Positions 1-64,000 of a DNA stretch of 64,000 nucleotides are shown here, piece after piece. The translations under genes and the position numbers were made by a program. The stretch covers positions 547,023 to 611,022 of the forward strand of contig NZ_JAJKFV010000011.1 in assembly GCF_020966775.1 (NCBI RefSeq), read 5' to 3'. Under the pieces are notes generated by a model, which was given only the letters and a program-made list of their open reading frames with translations, was not told where the DNA came from and did no database searches. This DNA comes from Rhodopirellula halodulae. Its GTDB lineage: Bacteria; Planctomycetota; Planctomycetia; Pirellulales; Pirellulaceae. Positions within the stretch are counted from its first letter, which is position 1; the number at the start of each line of letters is the position of its first letter.

Positions 1-1
1 A

Positions 2-445
2 GAGGTCTTTGCCGTCGTTCGCCGTTCCATTGCTTCCTTTCATTCGCGCGGTGATGGATCGTTTCGAGCTTGGTTGTTTCGGATCACTCGCAATTTGGTC
101 ATCAACCATCTGACTCGGTCCCAAGGGCCGATCGGGTCGGGTGACAGCCAAGTTCATCGGTGGTTGCAACAACAGCCGGATCCAACCCAAGAGACGGCAA
201 CGCTGTTTGATTTCGAACTGCGTCGTCAACAACTTCACTGGGCCGCGGATCGGGTGCAACCCAAAGTGGAACCGGACACATGGCAAGCGTTCTGGATGAC
301 CGCTGTGGAAGGGCACTCTTTCTCCGAGGTCGCTCGGTCCCTCGACAAATCGGTGGGAGCCGTGCGGATGGCAAAGTGTCGTGTGATGGCACGATTGCAA
401 AAAGAAGTCCAGCAACTTTCCAGCCAATGGGAATCCAACCAATGA
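2..445 (+). CDS. ECF sigma-70 factor, 5'-truncated by window
   Basis: The frame is open from base 2, so the start lies outside the window. It encodes the C-terminal part of an extracytoplasmic-function sigma factor, which directs RNA polymerase to a private promoter set. Visible are the end of region 2 (FRAWLFRITRN) and the region 4 helix-turn-helix (SFSEVARSLDKSVGAVRMA). The TGA stop shares bases with the ATG of the kinase gene (ATGA, 442-445), so the two are probably translated together. Sigma factor plus kinase is a common planctomycete pairing; the target genes cannot be read from the sequence. Confidence 0.9.
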   Translation, partial: EVFAVVRRSIASFHSRGDGSFRAWLFRITRNLVINHLTRSQGPIGSGDSQVHRWLQQQPDPTQETATLFDFELRRQQLHWAADRVQPKVEPDTWQAFWMTAVEGHSFSEVARSLDKSVGAVRMAKCRVMARLQKEVQQLSSQWESNQ

Positions 446-3195
446 TCGCACGACCTCCGATAAAACAGACACACCTTTCCGAAGACACGCTGCATGCCTT
501 TCTTCATGACGAACTGAAAGACGACACCCGCGAGGTCACGCAGCACATCGAAACGTGCGAACAGTGCCAACGACAAGTGGAACAATTGGCCACGAGCGGT
601 TGGAATGACGACGATCTCGGGCAGCTTCTTCGCGACCGCGGATCGGCGAATCGACTCGCCCAAGAAAACCCAACCTTGCCACCATCCGGTCGCAACGATG
701 TTGATACGGACGACTTTCTCACGAACGCAAATCTGAAACACTCAGCGGGTGCTCGGCCTCTGAGCTTTCTGGATGAGCCCACCGACGGTGACTCGATCGG
801 TCGTTTCGCACGCTATGAAATCAAAGAGATCCTCGGCCGTGGCGGCATGGGTATTGTCATGCGTGCCTTGGACACTTCCCTGGGGCGTCAATGTGCCGTG
901 AAAGTCTTGTCTCCTGAACTCGCCACTTCCGCCGCAGCTCGCAAACGTTTTTCGCGAGAGGCGCGTAGTGCGGCCGCCGTGGTGCATCCGCATGTGGTGC
1001 CCATTCAAACCGTCGACGAACACAACGGTTTGCCCTACTTGGTCATGCCGGTCGTGGAAGGACAAAGCCTGCAACAACGAGTCGAACAAGGCGGCCCGTT
1101 GTCGCCGTTGGAAGCCGTCCGCATCGCAACTCAAATCGCCGAGGGTTTGACTGCGGCCCACGAACAAGGGCTCATCCATCGCGACATCAAACCCGCCAAC
1201 ATCCTACTGGAGAACGGAGTCGAACGTGTTCAAATCACCGACTTTGGTTTGGCTCGCGCAGTTGACGACGCCAGCATGACTCGCAGCGGAGTGATCGCGG
1301 GAACGCCACAGTACATGTCACCGGAACAGGCTCATGGTGACGCGATGGATCATCGAAGCGACCTGTTTTCTTTGGGCAGTGTCATCTACTTCATGCTGAC
1401 CGGCCGCAGTCCCTTCCGAGCCGAAACCACCATGGGCGTGCTTAACCGCATCGGTAACGACGCCCCACGTTCGCTTCGTGAAATCAATGCGGAGGTTCCG
1501 GATTGGCTGGAATCATTGGTAATGCGTTTGCTCAGCAAAGATCCATCGCATCGCTACCAACGATCCGCAGACGTCGCGGAGGTTCTCAAAGGTTGGCAAG
1601 CGTATTTGCTGGATCCCACTCGCTCGCCACCCGAACCCATAAAACCCATTGCAACCAGTCCGACCAATCCCAAAGGTGGCAGAAGCTTTATCGGAACTCG
1701 TTTCCCCTGGATCTTGGCAGCCGGGATGTTCGGGTTCTTCGCATGGGCCGCGATTGTGTTGGTGTTGCAGTCGGACAATGGCACGCTCCGCATCGAAAGT
1801 CACGCGGAGCAAGATCTGCCCATCCAAGTTCGTCGTGGGGACGAAGTGGTTCAAGAGATGACCGTCACGGACGATGGACAATCGATCCAAGTCCGCTCGG
1901 GTGAATACACCGTCGAAATCGCAGGGCAATACGATGGGATCCAGATCGACAACCAACAAGTCAAGATTGAACGTGGTGATACACACGTCATCACCATTAC
2001 TCAGCAGACCAACGATCCCAATGCCCCCAATCCGTTGAGCCAAAATGCTCACCGACAAAACAAACCCGTTTCCGAGCCACCCAAAATCTCGCCTTTCACA
2101 AGAATGGTGTTTGAAGGCGGACGCGTTGTCGTTGTCTCGGACGACGAGACCTTTGAAGTCTTAGAAATTGAACGTTTTCCGATTGACGAGCTGATCGAAA
2201 AGACGCAGCGGATCTATGGTCAGAAGTGGAAAAAGCGTCTCAGCGAAGATTTACCCGAAGTCCTGGGCAATTTGGATGTCGAACCGAAGCAGACAGTGCG
2301 TCTGAAACTGAGGGCAATCGACACGGGAGACATTGAGATCACCGAAAAGATGATGACGGAAGCCAATCGCCGGCAGCTTTACATCGACAACGAACACAAC
2401 CAACCTGAAGTCGCCAAACGACTCGAGATGTCACAACTCAAGCGTGAGCCCTCCACCGACAGCGATCTCGAAAAAACCAAAAGCATCTTGCCACTTCATT
2501 GGGGTGGCACGACCTATGGCTTCCGTGTGACGATCGACAACGATGTCAAACACGAAGGCGATGCAAGCGCTTCGTTGGAAGCTCTCAACAAGGAGCGAGG
2601 TATGGGATTTGGAACCTTGGTGCAAGCGATCCGCGCGGATCGCTATGCCGGCAAACGCCTGAAATACAGCGGTTTCCTCAAGACCAAAGACGTTCGTAAT
2701 GCCGGACTTTGGATGCGAATTGACTCGGAAGAACGCGGAACAGTCGCCTTCGACAACATGGTGTCCCGCCGAATCCAAGGCACCCAAGATTGGCAACAGG
2801 TGGAGATCGTCTTGGATGTTCCCAAAGACGCCACCATCATCACGTTCGGCGCGATCATGTCCAACAAAGGCCGGCTTTGGGCAGATGACCTGTCGCTCGA
2901 TGTGGTCGATGAATCAGTGCCCGCCACTCAGCCCGAAATGAAACCCGTGAAGCAGGAAATCCAATCTCCCATGGGAATGGCGGACCAGCCTCAAAACCTC
3001 GACTTCGAAGAAGGCCCCGGGCATACCGTCTTTCGCGGAAGAAACGTTCGAGTCTTCAATCAAGCGAGCAATCAGTTTCGGCTCAATCGTCTCCCGGGCA
3101 ACTCGCGTATCCGAAAAATGCAAGACGCTGTTGAGACCTACATGTCAACGCTGCAACCACCAAGTCAGTCACAGCCAGATAATCCTCAGAAGTGA
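442..3195 (+). CDS. Zinc-finger anti-sigma-like / Ser-Thr protein kinase membrane protein
   Basis: A 917-residue protein. I take the ATG at 442 because it overlaps the sigma stop and gives the zinc-finger-like start; the frame is open further upstream. Domains in order: an anti-sigma-type HxxxCxxC finger (H35, C39, C42); a Hanks-type kinase, about residues 121-385, with a glycine loop GRGGMG, Lys154, HRDIKPAN (Asp248), DFG (Asp267) and GTPQYMSPEQ; a transmembrane helix at about 422-444; and a roughly 470-residue extracytoplasmic part whose end (GLWMRIDS ... RLWADDLSLDVV) resembles a carbohydrate-binding-like beta sandwich. It probably senses envelope signals and controls the coupled sigma factor. 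Kinase identity is certain; the partner is inferred. Confidence 0.92.
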   Translation: MIARPPIKQTHLSEDTLHAFLHDELKDDTREVTQHIETCEQCQRQVEQLATSGWNDDDLGQLLRDRGSANRLAQENPTLPPSGRNDVDTDDFLTNANLKHSAGARPLSFLDEPTDGDSIGRFARYEIKEILGRGGMGIVMRALDTSLGRQCAVKVLSPELATSAAARKRFSREARSAAAVVHPHVVPIQTVDEHNGLPYLVMPVVEGQSLQQRVEQGGPLSPLEAVRIATQIAEGLTAAHEQGLIHRDIKPANILLENGVERVQITDFGLARAVDDASMTRSGVIAGTPQYMSPEQAHGDAMDHRSDLFSLGSVIYFMLTGRSPFRAETTMGVLNRIGNDAPRSLREINAEVPDWLESLVMRLLSKDPSHRYQRSADVAEVLKGWQAYLLDPTRSPPEPIKPIATSPTNPKGGRSFIGTRFPWILAAGMFGFFAWAAIVLVLQSDNGTLRIESHAEQDLPIQVRRGDEVVQEMTVTDDGQSIQVRSGEYTVEIAGQYDGIQIDNQQVKIERGDTHVITITQQTNDPNAPNPLSQNAHRQNKPVSEPPKISPFTRMVFEGGRVVVVSDDETFEVLEIERFPIDELIEKTQRIYGQKWKKRLSEDLPEVLGNLDVEPKQTVRLKLRAIDTGDIEITEKMMTEANRRQLYIDNEHNQPEVAKRLEMSQLKREPSTDSDLEKTKSILPLHWGGTTYGFRVTIDNDVKHEGDASASLEALNKERGMGFGTLVQAIRADRYAGKRLKYSGFLKTKDVRNAGLWMRIDSEERGTVAFDNMVSRRIQGTQDWQQVEIVLDVPKDATIITFGAIMSNKGRLWADDLSLDVVDESVPATQPEMKPVKQEIQSPMGMADQPQNLDFEEGPGHTVFRGRNVRVFNQASNQFRLNRLPGNSRIRKMQDAVETYMSTLQPPSQSQPDNPQK

Positions 3196-3219
3196 GGCTT
3201 TGCACAACGGTTGATCATT

Positions 3220-3281
3220 GTCGCCTTTCGCTTAGCAAAAGCTGCGTCCCTCAACGCCACTTCTGCGGAGCAGAAGGCGAC
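3220..3281. repeat. Small palindromic intergenic element
   Basis: Arms GTCGCCTT (3220-3227) and AAGGCGAC (3274-3281) enclose about 46 bases between two convergent genes. The right arm includes the stop codon of the minus-strand methyltransferase. It could be a REP-like dispersed element or serve as a weak bidirectional terminator; there is no T-run. Confidence 0.45.
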
Positions 3282-4324
3282 TATGGTTTGAACCGCTCCA
3301 CTGCATCAACAGATGTTTCACTTGGACTGGAAAGCCTCATCAAAGTCGTTCTAGACGCCAGATGCGCCCCCGGCCAACGTGGAACCCACAACGCAACTTC
3401 ATTCTGATACCGCAGGTAGTCTTCGCCGAAACGAAGCTTGAGATCGCGTTCTTCCACCGGTCGGACCAGCAGGTGCCACACGACCGCGCCGGTGAACGCG
3501 TAGGCAATCACGAACCAACTGCCCAAGTACCAACCCACGGCGATGCCTTGTCCGATCCCGGCAACCGCCATTGGGTTCCGGACCAAACGGTAAGGCCCCT
3601 CAACCACCAACTTTGACGCGGTGGCGGTTGGCAGCGGTGTTGCCTCGCCTCCAACGGACATGCTGATCCCGCTCCATAGCCCTAAGACCGATGCGACCAG
3701 AAATCCACCGATGGCCACCGGTTCTTGCAATGGATGCTGGAACCGTGTTACACCCATCGTGAGCTGCCATTCCAGCAACCCCATCGGCAGCACCCACAGG
3801 AACGTGCTCCAAAAGATCGCTGTCTGAGCAAGCGTGCAAACGATCGCTCGACGAGGCAACATGCACGTCGTTCGAATCGTGGCGGGCTGTCCGTCTCTGC
3901 CGTGAATGGTTGCCATGGCCAACGATAGGCCCGCCATGCTGATCATCAGTGACGAACCAACCCACGCCTCACCGGTCCAAGCACTGACCGCGACGCAAAC
4001 CAAGGTGGGATACCAAACCGTCGCTGCAACCGACCAAACCGCGATGGATGCCCAAGCAGACTGCCTCATGACCAACAGGGCCGCCAAAGCCGAACCGGCA
4101 ACGATCAATCCTCCGTCCGCCAATCCAAACACCCACAACGATTCCACCGGCCAACGTTCCGGCCAAAACCAACGGATGCTGGCGGGAAACAGGATCAGCA
4201 TCCCCCACCAAATCAACGTACTCGCGGCCTGCACAACCAGATAACCGGCCACGATTCGACGTGCCCATCCGCCGTCCGACACTGTCGCGTTCTGCTGACG
4301 GCTGATGGTCGTGGGCGACTCCAT
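3281..4324 (-). CDS. Isoprenylcysteine carboxyl methyltransferase-like membrane protein
   Basis: Polytopic membrane protein of about 347 residues from the ATG at 4324 (a TTG at 4366 would add 14). The C-terminal third has the ICMT/phospholipid methyltransferase signature: GPYRLVRNPM, then RPVEERDLKLRFGEDYLRY, the part that binds S-adenosylmethionine and the substrate in the family. The N-terminal half is extra hydrophobic segments of unknown role, longer than the usual roughly 200-residue ICMT-like proteins. Bacterial members often have unknown substrates. Convergent with the kinase gene, so independently transcribed. Confidence 0.8.
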   Translation of the reverse strand: MESPTTISRQQNATVSDGGWARRIVAGYLVVQAASTLIWWGMLILFPASIRWFWPERWPVESLWVFGLADGGLIVAGSALAALLVMRQSAWASIAVWSVAATVWYPTLVCVAVSAWTGEAWVGSSLMISMAGLSLAMATIHGRDGQPATIRTTCMLPRRAIVCTLAQTAIFWSTFLWVLPMGLLEWQLTMGVTRFQHPLQEPVAIGGFLVASVLGLWSGISMSVGGEATPLPTATASKLVVEGPYRLVRNPMAVAGIGQGIAVGWYLGSWFVIAYAFTGAVVWHLLVRPVEERDLKLRFGEDYLRYQNEVALWVPRWPGAHLASRTTLMRLSSPSETSVDAVERFKP

Positions 4325-4848
4325 CGATGGCTCGGGAACGGAAGAAATGAATGTGCTTTGCGGCAAAGGTGTCGTTTCGATGACCGCAAATTCGATCGAA
4401 ACCTAACGTCATTTTGTCGCAGCAATGTCCAGCGGCCCGCGGTCACTCGCTTGTTCTGCCGAGCGTCCTGGCCGCTTCGAGAAACCGCGGTGCAGGCCAT
4501 CTCGGTCCCCCAAAAGACCGTTTTCACTCGGCAAAACACTGGTAAACGCGGGGGAACGGCCACGATCGAGTCCTCTAAGGGACCGCAAATCCAAACCGGT
4601 TGGGTCAAACCAAGACCTGATTCGGCCGCCCCTCGGCGGACAACTCAGCACAAAAAAGCATCGAGCCAACGAAACCACTTCATTGACACCTCAAGACATT
4701 CCGATACATTGACCTGTGAGGTCGCGTCACCGGACCGGAGATTCGCGAGACTGGGGATCCCAAGTTCCAAACGGTGCCTCTCGTCACGACAAACACATCA
4801 AAACATCTCGACCTTTCCACTTTCTGTTGTTTTCGCGGTTGATGAACC
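4325..4848. other. Intergenic region without a gene
   Basis: About 520 bases between divergent genes. No supported reading frame or RNA gene was found. The only signal is a promoter-like pair near 4683-4710 facing the sulfur cluster. Confidence 0.5.
4683..4710 (+). promoter_or_regulatory. Candidate sigma-70 promoter for the sulfur/redox cluster
   Basis: TTGACA at 4683-4688 and TACATT at 4705-4710 with a 16-base spacer, about 140 bases before the TauE/SafE gene. The match to the -35 box is perfect; the -10 is weak. Planctomycete promoter rules are poorly known, so this is tentative. Confidence 0.4.
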
Positions 4849-5673
4849 ATGTCCGGACTCGAGGTCCTATTCGGTTGCATCGTTGGATTCGCCTTGGGCT
4901 TGACCGGCGGAGGAGGCGGAATCTTTGCCGTCCCGTTGTTGGTGTACGGGCTTTCGATCGCTCCACGCGAAGCGGTTGGAATCTCGTTGGCTTCCGTTGG
5001 AGGAACCGCTTTGTCGGGTGCCGTCCCAAGATTGATTCGCGGTGAGGTGGAGCTGCGAACCGGATTGCTTTTCGCCATCTCGGGAATGCTGGGGGCTCCC
5101 GTTGGCAGCTACCTGTCGACGTTGGTTCCCGAGAACGTGCTTCTGATTTTGTTCGCTTGCCTGATGTGCGTTGTCGCTCATCGCATGTGGGTCAAAGCCG
5201 CTCACCCTCAGTTGGCAACCGGAACCTGCTCCACCGAAGGCAAACCAAGAGTCGATCGATCGGCGTGTCAGCGCGATGCCGACGGCCAGCTTCGATTGAC
5301 CTCGCGTTGCGCCCGATTGTTGATCGTTGTCGGTTTGGTCACGGGAGTGCTGTCAGGTCTTTTCGGAGTCGGCGGTGGATTTGTGATTGTTCCCGCGTTG
5401 GTGCTCTTCAGCGGGATGGCCATTCACTCCGCGGTGGCAACGTCGTTGTTTGTGGTTGTCTTGATCAGCATCAGCGGTGTTTCCTCCCATTTGATCGCCG
5501 GCAATGAACTCTCAAGCACAACCGCCGCGTTATTCACAGCGGGTGGACTCGTTGGCATGCAATTTGGAGGCTTCGTCGCGAAACACCTTCATGGTTCCAC
5601 GTTGCAGAAAACTTTCGCGATCGCGGTCATCGTGGTCGCATGCTTTGTCATTTTGAAATCGGTCGTTGCGTAA
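4849..5673 (+). CDS. Sulfite exporter TauE/SafE family permease
   Basis: A 274-residue integral membrane protein of the TauE/SafE (DUF81) family, which moves sulfur anions or organosulfur compounds across the inner membrane. The two homologous halves each carry the glycine-rich signature: GLTGGGGGIFAVPLLV near residue 15 and GLFGVGGGFVIVPALV near residue 170. A hydrophilic linker with three Cys lies between the halves (about 115-145). It is followed after about 34 bases by the MBL/rhodanese gene, so the likely role is export of sulfite or thiosulfate made by that enzyme. Confidence 0.92.
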   Translation: MSGLEVLFGCIVGFALGLTGGGGGIFAVPLLVYGLSIAPREAVGISLASVGGTALSGAVPRLIRGEVELRTGLLFAISGMLGAPVGSYLSTLVPENVLLILFACLMCVVAHRMWVKAAHPQLATGTCSTEGKPRVDRSACQRDADGQLRLTSRCARLLIVVGLVTGVLSGLFGVGGGFVIVPALVLFSGMAIHSAVATSLFVVVLISISGVSSHLIAGNELSSTTAALFTAGGLVGMQFGGFVAKHLHGSTLQKTFAIAVIVVACFVILKSVVA

Positions 5674-5707
5674 GTCCACCTGGACATCCTCACTTGGAGA
5701 GAAACCT

Positions 5708-7135
5708 ATGTTGCTGAAATACTTTTACGACTCCAAATTGGCTCATGCCTCGTACATGGTCGGATGTCAAAAAACCCAAGAAGCAGTGATCGTGGATCCG
5801 GGGCGTCGAATCGAACGTTACCTCGAGATGGCAGAACGCGAAGGTCTGCAAATCACCGCCGTCGCGGAAACTCATATCCATGCGGATTACGTCTCCGGAG
5901 CCCGTGAACTGGCGGACCGAGTGGGTGCCAAGCTTTTTGTGTCCGACGCCGGCCCCCAGGATTGGAAGTACGAGTATGTGAGTGGCTATCCCCACCAACT
6001 CTTGACCGATGGCGATACATTTCGGATTGGCGAGATTGGATTCGAAACGATGCACACGCCCGGACACACTCCGGAGAGCCTCTCGTTCTTGTTGACGGAT
6101 CGAGGTGGCGGCGCAGCGACACCAATGGGAATTTTCACCGGTGACTTCGTCTTCGTGGGATCGATCGGCCGCCCTGACTTGCTCGAGGAAGCCGCGGGAA
6201 TGATGGACACGGCGGAACCGGGAGCAAGGGACTTGTTCGCCTCCATCAAACGATTTTTCGAATTGCCTGATCACTTACAGGTGTGGCCCGCCCACGGTGC
6301 CGGAAGTGCCTGCGGCAAAGGTCTGGGTGCGATCCCTTCCTCCACCGTCGGATACGAAAAACGCTACAACCCCGCGTTGCAGTTCGACGACGAAGAGGAA
6401 TTCGTTCAGTACATCTTGGCCGACCAACCCGAAGCTCCGAAATACTTCGCGGTGATGAAACGAGTCAACAAGGAAGGCCCCAAAATCCTGGGCGCGGACC
6501 ATCACCACGAGATGCTTTCACTGGACCGTTTGGATGACTCACTCGAAAACGGTGTGGTGGTCGATCTGCGATCGTCCGATGCGTTTGCAAACGAGCATGT
6601 GCCGGGATCCATCAACATCCCCATCGAAATGCTTTCGCCCTGGGCCGGCTGGTTGGTCGACTACGACAAACCTGTGTCTCTGATCTGCAAACCAGAGGAA
6701 CTGGAGGAAGCCGCACGCGTTCTGCACGCGATCGGTTGCGATCACATTGCCGGCGGCTTCGATGCCTCCGCAATCTTAGGGAGCGGCCGGGCCACTGAAT
6801 CTTATGAAACAGCAACCCCAGAAGATCTTGCCGACGCCATCCGAGGTGGCGAAGTCACTTTGATCGATGTCCGCTCGCAAGAGGAATGGGACGAAGGACA
6901 CATTGAGCAAGCGACGCACCATTTCTTGGGCCGACTTCCTGACACCCTCGGGCAGATTCCCCGCGAGACCAAAGTGGTGACGCAATGCCGCAGCGGAGCC
7001 CGCGCCGCCATCGCAGCCAGTGTTCTGCAATCCAAAGGATACAAGGACGTCGCCAATTTGACCGGAGGCTACATGGCTTGGAAACAAGCGGAACTGCCCA
7101 CCGTCCACCAACAGCCCGCTTCGTCAACTGCTTGA
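5708..7135 (+). CDS. MBL-fold persulfide dioxygenase-like protein with two rhodanese domains
   Basis: 475 residues from the ATG at 5708, preceded by GGAGAG (a frame upstream is open to 5666). The N-terminal metallo-beta-lactamase domain has THIHADYVSG and HTPGHTPESLSF metal ligands of the ETHE1/sulfur dioxygenase group, which oxidises glutathione persulfide to sulfite. Two rhodanese domains follow. The second is canonical (active loop QCRSGARA, Cys near residue 427); the first has only CKPEE where the loop should be and may be inactive. Fits sulfide or thiosulfate turnover together with the adjacent TauE exporter. Confidence 0.9.
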   Translation: MLLKYFYDSKLAHASYMVGCQKTQEAVIVDPGRRIERYLEMAEREGLQITAVAETHIHADYVSGARELADRVGAKLFVSDAGPQDWKYEYVSGYPHQLLTDGDTFRIGEIGFETMHTPGHTPESLSFLLTDRGGGAATPMGIFTGDFVFVGSIGRPDLLEEAAGMMDTAEPGARDLFASIKRFFELPDHLQVWPAHGAGSACGKGLGAIPSSTVGYEKRYNPALQFDDEEEFVQYILADQPEAPKYFAVMKRVNKEGPKILGADHHHEMLSLDRLDDSLENGVVVDLRSSDAFANEHVPGSINIPIEMLSPWAGWLVDYDKPVSLICKPEELEEAARVLHAIGCDHIAGGFDASAILGSGRATESYETATPEDLADAIRGGEVTLIDVRSQEEWDEGHIEQATHHFLGRLPDTLGQIPRETKVVTQCRSGARAAIAASVLQSKGYKDVANLTGGYMAWKQAELPTVHQQPASSTA

Positions 7136-7256
7136 TTGTGCCAAGCAAGCTGGAGCCTACACATTGTCACAACCAAACAACTCTGTGAGGCAAATGCTTG
7201 ACACCTTTCTTCGACCTCCGACTTCCATTTGCTCCTTCCCCACTCAGGCCGCTCCA

Positions 7257-8363
7257 ATGAACACCCCGTTGCGATTTTCTTTTGTCCTGCTTTCTACTTT
7301 GCTCCTTTCGGTTTCGTCCGCGGCACAAGAAAACACGCCAGGTTTTCGAGGTGGCCGAGGCCCCGGATTCGGACAGGGCATGGGACGGGGGCCGCGAGGG
7401 GGTCGCGGAATGGGGCCCGGTCGGGCTGCTGGCAACGAGTCACCTCACGCGGACAACCAACACGGCCACGACGAACGTCATGATGCCGACCACGAGGTGT
7501 TTCAATACCTCCTGCAAAACCACGACAAGATCAAACGCACCGTGAAGGAGCTTCCCAACGGTGTGGAGACCCTGACGCAATCCGACGTTCCAGACATTGC
7601 AGATAAGATCAAGGAACATGTGCACTGGATGGAGGATCGCATTGAGAACACAAATCCGATCCGGATGCGTGATCCGTTGTTTGCCGAATTGTTTCAACAC
7701 ACGGACAAGATTCAGATGAGACACGAAGAGACGGAAACGGGGGTGCGTGTCATTGAAACGTCCGACGATCCTTACGTGGCCGACCTGATCCAAGCCCACG
7801 CGAAGGTGGTCTCGGGCTTTGTCGAACGAGGTTTTGCGGAGGCGATGAAGAACCACGCCGTACCTGGTAAACCAGCTCGTGATTTCAAAACGACTGCGAC
7901 TCCCGCGATTGCAGGTGTCGGCGAGATTGTCCGCTTACCCGATGCGTCCCAGCAACCTCGACCAGGAACCAAACTCTTGGTCGATCTGACTCGGGGAGCC
8001 AACCCGAACGACGTCAATCCGGCACTGAAGAAACTTGCGAAGTACCTCAACATCTGGGCAGGTGCGGGAGAGGAACCCGCCAGCCTTCAATTGGCGGTGG
8101 TGTTCCACGGTGACGCAACGCTTGTCGTTCTCGAACCAGGTGCCTACGCGGCCAAGTTCCAAACCGATGACAATCCGAATCTCTCGTTACTGCGAAAACT
8201 TCACGAGGCCGGAGTGGACATGTATGTCTGTGGCCAATCGTTGATTTCGAGTGGCGGTCAACCCGATGAGGTGGTCGTGTTCGTGGAAACCGCAGTTTCA
8301 GCCGTGACTTCCGTTGCCAACCTGCAAGCGGACGGCTTCGCTTACCTCCCGCTCGGGAATTGA
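7257..8363 (+). CDS. Secreted DsrE-like domain protein with Gly/Arg- and His-rich N-terminus
   Basis: 368 residues from the ATG at 7257, chosen because it starts a good signal peptide (MNTPLRFSFVLLSTLLLSVS). After cleavage comes a Gly/Arg-rich stretch (about 27-60), a His/Asp-rich stretch, a helical middle with several His residues, and a C-terminal domain (about 250-368) with the DsrE/DsrF pattern (LQLAVVFHGDA ... LHEAGVDMYVCGQSL), including a Cys at the position used for persulfide transfer in DsrE relatives. Probably a periplasmic sulfur-handling protein; the middle region is unrecognised. Confidence 0.75.
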   Translation: MNTPLRFSFVLLSTLLLSVSSAAQENTPGFRGGRGPGFGQGMGRGPRGGRGMGPGRAAGNESPHADNQHGHDERHDADHEVFQYLLQNHDKIKRTVKELPNGVETLTQSDVPDIADKIKEHVHWMEDRIENTNPIRMRDPLFAELFQHTDKIQMRHEETETGVRVIETSDDPYVADLIQAHAKVVSGFVERGFAEAMKNHAVPGKPARDFKTTATPAIAGVGEIVRLPDASQQPRPGTKLLVDLTRGANPNDVNPALKKLAKYLNIWAGAGEEPASLQLAVVFHGDATLVVLEPGAYAAKFQTDDNPNLSLLRKLHEAGVDMYVCGQSLISSGGQPDEVVVFVETAVSAVTSVANLQADGFAYLPLGN

Positions 8364-8394
8364 GACACCGAGATATTGAATGAGGAGACAACCC

Positions 8395-9009
8395 ATGACA
8401 CTCAAAACAACACTTCTTCCCGCAGGCATCTCGCTCGTCTTAGTTTGGACAATCGGATGTCGCCCCGCATCGCAGGCCACCTCGTCCAACACGCAGTCCG
8501 CCGACCAATCCGACATTGTGATTGCCGCGGATCAGGTCCCCAGCGAAGCGAATCGACAAGCCATGCTGCAAGCCAAAGACGACCTCTTTCAAAGCCTGTC
8601 GGGACGTTTGAAAGAAGTCATGAGTGGCCAAGGACCGACCGCGGCCATTTCAGTTTGCAAAAACGAGGCGACTCAGATCGCAAAGGAAGTCAGTGAGAAA
8701 CACGGATTGCAGATTGGACGCACCGGCGTGCGTTTGAGAAACCCGAACAACCAACCGCCGAAGTGGGCGAAAGAACTGACAGACAACCAGGTCGATGAAC
8801 CAACGTTCGTTTCCCTCAGCAATGGCAACGCCGCGGCGCTGCTTCCAATCAAGTTGCAATCACAATGTCTGATGTGCCACGGCCCCCGCGACGAAATCGC
8901 TCCAATCATCCAAGAACAACTGACCAAGCTCTACCCGGACGATCGGGCGACGGGCTTTCGTGAAGGAGAACTCCGCGGTTGGTTTTGGGTGGAGATGCCA
9001 ACAAGCTAA
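8395..9009 (+). CDS. DUF3365 (Tll0287-like) c-type haem lipoprotein
   Basis: 204 residues; the ATG at 8395 has GAGGAG eight bases upstream. The N-terminus is a lipoprotein signal (lipobox VWTIGC). The rest matches the DUF3365/Tll0287-like fold, a periplasmic haem-binding redox or sensor domain, with one CLMCH haem c site near residue 160 and the typical helical start (QAKDDLFQSLSGRLKE). Lies in the middle of the sulfur cluster, where it may carry electrons or sense redox state. Confidence 0.85.
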   Translation: MTLKTTLLPAGISLVLVWTIGCRPASQATSSNTQSADQSDIVIAADQVPSEANRQAMLQAKDDLFQSLSGRLKEVMSGQGPTAAISVCKNEATQIAKEVSEKHGLQIGRTGVRLRNPNNQPPKWAKELTDNQVDEPTFVSLSNGNAAALLPIKLQSQCLMCHGPRDEIAPIIQEQLTKLYPDDRATGFREGELRGWFWVEMPTS

Positions 9010-9074
9010 ATTCAAACTCACAAACTGTCTGCTCGCTTCAGTCGACATTCCTGCTTTCTTAAGACACTCAACCA

Positions 9075-9614
9075 ATGCACTTACGACCGACCTCATTCTT
9101 CTTCGTGGCAACCATGGTGTTGCCGTTTTTGGCCTCCAATGAGGCTCATGCTCAACTGGGTGGCTTGTTCGGTGGTGGCCCAAAAATCGAAACGGTCGAC
9201 ACCAGCACGGTCGCCAAAATGCTTGCGTCACAACGTGCGGCAGAAAAGGAAGCGAAGGAAGCTCGGAAACCCTCTCCCGCCGCGAATTTTGTTTTGGTCG
9301 ATGTGCGAAGCGAGGCCGAGGTCAACGTCTCTGTGATTCCAGGTGCCATCACGAAGCGGGAATTCGAACAGAACCGCGAAAAGTACTCGGGCCGAGTGGT
9401 CATTCCTTACTGCACCGTGGGTGGTCGCAGTGGTGCTTATGCCAAACAACTCGCCAAAGAAAATGTGTCCGTCAAAAACTACAAGGGCAGCATTCTAAAA
9501 TGGATCGACGCAGAATTGCCGCTGGTGACACTGGACGGGAAACCCACCCATCGCGTGCATACCTATAGCGATCGCTACAAGGTTCCGTCGAAGTACGAAC
9601 AAGTCACGCAATGA
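9075..9614 (+). CDS. Secreted single-domain rhodanese-like protein
   Basis: 179 residues with a cleavable signal peptide ending near AHAQ. The rhodanese core is clear: FVLVDVRSEAEVNVSVIPGA, and a catalytic loop CTVGGRSG with Cys near residue 112 (the loop is one residue longer than the usual CxxGxRS form). Such proteins move sulfane sulfur between donors. The stop overlaps the ATG of the FAD oxidoreductase (ATGA at 9611-9614), which indicates linked function. Confidence 0.88.
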   Translation: MHLRPTSFFFVATMVLPFLASNEAHAQLGGLFGGGPKIETVDTSTVAKMLASQRAAEKEAKEARKPSPAANFVLVDVRSEAEVNVSVIPGAITKREFEQNREKYSGRVVIPYCTVGGRSGAYAKQLAKENVSVKNYKGSILKWIDAELPLVTLDGKPTHRVHTYSDRYKVPSKYEQVTQ

Positions 9615-10765
9615 GTTCCTCACGGCGACAACTCGTCCTGCTTGGAATCGGACACACCAATGCCCATGTCGTTCGCCAGTGGCAATCGGATCCCATTCCG
9701 AATTGCGATTTGGTTTGCATCAGCAAATTTCCGACGGCAACTTACTCAGGCATGCTGCCCGGAACCCTGGGAAATCAGTTCAACGATGCGGAGTGGCGGA
9801 TTGATTTATCCACGCTCTGCGAACGAGCCGGGGCGAAACTGATTTTGGCCGCCACCAACGGCCTGGACCTCGACATGGGCTTGGTGAAATTCGAGAGTCA
9901 CGAGAGCGTTCGCTTTGATGCCTTGTCGATCGGTGTCGGATCGATGCCCGCTGGTTGGTCGGAACATGCCGACCAACCTTCGATGGTGCCCATCAAACCG
10001 ATGCAAACCTTTTTGCAACGTCTTGATACGCGACTGACCGAACGCCCCATCGCGGACGGCCGCCCCATGCAAATCGCCATCGTCGGTGGCGGCGTTGCCA
10101 GCGTTGAAATCGCCTTCTGTTTGCTGCAGCGATTGCGAAGCCGGTTTGAAACATATCCGTTTTCAATCACGATTTACACCAGCGACTCGAGTGTCGCCGG
10201 CGGAATGACAGCGGCCAGCGTTCGCAAAATCGAACGACTGCTTTCCACACGTGGCATCCAGGTGGTACCGAATCAACGTGTCACCAACGTCGCGGAAGCC
10301 AATCTTGTTTTGGAAAATGGTCAGACTCATTTGGCGGACGTTGTCATTTGGGCAACCGGTGCCACCGCACCACCCGTGCTGAAAAAGCTCGGCTTGGAAT
10401 GGGACGATCGCGGTTTTGTCGCCACCTCGGACACGCTGCAATCATTGACCGATCCGCGCATCTTCGCCGTGGGCGACGCTGGGACGATCTTGGAATCACC
10501 TGCTCCCAAAGCAGGTGTCTATGCCGTTCGACAAAGCCCGATTCTGTCGCACAACCTGCGGGCATTCTTTGCCAATGAATCGATGCAACGTTTCGAACCG
10601 CAGTCCAACTTTTTGAAGTTGCTCAACACCGGCGATGGCAAAGCCCTGTTGGAATACGGTCGGATCACCGTGCACGCCAAGTGGTGCTGGTACTTGAAAA
10701 ATTGGATTGACCAACGTTTCATTCGTCAGTTCCAAGAGTCGCAGCAAGAATCACGCATTCAGTAA
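9611..10765 (+). CDS. FAD/NAD(P)-dependent oxidoreductase (NDH-2/SQR-like, SelD-N-terminal type)
   Basis: 384 residues. N-terminal nucleotide-binding motif GIGHTNAHVV, a second dinucleotide fold IVGGGVASVEIA near residue 158, and the family end motif IFAVGDAGTI. The sequence resembles the pyridine-nucleotide oxidoreductase domain found fused to selenophosphate synthetase, but no SelD domain is present. It overlaps the rhodanese gene, so it may oxidise or reduce a sulfur species and pass electrons to quinone. A general NADH dehydrogenase role is also possible. Confidence 0.85.
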   Translation: MSSSRRQLVLLGIGHTNAHVVRQWQSDPIPNCDLVCISKFPTATYSGMLPGTLGNQFNDAEWRIDLSTLCERAGAKLILAATNGLDLDMGLVKFESHESVRFDALSIGVGSMPAGWSEHADQPSMVPIKPMQTFLQRLDTRLTERPIADGRPMQIAIVGGGVASVEIAFCLLQRLRSRFETYPFSITIYTSDSSVAGGMTAASVRKIERLLSTRGIQVVPNQRVTNVAEANLVLENGQTHLADVVIWATGATAPPVLKKLGLEWDDRGFVATSDTLQSLTDPRIFAVGDAGTILESPAPKAGVYAVRQSPILSHNLRAFFANESMQRFEPQSNFLKLLNTGDGKALLEYGRITVHAKWCWYLKNWIDQRFIRQFQESQQESRIQ

Positions 10766-10853
10766 TCACCACGTTCTCGGCTGCGACGGTTAAGATACGG
10801 CAGTTCGTTTCTTGATCCGTTGCTTCGTTCCGTGCCAACAGGGAGGATGTCCG

Positions 10854-11810
10854 ATGCGACACGACGTGTTGTCCACCGCCATGGTTGTCATCACGGTCTG
10901 CTTGATTTCGACACTCTGCGTTGCAACCTCCATCCAAGCTCAGTCCCAACCAGCCATTCAATGGGTCGAAACAAGCCAACTCCCCAAGGGACAGGGATTC
11001 GCGGCTCGCTTCGTTGCCGATCGAAACATCGCCAGCCACGAAGACGTCCTCTTTGCCGACGATTTCGAAACAGGTGAGCTGGGTGCGAAATGGGACGACA
11101 TCAGCAACCGAGCCCATGCGCTCGCCTATGTGCCCCCGTCCGGTGATTTGTCGTTGCTCGGTGAACGATCGTTGCAAGTCTCGGCGAAGTTGAACGAAAA
11201 CACCGGGGGCGGCTTCACCAAATGGTTTGCTTCCACCGACCGTTTGTTCATTCGCTTCTACACAAAATTTGATGCGAACTGCGACTACGTGCATCACTTC
11301 TGCACGCTCCGCGCGAACAAGTCTTTGCAGGGGAAAGAACGTTGGAGCGGCTTTGGAGGTGCTGGTTTGTTGCCCGATGGCGACGAACGTTTTTCCACCG
11401 CGATTGAACCGTGGGGGAACTGGGGCAAATGGCAGCCTCCGGGACGCTGGAACTTCTACAGCTATTGGCACACGATGAAACCAAGCCCTGATGGAAAGTA
11501 TTGGGGCAACGGCTTCCGTCCCGAAGAGCAACCGAAAATCGAGCGTGGACATTGGATCTGTGTTGAATTCATGCTTCAACACAACACGCCCGGCGAAGAG
11601 GACGGCGAGCAGGCATACTGGATCGACGGCGAACTCCGAGGCCATTGGCGAGGCTTCAATTGGCGAACCAATCCCTCGCTGCTGGCCAACGCGTTCACAC
11701 TGGAAAGCTATGTGACCGATCGCTGGACTCAGCAGACTCACAACACGGTCTTCTTCGACAATGTGGTGATTGCGAAGCAGTACATTGGACCGTCGGGAGC
11801 TCCCAAGTGA
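10854..11810 (+). CDS. Secreted protein of unknown function, probable jelly-roll fold
   Basis: 318 residues from the ATG at 10854 (GGGAGG is 13-8 bases upstream), with a signal peptide ending near SIQAQ. Contains typical features of a concanavalin/polysaccharide-lyase-like beta sandwich: DDFETGELGAKWDD, RLFIRFYTKFD, a Trp-rich centre and an ending TVFFDNVVIAKQYIGP. I do not recognise a named family. The following gene encodes a deacetylase-like protein, so a role in polysaccharide processing is plausible. Confidence 0.7.
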   Translation: MRHDVLSTAMVVITVCLISTLCVATSIQAQSQPAIQWVETSQLPKGQGFAARFVADRNIASHEDVLFADDFETGELGAKWDDISNRAHALAYVPPSGDLSLLGERSLQVSAKLNENTGGGFTKWFASTDRLFIRFYTKFDANCDYVHHFCTLRANKSLQGKERWSGFGGAGLLPDGDERFSTAIEPWGNWGKWQPPGRWNFYSYWHTMKPSPDGKYWGNGFRPEEQPKIERGHWICVEFMLQHNTPGEEDGEQAYWIDGELRGHWRGFNWRTNPSLLANAFTLESYVTDRWTQQTHNTVFFDNVVIAKQYIGPSGAPK

Positions 11811-11871
11811 AACGTTCGGTATGGCTCACCTACTCGCGGTCTCAGCTTCGAAACAACAGGCGGTGCAGGCA

Positions 11872-13305
11872 ATGAAGTTGCAACCTCAGTCCGATACCCG
11901 AGACCGCCGGCAGTTCATCCAGGCTTCGGCCTGGGGCGCCGCATCGCTTCTTGCTTCTGCGAAATCAGCCAGCCTCGCTGCCAACCCGTTGCAACTGATT
12001 CGCTCTGAAGGGGTGAAGATCCTTCTGCCACGCAATCGCGTGCCGTTGTCATTCATCATCGATGACTCGACTTGCTTGGTGAACATGGGGCACTTTTGCA
12101 ATCCACAGTTTGCCACGGCTTGGCCGAAACGCTCGGAGTACCAAAAGCCCTGGAGGGCTTGGCCGCGCGAGATCCCCGACACCTTCGTTCGCCGGTTTGG
12201 TCAGTGGTGCATGCAACACGGCGTCAAAGGCAAATACAGCATCGTGCCGTATCCGGCTTGTGTGGGATGGCTCGACAGGGAACTGCCGGGCTGGTCACGG
12301 ACTGAGCTGCAATCCAGTCTGAAAACCGTTCGAGAATGGATGGTGCCTCACTGGGACATTCATCCCGAGATGCTCACACACACCCGAGTGATCGACCTCA
12401 AAACGGGCAGACCAATGGACGAGATCAGCTCAGCCACCATGGAAAACTCGTTCCCGCAACGAAAGATCAGCGTTGATCACTTGGCCTCTTACCTGGCCTA
12501 CGCGTTACGCATCTTGAAAAACTGCGACTTGCCTTGCGAAGGCATCACAACTCCCGGTGGTTTTGGCAATGCGATGAAGGCTGAACTTCCCATCGCGGTC
12601 GACCAAGCTGTTCGCGATGTGTACGGCGTCGAGTTACCTCACTACTTCAAGTACGTCGTGTCCGATGACCAAAGCACCGAACCAAGGCTCGAACATTTAA
12701 GAAACGCCGGAACCGATGATGTACGCGTCACCGTCAATGTTCCTGCTGGAACGGGCGATTGGTTCGGTGGTTGGCAAGGCGATGTGTTGTCGGAACCAGA
12801 TCGCTACTGCAACCAAGACGCGACCTCCGGCCGTATGGTCGAACTGATTGAGCGACGCCAACCCGCGGTGATGCTCTGTCACTGGCCGGGGATGTACAGC
12901 AACGGCAGTGAAGAAGGTTTCGATGCGTTCAAGCGAGTCGTTGTTTCCTTGGCCTCAAGATTCGCCAATGAGACCATGTGGATGAAGGTCAGTGAAATTG
13001 GACGCTATTGGGCCGCGAAAGAACTGACCCAAATTGAGTCAACTGACAACGGCCTAAATTTGAAAGCCCCATTCGCGACGAACGATTTCACCATCGAAAT
13101 CAATGGCGCAACTGGCCCGGTCGCCATCCAACAAGGCGAAGAGCAAACCATGCTTCAAGAAGTCGCATCCCCCGCAGCACTGACGGCGGGAACCTGGCAC
13201 GCCAAACAGCAATCCATCATCGCCTGTTTCAATCTCCCCAAAGGCAACTCACGCGTTGCCTTTTCAGCAACTGCGTTGCTAACAAAAGAATCCAACTCAC
13301 GTTGA
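11872..13305 (+). CDS. Tat-exported polysaccharide deacetylase-like protein
   Basis: 477 residues from the ATG at 11872, picked because it puts a twin-arginine signal at the N-terminus (DRRQFIQASAWGAASLLAS). The mature part has a deacetylase-like barrel pattern: LSFIIDDSTCLVNMGHF, a KYSIVPYPACVGW segment, HWDIHPEMLTHT and a late MLCHWPGMY, providing Asp and His candidates for metal binding. The last roughly 140 residues form an extra beta domain. Its last ten codons and terminator are repeated 4.19 kb downstream (17464-17596). Confidence 0.7.
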   Translation: MKLQPQSDTRDRRQFIQASAWGAASLLASAKSASLAANPLQLIRSEGVKILLPRNRVPLSFIIDDSTCLVNMGHFCNPQFATAWPKRSEYQKPWRAWPREIPDTFVRRFGQWCMQHGVKGKYSIVPYPACVGWLDRELPGWSRTELQSSLKTVREWMVPHWDIHPEMLTHTRVIDLKTGRPMDEISSATMENSFPQRKISVDHLASYLAYALRILKNCDLPCEGITTPGGFGNAMKAELPIAVDQAVRDVYGVELPHYFKYVVSDDQSTEPRLEHLRNAGTDDVRVTVNVPAGTGDWFGGWQGDVLSEPDRYCNQDATSGRMVELIERRQPAVMLCHWPGMYSNGSEEGFDAFKRVVVSLASRFANETMWMKVSEIGRYWAAKELTQIESTDNGLNLKAPFATNDFTIEINGATGPVAIQQGEEQTMLQEVASPAALTAGTWHAKQQSIIACFNLPKGNSRVAFSATALLTKESNSR

Positions 13306-13404
13306 CGCGGATACCAGGCACGAAAAAGCCGACGCCGGAATGATCCAGTGTCGGCTTTTGATTCGGTCGTGAATGACGTGTAGCTGTCAAATTCTCTGAA
13401 GTTG
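13274..13404. repeat. Left copy of a 131-133 bp imperfect direct repeat
   Basis: Starts CGTTGCT in the last codons of the deacetylase gene and runs through its stop and terminator to GAAGTTG. The copy at 17464-17596 aligns along the whole length, with scattered changes and a 2-base indel. The two bound 4.2 kb of accessory genes. Confidence 0.85.
13324..13359. terminator. Bidirectional rho-independent terminator
   Basis: AAAAGCCGAC (13324-13333) pairs perfectly with GTCGGCTTTT (13350-13359) around a 16-base loop. The A-run and T-run on the two sides allow termination on either strand; it follows the deacetylase gene by 18 bases. Confidence 0.85.
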
Positions 13405-13570
13405 AACAAACCACACCTCCCTCAAACCGACTCTCCTCCACTTTCTTGCGGGGATGGTGCTTGCGCGGGGATCGGCGGGCCCAATTTCGGGCCGTTCTTG
13501 TTCCCACTTGAGTCGCATCGCGTTTTCGTCGTCTTTTGCAAGGCGTACCGTCGCTACCGAGCAAAAAACC

Positions 13571-13601
13571 AATTGATTTTTGTATCACAAATGAAACAAT
13601 T
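13571..13601. promoter_or_regulatory. Candidate operator of the XRE/Fic pair
   Basis: Within an AT-rich island 76 bases before the antitoxin gene, TTTGT-ATC-ACAAA (13579-13591) is nested in AATTG ... CAATT (13571-13601). A dyad at this place is what an autoregulating XRE antitoxin would bind; no direct evidence beyond symmetry and position. Confidence 0.4.
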
Positions 13602-13676
13602 AAAGAGCTATCGATGAGTTGCGGTTTCCTGCCCAATTTGCGAATCAGCTCCTCCATATGACGCGGACCTGTCGCC

Positions 13677-14054
13677 ATGAGCCTTCCAGAAATCGTCGCC
13701 CGCATTCAAGAACGAAAACGAGACCTCGACATCTCTGTTTCGGATCTTGCGCGTCGCAGCGGTGTTTCGCAGGCCACGGTCATTCGGATTCTCGGTGGTG
13801 AGGACCAAGAATTCTCTTTCGCAAAGTTGCAGGCCATTCTGCTCGCGTTGGGCATCTCTTTCGATCTAACAGAGATTCCTGCTGAGCAATTCCGAGACCA
13901 GATTGCGACTGCAAAAGCCAAACGTTTGATTGCACTCACGCAGGGTAATGTGGCTCTCGAGTCACAAGCTGTCTCGCAGGCTTCGGCTCAATCGCATCTC
14001 GAAGAAGCAAAAGCTCGCATTGTTTCGTCCAGTCGAAAACTGTGGGCGTCATGA
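13677..14054 (+). CDS. XRE-family HTH antitoxin/regulator
   Basis: 125 residues. Helix-turn-helix near residues 18-40 (ISVSDLARRSGVSQATVIRIL), then a helical segment ending in a Lys/Arg-rich tail. The stop TGA overlaps the ATG of the Fic gene (ATGA at 14051-14054). An XRE gene before and coupled to a Fic gene is the usual antitoxin-toxin order, and such antitoxins normally repress their own operon. Confidence 0.82.
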   Translation: MSLPEIVARIQERKRDLDISVSDLARRSGVSQATVIRILGGEDQEFSFAKLQAILLALGISFDLTEIPAEQFRDQIATAKAKRLIALTQGNVALESQAVSQASAQSHLEEAKARIVSSSRKLWAS

Positions 14055-14673
14055 ATGCTGGTAGTGGCGAGAGTACGGGGCTTGGTTCGAGCGGGAAGGA
14101 TGACGACGCGCCGTTTGATGGATCAGGGCTCAAGCTCAAGACGGTCAAGACAAGGCGCGAGCTCACCGAAGTCGAGTTTGCATCGATCCTTCGCGTAACG
14201 GAGAAATACCTCCTATCGAAACCATCCCGGAAGATCGCGTCGTTCAATTTTGACTGGCTTCTAGGACTCCATCAGGAAATGCTTGGTTCAATTTGGAGCT
14301 GGGAGGCGAGATCCGATCGACTGAAAAGAACATCGGAGTGAGCCCCAATATCATCGCCGCGGAACTCGGCGTTATTTCGATGGAGTCCGACAAAAGACAC
14401 AACGAAACGGGCGCTCTCGTGATCGCAACCGCCGCTGAGTTTCATCATCGCGTGGTTTGGGTTCATCCCTTTGAAGATGGCAATGGTCGATGGGCTCGAC
14501 TATTGGCAAACATCTGGCTGATGCAACATGACCAACCAGCAACACTCTGGCCGGCGACCGACTTGCGAAACAAAGAGAGTCCGATTCGCGACGAGTACAT
14601 TGCTGCAATCAAAGCAACTGACTCGCGAAACTATGGACCGCTGATTGACTTACACCAAAAGTTCAGCGAGTGA
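14051..14673 (+). pseudogene. Fic-domain toxin, frameshifted
   Basis: Two frames together give one Fic protein of about 207 residues of the mobile-mystery-protein-B type. Frame one (14051-14341) carries the N-terminal part up to HQEMLGSIWSW; frame two continues from about 14303 with GEIRSTEKNIGV and holds an intact AMPylation motif HPFEDGNGRWAR. Loss of one base near 14303-14305 explains the break (expected W-x-GEI). Either the toxin is inactive or this is a sequencing error. Fic enzymes modify target proteins with AMP. The coupled antitoxin gene is intact. Confidence 0.8.
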
Positions 14674-14704
14674 CAGCGTCACCCAATGGAGCCAAAGAAT
14701 AACT

Positions 14705-14824
14705 ATGTCGAGTTTCGCTCCCACTCAAGGTCGCTACCTTTCGTTCATACTGGCCTACACCGAGGGATTCGGTTTGCCGCCCGCCGAATCAAAAATCGCG
14801 GACGCGTTGAAACCCTCGACGTAA
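14705..14824 (+). pseudogene. Remnant of a LexA-like winged-helix protein
   Basis: A short frame (39 residues) reading TQGRYLSFILAYTEGFGLPPAESKIAD and then a stop. This matches the start of a small winged-helix protein family often found beside IS630-type transposases in planctomycetes, but it is cut before the recognition helix. Probably a fossil. A longer overlapping frame (14686-15348) reads through it. Confidence 0.5.
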
Positions 14825-14970
14825 AGCTCGCCAATTTTCACGAAGCCATCCAAACTGCGATATGTTGGACCACTTCTCATCTTCACGCGTACGAGATTGG
14901 CAGAGTCCTCTACACCGATCCGAGAATGCTGGACGATGTGTTTCCCGATCCATCCGAGAAACGCACTGCG
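14821..14970 (+). pseudogene. Remnant of a pRiA4b ORF-3-like protein
   Basis: In the frame that continues to 15348, LANFHEAIQTAICWTTSHLH and YEIGRVLYTDP match the start of plasmid pRiA4b ORF-3-like proteins, which are mobile-element passengers of unknown function. Only about 50 residues are left, directly joined to transposase-like sequence. Confidence 0.5.
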
Positions 14971-15348
14971 CCGGTGCAACTTTTTCAACAAGCAAAGACC
15001 GTCTTGTCGACATCCAAGCATCTCAACAACGAACCGATCAGCGAGCAGGTTGATCTAAATCCACAACAAGTCAGCGTCTGCCGCAAGCGATGGCGGGACA
15101 ATTGGCAACGATTGATCTCCGTCGAATGCTCCGAGTCGTTACGAGAACTCAAGAGACAGATTGAAACACTGTTGGCTGACCTGCCTCGACCGGTCATGCC
15201 GTCTCGCTTCACAGCCGAGCAGCAAGCGGCGATCGTTTCGAATGCCTGTGAAGATCCGAGGCAATGGGATCTTCGAACCGACGTTGCTTGCGGTTCAAGC
15301 TGTCTCGATTCAAATCTCAATCCACATAGAAAACTGGCCTCCCAATGA
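14971..15348 (+). pseudogene. N-terminal fragment of an IS630-like transposase
   Basis: Continues the same open frame. LFQQAKTVLSTS, then NPQQVSVCRKRWRD and RFTAEQQAAIVSNACEDP follow the order of the N-terminal helix-turn-helix of IS630-family transposases. The frame degenerates after the last motif and no DDE catalytic domain follows, so this is at most a relic. The IS630 match is from pattern memory and moderate. Confidence 0.4.
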
Positions 15349-16157
15349 GTGAGTCGTACGAGCCACCGACGGGTGAAGAACTTTCAACAGTTGATGTGGC
15401 AGACTGTGAATACACGTCCGGGTTGATTGAAATTGACGGCCTCATTTCAGAATCAGGCCAAGGCGGCTGGCCTGGGGAAGGTCGCTACACCGTTCACTCG
15501 TTCACCATGGCGGCATGGCGGAGGACAGGACAATCGGTGCGAAACGAAACCTTACTCCTGCTTCGGCCAGTGCCAGAGACAGCATCGTATTTCGGTGACT
15601 TTCAAGCGGGCACGTTGCACCGTTTTGAAGTCTTGTTGTCGGTCGACCAAACCCGTGCAATCGTGTCCAAAATCGTCGAAGAGAACATCAAGGACGACGA
15701 ACTGGAAGCGATCGCAATTGAACTCGCGCGTCCAGTCGTGTTGCAAACGGAAAGGTTCGGTGAACTGACTTTGAATCGCAGCATCCATTGGTTCGAAGGT
15801 GTCGCGAATTGGAACAGTCAGGAAGTCGAAATCTCGCTTGAGACCGACGAGGATTTAGACATCACCAACCAACTCGAAACCGCGGAAACACTTTTCGCAA
15901 ACGCAGCCGAATGGCAAGAGAAAATCAACGCGTTCGCTGTCGCCGAGAAACTAGAGCTTGCAAACGATTGGCAAGAAAAGGGACAGAAGTTGGATGCAGA
16001 TGAATTCCTCCAACGGATGTCGCTGAACTCAATCACGATCAAACCGGACGGTGAGTTCGAGTTTTGGCACGACGACGGCGACATTTTTTTTGGCCATTCC
16101 ATTCAGATCAGTGGTTCTCTGACGCAGGGATTGACTGATTCGGACATCCCCGGATAG
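15345..16157 (+). CDS. DUF2262 domain protein
   Basis: 270 residues, cytoplasmic, acidic. The C-terminal half (about 138-268) has the DUF2262 pattern: FGELTLNRSIHWFEG, a long helical centre, and ITIKPDGEFEFWHDDGDIFF followed by GHSIQISG. The function of the family is unknown. The N-terminal half is not recognised. The ATG at 15345 overlaps the end of the transposon remnant frame; 12 bases separate it from the next gene. Confidence 0.75.
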   Translation: MSESYEPPTGEELSTVDVADCEYTSGLIEIDGLISESGQGGWPGEGRYTVHSFTMAAWRRTGQSVRNETLLLLRPVPETASYFGDFQAGTLHRFEVLLSVDQTRAIVSKIVEENIKDDELEAIAIELARPVVLQTERFGELTLNRSIHWFEGVANWNSQEVEISLETDEDLDITNQLETAETLFANAAEWQEKINAFAVAEKLELANDWQEKGQKLDADEFLQRMSLNSITIKPDGEFEFWHDDGDIFFGHSIQISGSLTQGLTDSDIPG

Positions 16158-16169
16158 GAGACGTCGTTG

Positions 16170-16670
16170 ATGAACTCATTTGAGCAAATCTGGGAATCAT
16201 CCCGGGACAACGCTTACTCCTGGGGCTACCCAGTGGTGGTTGGCAGCGGCGTTTGCATGCTCATCATATTATCGGTCATTCGGAATGATGCGTTCCGCCG
16301 TTTGCTAAAGCTGGCTGTCATCTTTGGATTGGCCATCCTAGCAACCTATTGGTCGGCTTCAGAAATTCATGAAAAGTGGCGAATCAGAGGTGACTGGGCA
16401 GACACACATCCGGAACAGATGACACCCGAAGGCTACGAAGCACTGACCATCGACGGCGCCAATCGTGCTTTAGGCCCTTTGATCTACGGTTTTCAGGCGT
16501 TCCTAATATTCGGCATCGCCGCACTGATCTTGTTCGTCATCCGGGCCTCGAAAGACAAGGCGTCCTCAGCAGCGATTTCTATTACTACGCCTGCAGTTGA
16601 AACCGAACCGGTGAAGGAAAGAGGAGAAAGTCTTCACCCGGACAACCCATATCACCCACCAGCATCGTGA
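16170..16670 (+). CDS. Small membrane protein of unknown function
   Basis: 166 residues. The ATG at 16170 follows GGAGA (16157-16161). Three hydrophobic segments: about 15-35, 45-65 and 108-130. The C-terminal tail is hydrophilic and ends NPYHPPAS, a Tyr-His-Pro-rich ending seen in many planctomycete membrane proteins. No known domain. Probably co-transcribed with the DUF2262 gene. Confidence 0.65.
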   Translation: MNSFEQIWESSRDNAYSWGYPVVVGSGVCMLIILSVIRNDAFRRLLKLAVIFGLAILATYWSASEIHEKWRIRGDWADTHPEQMTPEGYEALTIDGANRALGPLIYGFQAFLIFGIAALILFVIRASKDKASSAAISITTPAVETEPVKERGESLHPDNPYHPPAS

Positions 16671-16769
16671 CTTCGACGTCTGCGATACAACACGATCGCG
16701 AATAGCTTCACCGAGCGAGAATCTTGCAGCTTGATTGACGACCAGGTTCGTCCCTCATTCGAGCAGAGA

Positions 16770-17375
16770 TCAAAAACTGTTTTCGAGCGTGACTTCGTCC
16801 AAAGGCAATTGGCCAGGTTTGGGCCACGGGTCTTGGGTGCCTTTTCCGATGGCGACCATGGGCCCCATCACGTGGTCGTCGGGGAGGTTGATCAGTTTGG
16901 CAACTGCTTCGATGTCAAAGCCGATCATCGGGCAAGACTGATAGCCCATGCCCTGAGCGGCCAGCATCATCGTTTGCATCGCGATGCCGATGGAGCGTTG
17001 AGCTTCGTCACGCTGCAACCATTCGCGTCCATCATGAAACGGCCCCATCCAACTCACCAACATCTCCGCGACTTCCTTTGGTGCGTTGGCGAAGTAGCGT
17101 GAGGGTTCCTTATTCCACGCCTTCATGTCGGCGGTGAAGAGAACCAGCAGCGACGCGTCGGTCATTTGGGACTGATCGTTTCCATGCTCCGTGCGGATCT
17201 TTGCCCTCAGGTCTGGGTCACGCAAGATCACAAACCGCCAGTGCTGGATGTTGAAACTGGTGGGGGACAGCAGCGTCGTTTCCAACAGTTCTTTCTCCTC
17301 CGCCGCGGTCATTTTGTGATTGGCGTCGAAGTGCTTCACGGCCCGACGGTTGAAGATGGCGTCTTTCACTTGCAT
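16770..17375 (-). CDS. Nitroreductase family protein
   Basis: 201 residues from the ATG at 17375 (MQVKDAIFNRRAVKHFD, the standard family start; a frame open to 17462 is not needed). FMN-binding signatures are present: NRRAVKHFD, SPTSFNIQHWRFVIL, and GYQSCPMIGFDIEAVAKLINLP. Reduces nitro compounds or quinones with NAD(P)H. It lies on the opposite strand to its neighbours, inside the repeat-bounded segment. Confidence 0.9.
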   Translation of the reverse strand: MQVKDAIFNRRAVKHFDANHKMTAAEEKELLETTLLSPTSFNIQHWRFVILRDPDLRAKIRTEHGNDQSQMTDASLLVLFTADMKAWNKEPSRYFANAPKEVAEMLVSWMGPFHDGREWLQRDEAQRSIGIAMQTMMLAAQGMGYQSCPMIGFDIEAVAKLINLPDDHVMGPMVAIGKGTQDPWPKPGQLPLDEVTLENSF

Positions 17376-17463
17376 GTCTTTGACTCGAAAGAGAACTGCT
17401 CTGGGAACCTCCAAGAGATGGTTCCAAAACGCAAACCCCCGCCACTCTCGCGGGCGATCCACC

Positions 17464-17596
17464 CGTTGCTCTCAAAAGGTCCCGACTCGCGTTAACGCGG
17501 AAACAGAGAAACGAAAAAAGCCGACGCCGGAATGATCCGATGTCGGCTTTTGATTCGGTCGTGAATGACGTGCAGCAGTCAAATTCACTGAAGTTG
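17464..17596. repeat. Right copy of the 131-133 bp imperfect direct repeat
   Basis: Partner of 13274-13404, at a constant offset of 4190 bases in its first part. Its beginning still reads as the last codons of the deacetylase gene (LLSKGPDSR-stop against LLTKESNSR-stop), although no gene precedes it here. This looks like a copied gene 3' end plus terminator. Confidence 0.8.
17516..17551. terminator. Bidirectional rho-independent terminator, second copy
   Basis: AAAAGCCGAC (17516-17525) pairs with GTCGGCTTTT (17542-17551), the same hairpin as at 13324-13359 inside the direct repeat. Here it insulates the recombinase operon from the nitroreductase region. Confidence 0.8.
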
Positions 17597-17858
17597 TGGG
17601 CGACCGGCGGTTTTCAAACTCTTGTGGGATTCTAACCGTTGGTCAGAACACTTGGCAGATTATGTAGTGATTTTCTCTTAGGAATTGCTCGATCTCGGGG
17701 ATCGGTTTGTTCGTTACCGTTCCTTGGTGGGGTGAATATTTTTTTGATTGGCTTGAATTCTACTTTGGCGCGCAGGCGAACGGTAGGACGGCATAGGTAA
17801 CCGGGGAGGGAGCGTTTGGTTGCTCCCGGTTGCTTGTCGTTCTTTCAAAGGGTTGCGT

Positions 17859-18119
17859 GTGGGTAAGTCGGATTTTGATGTGGCTGAGTTGTCGCCAGAT
17901 GCGCGACGACGGGCTGTGGCTGAGTTGCTTGGTCGCGGTGTGGGGCGATGGAAACGGTTTTGCCTGGAAGCTGTTTCGGGAACTCTTGAAGACTCTTTGG
18001 GAAAACGGCTTGAGGCGGGTCGGTTTCCAGGGCTCTCTGTGACGGACGCGGTTTCTGAGCGGCAGATGACCGCGGCCGAATCCATTCCTTCTTTCACAGA
18101 GGTACCCATTCATGAGTGA
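17859..18119 (+). CDS. Small protein of unknown function, first gene of recombinase operon
   Basis: 86 residues from a GTG at 17859 (AAGGG just upstream; the frame is open to 17820). Basic N-terminal helix ELSPDARRRAVAELLGRGVG, no known domain. It is accepted as a gene because its stop overlaps the next ATG, as do all four downstream junctions. Possibly a DNA-binding accessory factor for the recombinase. Confidence 0.55.
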   Translation: MGKSDFDVAELSPDARRRAVAELLGRGVGRWKRFCLEAVSGTLEDSLGKRLEAGRFPGLSVTDAVSERQMTAAESIPSFTEVPIHE

Positions 18120-18324
18120 TGCAAGACGCAGCAATATCGCTGCCATTCTTTCGCGTGCATTGACTCGATGCCGGACCAAGGCAGAACAATCTTCGACGCA
18201 ATGTGCGATCTACACTCGCCAGTCGAATCAAGTTGACGTCGAACAAGATTCCGATTCGCTCGACAAAAATGATATGTCGATCGTCTCCGAAACGGAGCAA
18301 GCTAACACGGAGGTGAGCCGATGA
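18112..18324 (+). CDS. Small protein containing a decayed recombinase N-terminus
   Basis: 70 residues. The segment QCAIYTRQSNQ ... VEQDSDSLD is a clear degenerate copy of the start of the serine recombinase encoded 0.7 kb downstream (RCAIYTRKSTE ... DQEFNSLD). The catalytic Ser is kept but everything after the first roughly 25 residues is lost. A good ribosome site (GAGG) precedes it, and it overlaps both neighbours, so it may still be translated. Confidence 0.6.
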   Translation: MSDARRSNIAAILSRALTRCRTKAEQSSTQCAIYTRQSNQVDVEQDSDSLDKNDMSIVSETEQANTEVSR

Positions 18325-18812
18325 CGGATGAAACTCGACTGGCGGTTGCCGCGCTTGAGGACAAGACAGTCAATGAACTGCGATCGCTCTACGAAGAAGT
18401 GTTTGATGAAGTTTGTCGCAGTCGCCACAAGAAGTATTTGGTGCGACGAATCGCTTGGCGGCTGCAAGCGTTGGACGAAGGCGGGCTGAGCAACGAAGCG
18501 AAGCAGAAGGCTCGAGAGTTGGCGGCAACATCGGATCTTCGTATGACGGCTCCACGCGAAGAAGTTCTGGACAACGTTCGTCGGGCCACGCCGGAGGAAG
18601 ATGGGTACGTCGACTGGGATCCTCGCTTGCCACCGCCGGGCAGCTTTCTGGAGCGGCGATACAAGGGCCAGATGGTTCGGGTGCTCGTATTGACGGACGG
18701 ATTTGAGTACGAGGGCAAACGGTTTCGTTCGTTGTCGAAAGTCGCTGGCGAGATCACCGGGGTCAGCTACAACGGATTCCTCTTCTTTCGGCTCGGAAGG
18801 AGACAGAAATGA
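18321..18812 (+). CDS. DUF2924 protein
   Basis: 163 residues. Matches DUF2924: LRSLYEEVFDEV, HKKYLVRRIAWRLQALDEGG, then DPRLPPPGSFLERRYKGQ, VLVLTDGFEYEGKRFRSLS and YNGFLFFRLG. The family almost always sits directly before a large serine recombinase, as here (ATGA overlap at 18809). Function unknown; a role in recombination control or site recognition is inferred. GGAGGTGAG precedes the ATG. Confidence 0.9.
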   Translation: MTDETRLAVAALEDKTVNELRSLYEEVFDEVCRSRHKKYLVRRIAWRLQALDEGGLSNEAKQKARELAATSDLRMTAPREEVLDNVRRATPEEDGYVDWDPRLPPPGSFLERRYKGQMVRVLVLTDGFEYEGKRFRSLSKVAGEITGVSYNGFLFFRLGRRQK

Positions 18813-20383
18813 AAAAGAAAACGGAATCTGAACGGCGGATCATTCGGTGCGCGATTTACACTCGTAAGTCGACTGAGGAAGGACTCGATCAAGAATTCAA
18901 TTCGTTGGACGCCCAGCGTGAAGCCGGCGAGAACTTCATCGCCAGTCAATCGCAAGAGGGCTGGAAGGTCATTTCGACGAGGTACGACGATGGCGGCTAC
19001 TCGGGCGGCAACGTTGACCGGCCCGCGATGAAACGATTGCTGGAGGATATCGCGGCGGGCAAGATTGATTGCGTGGTCGTGTATAAGGTCGACCGATTGA
19101 GTCGTAGCTTGCTGGACTTCTCGAAGATCATGGAAACGTTCGACAACCATGGCGTGTCGTTCGTTTCGGTGACGCAGCAGTTCAATACGACGCACTCGAT
19201 GGGTCGGTTGACGTTGAATATTCTTCTTTCGTTCGCACAATTCGAGCGAGAGATCATCGGCGAGCGGATTCGCGACAAGATCGCGGCTCAGCGACGGCGT
19301 GGTAAATGGGCAGGCGGTATCCCGGTGCTGGGCTACGACGTCGACCGATCCGGGCCAAGCCCGAAGTTGGTGGTCAACGCGGACGAGGCGGCGAAGGTGC
19401 GGCGTATTTTTGGCTTGTACCTCGAGATGGAGTCGATGACGCCGGTGGTCGAAGAACTTGACCGTCGTGGATGGTGCTTGAAGTCTTGGAAAACGAAATC
19501 GGGAAAGACGAGAGGCGGCAAGCCGTTTGATAAATCGTCGCTGCACACAATGTTGACCAACCAAACCTACATTGGTCGGATCAAGCATAAGACGCAGACG
19601 TTCAAGGGTGAGCACACGCCGATCATTGACCAGAAGTTGTTCGACGATGTCGCGGCGATGATGCGTAGTCACGCTCGCGGCGGCGGCAATCACTTGGTCA
19701 ACAAGTATCAGGCGTTGTTGAAAGGTTTGATCTATTGCCCGGCGTGCAACTACTCAATGGTTCACAACGTCGCTCGCCGCCGGTCGAAAGTGTACCGCTA
19801 CTACACGTGTGTGACGGCAATCAAACGCGGGCGGAAGTATTGTCCGTCACCCTCGTTGCCAGCGGCTGATATCGAGGCCGCTGTGGTCGACCAGATTCGC
19901 TGCATCGCGGATGATCCAGGTTTGCGCCGCGATGTGCTGGAACAGTCGAGCAAACGTTGTGAAGCGGAGTTGGCGGAGTTGACTACCCAACGAACGCAGC
20001 TCACCCAACGGTTGAATCACCAGCACGAGCAGATGAAACATGTGAGCAATTCGACGGATGCCGGGTCTGGCGATTCAGAGCGATTGGCCGCATTGCACCA
20101 GGAGGTCGCCGGCATTATCGAGTCGCTTGAAATCGTTAACGGCGAGATCGAACGTTTGACTGCGGAACAGATCGACGAGCGTGATGTGAACGCCGCCTTT
20201 GCAGATTTTGGCAACGTCTGGAATGAGCTGAACACTCGCGAGAAGTCGGCGGTGCTGACGTTGCTGATCAGTCGGATTGAATTCGACGCAGACGAAAGCT
20301 CGCTTTCGATTTCGATGCACCCGGCGGGCATCAAAGCCTTTTCCGCCGAAGCGACCGAACAACAACAGGAGACGAATTCATGA
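18809..20383 (+). CDS. Large serine recombinase/integrase
   Basis: 524 residues. The resolvase catalytic domain comes first, with nucleophile Ser21 (IYTRKSTEEG) and KVDRLSRS plus LNILLSFAQFERE. The recombinase domain follows (PVLGYDVD ... VRRIFGLYLEM), then a zinc ribbon (YCPACNY ... YYTCVTAIKRGRKYC, about 309-350) and a C-terminal coiled coil rich in Gln/Glu. Such enzymes integrate or excise mobile DNA. The gene is intact and coupled to DUF2924 upstream and an HTH protein downstream. Confidence 0.95.
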   Translation: MKKKTESERRIIRCAIYTRKSTEEGLDQEFNSLDAQREAGENFIASQSQEGWKVISTRYDDGGYSGGNVDRPAMKRLLEDIAAGKIDCVVVYKVDRLSRSLLDFSKIMETFDNHGVSFVSVTQQFNTTHSMGRLTLNILLSFAQFEREIIGERIRDKIAAQRRRGKWAGGIPVLGYDVDRSGPSPKLVVNADEAAKVRRIFGLYLEMESMTPVVEELDRRGWCLKSWKTKSGKTRGGKPFDKSSLHTMLTNQTYIGRIKHKTQTFKGEHTPIIDQKLFDDVAAMMRSHARGGGNHLVNKYQALLKGLIYCPACNYSMVHNVARRRSKVYRYYTCVTAIKRGRKYCPSPSLPAADIEAAVVDQIRCIADDPGLRRDVLEQSSKRCEAELAELTTQRTQLTQRLNHQHEQMKHVSNSTDAGSGDSERLAALHQEVAGIIESLEIVNGEIERLTAEQIDERDVNAAFADFGNVWNELNTREKSAVLTLLISRIEFDADESSLSISMHPAGIKAFSAEATEQQQETNS

Positions 20384-20796
20384 TTACGGTCAAATGTAAG
20401 GTCAACGTGAACCTGAAGAAACCCGCCAAGAAGAAGGCGGAATCGGCCGACGAACCGCCGGTGAAAAGGCGCGGAAAGGTTCCCAGGATTTCTCGCTTGA
20501 TGGCGCTCGCGATTCGTATGGACGAGATGCTGCGGCGTGGCGAGGCACAGGACACGATCGAACTTGCCGAGTTGGGCAAAGTCTCGCAGCCCCGTCTCAC
20601 TCAAATTCTGAGCCTATCGCTGCTCGCACCCGAGATTCAAGAAGCGTTGCTCTACCTGCCCCGCGAAATGACGGGGCGTTCCAAAATTCACGAAAGGAAC
20701 TTGCGTCCGATTACAAAGCAACTGTGTTGGGTCAAGCAGCGTGAAATGTGGAGCGATCTGATTCGCTCAGTCGGTCCGGCGGCGAAAGATGTTTGA
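20380..20796 (+). CDS. HTH protein accompanying the serine recombinase
   Basis: 138 residues. Lys-rich start, then a ParB/KorB-like helix-turn-helix (ELAELGKVSQPRLTQILSLS) followed by LLAPEIQEALLYLP. This HTH plus LAPxIQE pattern is typical of small proteins encoded after serine recombinases in mobile elements. Possible roles are recombination directionality or copy control. The stop lies only 8 bases from the stop of the convergent metal-binding protein gene. Confidence 0.75.
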   Translation: MITVKCKVNVNLKKPAKKKAESADEPPVKRRGKVPRISRLMALAIRMDEMLRRGEAQDTIELAELGKVSQPRLTQILSLSLLAPEIQEALLYLPREMTGRSKIHERNLRPITKQLCWVKQREMWSDLIRSVGPAAKDV

Positions 20797-20804
20797 CGCC
20801 ATAT

Positions 20805-21683
20805 TTAGAACGCCGGTGGCGTGATTCCCTTGGCTTTGAGGGCGGCTAGGTATTTGTCTGGTTCGGCGACCAACTTTTTGGCACAGCCGGGGCAGCAGAT
20901 GTAGACAGCTTTTCCATTGACATTGACCTTGCCTGGGACGCCCATGCCGCCCAGCGGTTCGTCCATCACGGGACAGGTTTTCTGTGCGGCGATTGCGGCA
21001 GCATCGGCAAGCGTCGATTTGAAAACGCCCTCGCGGACTTGTTCGCCTTTGGCGGTGTAGTACTTGGTGAGGTACTGGTCGGGTGAGGCTTCGACTTTCT
21101 TCGTGCAGCCCGCACAGCAGACGAAGAGTGACTTGTCACCGATTGTGATCTTGGGTGGCTTGCCCATGCTGCCGAGCGGTTGGCCGCTGACGGGGCACGT
21201 GGCTTGAAGGCTGATGAGGAGTTCGTCAGAGAGCTTACCGCTGGCGAGTTTGCCCATCGCATGGAAGACCAGAGGCTGGCTTCCGATGTTGGTGATCTCG
21301 ACGTTGATGTGCAACGGTCGATCGACGACTTTAGACAGGTCGATGCCGACGCCGATTGCTAGGTTTTTGAGCGTTTTGAGTTCGTAGGCGTATTCCTTTT
21401 CGCTGTCGCCGACTCGCAGTTTCAGTGTGCCGGTCGCGTCGGGCGGGGCGATCGGTTGGTCGTTCTTGCCAAGGATCATGAACATGATGCCTTTGTCGGC
21501 GATCACGGTTTCAACGCGGCGGTCGCCAACGGTTTGCACAGTGCCACCGTGCGGGCCAGTTGCCGCAGTGGCGTGACTGTGCCCAGCGTGGTCGTGTCCG
21601 GAGTGGACGTCCTGCGCGGTCGCGAGTTGGGGCGACGCGAACAGTGTGGCCGCGACAATTGCAGTGAGAATGCGAAGTTTCAT
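20805..21683 (-). CDS. Secreted metal-binding protein, GPHGG domain plus two CP..CCxxC (YHS/TRASH-like) repeats
   Basis: 292 residues with a signal peptide (cut near ATAQD) and a His-rich start. A beta domain opening GPHGGTVQTVG spans about 45-150. Two metal-binding repeats follow, CPVSGQPLGSMG ... FVCCAGCTKKV and CPVMDEPLGGMG ... YICCPGCAKKL, each with four Cys in CP-x(n)-CCxxC form. Paralogue of the four-repeat protein at 58491-59870. Probably binds Cu or a similar soft metal in the periplasm and delivers it to an RND pump. First gene of the metal island. Confidence 0.8.
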   Translation of the reverse strand: MKLRILTAIVAATLFASPQLATAQDVHSGHDHAGHSHATAATGPHGGTVQTVGDRRVETVIADKGIMFMILGKNDQPIAPPDATGTLKLRVGDSEKEYAYELKTLKNLAIGVGIDLSKVVDRPLHINVEITNIGSQPLVFHAMGKLASGKLSDELLISLQATCPVSGQPLGSMGKPPKITIGDKSLFVCCAGCTKKVEASPDQYLTKYYTAKGEQVREGVFKSTLADAAAIAAQKTCPVMDEPLGGMGVPGKVNVNGKAVYICCPGCAKKLVAEPDKYLAALKAKGITPPAF

Positions 21684-21732
21684 TGAAATAGTTCTTTGAA
21701 AATAGTGATGGTACAGGGTGATGAACGTGGGG

Positions 21733-22155
21733 CTACTGATTCAACTTGGCGAGGTACTTGTCTGGGTCGGCGAGCAGCTTGTCTTTGCAGCCGTCGCAGC
21801 AAATCCACACTGACTTGCCGTTCACATCGACCTTTTCAGGGGCTCCCATCGTTCCAAGCATCTCGCCGCTGACGGGGCACATGTGTTGGGCCATGGCGGA
21901 CTTGTGATCTTCCGGCGATAGCTCTTTCAAGCCCGCCATCATCTTGGCCATTGGCGAATCGGAATCTGCGGTGGCGTGGTCGCCGTGATCGTGATCGGCG
22001 TGGTCGCCATGGTCATGGTCTGCGTGGTCCTCGGCCGTGTCGCTGGCGGGAGTCGCGGGTGGCGTCACAGGATCGGATTCGGGCGAGTTGCAGCCGAAAA
22101 TGCCGAGAATGAGCAACCCGCCGAGTAGAAACGGGATGAATTTCGTGAGTCGCAT
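21733..22155 (-). CDS. His-rich lipoprotein with one CP..CCxxC metal-binding repeat
   Basis: 140 residues from the ATG at 22155, chosen for its lipoprotein signal (LLILGIFGC). A HADHDHGDH-type His/Asp tract (about 42-58) precedes a helical segment and one repeat CPVSGEMLGTMG ... WICCDGCKDKL. Such a pair of sites would bind Zn or Cu at the membrane. It is 49 bases upstream of the two-repeat protein gene on the same strand, so they form a probable operon divergent from the anti-sigma gene. Confidence 0.8.
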   Translation of the reverse strand: MRLTKFIPFLLGGLLILGIFGCNSPESDPVTPPATPASDTAEDHADHDHGDHADHDHGDHATADSDSPMAKMMAGLKELSPEDHKSAMAQHMCPVSGEMLGTMGAPEKVDVNGKSVWICCDGCKDKLLADPDKYLAKLNQ

Positions 22156-22341
22156 GGGGTTTTGCCTTCGCGGATGAGGAGGGCGAATTTTTCGATTGAC
22201 GTGCATTTGGATACTTGGGCGGTCGCTTTCTTCACGCCGTGCGGAAAGAATTCTGCAAATTCACTGAAATGCGTGAATAAACACGTACTTCGGGCATCAA
22301 AAACACATCAGCAGAAGCGTCTCCCAGAGAATGAGTGGGTT

Positions 22342-23253
22342 ATGTCAACCAACGATTGCAAAACTGTGCAGCCAGACCTGTCGGCTTATCACGACGGCGA
22401 GCTTGCGGCTGGACGAGCGGCAACGGTGGCGAAACACGTTGAGTCATGCGAATCGTGTGCGGCAGAGCTGAGTTCGTTCAGGTCAATCGGGTCGAATTTC
22501 GCTCAAACGCCCATCCCAGCAAAGCCGTCTAGTCTGTGGCAGCGAATTGAGCGTGAATTGCCGACGGCCGTTGAGCCGGTGACACTGTCGCGACGGTTTA
22601 GCGTTTGGATTCGCGAGTCGCCGTATGGCGCGGGGCTGGTGTCGATGGCCGCGTCCGTTTTGGTTCTATTGGGTGCAGGTCTGTGGTACGGCGGCGGCAA
22701 CAATCACAACATGGCCAGCAGTGGTGCGATGGCGACGCACGGCACCGATGGACATTCGCCTGATGGTGAGATGTCAGCCGAACACATGGTCGAGTTCGCT
22801 GGCGTGATGGACGAATACTTGCAGAAGCTGCCCAGCGATCCAGACGCAGCGGAACGAATGCTGCTTACCAAGTACGACGGTGAGAAAGTCGACGCGGACG
22901 GAGCAGTTAAGTTGGTCGGCTATCGACCGATCGTCTCGGGCGGATTGCCCGAGGGATATTCGTTGGCATCAACCAGCGTCTTGAAAATGCCTTGTTGCAC
23001 GTGCGTAAAGGCGGTTTGCAAACGCAACGACGGTTCGACGTTGGTTCTATTTGAACACGACGACGAAGAGACGGCTTGGTTTGGCGATCGCCGCCAAAGC
23101 ATGGCAACGTGCGGCGACAAAGATTGCTGCCTCGTCGATCTCGATTCCAGCATCGCGGCAACTTGGAAGCAAGGCACTCGAAGCGTCACCGCCGTCGGTG
23201 TTCGCGACCAAGATGAAGTGGCGAAGCTGGTGACCTGGTTAGACAAATCCTAA
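22342..23253 (+). CDS. Zinc-finger anti-sigma factor with Cys-rich periplasmic domain
   Basis: 303 residues from the ATG at 22342. Cytoplasmic finger HVESCESC (H32, C36, C39), a transmembrane helix near 95-115, and a periplasmic part with a His/Met-containing stretch (NNHNMASSG, SAEHMVEF) and eight Cys (PCCTCVKAVC, CGDKDCC). No sigma gene is next to it; the nearest ECF gene is at 49482-50036. The Cys-rich outer domain could sense the metal directly. It stands before the first RND adaptor with 9 bases between. Confidence 0.8.
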   Translation: MSTNDCKTVQPDLSAYHDGELAAGRAATVAKHVESCESCAAELSSFRSIGSNFAQTPIPAKPSSLWQRIERELPTAVEPVTLSRRFSVWIRESPYGAGLVSMAASVLVLLGAGLWYGGGNNHNMASSGAMATHGTDGHSPDGEMSAEHMVEFAGVMDEYLQKLPSDPDAAERMLLTKYDGEKVDADGAVKLVGYRPIVSGGLPEGYSLASTSVLKMPCCTCVKAVCKRNDGSTLVLFEHDDEETAWFGDRRQSMATCGDKDCCLVDLDSSIAATWKQGTRSVTAVGVRDQDEVAKLVTWLDKS

Positions 23254-23262
23254 AGCGAACTC

Positions 23263-25590
23263 ATGAACGAATTCTTCAAACAACACCGCGGGAAACTCTG
23301 GATTGCACAAGCGGTGGCGTTTGTGCTGCTCGGTGTCTTCGTCGCTTCTTGGTTTGGCGGCGGCTCGGATGAGCCGAATGTGTCCTCGAATTCCGGTACG
23401 TCGAATTCGGAGGCCATGCAAGGGAAACCGTCGATTTGGACTTGTTCGATGCATCCGCAAATCCGTCGCGATGGTCCGGGCAGTTGTCCGATCTGCGGGA
23501 TGGACTTGGTTCCGGTCAGAGAATCGGCCGACGGTGTTCGCACCGTTTCGATCAGCTCTGAGATCAAGAGCCTAATGAACGTTCAGGTCAGCCCCGTGCG
23601 TCGGCAATACGTGACGGCCGATGTTCGGATGGTGGGCAAGATCGAGTACGACGAAACACGACTTGCCCACATCACGGCTTGGGTTCCCGGCAGGCTCGAA
23701 CGCATGTTCGTTGACTATACGGGCGTCGAAGTCAACAAGGGCGACCACATGGTGCAAATCTACAGCGAGGCACTCTACACCGCACAGGAAGAGTTGCTTG
23801 CCGCCACTCGGCGGGACCGGCCGCAAAGCTCATCGCGTTTCATCGAACCACTCGATCTTGCCGAATCCGCTCGCGAGAAATTGCGGTTGCTGGGACTGAC
23901 GCCAGAACAGATTCAGACAATCGAGCAACGTGGTAAGTCATCCGAAACCGTAACGATCTATTCGCCGGTCGGCGGCGTGGTCGTCGGCAAGTTGAAACAA
24001 GAAGGTGATCGCGTACAGACCGGCGACCGCATCTACACTGTCGCTGATTTGAACCACTTGTGGGTTCAAATGGATGCTTACGAATCGGACCTAGCTTGGT
24101 TGCGATACGGGCAAGACGTCGAGTTCACGACCGAAGCTTATCCGGGCGAGGTTTTTCACGGACGCATCGCGTTCATCGACCCGGTGTTGAACGAAGATAC
24201 GCGAACAGTGAAGGTTCGCGTGAACGTCAGCAACGATGACGGCCGACTGAAGCCGGAGATGTTCGTGCGGGCGATCGTGAAGAGCAACGTCGCGGCGGGC
24301 GGCCGAGTGCTTGATGCGTCGTTAGCTGGAAAGTGGATCAGCCCGATGCATCCCGAGATCGTGAAAGATCAACCGGGCGACTGCGACATTTGCGGGATGC
24401 CATTGGTACGGGCCGAATCATTGGGCTATGTCACTGCGGAACCGACCGATGCTGCGAAGCCGTTGATCGTACCGACGTCAGCGGTGTTGCTAACCGGCAC
24501 ACGAGCGATCGTCTACGTTCAGATTCCCGACGCAGACAAGCCGACTTATGAAGGTCGGGAGATTGTGATCGGTCCGCGAGCAGGTGAATTCTATCTGGTG
24601 AAGTCCGGTCTCAACGAAGGCGACCTCGTTGTGACCAACGGAAACTTCAAGCTCGACAGTGCGCTGCAGATTTCTGCGAAGCCCTCGATGATGACACCTC
24701 AAGGTGGCGGCGGCGGTGGACACAACCACGGCGGTATGGAAATGCCAAAGGCAGACGAAGGTGTCACGATGAACGCGAGTCCGATGGAGTTGGTGCCAGC
24801 GGTACGTGATGCGATGCAAGGCATTGTTGAGCAATACAAAACGATTCAAGAAAAGGTCGAAGCAGCGAACCTCGCAGAGATTCGTGCCGGCTACGACGAA
24901 CTGGGTAAAGCGGTCGAGGCGTTGCCAGCAGACTTGATCGGCCCCGACATGCGACCGCAATGGTTCGAGATTGCGATGTTATTGCGGAACGACGTCACCG
25001 AAGGCCGTGAGACCAATTCCATGCGTGAAGCCGATCGGGTGTTCGCGTTGACTCGCCAGCACGTCGATCAAATGAAGACGCAATTCCCGTTGCCGATGTC
25101 TCACGATGAAATGCAGATGCCAGCGATGGCGAACATGGATGCTCCGCCAGAAGTGACCCAGCAATTAGACGGCTTTGTCGGTCCTTATTTGGGACTTGGT
25201 AAGGCGCTCGCGGCCGACGATCTGGAGGGTGCGAAGCAAGCCGTCGAGCCGTTGCATCAGCGATTGGCTTCATTGCTGCCGATCGTCTCTGAGTCCAAAG
25301 CGGTCGAAATGTGGAACAAAGAGAAACGCGACTTGTCCGAGATCGTCGCAAGAATGCAGAAAGCAAGCGACCTCGCCGCCTTGCGGAGCGGATTCGCGTT
25401 GCTGTCTGAGCAGATGCTGAGCCTGGAGCGGATGTTCGGCCTTCCCACCGACGCGGCTCTTTACGAACTGCATTGCCCGATGGCGTTTGAGGGACGTGGT
25501 GCATCTTGGATTCAGTCCGACGATGCAGTTCGCAATCCGTACTACGGCCCGTCGATGCTGAAGTGTGCCGACAAAGTCGAAAAGTTGTAG
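23263..25590 (+). CDS. RND periplasmic adaptor (CusB-like) with two heavy-metal-binding domains
   Basis: 775 residues, about twice the usual length. N-terminal membrane anchor (about 12-30); the first heavy-metal-binding domain (59-83: CSMHPQIRRDGPGSCPICGM); the membrane-fusion core with a barrel-sandwich hybrid (TIYSPVGGVVVGKLKQEGD); a second domain near 357-383 (SPMHPEIVKDQPGDCDICGM); a Gly/His linker (GGGGGGHNHGGMEM); and a helical C-terminal part ending HCPMAF ... NPYYGPSMLKC, as in DUF3347 proteins. It bridges the CusA pump and a TolC, and may load Cu/Ag. Confidence 0.93.
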   Translation: MNEFFKQHRGKLWIAQAVAFVLLGVFVASWFGGGSDEPNVSSNSGTSNSEAMQGKPSIWTCSMHPQIRRDGPGSCPICGMDLVPVRESADGVRTVSISSEIKSLMNVQVSPVRRQYVTADVRMVGKIEYDETRLAHITAWVPGRLERMFVDYTGVEVNKGDHMVQIYSEALYTAQEELLAATRRDRPQSSSRFIEPLDLAESAREKLRLLGLTPEQIQTIEQRGKSSETVTIYSPVGGVVVGKLKQEGDRVQTGDRIYTVADLNHLWVQMDAYESDLAWLRYGQDVEFTTEAYPGEVFHGRIAFIDPVLNEDTRTVKVRVNVSNDDGRLKPEMFVRAIVKSNVAAGGRVLDASLAGKWISPMHPEIVKDQPGDCDICGMPLVRAESLGYVTAEPTDAAKPLIVPTSAVLLTGTRAIVYVQIPDADKPTYEGREIVIGPRAGEFYLVKSGLNEGDLVVTNGNFKLDSALQISAKPSMMTPQGGGGGGHNHGGMEMPKADEGVTMNASPMELVPAVRDAMQGIVEQYKTIQEKVEAANLAEIRAGYDELGKAVEALPADLIGPDMRPQWFEIAMLLRNDVTEGRETNSMREADRVFALTRQHVDQMKTQFPLPMSHDEMQMPAMANMDAPPEVTQQLDGFVGPYLGLGKALAADDLEGAKQAVEPLHQRLASLLPIVSESKAVEMWNKEKRDLSEIVARMQKASDLAALRSGFALLSEQMLSLERMFGLPTDAALYELHCPMAFEGRGASWIQSDDAVRNPYYGPSMLKCADKVEKL

Positions 25591-25605
25591 GCCAAGTAAT
25601 TCAAC

Positions 25606-28600
25606 ATGACTGACAACGATGAAACCATTGAATACGCAAAACGCTCGATCCTCGGCCGGCTGATCTGGTTCTGCTTGACCAACAAGCTCGTTGTCCTGTT
25701 GCTGGTCATTGCGACGCTGGGCTGGGGCGTCATGGTCGCGCCGTTCGATTGGGAAACCGGCGCGTTGCCTCGCGATCCCGTTCCCGTCGACGCGATTCCC
25801 GACATTGGCGAGAACCAACAAATCGTGTTCACGCAGTGGATGGGTCGCAGCCCACAGGACGTCGAGGACCAGATCGGTTATCCGTTGACGGTTGCGCTGT
25901 TGGGCATTCCCGAAGTCAAGACGATCCGCAGCTATTCGATGTTCGGCTTCTCGTCGATTTACATCATCTTCGGCGAAGACGCAGACTTCTATTGGTCGCG
26001 AACGCGAGTGCTGGAAAAGCTGAACAGCTTGCCCGCCGGTACCTTGCCCGATGGCGTGCAACCGACTCTCGGACCGGACGCGACAGCATTGGGGCAGATT
26101 TATCTTTACACGCTCGAGGGCCGCGATCCTGATGGCAACCCGACCGGCGGTTGGGACTTGCGAGAGCTGCGAACGATTCAAGACTACTACGTTCGCTATT
26201 CGTTGACTTCAGCGGAAGGGATCAGCGAAGTCGCGTCGATCGGCGGCTTCGTTCAGGAGTACCAAATCGACGTTGATCCCGATGCGATGCGGGCCGCTGG
26301 AGTGACGCTTGCGAAGGTGTTTGAGTCGATTCGCATGACGAACGTTGATGTGGGTGCTCGGACGATCGAACTGAACAAGGCGGAATACGTCATCCGCGGT
26401 CTCGGCTTCATCGAGGATATCGAAGACATCGAGAAGACGGTCGTAAAAGTGACGGACAACGTGCCGATCACGGTGGCCGACGTAGCCAACGTGTCACTCG
26501 GGCCGGCTCTCCGGCGTGGTGCGCTCGACAAGGCCGGTGCGGAAGCCGTCGGCGGAGTCGCGGTCGTGCGTTACGGATACAACCCGCTGGCAGCGATCAA
26601 GAACATCAAACAGCGTATCAAGGAAGTTTCGCCGGGCCTGCCGACGAAGGTGCTTGTCGATTACACAAAGACGTCGGCCGATGAAGTTGATCTCTACGCC
26701 GACCGGCATGACCTGGAACCGATCACGGGAGCGACGGCCAGTAGCGATGCCTGGGTCAAGCATCTTCGTGGCATGCCCCAAGAACAGTGGCCGACATGGA
26801 TTACGACCAGTCAAGTCGCGGTCGTGCCCTTCTACGATCGCACGGGGTTGATCTACGAGACGCTGGGCACGTTGAACACAGCGCTGTTTGAAGAAATCCT
26901 CGTGACAATCATCGTGATCCTGGTGATGGTCGTCCACCTACGCAGCTCATTTCTTATTAGTGCGCTACTACCGCTGGCCGTTTTGATGTGCTTCATCGCC
27001 ATGAAGACGTTTGGCGTGGACGCAAACATCGTGGCGTTGTCTGGCATCGCGATTGCGATCGGGACGATGGTCGATATGGGGATTATTCTCACCGAGAACA
27101 TTCTCAAATACCTGGATGAAGCTGCGCCCGAAGACGACAAGTTGACGGTGATCTTCAAAGCGGCTCACGAAGTCGCCGGTGCGGTGCTGACCGCCGTGAC
27201 AACGACCGTGGTCAGTTTTCTGCCAGTATTCACGATGATCGGTGCGGAAGGAAAGCTGTTTCGTCCGCTCGCATTCACCAAGACGTTTGCACTCACGGCA
27301 TCCGTCATTGTGGCGCTGACAATCATTCCGCCAGCCGCCCACGTGTTGATGGGCGGGCGCATTGAGTCAAAGAGTTTGCGTCGTGGGGCTTGGTTCGCGT
27401 TACTGATTCTCGGTATTGCGGCGTCGATGATGTTGACGTGGTGGGTCGGTGCAATCTTGATCGTGCTGTCCGCATACAAACTGTACGAAGAACGGATTCC
27501 TGAGCGTTACCACCGTTTCGGACCGTACGCGGCCAGTGCACTCGCGGCGATAGTCGTCGGTGTTCTGCTGACGCAGGAGTGGTTGCCGCTGGGACCGCAG
27601 AAAGGTTTGCTACTGAATTTGCTGTTCGTCGGCGGATTGATTGGCGGCATCCTCGGCTTCTTTACTGTCTTTCAACGATTCCTGTACGAACCGATCCTGC
27701 GTTGGTGCCTGAATCACAAGCTCGCGTTTCTCTGCTTGCCAACTGCGATCCTGTTGTTCGGTGGATCGGCTTGGTTGGGTTTCGACAAGGTCTTTGGTTT
27801 CGTTCCCAAGGCGTTCTCGATGGTTGGCATTTCAGATTCGACTGTTCGGGAGTCCGGTCCTTGGAGAACAGCAACCAACGTGCTACCGGGACTCGGCAAA
27901 GAATTCATGCCGCCGCTCGACGAAGGCTCGTTCCTCTACATGCCCACCACGATGCCGCACGCTTCGATCGGTGAAGCGATGGACGTGTTGCAGTTGCAGA
28001 ACCAACTGCTCGTCTCGATCCCCGAAGTCGAATCGGTCGTCGGTAAGATTGGTCGCGCCGACACTCCGCTTGATCCGGCACCCGTGTCGATGATCGAAAC
28101 CTACATCACCTACAAGTCGGAATACAAAACCGACGAAGACGGTCACCGGCTGAACTTCCGCTATGACACGGAAGCAAACGAGTATATCCGCGACGACGAC
28201 GGTGAGCTGATCCTTGATCCCACCGGTCGTCCGTTCCGGCAATGGCGAGACGAAATACGCACGCCTGACGACATTTGGCAAGCCATCACGACGGCGGCCC
28301 AGATTCCAGGCACGACGTCCGCTCCTAAACTGCAACCGATCGCGGCTCGGATCGTGATGCTGCAGAGCGGCATGCGTGCGCCGATGGGGATGAAGGTGAA
28401 AGGCCCGGACCTGGAAACGATCGAGCGGGTTGCCTTGGAATTGGAATCGCTGTTGAAGCAAATTCCAACGGTCCAATCGTCAGCCGTCATCGCTGACCGC
28501 ATCGTCGGCAAGCCGTACTTGGAGATCGACATCGACCGCGATGCGATCAAGAGATACGGACTGCATATTCGCAGCGTGCAGGACGTGATCGAGGTTGCGA

Positions 28601-29583
28601 TTGGCGGCCGGCAGATTACGAAGACAGTCGAAGGCCGTGAGCGTTTCCCAGTGCGAGTTCGTTACGCCCGCGAACTGCGGGACGATCTCGAATCGCTCGA
28701 ACGGATTCTGGTCCCAACGCCGATGGGATCGCAGATTCCGCTCGGACAACTCGCAGACATTCGTTACACGCGCGGCCCGCAGGTCATCAAGAGCGAAGAC
28801 ACGTTCTTGCTCGGATACGTGCTATTCGACAAGAAGCCCGGTGAGGCGGAAGTCGACGTTGTCGAAGATGCTCAGGCATTTTTGCAATCGAAGATTGACT
28901 CGGGCGAGTTCACGCTGCCCGCTGGAGTCACCTACACGTTCGCAGGCAACTACGAAAACCAAATCCGATCGCAAAAAACGCTGGCAATCGTGTTACCACT
29001 CGCACTCGGGATCATCTTCTTGATTCTGTACCTGCAATTCAAATCAGCCATCACAACATCGCTAGTCTTCAGTGGCATCCTGATCGCGTGGGCGGGCGGT
29101 TTCATCATGCTATGGTTGTACGGGACCGAATGGTTCCTCGATTTCAGCTTACTCGGCACCAACATGCGTGAGCTGTTCCAAGTCAAAACGATCAACCTAA
29201 GTGTTGCCGTTTGGGTCGGCTTCTTGGCCCTGTTCGGCATCGCCAGCGACGATGGCGTCGTGATCGCATCGTACCTTGACGAAAGCTTCCGCAAGGATCG
29301 CATCGAGAACGCCCAGCACGCTCGCGAAGCCACTGTGGCTGCCGGCATGAGACGCGTTCGACCGTGTTTAATGACCACGGCGACGACAATCCTGGCATTG
29401 ATTCCAATCCTGACATCGACCGGCCGTGGCAGCGACATTATGGTGCCGATGGCGATCCCCAGTTTCGGCGGCATGGTCATCGCAATCATCACGATGTTTA
29501 TCGTGCCGGTTTTGTATTGCAGTGCGATGGAGTGGAAGTTGCGGCTGGGTATCCGAGACGAACGCTTTGCGAAGGACGCTTGA
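25606..29583 (+). CDS. Heavy-metal RND efflux pump, CusA-type (monovalent Cu/Ag predicted)
   Basis: 1325 residues against about 1047 for E. coli CusA. The TM4 motif AIGTMVDMGIILTEN (Asp490, Glu497) is the Cus class, and the pore-domain region VMLQSGMRAPMGMKV carries a Met in the position of a CusA binding Met. The extra length comes from a segment after residue 350 (LEPITGATASSDAWV), an extra pair or more of transmembrane helices between TM6 and TM7 (about 585-690), and an acidic insertion near 845-880. Proton-driven export from the periplasm through the adaptor 15 bases upstream. Confidence 0.95.
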   Translation: MTDNDETIEYAKRSILGRLIWFCLTNKLVVLLLVIATLGWGVMVAPFDWETGALPRDPVPVDAIPDIGENQQIVFTQWMGRSPQDVEDQIGYPLTVALLGIPEVKTIRSYSMFGFSSIYIIFGEDADFYWSRTRVLEKLNSLPAGTLPDGVQPTLGPDATALGQIYLYTLEGRDPDGNPTGGWDLRELRTIQDYYVRYSLTSAEGISEVASIGGFVQEYQIDVDPDAMRAAGVTLAKVFESIRMTNVDVGARTIELNKAEYVIRGLGFIEDIEDIEKTVVKVTDNVPITVADVANVSLGPALRRGALDKAGAEAVGGVAVVRYGYNPLAAIKNIKQRIKEVSPGLPTKVLVDYTKTSADEVDLYADRHDLEPITGATASSDAWVKHLRGMPQEQWPTWITTSQVAVVPFYDRTGLIYETLGTLNTALFEEILVTIIVILVMVVHLRSSFLISALLPLAVLMCFIAMKTFGVDANIVALSGIAIAIGTMVDMGIILTENILKYLDEAAPEDDKLTVIFKAAHEVAGAVLTAVTTTVVSFLPVFTMIGAEGKLFRPLAFTKTFALTASVIVALTIIPPAAHVLMGGRIESKSLRRGAWFALLILGIAASMMLTWWVGAILIVLSAYKLYEERIPERYHRFGPYAASALAAIVVGVLLTQEWLPLGPQKGLLLNLLFVGGLIGGILGFFTVFQRFLYEPILRWCLNHKLAFLCLPTAILLFGGSAWLGFDKVFGFVPKAFSMVGISDSTVRESGPWRTATNVLPGLGKEFMPPLDEGSFLYMPTTMPHASIGEAMDVLQLQNQLLVSIPEVESVVGKIGRADTPLDPAPVSMIETYITYKSEYKTDEDGHRLNFRYDTEANEYIRDDDGELILDPTGRPFRQWRDEIRTPDDIWQAITTAAQIPGTTSAPKLQPIAARIVMLQSGMRAPMGMKVKGPDLETIERVALELESLLKQIPTVQSSAVIADRIVGKPYLEIDIDRDAIKRYGLHIRSVQDVIEVAIGGRQITKTVEGRERFPVRVRYARELRDDLESLERILVPTPMGSQIPLGQLADIRYTRGPQVIKSEDTFLLGYVLFDKKPGEAEVDVVEDAQAFLQSKIDSGEFTLPAGVTYTFAGNYENQIRSQKTLAIVLPLALGIIFLILYLQFKSAITTSLVFSGILIAWAGGFIMLWLYGTEWFLDFSLLGTNMRELFQVKTINLSVAVWVGFLALFGIASDDGVVIASYLDESFRKDRIENAQHAREATVAAGMRRVRPCLMTTATTILALIPILTSTGRGSDIMVPMAIPSFGGMVIAIITMFIVPVLYCSAMEWKLRLGIRDERFAKDA

Positions 29584-29784
29584 GGGAAGATGGGGAGTGA
29601 AGCTGGGTTAATCAGACTCCCAAGTGGGCGTGTTGGTATGCGAATTGCTTGATTTGCGGCTGGCCATGCAAGAATGACAGAACAACGCGGCAAGCATTTG
29701 CCGATAAACTGGACTGGTCGCAAGGCTAGTTGTAGCCTACAATCTTTTTGATGGCCTACCTATTAAGAAGAACCAACTGACACG

Positions 29785-30183
29785 ATGTTTCGGCTGCTTT
29801 TACTATCGTTTATCGCATTGCGAGTTGTCGCGTGCCCGGTGTTTTGCCTGGGTGGGTCTGATGATCGTTTTGTGAGCGATGTGGCAGTTGTGCATCATTC
29901 TTGTGGTTGTTCTGGTGAACAGAACGCGCCTTGTGATGACGATAGCGTTCCACCGGTGGAATCGCCTTGCCCTTGCGAAACGGGATGTGAGTGCCAGGTC
30001 ACGCCTGAGCTGAACCACCGAACGATTGCTGATTTTCAGCTCGCCTTGGATCTCGCTCCGCTGAAATTGGAGTCGCTTGATCTCTCTGAGGTCTTGGTTT
30101 CTCGATTCGAGCATCAACCACGTCCATTCAATCTCTTGACGGGTCGCTCGGTGCGCGTTGCGCACTCTTCTTGGCTGCTCTGA
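29785..30183 (+). CDS. Small secreted Cys-rich protein at the head of an RND operon
   Basis: 132 residues. Signal-like start MFRLLLLSFIALRVVAC; a Cys/acidic centre (HHSCGCSGE, CDDD, PCPCETGCECQ) with ten Cys; then a hydrophobic/charged tail ending SSWLL. No known family. Its position before the adaptor and its layout match the proteins at 42625-43125 and 51894-52448, so it is a candidate periplasmic metal buffer or pump partner. Confidence 0.75.
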   Translation: MFRLLLLSFIALRVVACPVFCLGGSDDRFVSDVAVVHHSCGCSGEQNAPCDDDSVPPVESPCPCETGCECQVTPELNHRTIADFQLALDLAPLKLESLDLSEVLVSRFEHQPRPFNLLTGRSVRVAHSSWLL

Positions 30184-30353
30184 GCCGCGACTAGGTCACT
30201 TCGTCTGCTGACCGGCGAACTCGGTTTGTAATTCCGGCTACGGATTTTCGCGCTTGGGTTCTCCCTTCTGGTTGGCTGCGATTTTAGTCGTTGTATGCGC
30301 TCGCGGTTGTTGCGTGCGCTGCTTGCACCGTCTCTAGCCAGCAAGGTTTTCCA

Positions 30354-32051
30354 ATGAGTCATCCGATTCCCCATGCGCCGAGAAAAAATCCTCGGCAAGA
30401 ACCCGTGAAGCCGTCCGTCAACGGACACAAGGTTCCAGACGCCAAAACTGAAATTACTCAGGACGGGAAATCAAAACCTCGCGGTCCCGTTCGCCGCGGT
30501 ATCTCGTTCGTGCTCGGTAGTATCGGACCGACGCTGGTTCTGGCCGGTTTCGCTGCCGTGTTTTGGTATGGGCATCACAACGATTGGCGGATTCCCAAAT
30601 TCGCCGCGTTAACCGGCGAAGTCGAACCGGTTGTCGATGATTGGTGTGAGGAACACGCGGTGCCGGAGTCCATTTGCGTCGAGTGCGATCCGACGTTGAT
30701 GCCCAAAGGACCGGACTACGGTTGGTGTTCGGATCATGGCGTTCACAACTGCGTGCTGGATCATCCCGATGTCGCGCAACTCAAGCAGCCGCCATCGCGG
30801 GGCGAGCTTGCGGCGGACTTGCAGCGTGCGGCCCGTGCGTTGGCGATTGCCCCGCGCAAGGAAAACAACAGCGGCTGCAAGATCTACCAAACGCGGATTC
30901 AGTTCGCGTCGATTGAAGCTGTGATGCAGGCGGGCGTTGATGTCGAACTGGTTGAGCGGCATCCGATTGTGGAGTCGATTTCTGGCAATGGTGAAATTGT
31001 CTACGACCCGACGCGGCAAGCCAAACTGGCGTCTCGCGTGCCGGGCAGCGTTTGGAGAGTTTTCAAGAATGTGGGGGACAAAGTCTCCAAGGGCGAAGTG
31101 TTGGTGGTCGTCGACGCGGTCGAAGTCGGGGAATTAAAAACCTCGCTGCTGCGTTCGCTCGCCGAAGAGAAGTTGCAACAACAGAACGTATCGCGTTTGA
31201 CCAAGGCACGAAGCGCGATTGCGGGGGCGAGAGTTCTGGATGCAGAGGCGGCGCTGGCTAAAGCACGTGCGGATGTCTTGAGTGCGGAGCAATCGTTGCG
31301 GAATCTGGGGTTGCCGGTTGACGTCAAACGGCTTCGGGGAATGGACGAACAACAGGTGCTCGATGAATTGCGTTTCATCGGTATTCCTTCGTCAATCCGC
31401 TCGCAACTCGACGCACAAAGCGACACTGCCAATCTGCTACCGCTTGCGTCGCCGATGGATGGGATCGTCATCGAGCGAACCGTGACGCCGGGCGAGGTGG
31501 TCAATCCGTCGCGGATGCTATTTCAAATCGGTAACACTCGCCAGATGTGGCTGCAACTGAGCGTGCCGCTGGAAAACATGGACCAATTGGCGATCGGGCA
31601 ACGCATCCGGTTCGCACCCGATGGCAGTCGTCAGGTCGTCGAAGGCGTGCTGGACTGGATCGACACATCGGCCGATCAAGACACTCGCATGTTGGAAGTG
31701 CGGGCGGTTCTGGCCAATGACGGCGGGCGGCTTCGAAACGAGACATTCGGCATGGGAGAGATCGTCCTGCGTGAGGAAGCCGATGCGATTGTCATTCCGA
31801 CCGGAGCGTCACATTGGGAAGGCTGTTGCCAAGTCGTCTTTGTTCGCGACAAGGATTATTTCTCCGGCCCCGACAGCTACAAGCTGTTCCACGTCCGCTC
31901 GGTTCGATTGGGTGCCCAAAACGGCGACATCACGGAAATCATCTCCGGTGTCTTGCCCGGCGAGGTCATCGCGACCGCTGGTAGCGACGTGCTGAAGGCG
32001 CAGTTACTGAAAAACAATCTTGGTGCAGGCTGCGACTGCGTCGCTGAATAG
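30354..32051 (+). CDS. RND periplasmic adaptor (CzcB-like) with WCxEH Cys motifs
   Basis: 565 residues from the ATG at 30354 (AAGG upstream; the frame is open to 30291). Basic cytoplasmic start, one membrane anchor (about 50-72), then a Cys/His segment at about 98-135 with WCEEHAVPESICVEC and WCSDHGVHNC. The membrane-fusion core follows (LASRVPGSVWRVFKNVGDKV, a coiled-coil hairpin, LASPMDGIVIERTVTPGEVV). The WCxEH motif recurs in the lipoprotein gene after the pump. Partner of the DFG-type pump 11 bases downstream. Confidence 0.92.
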   Translation: MSHPIPHAPRKNPRQEPVKPSVNGHKVPDAKTEITQDGKSKPRGPVRRGISFVLGSIGPTLVLAGFAAVFWYGHHNDWRIPKFAALTGEVEPVVDDWCEEHAVPESICVECDPTLMPKGPDYGWCSDHGVHNCVLDHPDVAQLKQPPSRGELAADLQRAARALAIAPRKENNSGCKIYQTRIQFASIEAVMQAGVDVELVERHPIVESISGNGEIVYDPTRQAKLASRVPGSVWRVFKNVGDKVSKGEVLVVVDAVEVGELKTSLLRSLAEEKLQQQNVSRLTKARSAIAGARVLDAEAALAKARADVLSAEQSLRNLGLPVDVKRLRGMDEQQVLDELRFIGIPSSIRSQLDAQSDTANLLPLASPMDGIVIERTVTPGEVVNPSRMLFQIGNTRQMWLQLSVPLENMDQLAIGQRIRFAPDGSRQVVEGVLDWIDTSADQDTRMLEVRAVLANDGGRLRNETFGMGEIVLREEADAIVIPTGASHWEGCCQVVFVRDKDYFSGPDSYKLFHVRSVRLGAQNGDITEIISGVLPGEVIATAGSDVLKAQLLKNNLGAGCDCVAE

Positions 32052-32062
32052 GGAGAGCACGG

Positions 32063-35000
32063 ATGCTTAATTGGCTCATTGATTTTTCGCTCAAGCACCG
32101 CGGATTGGTGATTGTGACGGCGTTGTTGTTTGCGGTTGTCGGCGGTTTCTCGCTGCAACAACTCGACATTGACGCATTTCCCGATACGACTCCGGTACAG
32201 ATTCAAATCAACACGGTTGCGCCGTCACTGGCCTCCGAAGAGATTGAACGCCAAATCACCTTTCCCGTCGAGCAAGCCATTAGCGGTTTGCCGGGACTGC
32301 ACGAACTGCGCTCGATTTCCAAGTTCGGGTTGTCGCAAGTCGTGGTCATCTTTGACGATGACATCGACATCTACTTCGCTCGGCAATTGATCAACGAAAG
32401 GCTTTCCACAGTCGAATTACCCGACGGAATTGGGCGGCCCCAAATGGGGCCTGTATCGACTGGGCTGGGTGAGGTCTTTCACTACGTCGTGGTCAATGAC
32501 GGTGTTGATCTTTCGCAGGTGTCGCGAGAGCAACGCGTCAAGCAATTGACCGAACTCCGCACGATTCATGACTGGGTCATCAAGCCTCAGCTTCGTTCGG
32601 TGCGTGGCGTGGCGGAAGTCAACAGTTGGGGCGGATATGAAAAACAGTATCAGGTGCGGATCGACCCGGACCTACTGCTCAAATACGGACTGACGTTCGA
32701 GCAAGTCAGCGAGGCAATTCAGGAGAACAACGAAAACGTCGGCGGCGGTACGGTGACCGATGGCAGTGAGATGCTGTTGGTCCACGGTGTTGGTCGGACG
32801 GTGAACATTGCACAAATCGAAGAAGTCATCGTCACGGCCAAAGACGGTGTGCCGGTTCGTGTTCGCGACGTGGCCGAGGTACAGATCGGTCACGAGATTC
32901 GTCGTGGTGCGGTCACGGCCAACGGTCGAGGCGAAGCCGTGCTGGGTCTCGGTTTCATGCTGATGGGCGAGAACAGTGACGAGGTCACATGGGCACTGAA
33001 GGAAAAGCTCGAACAGATTAAGGAAACCCTGCCTGCCGGTGTAACGATTCAAACGGTCTACGATCGGACGGAACTGATCGACCACGTCATCCATACCGTG
33101 CAGAAAAACTTGTTTGAGGGCGGCCTGCTGGTCATCGCCATCCTGTTCATTTTTCTTGGCAATTTGCGAGCCGGGTTGATCGTGGCTTTGGCGATTCCGT
33201 TGTCGATGCTGTTCGCGTTCTCGGGAATGTTGAAGTTTGGCATCGCCGCGAGTTTGCTCAGTCTCGGTGCGATCGACTTTGGATTGGTTGTCGATAGCAG
33301 TGTCGTGATGATCGAGAACTGCGTGCGGCATTTAGCACACAACCGGGACGGTAAGAGCCGCTTGGAGATTATTCGCGATGCAGCCATTGAAGTTCGCAAG
33401 CCGACGATGTTTGGCGAACTGATCATCATGATCGTCTATTTGCCGATCCTGACCCTGGAAGGCATCGAAGGAAAACTGTTTAGGCCGATGGCGTTGACCG
33501 TCATCATGGCACTCGCCGGTTCGATGATTCTTTCGCTGACGTTGATGCCCGTTTTGGCGAGCATCTTTTTGCCCAAAAACATCAAGGAAACGGAACCTTG
33601 GTTGATCCGCGTTCTGAAATGGCTGTACGCCCCGGTGCTGCGGTTCACCATGCATCACAAGGCGTTCGTGATTGGTTCGGCCGTGCTGTTGTTGGTCAGC
33701 GTTTTCACCCTCGTCGCACCTAACCTCGGCAGCGAGTTCGTGCCTCGACTTTCCGAAGGAGCCATTACGCTCAATGTTGTGCGTTTGGCGGGCACGCCGC
33801 TTGAAGAATCCATGCGTTACAACACGCGGATGGAGCAGGTGCTACTGGAAAAGTTCCCTGACGAAGTCAACCAAGTTTGGAGCCGCATCGGGACCGCCGA
33901 AGTCGCCACCGATCCGATGGGGACTGAACTTACCGACCTGTTCATCACGCTGCATCCCCGCGAGCAATGGACGCGGGCGGAAACGCAAGAGGAACTGACG
34001 ACTCTGGTGCAACGGGAGCTTCGCGATTTGCCGGGGCCGCGTTTGGCGTTGTCGCAACCGATTGAGATGCGAATGAACGAGATGATCTCGGGCGTTCGCT
34101 CGGACGTCGCGGCAATCCTGTACGGCGATGATCTCGATCTGATGAACGAGAAAGCAATCGAGATTGAACGGGCATTGAATTCGATTGCCGGGGCTTCGGA
34201 CGTGAAGATCGAGCAGATATCAGGTCAGCCGGTTTTGCAAATTCAAGTCAAACAGGATCAGATCGCTCGCTACGGTATCCCCGCCAGCACGGTGATGAAC
34301 ATCGTCCGCTCCTTGGGAAGCAATCATGTCGGCGAAGTCTACGAAGGGCAACTGCGATTTCCGTTGGTGATTCGATTGCCAGAAGAAGCAAGGTCTGACC
34401 CGGAAGCCATCGGTGAAATTTTGGTCGCGACGCCGTCGGGCCAACGCATTCCGCTTTCGCGTCTGGCCTCGATCGAGCGTGTGGAAGGTTTCAACACGAT
34501 CAAACGCGACTGGTATCAACGTCGCATCACGATCGAGGCGAATGTGCGTGGCCGCGACCTTGGCAGTTTCGTCGCCGAGGCACAGCAAGTCGTCGATGCC
34601 AAGGTTCAATTGCCCGCCGGTCGCTATCGCATCGAGTGGGGTGGGCAGTTTGAAAACCTCGAGCGAGCACAGACGCGGTTGATGATCGTCGTGCCGATCG
34701 CGCTGCTGTTGATCTTGGCATTGCTCTACACAACGTACCGCAACTGGATCGACTCGTTTCGTGTGTTCACGGGCGTTCCCTTCGCATGGATCGGCGGCGT
34801 GCTGGCGTTGTGGATTCGCGACATGCCGTTTTCGATTTCGGCCGCTGTTGGCTTCATCGCCTTGTCCGGCGTCGCGGTGCTCGATGACATGCTGCTGGTT
34901 TCAACGATCCGACAACTGCGACGGCGTGGGCGTTCGCTGGATGAAGCCGTCGAGGAAGCGGCAATGACAAGATTGCGTCCGATCCTGATGACCACGTTGG

Positions 35001-35305
35001 TGGCCAGCCTCGGCTTTGTGCCGATGGCCTTCAGCACGGGCATGGGAGCGGAAGTGCAACGACCGCTGGCGACGGTCGTGATCGGTGGCGTTTGCAGCGC
35101 CATGATCATGAGCCTGCTTGTACTTCGTGTGCTTTACGTGGTCTTCAACATGCCCACCGAGAGCCACGATGACGATGGAGGAGACGATGACGGTCATTGT
35201 CTTGAGCCGGAAGAACCGACCGACCCGGAGGCCGGACTGGAGTTTGATGCTTCGCAAGAGCGAGAGTCACAACGTTGGTCCGAACCGACGACGGTCACCC
35301 CCTAG
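32063..35305 (+). CDS. Heavy-metal RND efflux pump, CzcA-like (divalent cations predicted)
   Basis: 1080 residues, about the family length. The TM4 motif is AIDFGLVVDSSVVMIEN (Asp405, Asp411, Glu418), the DFG..D..E pattern of Zn/Co/Cd/Ni pumps. The porter part has IEMRMNEMISGVRSDVA, as in CzcA. Unlike the other three pumps in the window, it has no large insertion between TM6 and TM7. The C-terminal tail is acidic (DDDGGDDDGHC). GGGAGAG precedes the ATG. Confidence 0.95.
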   Translation: MLNWLIDFSLKHRGLVIVTALLFAVVGGFSLQQLDIDAFPDTTPVQIQINTVAPSLASEEIERQITFPVEQAISGLPGLHELRSISKFGLSQVVVIFDDDIDIYFARQLINERLSTVELPDGIGRPQMGPVSTGLGEVFHYVVVNDGVDLSQVSREQRVKQLTELRTIHDWVIKPQLRSVRGVAEVNSWGGYEKQYQVRIDPDLLLKYGLTFEQVSEAIQENNENVGGGTVTDGSEMLLVHGVGRTVNIAQIEEVIVTAKDGVPVRVRDVAEVQIGHEIRRGAVTANGRGEAVLGLGFMLMGENSDEVTWALKEKLEQIKETLPAGVTIQTVYDRTELIDHVIHTVQKNLFEGGLLVIAILFIFLGNLRAGLIVALAIPLSMLFAFSGMLKFGIAASLLSLGAIDFGLVVDSSVVMIENCVRHLAHNRDGKSRLEIIRDAAIEVRKPTMFGELIIMIVYLPILTLEGIEGKLFRPMALTVIMALAGSMILSLTLMPVLASIFLPKNIKETEPWLIRVLKWLYAPVLRFTMHHKAFVIGSAVLLLVSVFTLVAPNLGSEFVPRLSEGAITLNVVRLAGTPLEESMRYNTRMEQVLLEKFPDEVNQVWSRIGTAEVATDPMGTELTDLFITLHPREQWTRAETQEELTTLVQRELRDLPGPRLALSQPIEMRMNEMISGVRSDVAAILYGDDLDLMNEKAIEIERALNSIAGASDVKIEQISGQPVLQIQVKQDQIARYGIPASTVMNIVRSLGSNHVGEVYEGQLRFPLVIRLPEEARSDPEAIGEILVATPSGQRIPLSRLASIERVEGFNTIKRDWYQRRITIEANVRGRDLGSFVAEAQQVVDAKVQLPAGRYRIEWGGQFENLERAQTRLMIVVPIALLLILALLYTTYRNWIDSFRVFTGVPFAWIGGVLALWIRDMPFSISAAVGFIALSGVAVLDDMLLVSTIRQLRRRGRSLDEAVEEAAMTRLRPILMTTLVASLGFVPMAFSTGMGAEVQRPLATVVIGGVCSAMIMSLLVLRVLYVVFNMPTESHDDDGGDDDGHCLEPEEPTDPEAGLEFDASQERESQRWSEPTTVTP

Positions 35306-35335
35306 AAATTCGGCCCTGAGCCGAAGGAGAACAAG

Positions 35336-35698
35336 ATGAATTGGATGATGAATGGACGCGGCCTGATGTTTGGTTTGCTGGTAACAGCGGCGATCGGACT
35401 GGCAGGATGCAATAGCGACGACGTTGCTACCGAACCGGGCGTGGCGGAACCCGTCGCGGCCACAAACGTGGACCACAGCCACGGTGGTTGGTGGTGCGTC
35501 GAACACGGCGTGCCCGAGGAGGAATGTCCCCGATGCGACAAAACGCTGGTGTCCGAGTTCAAGGAAGCGGGCGATTGGTGCGACGAGCACGAGCGTCCCG
35601 AGTCGCAGTGTTTCATTTGCAGCCCCAAACGCGCCGAAAAGTTTGTCGCACGTTACGAAGCGAAGACCGGTCACCAACCGCCCGAACCGACCGAGTAA
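35336..35698 (+). CDS. Lipoprotein with two WCxEH..CxxC motifs
   Basis: 120 residues; strong ribosome site AAGGAG. Lipobox IGLAGC, then WWCVEHGVPEEECPRC and WCDEHERPESQCFIC, two copies of the Cys/His motif also present twice in the adaptor encoded at 30354-32051. A soluble, lipid-anchored domain matching part of the adaptor suggests metal delivery to the adaptor or competition with it. The WCxEHxxPExxCxxC pattern would suit Zn or Co. Confidence 0.78.
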   Translation: MNWMMNGRGLMFGLLVTAAIGLAGCNSDDVATEPGVAEPVAATNVDHSHGGWWCVEHGVPEEECPRCDKTLVSEFKEAGDWCDEHERPESQCFICSPKRAEKFVARYEAKTGHQPPEPTE

Positions 35699-35806
35699 TT
35701 TGCTCGAGCCAAGTGGCTGGGGGTGTGGTGGCTTCGACCAGCCCGTTGAAAACGCTCGCTCCCAGTCACTCTTTCGTCCCAACTCCCAACTCAAAAGGAG
35801 ATCGCC

Positions 35807-35812
35807 ATGTGA
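35807..35812 (+). other. Start-stop minimal ORF with strong ribosome site
   Basis: AAAAGGAGATCGCC is followed by ATG-TGA. It is 70 bases before the HMA gene. Either the fossil start of a lost gene or a regulatory start-stop element affecting the downstream message. Confidence 0.35.
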
Positions 35813-35882
35813 CACTCAGCCCCCATCCGAAAGGACTGACCATTTTGAAAACCACAATCTGTTACCTGGAAGGAATCTGAAA

Positions 35883-36230
35883 ATGTACCGCACCTCCCTC
35901 TGCCTTGCCCTGACGTTCGCCTTTGCCGTTTGCATGACCGCCCAAAGCCGAGTGGCCAATGCCGCTGGTGCTTCGACGACCAAAACCACCATCACCTTGA
36001 AGGTTCTCACCTGCGAGAACTGCGCCAAGAAGGTGGCGGCCAAGTTGAACGAAGTTCCCGGCGTCGAAAGCGTCAAGACGGACGTCAAATCCAAGACCGC
36101 GACCGTCGTTCCCAAAAGCAACGCGACCCCGTCGCCGTTGAAACTTTGGGAAGCGATCGAGAAGGCCGGTAAGGAACCAGTGAAGCTCGTCGGGCCGAGC
36201 GGAACGTTCACGTCCAAACCGAAGCAATAG
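35883..36230 (+). CDS. Secreted heavy-metal-associated (HMA) domain protein
   Basis: 115 residues from the ATG at 35883 (GGAAGGA upstream), although the frame stays open far upstream. Signal peptide ending near VANAAG, then an HMA ferredoxin-like fold with LTCENCAKKVAAKL and GVESVKTDVKSKTATV. The CxxC pair binds Cu(I) or Zn(II) in this family. Instead of the usual second half it ends in a Lys-rich tail. Export to the periplasm makes it a MerP-like metal carrier. Confidence 0.88.
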   Translation: MYRTSLCLALTFAFAVCMTAQSRVANAAGASTTKTTITLKVLTCENCAKKVAAKLNEVPGVESVKTDVKSKTATVVPKSNATPSPLKLWEAIEKAGKEPVKLVGPSGTFTSKPKQ

Positions 36231-36326
36231 TCTCACACCGACTCTCAATTGATACGCCGCCGATGTGGAGACTTCTTCCGCATCGGCGGCAGTCGGCCAA
36301 CGAATGTCGGAAGCCAACAACCACCT

Positions 36327-36779
36327 ATGCCATTTCACCAAACTCACCACATCGCCGCCGCGTTGATCGCTCTCGTTTTGCTAACCGTCGGATGCGATCG
36401 CGACTCATCGCCAACGAATGTAGTTCCGTCACCGACCAGCGCGGGACCGATTCAGTTGACGGATGATTCGTTTCAAGCTGAAGTCCTTGAAAGCGAACTC
36501 CCGGTGTTGGTCGATATGTGGGCACCGTGGTGCCAGCCCTGCATCGCGATGAAGCCGACGATACAGCGACTTGCATCGGAGTTGTCCGGAGATGTGAAAG
36601 TGGCCGAATTGAACATTGAAGAGAACCCGTTCATTCAACAAAAGTATGACATTGACAAGTATCCGATGCTATTGATTTTCGTCGATGGCATCGAGGTGCA
36701 AAGACTTGTGGGAAGCGAAACCCACGAGCAACTACTCGACGCGCTATCAAATCATGTAGCCGTGGAGAAACAACGATGA
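36327..36779 (+). CDS. Thioredoxin-fold lipoprotein
   Basis: 150 residues from the ATG at 36327, chosen for its lipoprotein signal (ALVLLTVGC). Thioredoxin domain with WAPWCQPCIAMKP and the cis-Pro segment KYPMLLIF. It is likely a reductant or disulfide exchanger facing the periplasm. The stop overlaps the ATG of the CYP152 gene (ATGA, 36776-36779), the first of three such junctions in the cassette. Confidence 0.9.
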   Translation: MPFHQTHHIAAALIALVLLTVGCDRDSSPTNVVPSPTSAGPIQLTDDSFQAEVLESELPVLVDMWAPWCQPCIAMKPTIQRLASELSGDVKVAELNIEENPFIQQKYDIDKYPMLLIFVDGIEVQRLVGSETHEQLLDALSNHVAVEKQR

Positions 36780-38035
36780 GCAAGCTGCCTGTAGAAACAA
36801 GACTCGATAGCACACTTGCGCTCGCACGCAATCCGTACCGTTTTGTTTCGTCACGATGCGAGAAGTTCAACACCGACGCATTTGAAACTCGGCTGTTGCT
36901 GCAAAAGGTCATTTGCATACGAGGCGAGGAAGCCGCCAAGGCGTTTTACGACACCTCGCGTTTCACCCGCGTCGGTGTCGCTCCGCCGCGAATCGCCAAG
37001 ACTTTGTTCGGACGCGGCGGGGTACAGGGCATGGACGGCAAGGCCCATCGTCATCGCAAGATGATGTTCATGTCGTTGCTGACCGAAGACAAAATTGGCG
37101 GACTGACGAGGCTTGCTCGTGACATTTGGAACCGTCGAATTCTGCAATGGTCACGCATGGATCAGGTCGTGCTTTACCGACAGGCTCAGGAAGTTCTCAC
37201 CGAAGCGGTTTGTCAGTGGGCAGGCGTGCCGCTCGATCCCGCCGATGTGGATCGCAGGACCAGCGAGCTGGCGGCGCTTTTTGACTATGCAGGCAGTATT
37301 GGTCCAAACCATTGGTGGGCAAGGATCGCACGCAAACGCAACGAGGCTTGGCTGCGTGGAATCATCGAACAAATTCGTGCTGGAACCTATCAACCCCTCG
37401 AAGACACCGCCGCATTCATCGTCGCCAACCATCGCGATCTCGATGGAAACTTGCTCGACGCTCAAATCGCTGCGGTCGAGCTAAACAACATTTTGCGTCC
37501 AACGGTCGCCGTGTCGGCTTACATCGTTCAGTGTGCGCACGCCTTGAACGAGCATCCTGTGATTCGCGAACAACTTCGCGATGGCTCCCCGGATGATTTG
37601 CATTGCTTTGTGCAGGAGGTCCGGCGTTACTATCCATTCTTTCCGTTTGCCGGAGCAAAGGTGAAAGAATCATTCGAGTGGCACGGTTACCACTTTCCGA
37701 GCGGTCGGAAGGTGCTGCTGGACCTATACGGCACCAACCATGATCCACGTCCTTGGAACCAGCCAGAATCGTTCAGACCATCCCGTTTTCGCGAATGGGA
37801 CGGGAATCCATTCACCTTGATACCTCAAGGCGGCGGCGATCACTACCAGAACCACCGCTGCCCCGGCGAATGGATCGCGATCGAGCAAATGAAAGCGGCC
37901 ACCGACGTGCTCGTCAACCGATGCAGCTACGAGATCCCGGAACAGGATTTGCAAATTGCGATTGATCGACTTCCCGCCATTCCCGCTGACCACTTTGCCA
38001 TGACGAACATTCAACTGCTAAGAGAAGTGCGATGA
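36776..38035 (+). CDS. Cytochrome P450 peroxygenase, CYP152-like
   Basis: 419 residues. Haem ligand Cys362 in GGGDHYQNHRCPGEW; ExxR in VQEVRRYYPFFPF. The I-helix reads NNILRPTVAVS, with Arg241-Pro242 where CYP152 fatty acid peroxygenases have Arg242-Pro243 instead of the usual acid-alcohol pair. Such enzymes use hydrogen peroxide and hydroxylate or decarboxylate fatty acids without a redox partner. The placement between a thioredoxin and two metal exporters, with overlaps on both sides, is unusual. Either lipid repair or peroxide removal during metal stress is possible. Confidence 0.93.
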   Translation: MSKLPVETRLDSTLALARNPYRFVSSRCEKFNTDAFETRLLLQKVICIRGEEAAKAFYDTSRFTRVGVAPPRIAKTLFGRGGVQGMDGKAHRHRKMMFMSLLTEDKIGGLTRLARDIWNRRILQWSRMDQVVLYRQAQEVLTEAVCQWAGVPLDPADVDRRTSELAALFDYAGSIGPNHWWARIARKRNEAWLRGIIEQIRAGTYQPLEDTAAFIVANHRDLDGNLLDAQIAAVELNNILRPTVAVSAYIVQCAHALNEHPVIREQLRDGSPDDLHCFVQEVRRYYPFFPFAGAKVKESFEWHGYHFPSGRKVLLDLYGTNHDPRPWNQPESFRPSRFREWDGNPFTLIPQGGGDHYQNHRCPGEWIAIEQMKAATDVLVNRCSYEIPEQDLQIAIDRLPAIPADHFAMTNIQLLREVR

Positions 38036-38676
38036 GCGAGGAACGAGCAAAATTGATACGCCGGGGTCGCAATGTCGAAATTGCCAGCCTGATCTACAAC
38101 ATCACCGAAGTGACCATTTCGCTAACGGCCGGATTCATGACGGGCAGTTCGGCGCTGATCAGTTGGGGCGTCGATAGCATCGTCGAAGCGAACTCCGCCG
38201 CGTTCATGATCTGGCAATTGAACGGCGAAGCCAAAGGTATCAACGAGCGAGACAAGCGGAAGAGAAAGAAGATCGCGTTAGGGGTTCTCTCGGGTGCCTT
38301 TACGATTGCTGTCTTATTCATCTGTTACGAGGCGATCAGCAAGTTCATCAGCCAAGAAACTGCGTCGATGTCGTGGTGGGGCATTGGCATCTTGCTGGTG
38401 TCGTTGGTCGTCAACCCGATGCTGGCATGGGGCAAGTATCGCTACGGCAAGAAGACCGATTCGGCGACTCTGAAATACGACGCCATTGACACGATGATCT
38501 GCGAGTACCAAACCATTGTCGTGCTGATCGGCGTCGGTCTGGTGCAGTGGCAAGGTTGGTGGTGGGCCGATCCGGTGGCTGCACTGTTGATCGTTCCCTA
38601 TGTGGCTTGGGAAGCCTACGAGTCTGGACGCGACGCATGGCAAGTTCAAATCGACGAGGAAGACAACGATGAGTGA
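38032..38676 (+). CDS. Cation diffusion facilitator-like transporter, membrane domain only
   Basis: 214 residues with about six transmembrane helices. ALISWGVDSIVEANSA (TM2) and KYDAIDTMICEY (TM5) hold the acidic/Cys residues where CDF proteins bind Zn. WWWADPVAALLI is the usual TM6. The cytoplasmic C-terminal domain of normal CDFs (about 90 residues) is absent. Exports divalent cations from the cytoplasm. Coupled by four-base and eight-base overlaps to the P450 and the P-ATPase. Confidence 0.82.
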   Translation: MSEERAKLIRRGRNVEIASLIYNITEVTISLTAGFMTGSSALISWGVDSIVEANSAAFMIWQLNGEAKGINERDKRKRKKIALGVLSGAFTIAVLFICYEAISKFISQETASMSWWGIGILLVSLVVNPMLAWGKYRYGKKTDSATLKYDAIDTMICEYQTIVVLIGVGLVQWQGWWWADPVAALLIVPYVAWEAYESGRDAWQVQIDEEDNDE

Positions 38677-40807
38677 TACAAACAACATGCAACTTAAAAT
38701 TCACGGCATGGATTGTGCCGAAGAAGTATCGTTGATCAAACGCGAACTGGTGCCGCTGCTCGGTGGCGATGAGCGTTTGGGTTTCGACTTGCTAAGTGGT
38801 CGACTAACCGTCGACCTCGATGGCGTTGACGTTACTTCCGGTGACGTGTTGGCGGCGATCGAGCGAACCGGGTTGAAAGCTGAAACGTGGGAGAACGCAC
38901 AACAGTCCTCCGACGACCAATCGTTCTGGGTCAAGCATCAGCGGGCGATCATGACCGCGATTAGCGGTGTGTTCGGCGGGATCGGGCTGGTGATTCATTT
39001 GCTCTCAGGCGGATTCGACGGGGCCGTCGCAACGCCCGCGATCGTTTGCTACCTGATCGGAATTTTGGCCGGGCTGTATTTGGTGCTACCGAAAGCTTGG
39101 CGAGCACTGGTCACCTTGCGGCCTGACATGAATTTGCTGATGTCGGTCGCGGTGATCGGGGCGATCGCGATCGGCGAATGGTTTGAGGGAGCGGCGGTCG
39201 CATTCCTGTTTTCGCTGTCGTTGTTGCTGGAATCATGGAGCATCGGTCGGGCTAGACGGGCGATCGCTTCGCTCATGGACCTGACGCCGCCGGTCGCTCA
39301 CCTGCGACACGAATCTGGAGAAGTCCGCGACGTTGTTCCTGCCGAGGTGCCGGTTGGTTCGACCCTGATCATTCGACCGGGCGAGAAAATACCGCTCGAT
39401 GGGGAAGTCACCGTGGGCATTAGCGACGTCAATCAGGCACCGATCACCGGCGAAAGCGTGCCAGTCGAAAAGCAGGTCGGTAGTGAGGTGTTCGCTGGAA
39501 CGATTAACGGCGACGGCTTGCTGGAAATGCGAAGCACCAAAGCCGCTGAAGACACGACGTTGGCCCGCATTATTCAGATGGTCGGCGACGCCGGATCGAA
39601 GCGTGCTCCGTCAGAAAAGTGGGTAGAGAAGTTTGCCGCGGTCTACACACCGGTGGTGATGGCGGTCGCGTTGTTGATGCTTTTAATTCCGACTTTGCTG
39701 CTCGGACAACCATGGTCGGTTTGGATCTATCGGTCGCTGGTGTTGCTGGTCATCGCCTGCCCATGTGCATTGGTCATTTCTACACCGGTGTCGGTCGTCG
39801 CATCGCTGGCCGCCGCTGCACGCAATGGCGTGTTGGTTAAAGGCGGCGTGTTCATCGAGCTACCTGGTAAGCTGGTCGCGATCGCGATGGATAAGACCGG
39901 GACGCTAACCAAGGGTGCCCCCGAAGTCATCGACGTCGTTCCGATGAACGACCACGACGAAGAAGAATTGCTAACGCGCGGCGGAGCCTTGGAACTCAAT
40001 AGCAACCATCCGCTCGCACGAGCCATCGTTGATGAAACCAAGAAACGTGGCATGACGATGCCGCCAGCCGAATCGTTCGAAACGATTCAAGGCAAGGGGG
40101 CGACCGGAGTCATTAATGGTAAAAGCTACTGGCTCGGTTCGCATCGCTATTTGGAACAACGCGGTCAGGAAACCCCGGAGGTTCACCAGCAACTCGAAGC
40201 GATGCAGGAGGCCGGGCGAACCGTCGTCGTGATCGGCAATGACCAGCACGTTTGCGGCTTCATTACGCTGGCCGATGCCATCCGTGACGAGACTCGAGAG
40301 GCAATCAAGACTTTGCACCAAGTCGGCATCAAGCAAATCGTGATGCTGACCGGCGACAACGAAGGCACCGCCAAAGCGATCGGCAAGGAGTCCGGTATCG
40401 ACGAAGTCCACGCGGAGTTGTTGCCTGAAGACAAAGTCGCGGCGGTCGAACAACTCGTTTCACGTTACGAGCATGTCGCGATGATAGGCGATGGCGTGAA
40501 TGACGCACCCGCCCTAGCCCGGGCTTCATTGGGACTTGCGATGGGAGCGGCGGGAAGCGACGCCGCGATTGAAACAGCAGACATCGCCCTCATGTCCGAC
40601 GACCTGTCGAAACTACCTTGGCTGATCGAGCACTCGCGACGAACGTTGTCCATCATTCGCCAGAACATTTGGTTTTCACTGGCAATCAAAGCATTGTTCG
40701 TCGTGCTGACCTTGGCGGGAGTGGCATCACTGTGGGCCGCCATCGCGGCCGATATGGGCGCTTCCCTACTGGTGATCGCCAATGGTCTGAGGCTGCTCCG
40801 CTGCTGA
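38669..40807 (+). CDS. Heavy-metal P1B-type ATPase (Zn/Cd/Pb class predicted)
   Basis: 712 residues from the ATG at 38669, overlapping the CDF stop. N-terminal HMA-like domain with GMDCAEEV (one Cys and two Glu, a variant seen in Zn/Cd pumps). Transport motif CPC (364-366), TGES phosphatase loop, DKTGTLTKG phosphorylation site (Asp near 408), GDGVNDAPALA, and a last helix with ADMGASLLVIANGLRLL carrying the Asp typical of ZntA. Exports divalent soft cations from the cytoplasm to the periplasm, feeding the RND systems. Confidence 0.96.
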   Translation: MSDTNNMQLKIHGMDCAEEVSLIKRELVPLLGGDERLGFDLLSGRLTVDLDGVDVTSGDVLAAIERTGLKAETWENAQQSSDDQSFWVKHQRAIMTAISGVFGGIGLVIHLLSGGFDGAVATPAIVCYLIGILAGLYLVLPKAWRALVTLRPDMNLLMSVAVIGAIAIGEWFEGAAVAFLFSLSLLLESWSIGRARRAIASLMDLTPPVAHLRHESGEVRDVVPAEVPVGSTLIIRPGEKIPLDGEVTVGISDVNQAPITGESVPVEKQVGSEVFAGTINGDGLLEMRSTKAAEDTTLARIIQMVGDAGSKRAPSEKWVEKFAAVYTPVVMAVALLMLLIPTLLLGQPWSVWIYRSLVLLVIACPCALVISTPVSVVASLAAAARNGVLVKGGVFIELPGKLVAIAMDKTGTLTKGAPEVIDVVPMNDHDEEELLTRGGALELNSNHPLARAIVDETKKRGMTMPPAESFETIQGKGATGVINGKSYWLGSHRYLEQRGQETPEVHQQLEAMQEAGRTVVVIGNDQHVCGFITLADAIRDETREAIKTLHQVGIKQIVMLTGDNEGTAKAIGKESGIDEVHAELLPEDKVAAVEQLVSRYEHVAMIGDGVNDAPALARASLGLAMGAAGSDAAIETADIALMSDDLSKLPWLIEHSRRTLSIIRQNIWFSLAIKALFVVLTLAGVASLWAAIAADMGASLLVIANGLRLLRC

Positions 40808-40940
40808 GACGTTAAAATCGTTACAACCCGATCGCGGATTCTTCCGAATGTTCGCACTTGCGGAATCGCAACTAACAATCCGATCGTACCCATCCGATGG
40901 AAAGCATGGGCTGGTCTGTATTTTCACGGAGGAAGACGCG

Positions 40941-42497
40941 GTGATCGCGAACGATAGGACCAGTACGCGCCGGCGGCGAGCAAGACGCTTGTTGCTTTTG
41001 GCGGCTTTGGGTTTCACGAGTGGTTGCCAGTCGGTTGGGCAGCATGTCGCTCAATCGACTTCGAGCGAACACGTCTCGGCGACGAACCAAACGCGGGTTG
41101 TTGAACCGCCTATCACCGTGCGGACGGTTGCGTTCACGGACGATGACGACTTGCAGGTCAGAGATCTTGGTGAATTGGACGAACTCGACGTCGAGCTTGA
41201 TGATTTGGATTCGGATGGTGGTGCCTCTGCCAACGATCCCGCGTCTCTACGCGACGCGATGGCTTTGGACGCGGCGAACGAGACGGTTGAAACCGCTCCG
41301 TTCATTCAGGACCAGTATTCCTACGGTTTTGAGCAACCCGCCGGACTGACGCTTCAGTCAATTGAGTCGATGGCATTGGGTTCGCATCCGGCCATCGCGG
41401 AAGCTCGTGCTCGTGTCGAATCAACTCGCGGGCAATACGTTCAAGCGGGCTTGCCGTTCAATCCGGTGCTGCAATATCAGTCGGATGAGATCGGCAACGA
41501 AGATGCCACCGGTCTGCATTCGGTGCAGATGTCTCAGCAGTTCGTTACCGCCAACAAGCTGGGGATTGCTCAACAGGTGCAGGCCCGCGAGATCCAAAAA
41601 CAGCAAGCTGCGCTGCGAATTGCGGAGCTTCGCGTTTTGACTCGCGTTCGTGCTGCGTTTGCGACAGCCATCGTATCGCAGCGAAGGGCCAACATTGCTG
41701 ACCAGATTGTCGAGTTGGCTGAGAAGTCGATCGAATCAGTGAATGCCCTGTTGGAAGCCGAAGAGGTTTCCAAAATTGCTTTGTTGCAGGCTCGCGTTGA
41801 AGCTGAGCAAGCGCGGATTACGGCGGAGAACGCTCGAACGCAGTTGCAAGCCAACCTGCGGACGCTTGCCGCTGCTGCCGGGATGCAAACACTGCCGCCC
41901 GGACCGCTTAGCGGCAACGTGGGTGACGATCTGACCGGCGCGCCGTGGGAAGCATTGCTCGCCGAAATCTCGACCAACAGTCCCGAACTATCGCGGGCCG
42001 GATCGGAGCTTGAGCGAGCTAAATGGTCGTTGCAACTTGCCTGTGCCCAAGTGACGCCGAACGTGACGGGAACCGTCGGTGTTGGTGTCGATGCCGCTAC
42101 GGATGATACGTTCGCGGTCATTGGCGTCAGCGTTCCGCTTCCCATTCGCAACCGCAATCAGGGCAACATACGCAGTGCCCGAGCCGACATCGCCGCAGCG
42201 TCGGCAGCGATCCAGAGCACGCAACTCAGCCTAGAAGCCCGGCTCGCCGAAGCCGTCGGCCGCTACCAAGTCGCGTTGGAACGCTACACCCGCTTGCAGG
42301 AATCGGTCGTGCCGACCTCGGAGGAAACCTACAAGCTCTCGTTGGAGGCATTTGATGCGGGCGAAACCGATTTCCTACAACTGTTAACAGCACAGCGAAC
42401 ACTCTTCACGACTCAATTGAACGTCCTGGATGCCGCCGGACAAGCCAAGCAGGCTGCTGCGGAAATCGAAGGCCTGTTGGTGACTCTGAGCCTGTGA
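40941..42497 (+). CDS. TolC-family outer-membrane lipoprotein (CusC/CzcC-like)
   Basis: 518 residues from the GTG at 40941 (GGAGGA 8-13 bases upstream; the ATG at 40848 would place a poor leader before the lipobox GFTSGC). A long acidic low-complexity stretch (DELDVELDDLDSDGG) separates the lipid anchor from the two outer-membrane efflux repeats, which show long coiled-coil helices and SLEAFDAGETDFLQLLTAQR near the end. Forms the exit channel for an RND pump. The adaptor it serves is not fixed by the order. Confidence 0.9.
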   Translation: MIANDRTSTRRRRARRLLLLAALGFTSGCQSVGQHVAQSTSSEHVSATNQTRVVEPPITVRTVAFTDDDDLQVRDLGELDELDVELDDLDSDGGASANDPASLRDAMALDAANETVETAPFIQDQYSYGFEQPAGLTLQSIESMALGSHPAIAEARARVESTRGQYVQAGLPFNPVLQYQSDEIGNEDATGLHSVQMSQQFVTANKLGIAQQVQAREIQKQQAALRIAELRVLTRVRAAFATAIVSQRRANIADQIVELAEKSIESVNALLEAEEVSKIALLQARVEAEQARITAENARTQLQANLRTLAAAAGMQTLPPGPLSGNVGDDLTGAPWEALLAEISTNSPELSRAGSELERAKWSLQLACAQVTPNVTGTVGVGVDAATDDTFAVIGVSVPLPIRNRNQGNIRSARADIAAASAAIQSTQLSLEARLAEAVGRYQVALERYTRLQESVVPTSEETYKLSLEAFDAGETDFLQLLTAQRTLFTTQLNVLDAAGQAKQAAAEIEGLLVTLSL

Positions 42498-42624
42498 TTT
42501 CCCGCGATACCGCCACCAGAAGATGCGTAATCTGACGAAAGTTTGACATTACTATTGGACTGGTATGGTCGTTTCCACCGTATCGACCGATAATACCGTT
42601 GTACCGTACCCGAAGGATGTTTTT

Positions 42625-43125
42625 GTGTCTGTCGTTTGTCGTCTCACTACCGTCGCCGCATTACTGCTGCACCTGATTTTCGGGTGTTCGCTGCATCATG
42701 CTGACGCGTGTGGGCACCACGACCATGACGGATGCCAGCACACCTGTTCAGCGGCTGATTCACCAAGTGTCCACGACGATCACGCGTGTGGCCACGATCA
42801 CGAGCATGATTGCTCGGGTGAAGAAGAGACGGTGGATTCGATCCACAATGCGATCGAGTTAGCGGCTCCGTGTTGTGCCTGCGAGTCGCAACCCTGTGAT
42901 GGAAACCATCCGGGGTGCCATGGCGTCGTCGAATGCAGTTTTGTGCCTTCAAGTGATGTCGTGTTCATCATTGATGCTCCGTTGGTCGCGTTCGTGACTT
43001 ATGAGCACGATCCGATGCTGAGCTTCATTAGTTCGCTATCGGCCCGTCATTTGAATCAGCGGTCGCCGCAGGTTGCGACGGACTCTCTCTCCCATTGTGC
43101 TTCTCTCTGCACGTGGATCATTTGA
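42625..43125 (+). CDS. Small secreted Cys/His-rich protein at the head of an RND operon
   Basis: 166 residues from the GTG at 42625 (GAAGGA seven bases upstream), which gives a clean signal peptide; the ATG at 42565 would lie in a promoter-like stretch. The mature start is very rich in Cys and His (ACGHHDHDGCQHTC, HACGHDHEHDC, PCCACESQPCDG). Then a hydrophobic segment and a tail ending CTWII. Same plan as the protein at 29785-30183. No known family; probably a metal-binding periplasmic protein. Confidence 0.72.
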   Translation: MSVVCRLTTVAALLLHLIFGCSLHHADACGHHDHDGCQHTCSAADSPSVHDDHACGHDHEHDCSGEEETVDSIHNAIELAAPCCACESQPCDGNHPGCHGVVECSFVPSSDVVFIIDAPLVAFVTYEHDPMLSFISSLSARHLNQRSPQVATDSLSHCASLCTWII

Positions 43126-43248
43126 ATTGAAGATTGTTGATTGAAGATTGACGATTTGGAAAGGCGTTTGCGCGTCGCCAGATTGTTGAATCCTTCAGTC
43201 CTCTTTTGAAATCTACATTCTTCAATCTCAAATCATCAATGTGTTTGC

Positions 43249-44775
43249 ATGTCCACGCTAAGAGCTTGGCTGGTGCGCCTGCGCGGCCCCGTTTTGACCG
43301 TCCTGGCGATGGCAATCGCGATCGTCGTCGGCGCGTTCGCCTTTACCGACTATCCACAACAATTTGGCCTCGTTGCCACTGCAATCGTTGAGTCTGATCC
43401 GCACGCGGGTCACGATCACGGTCCAGGTGAACACGATGACCACGGCGACGACGACCATGCCGGACATGATCACGATGGTCACGAAGCGGGTCAGTCGATC
43501 GAATTGAGCCAGCAGGCTCGTGCGAACTTGCGGTTGAAGACTGAGGCCGTCACCGTTGGACCGTACACGAGCTACATCGAGGTCCCCGGCATGGTGACGC
43601 GCTGGCCCGGTGAAACGCATGTGTCGATCACGTCGCCACTGACGGGCGTCATTAACAAGATCAATATCTCTCGTGGCGAGATGATTAAGAGCGGCGAGCC
43701 GTTGTTCACGCTTCGGCTGACGCACCAAGACCTCGTCAATACGCAAGAAGACTTCCTCTCGCAGCTCGGGCAACTGGATGTCGAGGAGCGGGAGATTCAG
43801 CGGCTGACTTCGGCGTCCCGTTCGGGCGCGATCGCTGGGAAAACGCGAATAACCCGCGAGTACGAACGCGACAAATTGCAGGCGAAAATCCGTGCGGCGA
43901 AGCAGTCAATGTTGCTGCACGGTTTGAGTGAAGACCAAATCGCAAGCATCGAACGCACTCGCACGTTGGTCCGCGAAGTCGTCGTGACGGCCCCCTTGGT
44001 CGAAGAAGACAATTCACTGCATCACGAATCGCTGGGCGAAGCGAACAACCGAGTCTCGGGCAACCCGAGTGCAAGATTAGCGGCAATACAACCACCGCCG
44101 ATGTCGCTGCCTTCGCACAATCACATTGACGCTGAGTTCTTGGTCACAGAACTGAGTGTTCGACGCGGCGAATCTGTTAGCGCCGGTCAGCAGATCGCGC
44201 AGCTGTCGAATTACAGCCGCTTGCTAATCGAAGGCCAAGCCTACCAGCGTGACGCAGGTCTGTTGCGAAAGGCTGCCGATTCGGGTGCTGAATTGCAAGC
44301 CACGATGACCGGTGCGGGCGACGAAGTCGAAACGATCACGGGATTGAACGTGGTCTACATCGGAAACGAAGTCGGTACTGAATCACGGTCGCTGCCGTTC
44401 TATGTCGGACTGACCAATGAGATCGAACGCAGCGAACAGCGTGGCGACAAACGCTACGTCAGTTGGCGATACAAGCCCGGCCAACGGCTAACCGTTCGGC
44501 TTCCACAGTCGCAAGTCGCCGACGCGATTGTTGTTCCCAAGGACGCGGTTGCCGAAGAAGGCCCCGAGCGATTCTTGTTCGTCGAGAACGGAGATCACTT
44601 TGATCGTGTTCCGGTGGAAGTCATTGCGTCGGACAGCGTCAACGTCGCGATCAAGAACGACGGCCAAGTTTGGCCCGGTCAGACGATCGCCGTTAGCGGT
44701 GCTCATCAATTGCAGATGGCGATGAAGAACCAGGCGGGCGGAGCCATTGATCCCCACGCAGGGCACAACCACTGA
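43249..44775 (+). CDS. RND periplasmic adaptor with His/Asp-rich N-terminus
   Basis: 508 residues. Membrane anchor about 15-33, then a long His/Asp tract (HAGHDHGPGEHDDHGDDDHA and more, about 48-80) that would bind Zn, Ni or Co. The membrane-fusion core has TSPLTGVINKINISRGEMI and a coiled-coil hairpin; the end is again His-rich (HAGHNH). It lies 39 bases before the AIGELVDD-type pump. Low-complexity DNA of the TTGAAGATTG type fills the gap before it. Confidence 0.92.
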   Translation: MSTLRAWLVRLRGPVLTVLAMAIAIVVGAFAFTDYPQQFGLVATAIVESDPHAGHDHGPGEHDDHGDDDHAGHDHDGHEAGQSIELSQQARANLRLKTEAVTVGPYTSYIEVPGMVTRWPGETHVSITSPLTGVINKINISRGEMIKSGEPLFTLRLTHQDLVNTQEDFLSQLGQLDVEEREIQRLTSASRSGAIAGKTRITREYERDKLQAKIRAAKQSMLLHGLSEDQIASIERTRTLVREVVVTAPLVEEDNSLHHESLGEANNRVSGNPSARLAAIQPPPMSLPSHNHIDAEFLVTELSVRRGESVSAGQQIAQLSNYSRLLIEGQAYQRDAGLLRKAADSGAELQATMTGAGDEVETITGLNVVYIGNEVGTESRSLPFYVGLTNEIERSEQRGDKRYVSWRYKPGQRLTVRLPQSQVADAIVVPKDAVAEEGPERFLFVENGDHFDRVPVEVIASDSVNVAIKNDGQVWPGQTIAVSGAHQLQMAMKNQAGGAIDPHAGHNH

Positions 44776-44814
44776 GTTGTTCGCTTTGCCAAACCAAATC
44801 TTTGAGGGATCAAG

Positions 44815-47800
44815 ATGCTAGATAAAATCATTCACTTCTCGCTGAACAATCGACTGATCGTGCTCGCGGTTGCCGCGATCATGCTGGGCGTTGGTGCGTG
44901 GCAATCCTTGCAATTGCCGATCGACGTGTTTCCAAACTTGAACCGGCCGCGTGTAGTGGTCATCACAGAAGCGCCGGGGATGGCACCAGAGGAAGTCGAG
45001 ACACTGATCACGTTTCCGTTGGAGACCACGTTCAATGGTGCCAGCGGCGTTGAGGCAGTCCGCAGCAGCAGCGGCATCGGTCTGTCGGTGATCTATGTCG
45101 AGTTCGAGTGGGACACGGACATCTACAACGACCGACAAGTCGTCAATGAACGTTTGCAACTTGCCGCTGAGCAATTGCCCGACGGCGTGAAACCAACACT
45201 CGCACCCATCTCGTCAATCATGGGACAGATTCTCATGTACGGCATGTGGAGTGAAGGCGGCAAAACCGAGCCGATGGAGGTTCGCACGCTGGCCGATTGG
45301 GTCGTCCGTCAACGATTGCTGACGATCCCCGGCGTGTCACAAGTCTTTTCAATGGGCGGCGGCCGGATGCAGTACCAAGTGCTGGTGAATCCGGACTTGC
45401 TGCGTGAATTCGGACTGACGATGGACGATGTCCACACCGCTGTCAGTGAGTCCAATCTGAACGCGACCGGTGGTTATCTGGATCAGCGTGGTGCGAACGA
45501 GTTGCTGGTTCGAGGACTCGGGCGAATCACGAGCCTCGCCGACCTGAAAGAGATTGCGATCACACTTCGGGACGGTCGCCCGATCACTTTGGGCGACGTG
45601 GCCAAAGTCGTCGAAGGCCCGCAAGTCATGCGTGGCGATTCGTCCGCGTATCTACGCACTGATGATGGGACGGTCGAAGGCGGCCCCGCAGTTGTTCTCA
45701 CCATCAACAAGCAACCCGGCAGCGACACTCGCGCCGTCGATCAAGCGATTGCCGAAGCGCTCGAAGAGTTGAAGGTGTCCCTGCCGGATGACATCCGAAT
45801 CGCCAACGTCTATTCGCAGCGTTCATTCATCGACCGAGCCATCGACAACGTCGTCGAAGCTCTCGCAGACGGCGGCGTGCTGGTCTTGGTGATCCTGTTC
45901 CTCTTCTTGCTGAATTTTCGCACGACGTTCATCACGCTCACCGCAATTCCTCTGTCGATCATCGCAACCGCGTGCGTTTTCGCCGCTTTCGGTCTGTCGA
46001 TCAACACCATGACGCTCGGCGGGTTAGCGGTTGCCATCGGGGAACTGGTCGACGATGCGATTGTAGACGTGGAAAACATCTTCCGCCGGTTGAAAGAGAA
46101 CCGCCACTGCGATTCCCCCCGACCGACACTCGCCGTGGTTTACGACGCCAGCATCGAGGTGCGCAGCAGCGTGGTCTACGGGACGGCGATTGTCGTTCTG
46201 GTGTTCATCCCGCTGTTTGCTCTCGAAGGTATGGAAGGCAAGCTCTTTGTGCCGTTGGCGATGGGATATGTCGTCTCGCTGATCGCGTCACTGGGCGTCT
46301 CGCTAACCGTCACGCCGGTACTGGCATCGTTACTGTTGGTCGGCCGGCGCGTCTGGCAAATCGTGGTACCGATTCTTGCTTTTGGGATCGCCGCGTTAAC
46401 GATGTACTGGGTCGTCCCGCGTGCGATTCACATTCTCCATTTGCCGTTTGAACTGCCAGGCAATCCGCTGTGGTGGTCGCTCGTCCTGACGCCAGTGGTT
46501 TGGGTTCTGATTCAAGTGACCGAACGACTGCTCGGCGGTCCCGAAGCCGAGGAAGGCCGGTTGCTGGAGGGACTGAAGGGCGTTGCCGGTTTGGCGATTA
46601 ACTTCAGCACCAAATTCGCCGGTCCCGTGCTGGGAGTCGCGGCCGTCATGGTGACGTTCGCGTTGTTCGCGGTTTCGCAATTAGAACGTGACTTCTTGCC
46701 GCCTTTTAACGAGGGAGCCGTTCAGGTCAACGCGTTGCTTGCACCGGGCACATCGCTGGCGACGAGCAACCAGATCGGGCAGAGCGTGCAAGAGGAGTTG
46801 ATGAACATCGAATCGGTCAAGTCCGTCGCACGTCGAACGGGCCGAGCGGAGCTTGACGAACATGCCGAAGGCGTCAACGTAACCGAGTTGTTCTTGGAGA
46901 TCGCTGACGACGCGGATCGCGAAGGCACGATCCAGCAGATTCGCGAAACGATGGAGGACATTCCGGGCGTGGTGTCCAGCACCGAGCAACCGCTGGCGCA
47001 CCTGATCAGTCACATGATCTCGGGCGTCAAAGCGCAAATCGGCATCAAACTGTTCGGCGACGATCTGGACGTGCTGCGGACCAAGGCGGAAGAGATGAAA
47101 CGACGCATCGCGGACGTGCCGGGCTTGGCCGACGTGATGATCGAACAGCAGACCAACATTCCACAGCTTCGCATCGAGCTGAATCGCAAAGCGCTAACGC
47201 AGAACGGGCTGCGACCGGCCAACGTCATGGAGTTGGTCGAGACGGCGATGAACGGGCAAGTAATTAGCCAAGTTCTGCTCGGCCAACGCACGTTTGATCT
47301 GATGCTACGAATGGATGAACCGTACCGCGAGGACGTCACCAAACTCAAGCGTCTTGCCGTCCCACTTCCCGATGGAGGCACGTTGCCGCTTGAGGCGGTG
47401 GCGAACATCTACGAAAGCGGCGGGCCGAACATGATCAAGCGAGAACAGGTACGGCGTCGAATCGTGTTGCAAGCCAACGTCTCCGAGCGAGGCGTCGTGG
47501 ACGTTGTCAGCGACATCAAAACGCGACTGGCTGATTTGGAATTGGAGCCGGGTTACTTCATCGAATACGGCGGCCAATTTGAAAGCCAGCAATCGGCAAC
47601 GCGTCGATTGATGATTCTTTCGGGCGTCGCGTTGCTAGGCATGTTCTTGGTGCTTTACACGTTGTTTGGCAACGTCAACTTCTCGATGCAGGTGTTGGTT
47701 GCGTTGCCGACGGCGTTCATCGGAGCGGTCGCGGCACTCGTCATCACGGATCAAAACCTAACGGTCGCAGCGATGGTCGGTTTCATCTCGTTGTGCGGCA

Positions 47801-48198
47801 TTGCCAGTCGCAACGGCATCCTGCTGCTGAACCACTACATCCACTTGGTCGAACACGAAGGCGAATCGTGGACGGGTGAGATGGTGCGTCGCGCGGGCCA
47901 AGAACGGATGGCTCCAGTGCTGATGACGGCACTGACGTCCGGCATCGGTTTGCTTCCGCTCGCACTCGCCGCGGGCGAACCCGGCAAAGAGATTTTGTAT
48001 CCCATCGCCACCGTGATCGTTGGCGGATTGTTGACCAGCACGTTGGCGGAGTTCTTCGTTCGACCGGCGTTGTTTTGGACGATCGGTGTCGGCGCGGGCC
48101 AGCAGATTGTTCGCGATCACGCGGGAGACATAGGAGATGAGAAATCGGGCATGGGGAGTGAACACCTCAGTCCTGAACCTGAATTGGTCACAAGTTAG
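44815..48198 (+). CDS. Heavy-metal RND efflux pump, AIGELVDD class
   Basis: 1127 residues. The TM4 motif is LAVAIGELVDDAIVDVENIFRRL (Glu410, Asp413, Glu420), distinct from both Cus (AIGxMVDxA) and Czc (DFG) pumps in this window. A roughly 90-residue insertion after TM6 (about 505-590) adds hydrophobic helices, including the segment IVVPILAFGIAALTMYWVV. The His-rich adaptor suggests divalent substrates. The metal is not predictable from sequence alone. Confidence 0.94.
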   Translation: MLDKIIHFSLNNRLIVLAVAAIMLGVGAWQSLQLPIDVFPNLNRPRVVVITEAPGMAPEEVETLITFPLETTFNGASGVEAVRSSSGIGLSVIYVEFEWDTDIYNDRQVVNERLQLAAEQLPDGVKPTLAPISSIMGQILMYGMWSEGGKTEPMEVRTLADWVVRQRLLTIPGVSQVFSMGGGRMQYQVLVNPDLLREFGLTMDDVHTAVSESNLNATGGYLDQRGANELLVRGLGRITSLADLKEIAITLRDGRPITLGDVAKVVEGPQVMRGDSSAYLRTDDGTVEGGPAVVLTINKQPGSDTRAVDQAIAEALEELKVSLPDDIRIANVYSQRSFIDRAIDNVVEALADGGVLVLVILFLFLLNFRTTFITLTAIPLSIIATACVFAAFGLSINTMTLGGLAVAIGELVDDAIVDVENIFRRLKENRHCDSPRPTLAVVYDASIEVRSSVVYGTAIVVLVFIPLFALEGMEGKLFVPLAMGYVVSLIASLGVSLTVTPVLASLLLVGRRVWQIVVPILAFGIAALTMYWVVPRAIHILHLPFELPGNPLWWSLVLTPVVWVLIQVTERLLGGPEAEEGRLLEGLKGVAGLAINFSTKFAGPVLGVAAVMVTFALFAVSQLERDFLPPFNEGAVQVNALLAPGTSLATSNQIGQSVQEELMNIESVKSVARRTGRAELDEHAEGVNVTELFLEIADDADREGTIQQIRETMEDIPGVVSSTEQPLAHLISHMISGVKAQIGIKLFGDDLDVLRTKAEEMKRRIADVPGLADVMIEQQTNIPQLRIELNRKALTQNGLRPANVMELVETAMNGQVISQVLLGQRTFDLMLRMDEPYREDVTKLKRLAVPLPDGGTLPLEAVANIYESGGPNMIKREQVRRRIVLQANVSERGVVDVVSDIKTRLADLELEPGYFIEYGGQFESQQSATRRLMILSGVALLGMFLVLYTLFGNVNFSMQVLVALPTAFIGAVAALVITDQNLTVAAMVGFISLCGIASRNGILLLNHYIHLVEHEGESWTGEMVRRAGQERMAPVLMTALTSGIGLLPLALAAGEPGKEILYPIATVIVGGLLTSTLAEFFVRPALFWTIGVGAGQQIVRDHAGDIGDEKSGMGSEHLSPEPELVTS

Positions 48199-48265
48199 TT
48201 GTTTGTTCCGGTGCGTTGCCGGAGTGATGTTTTCTGTTTGAGAAGGTTTCCACGGAGGATTTGAA

Positions 48266-48610
48266 ATGTTGAATTTACGGATGTTTGCAGTCGCGGCTTT
48301 GGTCGCATCGATTTCGTTGGGTGGCATGTTGGCGAAGGCCGCTGAGCCGAACACGGCTGCCAAAGAACTGGTGTCGTATCGCTTGGAGAAGTGGAAGACC
48401 ACACACAGCGAAGGCGAGAAGGCGGACAAGTTGGTCGGCACACTGAAGAAACTTCGCTGCGAAGTCAAAGTCGGCTCGCACGGCGGACACATGGACGTCA
48501 ACTACCGCTGTCCAAAGTGGCAGCAGATGGCGTTGAAAAGCCACGAAGAAGCTCACCAGTGGGAAGCATGGTTAAAGAAGCTCGGCTTCGAGACCAAACA
48601 CGCTCACTAA
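48266..48610 (+). CDS. Small secreted protein of unknown function
   Basis: 114 residues; GGAGG upstream of the ATG. Signal peptide ending near AKAAE. The mature part is basic and Trp-rich with two Cys (KKLRCEVKVGSHGGHMDVNY then CPKWQQM) and ends HAH. Not a known family. Position between an RND pump and a GPHGG lipoprotein suggests a metal-related role. Confidence 0.65.
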   Translation: MLNLRMFAVAALVASISLGGMLAKAAEPNTAAKELVSYRLEKWKTTHSEGEKADKLVGTLKKLRCEVKVGSHGGHMDVNYRCPKWQQMALKSHEEAHQWEAWLKKLGFETKHAH

Positions 48611-48624
48611 GAATCGCGGAATTG

Positions 48625-48663
48625 GGAATGGGGGATAGGGAACTTCGTTCTATCCCCCATTCC
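48625..48663. terminator. Perfect 14-bp hairpin
   Basis: GGAATGGGGGATAG (48625-48638) pairs with CTATCCCCCATTCC (48650-48663) over an 11-base loop, 14 bases after the stop of the small secreted protein. There is no T-run, so it could stabilise the 3' end of the message rather than terminate it. Confidence 0.6.
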
Positions 48664-48712
48664 ATTCCCTGACTTTCATCCGCTCATCCCCATCCTCTCA
48701 TCGGTATCCAAA

Positions 48713-49222
48713 ATGAAAATTCATCTATTCGCTCTGACCCTCGCTTGCTTCACTCTTCTCGGATGTTCAAAGAAGGACGTGCAGGTCTCCGAAGCTCCGG
48801 AAGCATCTGGCCCTGTCGAGATAGACGAAATGCCACCGATGATTGAGATGGATGGGCATCCCGAGCACGGACCCCACGGCGGCGAGTTGGTCGAACTAGG
48901 CAAAGAAGCGTTCCACATCGAAATGATGCACGGCACCGGAGCGGTCGCCATGTATGTCCTTGATGGTTCGGCAACGCAGCCGGTCGCGATCGAAGCCGAA
49001 AAGCTAACGGTCAGCCTAAAGCATGATGGCAAAGTGAAGTCGTTCGAGCTTCCCGCCGACCCGCAAGGCGAAGACGCAGCTGGCAAGTCGTCACGATTCG
49101 CTTCGACCAATGCCGAAATGGACCAGTGGCTCGAAGCCGAGGCCGAAGGTGCGGTCATCGTGCAAATCGAAGGCAAATCCTACACAGGCAAGATTTCGCA
49201 TGATCACGATCATGACCACTAA
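48713..49222 (+). CDS. GPHGG-domain lipoprotein with His-rich tail
   Basis: 169 residues. Lipobox FTLLGC, acidic spacer, then GPHGGELVELG opening the same beta domain found in the proteins at 20805-21683 and 58491-59870, but without the Cys repeats. The end is HDHDHDH. Probably a periplasm-facing metal binder anchored to a membrane. Confidence 0.7.
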   Translation: MKIHLFALTLACFTLLGCSKKDVQVSEAPEASGPVEIDEMPPMIEMDGHPEHGPHGGELVELGKEAFHIEMMHGTGAVAMYVLDGSATQPVAIEAEKLTVSLKHDGKVKSFELPADPQGEDAAGKSSRFASTNAEMDQWLEAEAEGAVIVQIEGKSYTGKISHDHDHDH

Positions 49223-49309
49223 GAACGTGAAATCCACAACTGATAATTGACCAATTGAGCATTAAACAATTTGCTCCAGTCGTGTGCGGTGTCTCACCGT
49301 AGACGGCAA

Positions 49310-49354
49310 GGCTCCCGACCCATCATACGACTAGCCCTCGTTGGGTCGGGAGCC
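49310..49354. terminator. Rho-independent terminator-like hairpin
   Basis: GGCTCCCGACCCA (49310-49322) pairs perfectly with TGGGTCGGGAGCC (49342-49354), followed by GCTTTT. It closes the pump/lipoprotein operon before the sigma gene. The long 19-base loop is slightly unusual. Confidence 0.75.
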
Positions 49355-49449
49355 GCTTTTCGTAATAGACAAAAGACGACGAAATCATGATAGACAACAA
49401 GAGCCGCTCTCAAGTCAATGCAATCCTGCCCGGCGACCAGCCGCATTGG

Positions 49450-49474
49450 TACCCCCGGTGGGTATTGGTATAAC
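49450..49474 (+). promoter_or_regulatory. Candidate metal-responsive operator and extended -10 promoter
   Basis: The dyad TACCCCCGGTGGGTA (49450-49464), TACC-N7-GGTA, is directly followed by TGGTATAAC (49466-49474), an extended -10 box. C/G-tract dyads of this shape are typical of CsoR-type copper repressors. The sigma ATG lies 8 bases past the -10, implying a nearly leaderless message. Confidence 0.5.
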
Positions 49475-49481
49475 TTCTTCA

Positions 49482-50036
49482 ATGGGCCAGCCCGATGAAC
49501 GCAAATCGACCGAAACGATCGCCTCCGAGACAATCGCCGCTGCGATATCTGGAGATCGTTCTGCGTTGCGCTCGATCTACCAGGCGACGTCGGATCGTGT
49601 GTTTCGCTTGATGGTTCGGATGGTCGGTCAGCAGGACGCCGATGACTTAACGCAGCAAACTTTCGTCCGAGCGTTTACGAAGCTCGATCAATTCAGTGGC
49701 GAGTCGAAGTTTGAAACGTGGCTGTATCGACTGGCCACCAACGAGGCATTGCAACATCTGCGCCGCGAGAAACATCGGCGGACCGAAGAACTGGTGGTCG
49801 AGCCGACCGCTGACCAAACCGACCACATTGAGCAAGACGAACGAGTCGCGATGGTACGCCAGGCACTCGATCAACTCGATCCGGAACTACGGGCGATCTT
49901 CACGCTCAAAGAAGAGAGCGGTCTGTCATACCAAGAGATCGCCCAGACGCTAGACATCCCCGAAGGTACTGTTGGATCGAGGTTGAACCGGGCACGGCGT
50001 GAATTGCGGAGGTTGATAGATGGGAGTCGGGAGTGA
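49482..50036 (+). CDS. ECF sigma-70 factor (orphan, in metal island)
   Basis: 184 residues from the ATG at 49482 (the frame is open to 49341, but the added residues look untranslated and include the terminator arm). Region 2: DADDLTQQTFVRAFTKLDQF and FETWLYRLATNEALQHLR. Region 4: GLSYQEIAQTLDIPEGTVGSR. No anti-sigma gene follows; the only one in the island is at 22342-23253. It probably switches on part of the metal-resistance genes. Confidence 0.92.
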   Translation: MGQPDERKSTETIASETIAAAISGDRSALRSIYQATSDRVFRLMVRMVGQQDADDLTQQTFVRAFTKLDQFSGESKFETWLYRLATNEALQHLRREKHRRTEELVVEPTADQTDHIEQDERVAMVRQALDQLDPELRAIFTLKEESGLSYQEIAQTLDIPEGTVGSRLNRARRELRRLIDGSRE

Positions 50037-50089
50037 GGGAGGAGCGAGTTGTGTTCTCCCTTCTCCTTCACCCCCAACACCCCTACTTC

Positions 50090-51760
50090 TTATTGAGGGC
50101 AACCTACAGTGCGATCCAACTGGGCGATCGTGCCGGCTAGCGTAGCGTCGATGCGGGCGAGTTGGGTCTCGAACATTAAGAGCTCGCGGTAGGTTTCTAT
50201 CAGCGTGAAGAAGTCCGTGCGTTTGCCACGGTAGTCGGCGATCGAAAGTTCAAGTGTGCCTTCGGTGCGGGGAATGATGCGGTTTTCATAGATATCGCGT
50301 TGTTCCGCCAATGCGTCGGCTTGAACGATCAGGCGACGGATCTTTCCGTAGAGTTCGTCGCGTTCGGCTTCGAGGCGACGGGTGGTGCTGCTGCGTCGGT
50401 GAGCGGCTTCGCGGATGCCGGCGTTAATCTTTTCCCGCCAGATCGGCAGCGTCGTCCCAAAGCTGATGCTCAGGTTGTCGTTCCCGTTGGCGACAGGACT
50501 GATCACATCGTGACCGTCGCTGATCAATCCCCAGCTGAGGCCGACATTGAAGTCAGGATACTGCTGCAAACACGCCAAGCGTTCCTTGTCGCGGTCGCGT
50601 TGAATTTCCCACGCAAGACCCCGCAGTTTTGGATTGCATTGTTCGGCCAACGCGATCAATTCTTCAATTTGCTGGGGCGTGTCAGTGATACCGAGTTCAT
50701 CCGTTGCTTCGGGAAGCAAGTCAACAGGTTGTTGCAGCAGCGTTGCGAGGTCGGCTTGGGCGACTTGCTTTTGTCTGCGAAGCGTGATGAGTTGTTCGTC
50801 GAGGCGATCGGTTTCAAGCTGAGCGCGCAGCACGTCTTGTTGCGAACCACCGCTGCGGTAGCGGGCTTCGGCAACGTCAGTCAAGTCAGCGACGAGGTCT
50901 TTGGTTTCCTCGATGATCGCGATCGCACGTGTGGCAAACCAGACTTCGTAGTATGCCAGTCGTACGGACTCAGTGATCTCGCGAGCGATTCCGTCGACTT
51001 CGGTTTGAGCGATCTGGACTTCGCGACTCGCAATGATGGCTTTCGTTTTTAGCTTGTCGGGAAACGGGACTTTCTGGTTAACCGACATCTGATTTCCGAC
51101 ACGACCGCCTGCGGTTTGCAACGCGTTGTCATGGAACGGCCAGAACGTGTTGTTGAACGTTGGGTCGGGAAGTGCTTTGGCTTGCGGGATGACGTTTGAT
51201 GCGGCGGCGACTCGCTGTCGTGCGGCAAGGATTTTCGGGTGCCGCGATAGTGCTTCGTTGACGAAGAACTCGACTGGGGCGGTGGGGGAGCTGGGAGTGG
51301 GGGAGTCTGGGAGAGGGGGAGTCTGGGAGTCGGTGTTTCGAACTTCATCTTCATCGCTCTCCCCATCTCCCTGACTCCCCCTCTCCCCATCTTCTTCAGG
51401 TGGATCCAATTGCAGGAAGTCGCTGAAGCTGCGGCTCGATACATCTGCCTCTTCGCTGTCCAATCCCAGCTCACCGTCGTTGTCTTGTGGCAGCGTGAAC
51501 GCGGCGGGCGAGGCGACGACCATGCCATCGTTGAAGCCAGCCAATTGCACTGGCGTTTCGACAGATCGATAGGCAATTGCCTCCGGCCGCGTGTTCGTTG
51601 AGACTGTTTCAGCGGCGACGAATGAGGTCGCTTTTTGGGTGTCCGAGGCAATTTGGACGCCTCTTTGGGTCGCACAACCGGACATGGAGGCGGCGATCAG
51701 TGCACCAAGCAATATTCGCTTGGTTTGTTTCGTAGCAGGTGTCCAATATTGCCGATCCAT
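50090..51760 (-). CDS. TolC-family outer-membrane lipoprotein with low-complexity linker
   Basis: 556 residues. Lipobox SMSGC, then about 120 residues of linker that include an acidic part (LGLDSEEADVSS) and a Glu/Asp- then Pro/Ser/Thr-rich part (about 118-165). Two outer-membrane efflux repeats follow (VNEALSRHPKILAARQRV ... and KLRGLAWEIQRDRDKERLA). Divergent from the Cys-rich protein gene at 51894, with a shared regulatory region, so it probably serves the second Cus-type pump at 54861-58376. Confidence 0.9.
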   Translation of the reverse strand: MDRQYWTPATKQTKRILLGALIAASMSGCATQRGVQIASDTQKATSFVAAETVSTNTRPEAIAYRSVETPVQLAGFNDGMVVASPAAFTLPQDNDGELGLDSEEADVSSRSFSDFLQLDPPEEDGERGSQGDGESDEDEVRNTDSQTPPLPDSPTPSSPTAPVEFFVNEALSRHPKILAARQRVAAASNVIPQAKALPDPTFNNTFWPFHDNALQTAGGRVGNQMSVNQKVPFPDKLKTKAIIASREVQIAQTEVDGIAREITESVRLAYYEVWFATRAIAIIEETKDLVADLTDVAEARYRSGGSQQDVLRAQLETDRLDEQLITLRRQKQVAQADLATLLQQPVDLLPEATDELGITDTPQQIEELIALAEQCNPKLRGLAWEIQRDRDKERLACLQQYPDFNVGLSWGLISDGHDVISPVANGNDNLSISFGTTLPIWREKINAGIREAAHRRSSTTRRLEAERDELYGKIRRLIVQADALAEQRDIYENRIIPRTEGTLELSIADYRGKRTDFFTLIETYRELLMFETQLARIDATLAGTIAQLDRTVGCPQ

Positions 51761-51823
51761 GGCATTTCCGTCCTGTTCCGTTACACTGAAGAAGTCAAAG
51801 TTTGCCTAACCGGGTGATTCCTA

Positions 51824-51875
51824 TTGAACTTTTCGGCCAGATTTCCGATACAGTTCACATACCGGGCATGGGTAT
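51824..51875 (+). promoter_or_regulatory. Promoter with TACC-N7-GGTA operator
   Basis: TTGAAC (51824-51829), a 17-base spacer and GATACA (51847-51852) form a good promoter. The dyad ATACC-GGGCATG-GGTAT (51859-51875) sits at the expected start site. The same TACC-N7-GGTA shape occurs in front of the sigma gene at 49450. Placed between divergent TolC and Cys-rich protein genes. Confidence 0.5.
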
Positions 51876-51893
51876 CTATTTCGGAAGGCCATA

Positions 51894-52448
51894 GTGAACA
51901 ACTTCCCCCTAATTCGCACCGCCGTTAATCTTTGTCTGATCGCTGCAATGGTGATTCAGCCGATGGCGTTGGTGGCTGCGCAGGGAACATGTGCTCAAGG
52001 TCAGTGCTGCGAGGCCGAGACGGTCTGCCACGCTTGCAAATGCTGTGAAGTGAAAACGGACGGCGAACTGTGCGGTTGCTGTAGCGGCAATGAAGAAGAC
52101 GCCAGCAGTTGCTGCACGAAGAAAGGCGAACAATCAAAGCACGACGACCTGTTCGGTGAAATTTCTGATGTCGTGCCCGAGCCACCGAAATCCGACGACG
52201 AGAAATTGGTTCAAGACCAATTTGCGTTGTCATCGTGCATGTGTGGCATTCGATCAGAACCGCTAGCACCGGCACCACATCGCGTACCTGTTCCTCAGGT
52301 TCGTGATTTGGTCGTGATTGCGTACTTGGATCACGTTGCATCCGAGGCTGGACTTTCAATTCGTCCAGATCAACTGATGTCACGATTGCCGATCGGCGAT
52401 CACTCACCGCATTTCTCTCAGCGGTTTCTTTGCATCTGGCGCATCTAG
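51894..52448 (+). CDS. Small secreted Cys-rich protein at the head of an RND operon
   Basis: 184 residues from a GTG with GGAAGG just upstream. Signal peptide ending ALVAAQ; the mature start is dense in Cys (CAQGQCCEAETVCHACKCC, CGCCSG, SSCCTKK, SCMCG). A charged middle and a C-terminal segment of about 75 residues follow, ending CIWRI. It shares order and ending with the proteins at 29785-30183 and 42625-43125. Likely a periplasmic metal-binding partner of the pump encoded downstream; no known family. Confidence 0.75.
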   Translation: MNNFPLIRTAVNLCLIAAMVIQPMALVAAQGTCAQGQCCEAETVCHACKCCEVKTDGELCGCCSGNEEDASSCCTKKGEQSKHDDLFGEISDVVPEPPKSDDEKLVQDQFALSSCMCGIRSEPLAPAPHRVPVPQVRDLVVIAYLDHVASEAGLSIRPDQLMSRLPIGDHSPHFSQRFLCIWRI

Positions 52449-52725
52449 CGTCGTCTCGATAGGAGAGCTGCGCGCTCGTAGCTCTTCGTTTTCAAGTTGG
52501 CTTTCACGCGAATGATGCTGCGCGCTCGTTCCGAATGAAGTCTATCCAGATGCAATCCCTACGCGATTTGATCGCGTCACCAAAACAATGAACCGGTCAC
52601 AGCCTGGAGGCGATGACTGGTCGATGATGCGATCCCCTCCGTCGCGTCGTCGGCCAGTCACCTCTTGAGCTGACGTTCGTGGATGGAACCACAAACGCGT
52701 GCCGGAAAACGCCGCGAGAACTGTC

Positions 52726-54849
52726 ATGAATCAGGACGAACCAATCGAACCCAACAAAGCCGACGTTGACGATAAAGTCAGCAGCGTGGATACGGATGCG
52801 CCGACCGATAGCGAGCCAGTGGAAGCGGTGGCCGAAGAAACGACCACGCCTATTGAAGCCAAGCCGACCCCACCGCAAAGTGATGGCGGGATGAAGTGGC
52901 TGGTGCGCACTGCTGTGCAAGCATCAACGGTCGTCGTCGTAGTCGGACTCGTATTTTTTCTGCTCGGTGTCGCACAGCGAACGAAGTGGCTGACTGCGGA
53001 TGGCTTTTCCGGGGGCCAAGGCGAATCCGTTGCAGAATCCGGCGGTGGCGAAGACAAGCGATACATCTGTCCAATGATGTGTACGCCACCGTCGACGGAA
53101 CCCGGACGGTGTCCCGTGTGTGCGATGGAACTGGTTGAAGCAACTGGAGGTGGAGGCGGCGACGGCATCTCGGTCACGATTGAATCATCGGCGCGACGAT
53201 TGGTCGGCATTCGAACCGCGATGTCAAAGATGGGTGAAGTCAATCGCACCATTCGCACGATCGGCTCGATCGACTACGACGAAAGCCAACTATCGACTAT
53301 CAGTGCCTACATCGACGGCCGCTTGGAAAAGATGTACGCGAACTATGCCGGAGTGAAGGTCAAGGAAGGCGATGATCTGGCATTGATCTACAGCCCGCAG
53401 CTCTACACCGCTCAAACCGAATTCATCACCAGCATGAACAGCGATGGCAAGATTGGTCGCTTTCAAATCTCTGGCGGCGATTTGAACAAGATGGCACGGG
53501 AAAATTTGACGGAACTGGGGATGACGGAAAGTCAGATCGAGCAGTTGGGGAAGTCGGGTAAACCAATGTCGCGCATCCGCATCAAGTCACCGCAGAGAGG
53601 AACCGTGATCGAAAAGTCAGCGGTTGAGGGCGACTACGTGAAAACGGGAGACAAGCTTTACCGTGTAGCCGACCTAAGCAGTGTTTGGCTGATGCTTGAT
53701 CTGTTCCCCGACGACGCATCGGCTGTTCGTTTCGGCCAACAAGTTGAAGCGGAAATTCAGTCGATGCCGGGCGAAGTATTCACGGGCCGCGTCGCTTTCA
53801 TTGACCCCACCGTGAACCCGAAGACGCGAACGGTTCGCGTCCGTGTCGAGATCATGAACTTCGACGGCAAGCTGCGACCGGGCGACTATGCCACTGCTCG
53901 GGTGACCGTGCCGGCGATCCCAATGGACCAAGTTTACGATCCGGCACTGGCGAACAAATTCATCAGCCCGATGCACCCGCAAGTCATCCGCGACGAACCC
54001 GGTAAGTGTCCGCTTTGTGACATGGATTTGGTGCCGACGTCGCAGCTTGGGTTCGCATCAGAACCCTTGCCGATGCAACAAGTCGTGACCGTTCCGCGCG
54101 ATGCCGTGCTTCTGGCTGGTGAAAACAGCGTGATCTACGTCGAAACCGAACCGGGACGTTTTGAGATTCGCCGAGTTGCGGTCGGTCCCATGAATCGCAA
54201 AGAAGCGGTGATTGTGGAAGGACTTTCGGCTGGTGAGACGGTTGCGACGGGCGGCAATTTCCTGATCGACTCACAAATGCAGCTCGCCGGCAATCCTTCG
54301 TTGATGGACCCGACGAAAGCACCGAGCTATTCGCCGGGACCGCTGGAACTTCCCAATACTACTCCTGTCATGCTGGCCAGCGACGCTGGCAAAACGCTTG
54401 ATCGAACCTACGACGCGTACTTTGAAATCCAATGCGCAATGGCGGCCGACCAAACGCCTCCGCCCGTTGCGTTGAATACGCTGATCGAAGGTCTCCGCGA
54501 ACTGGAAATGTTGGCCAATGTTCCCGATGAAGCTCAACGGCGGTTCGCAACTGCTCGCCGCGCGGCGTCACGCATGGACGGTTCGTTAGAAACGGCTCGC
54601 GAGGCCTATCGCGGTGTCAGTCACGCAATGTTGCGAGCGGCCACGGTGGCTCGCGGGCCGAAGACGGCTGTGAAGTTGACGCACTATTACTGCCCGATGG
54701 TTCCCGGCGGCGGTGGCGACTGGATGCAGCCCGGCGGCGACTTGCAGAACCCATATTGGGGCAGCGAGATGCTGACGTGCGGCGAAGTAGTTCGTGATAT
54801 GGCAATGCCCGCGGGCATGGTTCCCTCAATCGCGCGCACGGTGCAATAA
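52726..54849 (+). CDS. RND periplasmic adaptor (CusB-like) with two heavy-metal-binding domains
   Basis: 707 residues from the ATG at 52726 (a GTG at 52699 would add nine). Acidic cytoplasmic start, anchor at about 60-82, then an altered heavy-metal-binding domain (CPMMCTPPSTEPGRCPVCAM), the membrane-fusion core (SPQRGTVIEKSAVEGDYV), a normal second domain (SPMHPQVIRDEPGKCPLCDM), and a helical end with YYCPMVPGGG ... NPYWGSEMLTCG as in DUF3347 proteins. Similar plan to the adaptor at 23263-25590. Eleven bases before its pump. Confidence 0.93.
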   Translation: MNQDEPIEPNKADVDDKVSSVDTDAPTDSEPVEAVAEETTTPIEAKPTPPQSDGGMKWLVRTAVQASTVVVVVGLVFFLLGVAQRTKWLTADGFSGGQGESVAESGGGEDKRYICPMMCTPPSTEPGRCPVCAMELVEATGGGGGDGISVTIESSARRLVGIRTAMSKMGEVNRTIRTIGSIDYDESQLSTISAYIDGRLEKMYANYAGVKVKEGDDLALIYSPQLYTAQTEFITSMNSDGKIGRFQISGGDLNKMARENLTELGMTESQIEQLGKSGKPMSRIRIKSPQRGTVIEKSAVEGDYVKTGDKLYRVADLSSVWLMLDLFPDDASAVRFGQQVEAEIQSMPGEVFTGRVAFIDPTVNPKTRTVRVRVEIMNFDGKLRPGDYATARVTVPAIPMDQVYDPALANKFISPMHPQVIRDEPGKCPLCDMDLVPTSQLGFASEPLPMQQVVTVPRDAVLLAGENSVIYVETEPGRFEIRRVAVGPMNRKEAVIVEGLSAGETVATGGNFLIDSQMQLAGNPSLMDPTKAPSYSPGPLELPNTTPVMLASDAGKTLDRTYDAYFEIQCAMAADQTPPPVALNTLIEGLRELEMLANVPDEAQRRFATARRAASRMDGSLETAREAYRGVSHAMLRAATVARGPKTAVKLTHYYCPMVPGGGGDWMQPGGDLQNPYWGSEMLTCGEVVRDMAMPAGMVPSIARTVQ

Positions 54850-54860
54850 GGAGACGAACC

Positions 54861-57800
54861 ATGCTTAATCTAATCATTCGCTTCTGCGTTAAAGAACCTT
54901 GGCTGGTGGTATTGCTGACCATTGGTCTAAGCGTCGCTGGCTGGGTCAGCTTCAAGTCGATTCCGATCGACGCGATTCCCAACATTGGCGAGAACCAAGT
55001 CATCGTGTTGACGCCTTGGCCGGGTCGCTCGCCAAAGGACATCGAAGACCAAGTCACCTATCCGCTGAGCGTTTCGTTGCTCGCTGTTCCCGGTGCGGAA
55101 TCGGTGCGTGGCAAGAGCATGTTCGGCTACAGCTTTGTGCAGGTCACGTTCAAGGACGAAATTGACTTTTACTGGGCACGCAGCCGAGTTTCTGAGCAAC
55201 TCGGCAGTGCCGCGTCACAGTTGCCCGATGGCGTCGTGCCACAACTTGGCCCGGACGCGACCGGATTGGGACAGGTTTACTACTACACGCTTCAGCCACC
55301 CGAGGAAGGCATGGGGCTGGCGGAACTTCGCAGCATGCAAGACTTCGTTGTGAAGTACGAATTGCAGGCGGTCGAAGGGGTCAGCGAGGTCGCGTCGATC
55401 GGCGGTTACGTGCGCCAGTATCAAATCGAAGTCGATCCCGACAAGCTTCGCTTTCACAACGTATCGCTCGACAAGTTGGCGATGGCGATCAAGGGATCGA
55501 ATTTGGACGTCGGTGCTAAGACAGTCGAAACGACCGGCATGGAGTTCATCGTCCGCAGCAAGGGGTTCCTCGGCTCTGGCGGTGACAAAGACAAAGCGGT
55601 TGAGGACATCGAGGACACCGTCATCATGCAGCGTGACGGAGTTCCCGTTCGCGTCCGCGACATTGCCAATGTGCAGATTGGCCCTGATTTTCGTCGCGGT
55701 GCATTGGATTACAACGGAGCCGAAGCAGTTGGCGGCGTGGTCGTGATGCGATACGGCGAAAATCCTCGAGTCGTCATCGACCGCGTGAAAGCCAAGATCG
55801 CCGCGATAACGCCATCGCTACAAGGAGTGACCATTCATGGCGTCTACGATCGCAGCGGACTGATCGACGAGACGATGGCGACGCTGACACATGCGTTACG
55901 CGACGAGATCATCATCACGGCGATCATCATCCTCTTGTTTCTATTGCACATCCGCAGCAGTTTCGTTGTCGCGATCTGTTTGCCGGCAGCCGTGCTGATG
56001 TCGTTCATCGCGATGCGGTTCGTCGGCGTCGGAGCGAACATCATGTCGCTGGCGGGGATCGCGATCGCGATCGGCACGATGGTCGACATGGCGATCATTG
56101 TTTCGGAGAACATCTACCAGCATCTTTCGGATTGGGAGTCTGGTAGCGAAGAGGCTCGGATCAAACAACCTCGCACGGAAGTCGTCTACGAGGCAACGGT
56201 TGAAGTCGCACCGGCCGTCGTGACCGCCGTGGCGACAACCATTGTCAGTTTCTTGCCGGTCTTCTTTTTGACCGGTCGCGATTACAAGCTGTTCTCTCCG
56301 CTGGCTTACACCAAGACATTTGCGATTGCTGCGGCGATGATCACCGCCGTCACGATTGTGCCGGCACTGTGCCGTTTGATGCTGCGAAGCAATGTGCGTC
56401 GCAAGAGTGCGGCTTTGCTCGCTGGCGTTTCGCTGGCCGGACTTCTCGGTGTGGCTTCGCATTTCCTTTGGGGGTCACGACTCGCAGAGCGATTCGGCTT
56501 GGAAACCTGGATCGTGACCACCGTCGCCGCAGTGATCGGATTCATTGCCGGTTGGCAATTGCTGCGAGAGCGGATTCGGCCAATCGAAGAGATTCCTTCC
56601 AGTCGCTTCGTTCGTTGGATTTACGCAGCCCGATTGCGATACGCCCTGAACCACAAAGCGGTTGCGCTTTCGTTTCCGTTGATGCTGTTGATCATCGGCG
56701 TGGGTGCCTACGTCGGAATGCCAACCGTGCTCCGTCCGGTCGAAAAGTTCGCCAACTTGTTCGGTGCCGATCTGAATGACTTTCCCGGCTACGTCGATGC
56801 CAAGCATGTTTTTACGGGGTTGCAGAGCGACGACTGGATCGCCCTAGACGAAGGAAGCTGGTTCTACATGCCGACGCTGTACCCGGCAGCCAGTTTCTCG
56901 CAAGCGATGCAAGTGTTGCAGACGCAAGATGTTTTGATCGGCCAGATTCCCGAAGTCAAAGATGTGCTTGGCAAGATCGGTCGCGTCGAATCGGCACTCG
57001 ACCCCGCGCCGGCCGCGATGGTCGAAACCTATGTGATGCTCAAACCCGAAAGCGAGTGGCGAGAAGGCGTCACGGCTCGCGACGTGTGGGACGAAATCAA
57101 CCGAGTCGCCACGTTGCCCGGTGTCACGCCCGCGTCGGCGTTACAACCGATCGAGGGCCGAGTCGTGATGTTGCAGTCTGGCATCAAGGCACCGATGGCC
57201 ATTCGAGTTTACGGCAACGAACTCGACGAGTTGGCTGACGCGGCCATGAATGTCTCCGCTGAGCTGAAGAAGTCGCCGCTGATCAACGCCGGCACCGTCA
57301 ATCCCGATATCGTGCTTGGCAAACCCTACGTCGAGTTCACCGTCGATCGTGAGGCGGCATCGCGGTACGGGATGAGTTCGTCGATGGTGAACCAAGTCAT
57401 CGAGACCGCACTCGGCGGGATGAATTTAATCAAGACCGTTGAAGGACGTGAGCGTTATCCAGTGCGGCTCCGTTACAACCGCGACCTCCGCGAACAGATC
57501 GACGGCCTGAAACGCTTACCCGTCGTCACACATTCGGGGGCGGTCGTACCGCTCGAAGAACTCGCGACGCTGGAAACGACTTGGGGGCCGGGTGCAATCA
57601 ACAGTGAGAATGGCCGACTGGTCGCTCACGTTTCTTTCATGACCAATGGCAGCAAGGGCGATTTGGAATCCGTCTCCGCGATCGAAGAACAGCTCCGCGA
57701 GGCTCAGTCGCTGCCTCCGTCGGACCCGAATCGGTTATCGCTGCCAGCGGGATACTCTCTCGAGGCCGTTGGTAGCTTCCGAAATCAGATCGAAGCCAAC

Positions 57801-58376
57801 AGGCGTTTGATGTGGATCATTCCGATGGTGATCTGCATCAATCTGATGTTGCTTTACATGGAGTTCCGAAACCTCTCGATTTCGTTGGCCGTGTTCTCCG
57901 GTATCCCCGTCGCCTTCGCTGGTGGCATGATTGCAGTGGCAACGATGGGCGTCGAACTCAATACGGCAGTATGGGTTGGCTTCATCGCGTTGTTCGGACT
58001 AGCCGTCGACGATGGCGTGGTGATGGCGACCTACATCCATCAACTGCTGAAGAAACGTAAAGTCGAAACGGTCGAAGATATCCGCAACACAGTCTACGAA
58101 GCTGGACTGAAACGCATTCGACCTTGCATGATGACAACGGTGACGACGCTTGCCGCGTTGATTCCAGTGTTAATTGCGACAGGCCGTGGTGCTGACGTCG
58201 CCCGAGCGATGGCGATTCCCGTGTTCGGTGGCATGTTAGCTGAACCGTTCACGTCGTTTATTGTGCCGACGCTCTATTGCGGCTACCTGGAATTGAAAAT
58301 GCGTTTCGGATTTCAAGACGAGCTTTGGGAAGGCACCGAAGCGATGCCGGAGGAGGAACTCATGAAAGCGGCATAA
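54861..58376 (+). CDS. Heavy-metal RND efflux pump, second CusA-type
   Basis: 1171 residues. TM4 motif AIGTMVDMAIIVSEN (Asp409, Glu416) and VVMLQSGIKAPMAIRVYG, both Cus-like; monovalent Cu/Ag predicted. It differs strongly from the pump at 25606-29583, so it is not a recent duplicate. Extra helices after TM6 (about 515-575, AALLAGVSLAGLLGVASHFL). The end KAA follows a Met/Glu-rich tail. Confidence 0.95.
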   Translation: MLNLIIRFCVKEPWLVVLLTIGLSVAGWVSFKSIPIDAIPNIGENQVIVLTPWPGRSPKDIEDQVTYPLSVSLLAVPGAESVRGKSMFGYSFVQVTFKDEIDFYWARSRVSEQLGSAASQLPDGVVPQLGPDATGLGQVYYYTLQPPEEGMGLAELRSMQDFVVKYELQAVEGVSEVASIGGYVRQYQIEVDPDKLRFHNVSLDKLAMAIKGSNLDVGAKTVETTGMEFIVRSKGFLGSGGDKDKAVEDIEDTVIMQRDGVPVRVRDIANVQIGPDFRRGALDYNGAEAVGGVVVMRYGENPRVVIDRVKAKIAAITPSLQGVTIHGVYDRSGLIDETMATLTHALRDEIIITAIIILLFLLHIRSSFVVAICLPAAVLMSFIAMRFVGVGANIMSLAGIAIAIGTMVDMAIIVSENIYQHLSDWESGSEEARIKQPRTEVVYEATVEVAPAVVTAVATTIVSFLPVFFLTGRDYKLFSPLAYTKTFAIAAAMITAVTIVPALCRLMLRSNVRRKSAALLAGVSLAGLLGVASHFLWGSRLAERFGLETWIVTTVAAVIGFIAGWQLLRERIRPIEEIPSSRFVRWIYAARLRYALNHKAVALSFPLMLLIIGVGAYVGMPTVLRPVEKFANLFGADLNDFPGYVDAKHVFTGLQSDDWIALDEGSWFYMPTLYPAASFSQAMQVLQTQDVLIGQIPEVKDVLGKIGRVESALDPAPAAMVETYVMLKPESEWREGVTARDVWDEINRVATLPGVTPASALQPIEGRVVMLQSGIKAPMAIRVYGNELDELADAAMNVSAELKKSPLINAGTVNPDIVLGKPYVEFTVDREAASRYGMSSSMVNQVIETALGGMNLIKTVEGRERYPVRLRYNRDLREQIDGLKRLPVVTHSGAVVPLEELATLETTWGPGAINSENGRLVAHVSFMTNGSKGDLESVSAIEEQLREAQSLPPSDPNRLSLPAGYSLEAVGSFRNQIEANRRLMWIIPMVICINLMLLYMEFRNLSISLAVFSGIPVAFAGGMIAVATMGVELNTAVWVGFIALFGLAVDDGVVMATYIHQLLKKRKVETVEDIRNTVYEAGLKRIRPCMMTTVTTLAALIPVLIATGRGADVARAMAIPVFGGMLAEPFTSFIVPTLYCGYLELKMRFGFQDELWEGTEAMPEEELMKAA

Positions 58377-58490
58377 AACTTTTCGTTTGACCGTGAAGGA
58401 ATTCACGACTCAGGCATCCAATCAATCAACCTCACCAAGATCGACGGACCCAACGGACGGTGTCCTGAAACTTTACAACGGAGTTCTCCC

Positions 58491-59870
58491 ATGAAACGAA
58501 CACTCATCATCACCGCTTTCTCACTCGCGATGTCCACATCGGGCGTGTTTGGGCAGACGATTCAATCGCAGCACAATCACGCTGGGCACAACCACGTGAT
58601 GCCCGGCATGACGCAGGCTCGCGAAGCGACGCAAGCAGGGCCGCATGGCGGCAGTTTGAAACAAACCGGCAACCTGCAAATCGAAACGATTGTTTCACAA
58701 GGCGGGCTGCAAATGTTCGTCTATGACCGCGCTGGTCAGCCGGTTTCGGTTGACCGGGGACGCGGTGCCGTTTCGGTACGAGTCGAAGGCAATGCGAAAC
58801 GCTATCGCTACGACCTGTTACCCGATGGCAAAGGAGCGTTGACTGCTCCTGTGAACTTGTCGCAAATCGCTGGTCGACAGATTGACGTCGATGTGCAATT
58901 GGTCGGTATTGCGGCCAGCACAATCTCTTTCAACGAAGTCGCCACCGTTCCGGCCAGCGAGCAACAACTGGCAGCCGCGGCGATCGCACGACAAAAGATC
59001 TGTCCCGTCAGCGGCAAACCGCTCGGCAGCATGGGTGATCCCGTCGCCGTCGATGTCAACGGACAGAAGCTCTACGTTTGCTGTGCAGGCTGTGTGGGCG
59101 CGGTCAAGTCGGACCCGGCTAAGTATGCCGCCGGTCGCCCGCAGATCACGGTCACCACAGCGACCCAAGCTGATGCAGCAGCCATTGCCGCCCAGAAGGT
59201 TTGCCCCGTCATGGACGAACCGCTCGGCGGCATGGGGACACCGATCAAGGTGATGGTTGGTGACAAGCCGATCTATCTGTGCTGTAAGGGATGCATCAAG
59301 AAGATTCAGGCCGAGCCCGCGAAGTATTTGGCGATGGTTTATGGCAACGGCACGCAAGCCAGTGCCCAGCCTGCTGCCACGACGACGGCAAAGATCACTG
59401 TCTCGACCTCAACCCAAGCCGACGCAGCGGCCATTGCGGCCCAGAAGACCTGCCCCGTCATGGATGAACCACTTGGTGGCATGGGTATACCGATCAAGGT
59501 GATGGTCGGCGATAAGCCGATCTATCTGTGCTGCAAAGGATGCATCAAGAAGATTCAGGCAGAGCCAGCGAAGTATTTGGCAATGGTTTACGGCAGCGGT
59601 AATCAAGCGTCCGTTCCCGCAGGTACCGAACAAGTTCGGGAAGGCATCTTCAAGGTCGTTTCTGCCGATGCGCCGTTCATTGCCGCACAAAAGAAATGTC
59701 CTGTGATGGACGAACCGCTTGATGCGATGGGTGGGCCATACAAAGTCAATGCGGATGGAAAGGCGATCTATATCTGTTGCCCTGGATGCGCGAAGAAGAT
59801 TGCGGCCGAGCCGCAAAAGTGGTTGGCTGTTCTGAAGTCTCAAGGAGTTGATGCTCCATTGATTCGTTAA
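58491..59870 (+). CDS. Secreted metal-binding protein, GPHGG domain plus four CP..CCxxC repeats
   Basis: 459 residues. Signal peptide, His-rich start (HNHAGHNH), GPHGG beta domain (about 50-155), then four metal-binding repeats starting at Cys171 (CPVSGKPLGSMG), Cys238, Cys321 and Cys403 (CPVMDEPL forms), each closed by CCxGC. Repeats two and three are 83 residues apart and almost identical, also in DNA. A periplasmic protein able to hold at least four soft-metal ions. It ends the fourth RND operon. Confidence 0.82.
   Translation: MKRTLIITAFSLAMSTSGVFGQTIQSQHNHAGHNHVMPGMTQAREATQAGPHGGSLKQTGNLQIETIVSQGGLQMFVYDRAGQPVSVDRGRGAVSVRVEGNAKRYRYDLLPDGKGALTAPVNLSQIAGRQIDVDVQLVGIAASTISFNEVATVPASEQQLAAAAIARQKICPVSGKPLGSMGDPVAVDVNGQKLYVCCAGCVGAVKSDPAKYAAGRPQITVTTATQADAAAIAAQKVCPVMDEPLGGMGTPIKVMVGDKPIYLCCKGCIKKIQAEPAKYLAMVYGNGTQASAQPAATTTAKITVSTSTQADAAAIAAQKTCPVMDEPLGGMGIPIKVMVGDKPIYLCCKGCIKKIQAEPAKYLAMVYGSGNQASVPAGTEQVREGIFKVVSADAPFIAAQKKCPVMDEPLDAMGGPYKVNADGKAIYICCPGCAKKIAAEPQKWLAVLKSQGVDAPLIR
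59163..59351 (+). repeat. Internal tandem repeat, copy 1
   Basis: 189 bases within the four-repeat protein gene, coding for metal-binding repeat two and its linker. Copy 2 lies exactly 249 bases downstream, with mostly synonymous differences. Confidence 0.85.
59412..59600 (+). repeat. Internal tandem repeat, copy 2
   Basis: Partner of 59163-59351 and coding for metal-binding repeat three. The close match shows a recent in-frame duplication. Confidence 0.85.
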
Positions 59871-60004
59871 TCAACTCGGGAGCGAGAACTGCTCGCTTTC
59901 GATCTGACTCACGCGGGGGCGGTGTCGCGGCTGATTCACGCAAGTGATGACGTCACCACGCCGTCCCTGCCTTTTTGTTTTCAACTTACGACAAGGACGT
60001 CGTC

Positions 60005-60280
60005 ATGAAATCGCTATGGAAATATTGCGCAACCGCAGCGCTCGTTTTGCCCCTCTCGCTATCCGCCGGATGCCGTTCGCTGCCCTGGCTGGGCAATCGA
60101 AAAGACGAACCGGCAATGACCGCTCAGCAATACGCCGAGCAAGCTGCCGCCAACATTCAATACGACACGAGGGTTGATTTCGACACCGACTATCAACCGC
60201 CCGCAGCAAATTCGTTCACAACCGCTCCCACTTCAGTTTCGCAGCGTCCCTCATCAGGCGGCGAAAGCTGTTGCCACTAA
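60005..60280 (+). CDS. Small lipoprotein of unknown function
   Basis: 91 residues from the ATG at 60005 (AAGGACG upstream). Lipobox LSLSAGC, then a short polar protein with RSLPWLGNR and the ending GGESCCH, a Cys-Cys-His that could bind metal. No family recognised. Confidence 0.65.
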   Translation: MKSLWKYCATAALVLPLSLSAGCRSLPWLGNRKDEPAMTAQQYAEQAAANIQYDTRVDFDTDYQPPAANSFTTAPTSVSQRPSSGGESCCH

Positions 60281-60299
60281 CGCAGGAGCACGTTCTACC

Positions 60300-60971
60300 A
60301 TGAAGTCTCAATCTACACGCTCGATACGTTGGTTGGCGTATCGAGTGGTCCGTCGTTTTGCGATCGCGAACGTCAGTCACTTCTATCAGTCGCCGATCGA
60401 CACGATGCCGCGAACGCCGACGCCTGACAGCTACACGATTGGTTCGTGTTCATCCAAACGGCTACGAGAACACGCATCCGAGTTGGATTACGCAATCCCA
60501 GAGCGGGACTTGGAAATGCTGGACGCCGGCGCAGCCAAATGCATTGCAGCCTTTCAAGCCGATTCGCTCGCCGGGTTCGCTTGGGTCGCCTTTGGAAACA
60601 TACCCGGTGAAATGAACCACGACGGCAAGCCCGAAACTGGTCTGCCAATCCAACTCTCCGACGAAGCCGCTTTCGTATTCCAAGTCTTGGTGCTTCCTGC
60701 CTACCGAGGACGACGACTGTACGCGGCGATCTTGAGCAGGATGGCCGACGAATTGCAACGCGACGGCATCCGACACCTGGTGCTGACGACCGAAGGATCG
60801 AACCACAACGCCCTGCGAGCGGTCGAGCGAATGCAATTCCAAAAAGTCGGCCAAGCATCGTTCTTTCGCATCGGACCACTCAGTCGATCAACCTACCCGA
60901 CGCTTTCAAAAGATGTTGGATTCACAATCGGACGATATCTCGGCGACGATACCGCAGCCCATTCAAGTTAA
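60300..60971 (+). CDS. GNAT-like acetyltransferase
   Basis: 223 residues from the ATG at 60300. The core has VFQVLVLPAYRGRRLYAAIL, the acetyl-CoA pyrophosphate loop pattern (RGRRLY in place of RGxGxG/A), and TTEGSNHNALRAVERMQFQKVGQ near the end, as in GNAT proteins. Substrate unknown. The 3' end overlaps the convergent phosphatase gene by nine bases. Confidence 0.75.
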   Translation: MKSQSTRSIRWLAYRVVRRFAIANVSHFYQSPIDTMPRTPTPDSYTIGSCSSKRLREHASELDYAIPERDLEMLDAGAAKCIAAFQADSLAGFAWVAFGNIPGEMNHDGKPETGLPIQLSDEAAFVFQVLVLPAYRGRRLYAAILSRMADELQRDGIRHLVLTTEGSNHNALRAVERMQFQKVGQASFFRIGPLSRSTYPTLSKDVGFTIGRYLGDDTAAHSS

Positions 60972-62411
60972 CTGAGCCACCAACAGCGTGGTGTCATCGA
61001 AGGCCTTGCGCCCCTTGCGGAACGTTTCGATGGACGACTCAAACGCTTCAACCAGTTCCCGAGCGTTGCAGCGTTTGACCGTGTTCATCAACTGCTCAAT
61101 CCGCTCGGTTCCGTACTGTTCTTCACTCGGGTCAAACGCTTCAGTCACTCCGTCGCTAACAATGACTAAACGGGCCGCATCACCGAGCTGGATTGTATCT
61201 TCGTTGTATTGGGTATCCTCTTCGACGCCCAAGATCAGGTCGCCCACATTCAATCGCACCGGTGTTTCGCGTCCAATCTGCAAGAACGGAAATTCATGGC
61301 CTGCATTGGCGTAGGTCAGTTGTCGCCTTTTTGGGTCAACGACCAGTAGCGTCATCGTCGCAAAGTGTCCCATCATCACGTACTCGCAGTATCGCTCGTT
61401 GACATCTGTCAGAATCTGGGCAGGGCTGGACGATTTCTTTGCCGCTTCCGACACAAACGCCTTCAGCAATGTCGCCGCCATCGCGGCCGGCACTCCATGA
61501 CCCGACACATCCGCGACGCAAAGTAGATATTGTCCATCAGACAATGGAATCACGTCGTAGTAGTCACCGCCAACATCGTCGGCCGGCTCGAACAATTCGG
61601 CGACGTCGATTCCAACCAATCCATTCACCGTCGGTCGTAAGTTCTGTTGAATTTGACGTGCCTTTTCCATGTGAACGCGATGGTCGCGCTGAGCGTGATC
61701 CAAAGCCTCGGTCATCGAATTGATTTGATCGGCGAGATAACTCAGTTCTCGACAGCTTCGCGTACGTGCAATCACGCTTAGGTCTCCGGCGGCAACACTC
61801 CGCAGCGCCGAAACGAAACCTTGGATTGGTTTGGCGATCAATTGCCGCAGTACCGCGCTGACCACGAAGGCAGTAATCCCTCCCAGCAATAGGACTCCGA
61901 ACATTTGGATCAACAACGAGCGGCGTGTTGCGCCCACAACGGCTGAACGTTTCTCTGAAATGTAGACCGTGCCCGCTGATCCAGTGAAAGACCCGACAAC
62001 GAGCGCGCCGGTAGCGTTTGATCTGGAGAGGGTTGAATCAGCAGCCGACCGCATTGCCAGGAGCATTTCGTCGGAAGCATGCCCATGCGAGACAGCTTGG
62101 TACGGAAGCCCTCGCCAATCCGCAGCAATATGGTGACCGGGCGAATCGTCAGTATTCATTCGAGCGCAGACGTTGTCGACCAGATTTTGAATCGCCTCGC
62201 CGCCGTGAGGTTCAGCGACCAACAGCGATTCGTACATCGTTTTCGCTTCTTCGGTCAACGCGATCTGCTTCTCGTTCAAATGCCGATCCATCCTCACGCG
62301 GTAGTCAACGAGAAGAAACAGAACGACAAACCCAAAGAGAATCGCATTGACGAGGACAAGCAGTTGCCGGCTGATCGGCAGCTGATGCCATCGGTATTTG
62401 AACGCTTCCAT
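60963..62411 (-). CDS. HAMP-domain PP2C/SpoIIE-type serine phosphatase
   Basis: 482 residues from the ATG at 62411 (a GTG just upstream is possible). TM1 at about 18-38, a periplasmic sensor region to about 170, TM2 at about 172-192 and a HAMP linker. The phosphatase domain of the RsbU/SpoIIE class follows, with EPADDVGGDYYDVIPL, CVADVSGHGVPAAM and VSDGVTEAFD carrying the metal-binding Asp residues. Acts in partner-switching control of a sigma factor or similar; no partner genes are adjacent. Confidence 0.92.
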   Translation of the reverse strand: MEAFKYRWHQLPISRQLLVLVNAILFGFVVLFLLVDYRVRMDRHLNEKQIALTEEAKTMYESLLVAEPHGGEAIQNLVDNVCARMNTDDSPGHHIAADWRGLPYQAVSHGHASDEMLLAMRSAADSTLSRSNATGALVVGSFTGSAGTVYISEKRSAVVGATRRSLLIQMFGVLLLGGITAFVVSAVLRQLIAKPIQGFVSALRSVAAGDLSVIARTRSCRELSYLADQINSMTEALDHAQRDHRVHMEKARQIQQNLRPTVNGLVGIDVAELFEPADDVGGDYYDVIPLSDGQYLLCVADVSGHGVPAAMAATLLKAFVSEAAKKSSSPAQILTDVNERYCEYVMMGHFATMTLLVVDPKRRQLTYANAGHEFPFLQIGRETPVRLNVGDLILGVEEDTQYNEDTIQLGDAARLVIVSDGVTEAFDPSEEQYGTERIEQLMNTVKRCNARELVEAFESSIETFRKGRKAFDDTTLLVAQLT

Positions 62412-62492
62412 CACGGCAACCTAACAGAGAAAAGCCGGGCGAGTTTTTTAGGCTCGTCCGGCCGATATGAGATCGAACGGAATCAGACGCGA

Positions 62493-62903
62493 TTAGCTGA
62501 GTTCAGCCAATTTTGCTTCCGTTGCACTTACCGATCCTTTTCCGCAGCAGGCCGCACCGACGCTGCAGCAGTACGCTCGCTTTGCACAACAGGTCGGTTT
62601 ACCTGCCGAGCTGGCAATGTCGCTGGTTGCCGCGTTCGTTCCAGCGTGCTTCCCACAGCATCGTGCGTTTACCGAACAGCAATAGGCACGCTTGGCACAG
62701 CAGGTGGGTTGAGAAGTTGCGCCGGCCACTTCGTCAGTGGTTGCTGTCGTTTCCGCTTGTTTTCCACAGCACGCCGCTTGGACGGTGCAGCAGTATGCAT
62801 GCTTGGCACAACACGTCGGCTCAGCCGATGCGGCGGTGCCAACATCACCAGCAGGGACCAGCGAAACGGCAAACAAAACAGCAGGGAATACAGTCGCTAA
62901 CAT
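62493..62903 (-). CDS. Secreted triple CC-x5-CC-x5-CC repeat protein
   Basis: 136 residues from the ATG at 62903 (GGAG upstream on its strand; the frame is open to 62948). Signal peptide, then three copies of TCCAKxAYCCxVxAxCCGK, starting near residues 30, 67 and 104 with a 37-residue period and Ala/Thr/Ser linkers. Cys pairs lie at 31/32, 38/39, 45/46 and equivalents: 18 Cys in 136 residues. Looks like a periplasmic metallothionein-like metal trap; no family recognised. Confidence 0.78.
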   Translation of the reverse strand: MLATVFPAVLFAVSLVPAGDVGTAASAEPTCCAKHAYCCTVQAACCGKQAETTATTDEVAGATSQPTCCAKRAYCCSVNARCCGKHAGTNAATSDIASSAGKPTCCAKRAYCCSVGAACCGKGSVSATEAKLAELS

Positions 62904-63017
62904 TTTGGAAACTCCAGGATTGATGGCGCAGCCGACATCGACATGCACCGATTGGGGAACAGAGACATCTTCATTTTTGACTTGGTCTGGCTTCGCAAGT
63001 CGAAGCAGAGACGACTG

Positions 63018-63398
63018 CTAAATCTGAAGACGAATGTGCCAATCAATCAGAGAGCTAGGATGAACCAACGAGACCGACCGCACGAGTGCGACCGACTCCG
63101 TCCTCCAGTCAATCCGTAAGAAGTCACTGCGGTCCAAACCGCGAGGCGTCAGATCGCTGGTGGAAGTTCTCGGCGGCAACCAGACCTTCGTCTCGCACGA
63201 TCCCATCGCGGGACATTCGTGCAAAGGATCACTGTCACAGCAGCCGTGCCCGACCGGCTGCGGTTGGCAGCACGCATGAGGGCAAGGCTTCGCGTCGTTT
63301 GATCCTGCTCGGGCCGCCGGCGAGGACGCCAACAGCACCGCGATCACTGCAAAAGCAGCAAACAATCGAGCGGCAGCATTGGTGTGACGACGGTTCAT
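63018..63398 (-). CDS. Small secreted Cys-rich protein
   Basis: 126 residues from the ATG at 63398. Signal peptide (LFAAFAVIAVLLASSPAARA), a Cys/His cluster (CPHACCQP, HGCCDSD, HECPAMGSC), then about 75 residues with few Cys ending DWHIRLQI. Same general plan as the three Cys-rich operon-head proteins in the metal island, though no pump follows it. Function unknown, metal binding likely. Confidence 0.7.
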   Translation of the reverse strand: MNRRHTNAAARLFAAFAVIAVLLASSPAARAGSNDAKPCPHACCQPQPVGHGCCDSDPLHECPAMGSCETKVWLPPRTSTSDLTPRGLDRSDFLRIDWRTESVALVRSVSLVHPSSLIDWHIRLQI

Positions 63399-63484
63399 GG
63401 CGGACAGTTCCAAAAGCTTTCAAAGGACTCCCACTGAGGGAATCTCTTCTTTGATGCTCTTTGGATGCACGGCCCCGACGTTTC

Positions 63485-63500
63485 TTCACGACTTCGTGAA
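63485..63500 (-). terminator. Short hairpin after the minus-strand channel-like gene
   Basis: TTCACGA (63485-63491) pairs with TCGTGAA (63494-63500) across two bases, 6 bases beyond the stop of the minus-strand gene. A weak terminator candidate. Confidence 0.35.
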
Positions 63501-63506
63501 AAGATT

Positions 63507-64000
63507 TCAGGATTCTTTTCGGGGTTCGCTGCTGGTGCAAACCGCTAGCGCGTTCAGGTCGTGAAGCCACTCGGATTGCTGATCGACAAAGGCAGCTTTT
63601 AGCTGGTCCAATAAATCGTCAGAGTCGCCAATCAACGGTGAAATCTCGATCGCCAACCGTGGGTCGGGCGCGTCATGCGTCGAGTGACAGATCACGAAAT
63701 GCCGTTTGGTCTCCTCCAGCATCTGCATGCTAGCGTGCCAAAGCCGATCGACAGCCTCGGTGCTGGCGGGGAGCTTGGCCGCATCGACTTGCCGCACCGC
63801 TCGCATCATCGAAGATACCTCCAGGCAGAATCTCAGCATTCGGGTCATTGCATACCGCGGTTCGCTGAATCGAAAGTAATGCAGGACCGGATAGAAATGA
63901 TGTGACTCCAACAAGTCCGCCATGTTCGACGACATCGTGTATAGGTCTTGGTTGACTAACGAAGGATCGCTCCCGGTCAGATACGCTCGCAAATAGCCAA
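63507..64000 (-). CDS. C-terminal part of a probable ion-channel-family protein (5' end outside window)
   Basis: The frame is open to the window end, so the start is missing. The visible 164 residues are soluble and helical, with ESHHFYPVLHYFRFSEPRYAM, a pattern I associate with the cytoplasmic tail of two-TM potassium-channel-like proteins. No pore sequence is visible. The channel assignment is weak. Confidence 0.4.
   Translation of the reverse strand, partial: GYLRAYLTGSDPSLVNQDLYTMSSNMADLLESHHFYPVLHYFRFSEPRYAMTRMLRFCLEVSSMMRAVRQVDAAKLPASTEAVDRLWHASMQMLEETKRHFVICHSTHDAPDPRLAIEISPLIGDSDDLLDQLKAAFVDQQSEWLHDLNALAVCTSSEPRKES

Follow-up and report, generated by a model that had tools for sequence, protein, structure and literature searches.

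The window, that is, the whole stretch of 64,000 nucleotides analysed here, harbours a cassette of four plus-strand genes coding for a thioredoxin (36327-36779; PF00085), a CYP152-type P450 with the features of a fatty-acid peroxygenase (36776-38035), a CDF transporter devoid of the C-terminal domain (38032-38676) and a heavy-metal P1B-ATPase of the Zn/Cd type (38669-40807). The initial annotation had described these four genes as joined by overlaps, and both the coordinates and the sequence bear this out: consecutive genes share 4, 4 and 8 bases, the 4-base overlaps at 36776 and 38032 being ATGA and the 8-base overlap lying at 38669. By eye, the thioredoxin displays a lipobox (LTVGC) and a WCQPC active site. 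Upstream on the same strand are genes for an HMA-domain (heavy-metal-associated) protein (35883-36230; PF00403), whose start resembles a signal peptide by eye and which is conserved in loci L003, L004 and L006, for a small, Cys/His-containing, lipoprotein-like protein of 120 aa (35336-35698), and for a CusB-like adaptor followed by a CusA-like RND pump (30291-35305). The lipoprotein-like protein, found as an open reading frame, is 72-74% identical to its upstream counterparts in the same three loci and has no hit in Pfam or NCBIfam at E 0.001. The order of the CusBA-like pair is unchanged in L004 and L006; its naming relies on homology, from a reading of the sequences and from the K2D homologues, which are annotated as czcB and czcA. 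A promoter and terminator scan of 35200-41000 yielded nothing above shuffled sequences, and the window contains no tRNA. An unsystematic reading of the gene lists identified no metal regulator beside the operon, ArsR- and MerR-type regulators being seen only at other loci. The cassette lacks lspA, and we saw no gene for a catalase in it.

As for the P450, it matches the PF00067 family, and its best relative of known structure is PDB entry 3awq, a 'fatty acid alpha-hydroxylase' (480 bits over residues 3-413), which we take to be SPalpha, presumably CYP152B1. Further solved relatives are other fatty-acid peroxygenases. In the available part of PMC5818669, the rule given for CYP152 is that a carboxylate-binding Arg-Pro replaces the acid-alcohol pair, Arg241-Pro242 and Gln84 are named as SPalpha residues, and a Q/H contrast at the Gln84 position separates hydroxylases from OleT-type decarboxylases, with doubt expressed that this residue is the sole determinant. 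The alignment shows that the window P450 retains Gln84, Arg241, Pro242 and the haem ligand Cys362, confirming the CYP152-like pattern of Arg241-Pro242 and Cys362 first noticed in the initial annotation. Among the CYP152 sequences with data, Gln84 is found in 42/42 and Arg-Pro/Cys in 41/41; therefore, the P450 appears to be intact, and an OleT-like decarboxylase, with His at the Gln84 position, is unsupported. We call the protein CYP152-type rather than CypC, because its score against the CypC equivalog NF053744 (560.3 bits) is below the cut-off of 600. Judging from these residues, the enzyme would probably carry out H2O2-driven hydroxylation of fatty acids. It shares with SPalpha and the CYP152 peroxygenases the residues at these positions but differs from them in that its gene is overlapped by metal-transporter genes.

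The CDF protein matches PF01545 (74.9 bits) and TIGR01297 (86.9 bits), as expected for a Cation_efflux transmembrane domain, and it can be aligned with FieF structures over residues 18-211. Most CDF proteins carry a cytoplasmic C-terminal domain; unlike YiiP/FieF, the window protein ends at 214 aa and lacks this domain in the alignment. Residues D47, D51, H155 and D159 of FieF, which presumably form its site A, align with D48, E52, D153 and C157, a departure from the FieF-type D/D/H/D pattern. All 13 CDF homologues compared have D, E, D or E, C at these positions (13/13), and the protein belongs to an unusual CDF subfamily. The P-ATPase scores above the cut-offs of TIGR01525 (606 bits) and of the heavy-metal/cadmium family TIGR01512 (517 bits, cut-off 313.5), as do ATPases of the ZntA/CadA type, but remains below the ZntA equivalog cut-offs (PRK11033, 596.7 bits compared with 1005).

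The gene order is not unique to one genome. Including the window, we found seven planctomycete loci with P450s at least 82% identical, all in metal-gene clusters of varied layout, and the pairing recurs on plasmids of other phyla. The P450 is nevertheless an optional part of the module, since G160, which belongs to the same family, has a CusA-TRX-CDF-ATPase cluster without it. Four more genomes from the same taxonomic order, whose CDFs are ~74-80% identical to that of the window (one copy having two stops), likewise lack CYP152 in the ~16.7 kb around the CDF, as does another genome with a CDF at 46%. In other planctomycetes, we examined nine places with CYP152 genes at 36-52% identity, eight of which have no match to the 25 reference neighbours. 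This rules out a metal link for all CYP152 enzymes, as do the loci of L. plantarum, S. saprophyticus, Priestia and Saccharibacillus, which have no metal neighbours.

Beyond planctomycetes, CYP152 genes ~44-57% identical to that of the window are found within or next to other metal operons on plasmids of Alphaproteobacteria, Actinomycetota and one member of the Bacillota. For instance, the CYP152 of an S. paucimobilis plasmid (51% identical) is located within a copper/mercury gene cluster. We analysed 26 CYP152-centred plasmid regions, picked from 108 records to span organisms and identities. Using Pfam scans and position shuffling, we found a CDF gene within 1.5 kb of CYP152 in 12/26 (random mean 1.6), lspA in 12/26 (random mean 0.9) and any of CDF, LspA or P-ATPase in 17/26 (3.05 at random), and none of the 1000 shuffles reached these three counts. 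P-ATPase genes by themselves were not above random at that distance (3/26; 133/1000 shuffles). Split hits were merged for the shuffles, and coordinates were copied by hand for the shuffle, CDF-distance and list-overlap counts. Any metal transporter was present in 19/26 P450 surroundings, or 15/22 without four loci (L021, L024, L045 and L052) picked with their lspA or CDF label in view, compared with 3/24 control stretches at non-random sites that we chose far from the P450 on the same plasmids, two small ones being left out; controls were 13 kb long except for three of 8.5-10 kb. Counts obtained by tblastn lean upward because the references come partly from the same loci, which does not affect the Pfam counts. 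In 12 of the 14 plasmid records whose CDF is at least 60% identical to the window type, CYP152 is at most 41 bases away from it, on the same strand in K2D and convergent in the Rhodobacterales that we read. A comparison of two top-60 lists, that for CYP152 being the best 60 of 108 records, revealed 25 plasmid records with both an HMA-CDF and a CYP152 gene, 20 of them within 3 kb of each other for 0.09 expected, although the hypergeometric values ignore plasmid kinship and several Sulfitobacter records are near-copies. Conversely, for 40/60 of the HMA-CDF plasmids in the list, no CYP152 is listed at 3 kb or less, which together with the P450-free loci rules out a strictly obligate coupling between P450 and exporter. 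The association of CYP152 with metal exporters is thus beyond chance, and the genuine coupling proposed in the initial annotation is upheld by both the overlaps and the recurrence across phyla.

Other neighbours on these plasmids include regulators and genes with redox or lipid-peroxide roles. ArsR-type regulators are found within 6 kb of CYP152 in 11/26 regions and in 0/24 controls. For the three that we tested, the best specific model was that of the Cd/Pb sensor CmtR (3/3, all below the cut-off), and the one MerR-type regulator tested was closest to CadR-PbrR, narrowly over MerR and also below the cut-off. CcdA genes are near CYP152 in 7/26 regions; MAPEG (4/26), Trx/TlpA (4/26) and peroxiredoxin (2/26) genes are less frequent, and none of these last three excesses is significant singly, all four types being absent from the 24 controls. 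Pb/Cd resistance operons of the pbr type include a prolipoprotein signal peptidase gene. The alphaproteobacterial loci resemble them in having an efflux gene, lspA and an ArsR- or MerR-type regulator, but they also carry CYP152 and CDFs without the C-terminal domain; the cassette of the window differs further by its lack of lspA.

The pairing of the P450 with metal export points to a role for such enzymes in the survival of cells exposed to toxic metals. Our leading reading, held at slightly less than even confidence, is that the cassette is a mobile metal-resistance module, in which an outward-facing thioredoxin, a CDF and a P1B-ATPase beside CusBA pumps took up an optional, accessory CYP152 peroxygenase that protects the cell by spending peroxide on free fatty acids. 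The recurrence across phyla with several exporter types and the existence of a similar P450-free module support it. In this reading, the arrival of thiophilic metals (Cd, Pb, Zn or Cu) would cause the P450 to be co-produced with the exporters. Metal-stressed cells would form H2O2 and their damaged envelope lipids would release free fatty acids, which the P450 may use this H2O2 to hydroxylate at the alpha or beta position. The enzyme might thereby serve as a peroxide sink and protect lipids alongside thiol-repair genes (TRX, TlpA, CcdA), with lspA as another common neighbour and MAPEG or peroxiredoxin at a few loci, while the transporters export the metal. The metal dependence, substrate and function attributed here to the P450 are all putative, as are the two purposes suggested in the initial annotation, namely the removal of peroxide formed under metal stress and a change in fatty acids that makes membranes metal-tolerant. 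Somewhat more tentatively, this CYP152 clade might be dedicated to thiophilic-metal tolerance, a role not described so far, coupling peroxide removal to lipid hydroxylation. Exporter operons of Planctomycetota, Pseudomonadota and Actinomycetota would have recruited such enzymes, and in Bacillota one lies near such an operon. Their partners would be CDFs without a C-terminal domain, one subfamily of which has a predicted Asp-Glu/Asp-Cys transport site, and an envelope set for lipoprotein-thiol repair (LspA, CcdA, TlpA/TRX).

Our literature search returned no description of such a CYP152-metal export module, in line with the view of the initial annotation that it is not a known one, although such a search is not proof of absence. 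In the available part of PMC12416667, heavy metals are mentioned in connection with environments and sampling sites, not with an operon, and that of PMC7438502 counts only a handful of Firmicutes P450s with characterised physiological functions. Judging from paper titles, CYP152 enzymes have been studied mostly as biocatalysts. Their recurrent home in metal operons provides a direct, testable hypothesis for the clade. If it is true, metal-resistance plasmids hold a layer of lipid or peroxide defence that goes unnoticed under the name 'cytochrome P450', and studies of metal specificity gain a new target in the paired CDF subfamily, whose predicted transport site contains a Cys.

Alternatively, though this seems unlikely, the P450 might remodel the envelope: 2- or 3-hydroxy fatty acids would enter membrane or lipid A-type lipids, and altered packing and metal binding would make the envelope tolerate metals. 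Related enzymes do act on fatty acids (PMC5818669, available part), the most enriched neighbour is the envelope lipoprotein gene lspA, lgt is annotated in two CYP152 loci, and a PEMT-type methyltransferase gene is near one locus. On a Phycisphaera mikurensis plasmid, a window-type CDF gene is followed by an ATPase gene and by LpxR, coding for a lipid A deacylase; however, this is a single case, and the stretch read around that CDF has no P450. Moreover, beyond lgt, the annotation tables that we read, which are incomplete, list no recurring gene for acyl transfer or fatty-acid activation beside the P450.

A less probable explanation is that CYP152 is cargo of often-moving metal islands, with no role in metal tolerance. 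A 52.7-kb stretch holding the cluster (17590-70273) has a 99.1% identical counterpart in a genome assigned to another genus, with a serine-recombinase-like gene nearby. The P450 is optional, some plasmid CYP152 genes have no detected metal transporter nearby, and position shuffles do not model the clustering of metal genes into islands. Nevertheless, CDF or lspA genes repeatedly overlap the CYP152 gene or lie close to it. This recurs with three CDF subfamilies, which we distinguished visually in the alignment, and with either relative strand, and the active-site residues are conserved. Mapped on the P450 tree, which leaves out L002, L006 and L011, the metal label requires at least six gains or losses, yet it clusters more than shuffled labels do (7 compared with 12.2). 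We assigned this label ourselves, and it includes L051 (lspA only).

Finally, it is very doubtful that the P450 oxidises a metal-complexing or signalling molecule or is a haem-based peroxide sensor: this clade has no known substrate and the CypC cut-off is missed, but the best solved relatives are fatty-acid peroxygenases and the carboxylate-binding Arg-Pro and Gln84 are kept as in SPalpha (PMC5818669, available part).

Gene calls and family matches bear out the four overlapping genes read in the initial annotation at 36327-40807 on the + strand, coding for a thioredoxin, a P450, a CDF and a heavy-metal P-ATPase. They belong to a 6.6-Mb genome, and the closest named loci are those of planctomycetes, e.g. 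Rhodopirellula. The thioredoxin harbours a lipobox and a WCQPC motif. Genes for an HMA protein, a small Cys/His lipoprotein-like protein and CusB/CusA-like proteins are found 5' of the cassette, and additional CusA-like pumps flank it on both sides, these RND names being based on sequence reading and on the annotation of K2D, a locus on plasmid pK2D_1. Also beside RND genes, the translations of 20805-21683, 21733-22206 and 58491-59870 contain repeated YHS-like motifs, CPV(M/S)...CC.GC.KK, of metal-binding-like appearance.

Over almost all of its length, the P450 matches 3awq ('fatty acid alpha-hydroxylase'), which we take to be SPalpha, as well as further fatty-acid peroxygenases. Its Gln84, Arg241 and Pro242 are located at the positions named for SPalpha in PMC5818669, and Cys362 is the haem ligand. 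The CYP152 pattern first recognized from Arg241-Pro242 and Cys362 is supported by both residue positions and matches. As the protein scores 560 bits with the CypC model, below the cut-off of 600, we call it CYP152-type. No second copy was matched elsewhere in the window's genome. The CDF (38032-38676) belongs to a subfamily without a C-terminal domain. In aligned structures, its D48, E52, D153 and C157 occupy what we presume to be the site-A positions of FieF, and D, E, D (once E) and C are found there in 13 of 13 homologues. The cysteine at a site-A position suggests that this CDF may handle a thiophilic metal.

A scan of genome contigs yielded five loci, four of them planctomycete: Rhodopirellula sp. 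JC639 (98% identity over the 9.9 kb compared), Aporhodopirellula aestuarii, the MAG KLAP214 and R. maiorica. The P450 of plasmid pK2D_1 has 82% identity. Genome G196, placed in another genus, has 52.7 kb in common with positions 17590-70273 (right end in locus L016) at 99.1% identity; the flanks match at 94% and 85% further right, with hardly any match elsewhere. This stretch has the appearance of a metal island shared not long ago. A serine-recombinase-like gene is located at 18809-20383, near its left border.

With the window, these make seven planctomycete loci, R. maiorica being read up to the contig end within the P450 and JC639 up to the CDF. The thioredoxin gene immediately precedes the P450 gene in five of the seven (in G196 and JC639 by DNA identity), and a second CDF gene separates the two in A. 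aestuarii and K2D. As to whether other genomes share the gene order, a question raised by the initial annotation, CDF and ATPase genes follow the P450 gene in G196 and A. aestuarii as in the window. In K2D a CDF gene follows and the ATPase gene is upstream, and in KLAP214 an exchanger-like gene (by eye) follows. By eye, most differences between the A. aestuarii P450 (7980-9260 of locus L003) and that of the window fall within the first ~40 residues; the remainder matches far better, as if recombined. CYP152-like genes are rare in the order and phylum samples (4/246 genomes at E 1e-30 and 7/392 at E 1e-60, the window's own genome included). Of nine further places with a planctomycete CYP152 gene (36-52% identity), eight lacked any match to a set of 25 reference neighbour proteins within the 11-20 kb searched. 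In the ninth, in genome G429, a distant CYP152 gene adjoins P-ATPase, CadD-like and ArsR-like genes (4739-9548 of locus L061), possibly another separate metal-linked case.

CYP152 genes are present in 108 plasmid records (E 1e-40), of which 26 regions were read. Among the typical layouts, ArsR - HMA-CDF - LspA - P450 is found in NT-25 and Indioceanicola, followed by a sodium/calcium-type exchanger (a short piece in NT-25), and in Sulfitobacter and Marinibacterium with a convergent window-type CDF, i.e. a relative of the cassette CDF. Ancylobacter has ArsR - CDF - CcdA - LspA - P450, to which Pelagibacterium and Jiella add an exchanger; Agrobacterium has P450 - MAPEG - P-ATPase - LspA, and Arthrobacter TlpA - P450 - ArsR - P-ATPase - LspA - CcdA - cadmium transporter. 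In Cytobacillus, the sole Bacillota case, lspA and the P-ATPase gene, the latter preceded by an ArsR gene, are 1.5 and 4 kb from the P450 gene and not in one gene run with it. Reference proteins revealed no metal transporter within 6 kb of the P450 in 7 of the 26 regions (Alteromonas, Stanieria, S. meliloti, Priestia, Aurantiacibacter, L. plantarum, S. saprophyticus). An annotated 'metal transporter' and multicopper oxidases are present at the S. meliloti locus, and a CopD-family protein at that of Alteromonas. We found no description of CYP152 in a metal operon in the literature searched, which is weak evidence of novelty since subscription journals were mostly outside the search.

Pfam scans of the 26 whole plasmids placed a CDF within 1.5 kb of the P450 in 12, versus 1.6 with shuffled P450 positions, and an LspA in 12, versus 0.9. 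P-ATPases were not enriched at that distance (3 versus 1.3) but were within 5 kb (9 versus 3.2). Metal transporters were found in 19 of 26 P450 surroundings versus 3 of 24 stretches elsewhere on 24 of these plasmids. Two comparisons are independent of the chosen P450 loci. CYP152 is 0-41 bases from the window-type CDF in 12 of 14 plasmid records (CDF identity ≥60%), the stretches read in the other two containing none. Of the best 60 HMA-CDF records, at least 25 also carry a CYP152, at least 20 of them within 3 kb (best 60 of the 108 CYP152 records).

The module probably combines exporters, thioredoxin and a peroxide-spending P450. The CDF, P-ATPase and CusBA would remove the metal, the outward thioredoxin would keep envelope thiols reduced, and the P450 would consume peroxide on free fatty acids that damage releases. 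The main rival is that the P450 remodels lipids; in its favour, where a similar CDF-ATPase pair has no P450, on a Phycisphaera mikurensis plasmid (7965-11742 of locus L036), the next gene codes for the lipid A deacylase LpxR. That the P450 is mere cargo near exporters is countered most strongly by the repeated pairing of an intact enzyme with exporters. On a CYP152 tree of 39 rows, the metal label takes 7 gains or losses versus 12.2 with shuffled labels, at least 6 of the 7 being forced by well-supported branches, and the CDFs that partner the P450 fall by eye into three subfamilies, all without a C-terminal domain. Many modules that are otherwise alike lack the P450, which speaks against an essential role in export. 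In genome G160, from the same family, the order is CusA - lipoprotein - thioredoxin - CDF - ATPase and the stretch contains no P450, nor is one found beside the CDF in G099, G081, G075 and G166 (CDF ~74-80%) or G063 (46%). The P450 is an optional part of the module and has been acquired or lost repeatedly.

Reading the genes around the window's operon revealed no regulator for it. Three ArsR-type regulators in other loci have the Cd/Pb sensor CmtR as their best specific match, and a MerR-type one is marginally closest to CadR-PbrR; all these matches are below cut-off and point weakly to Cd or Pb. At 5095-5938 of locus L037, a full-length CDF relative, matched in two pieces, adjoins a window-type CDF without CYP152.
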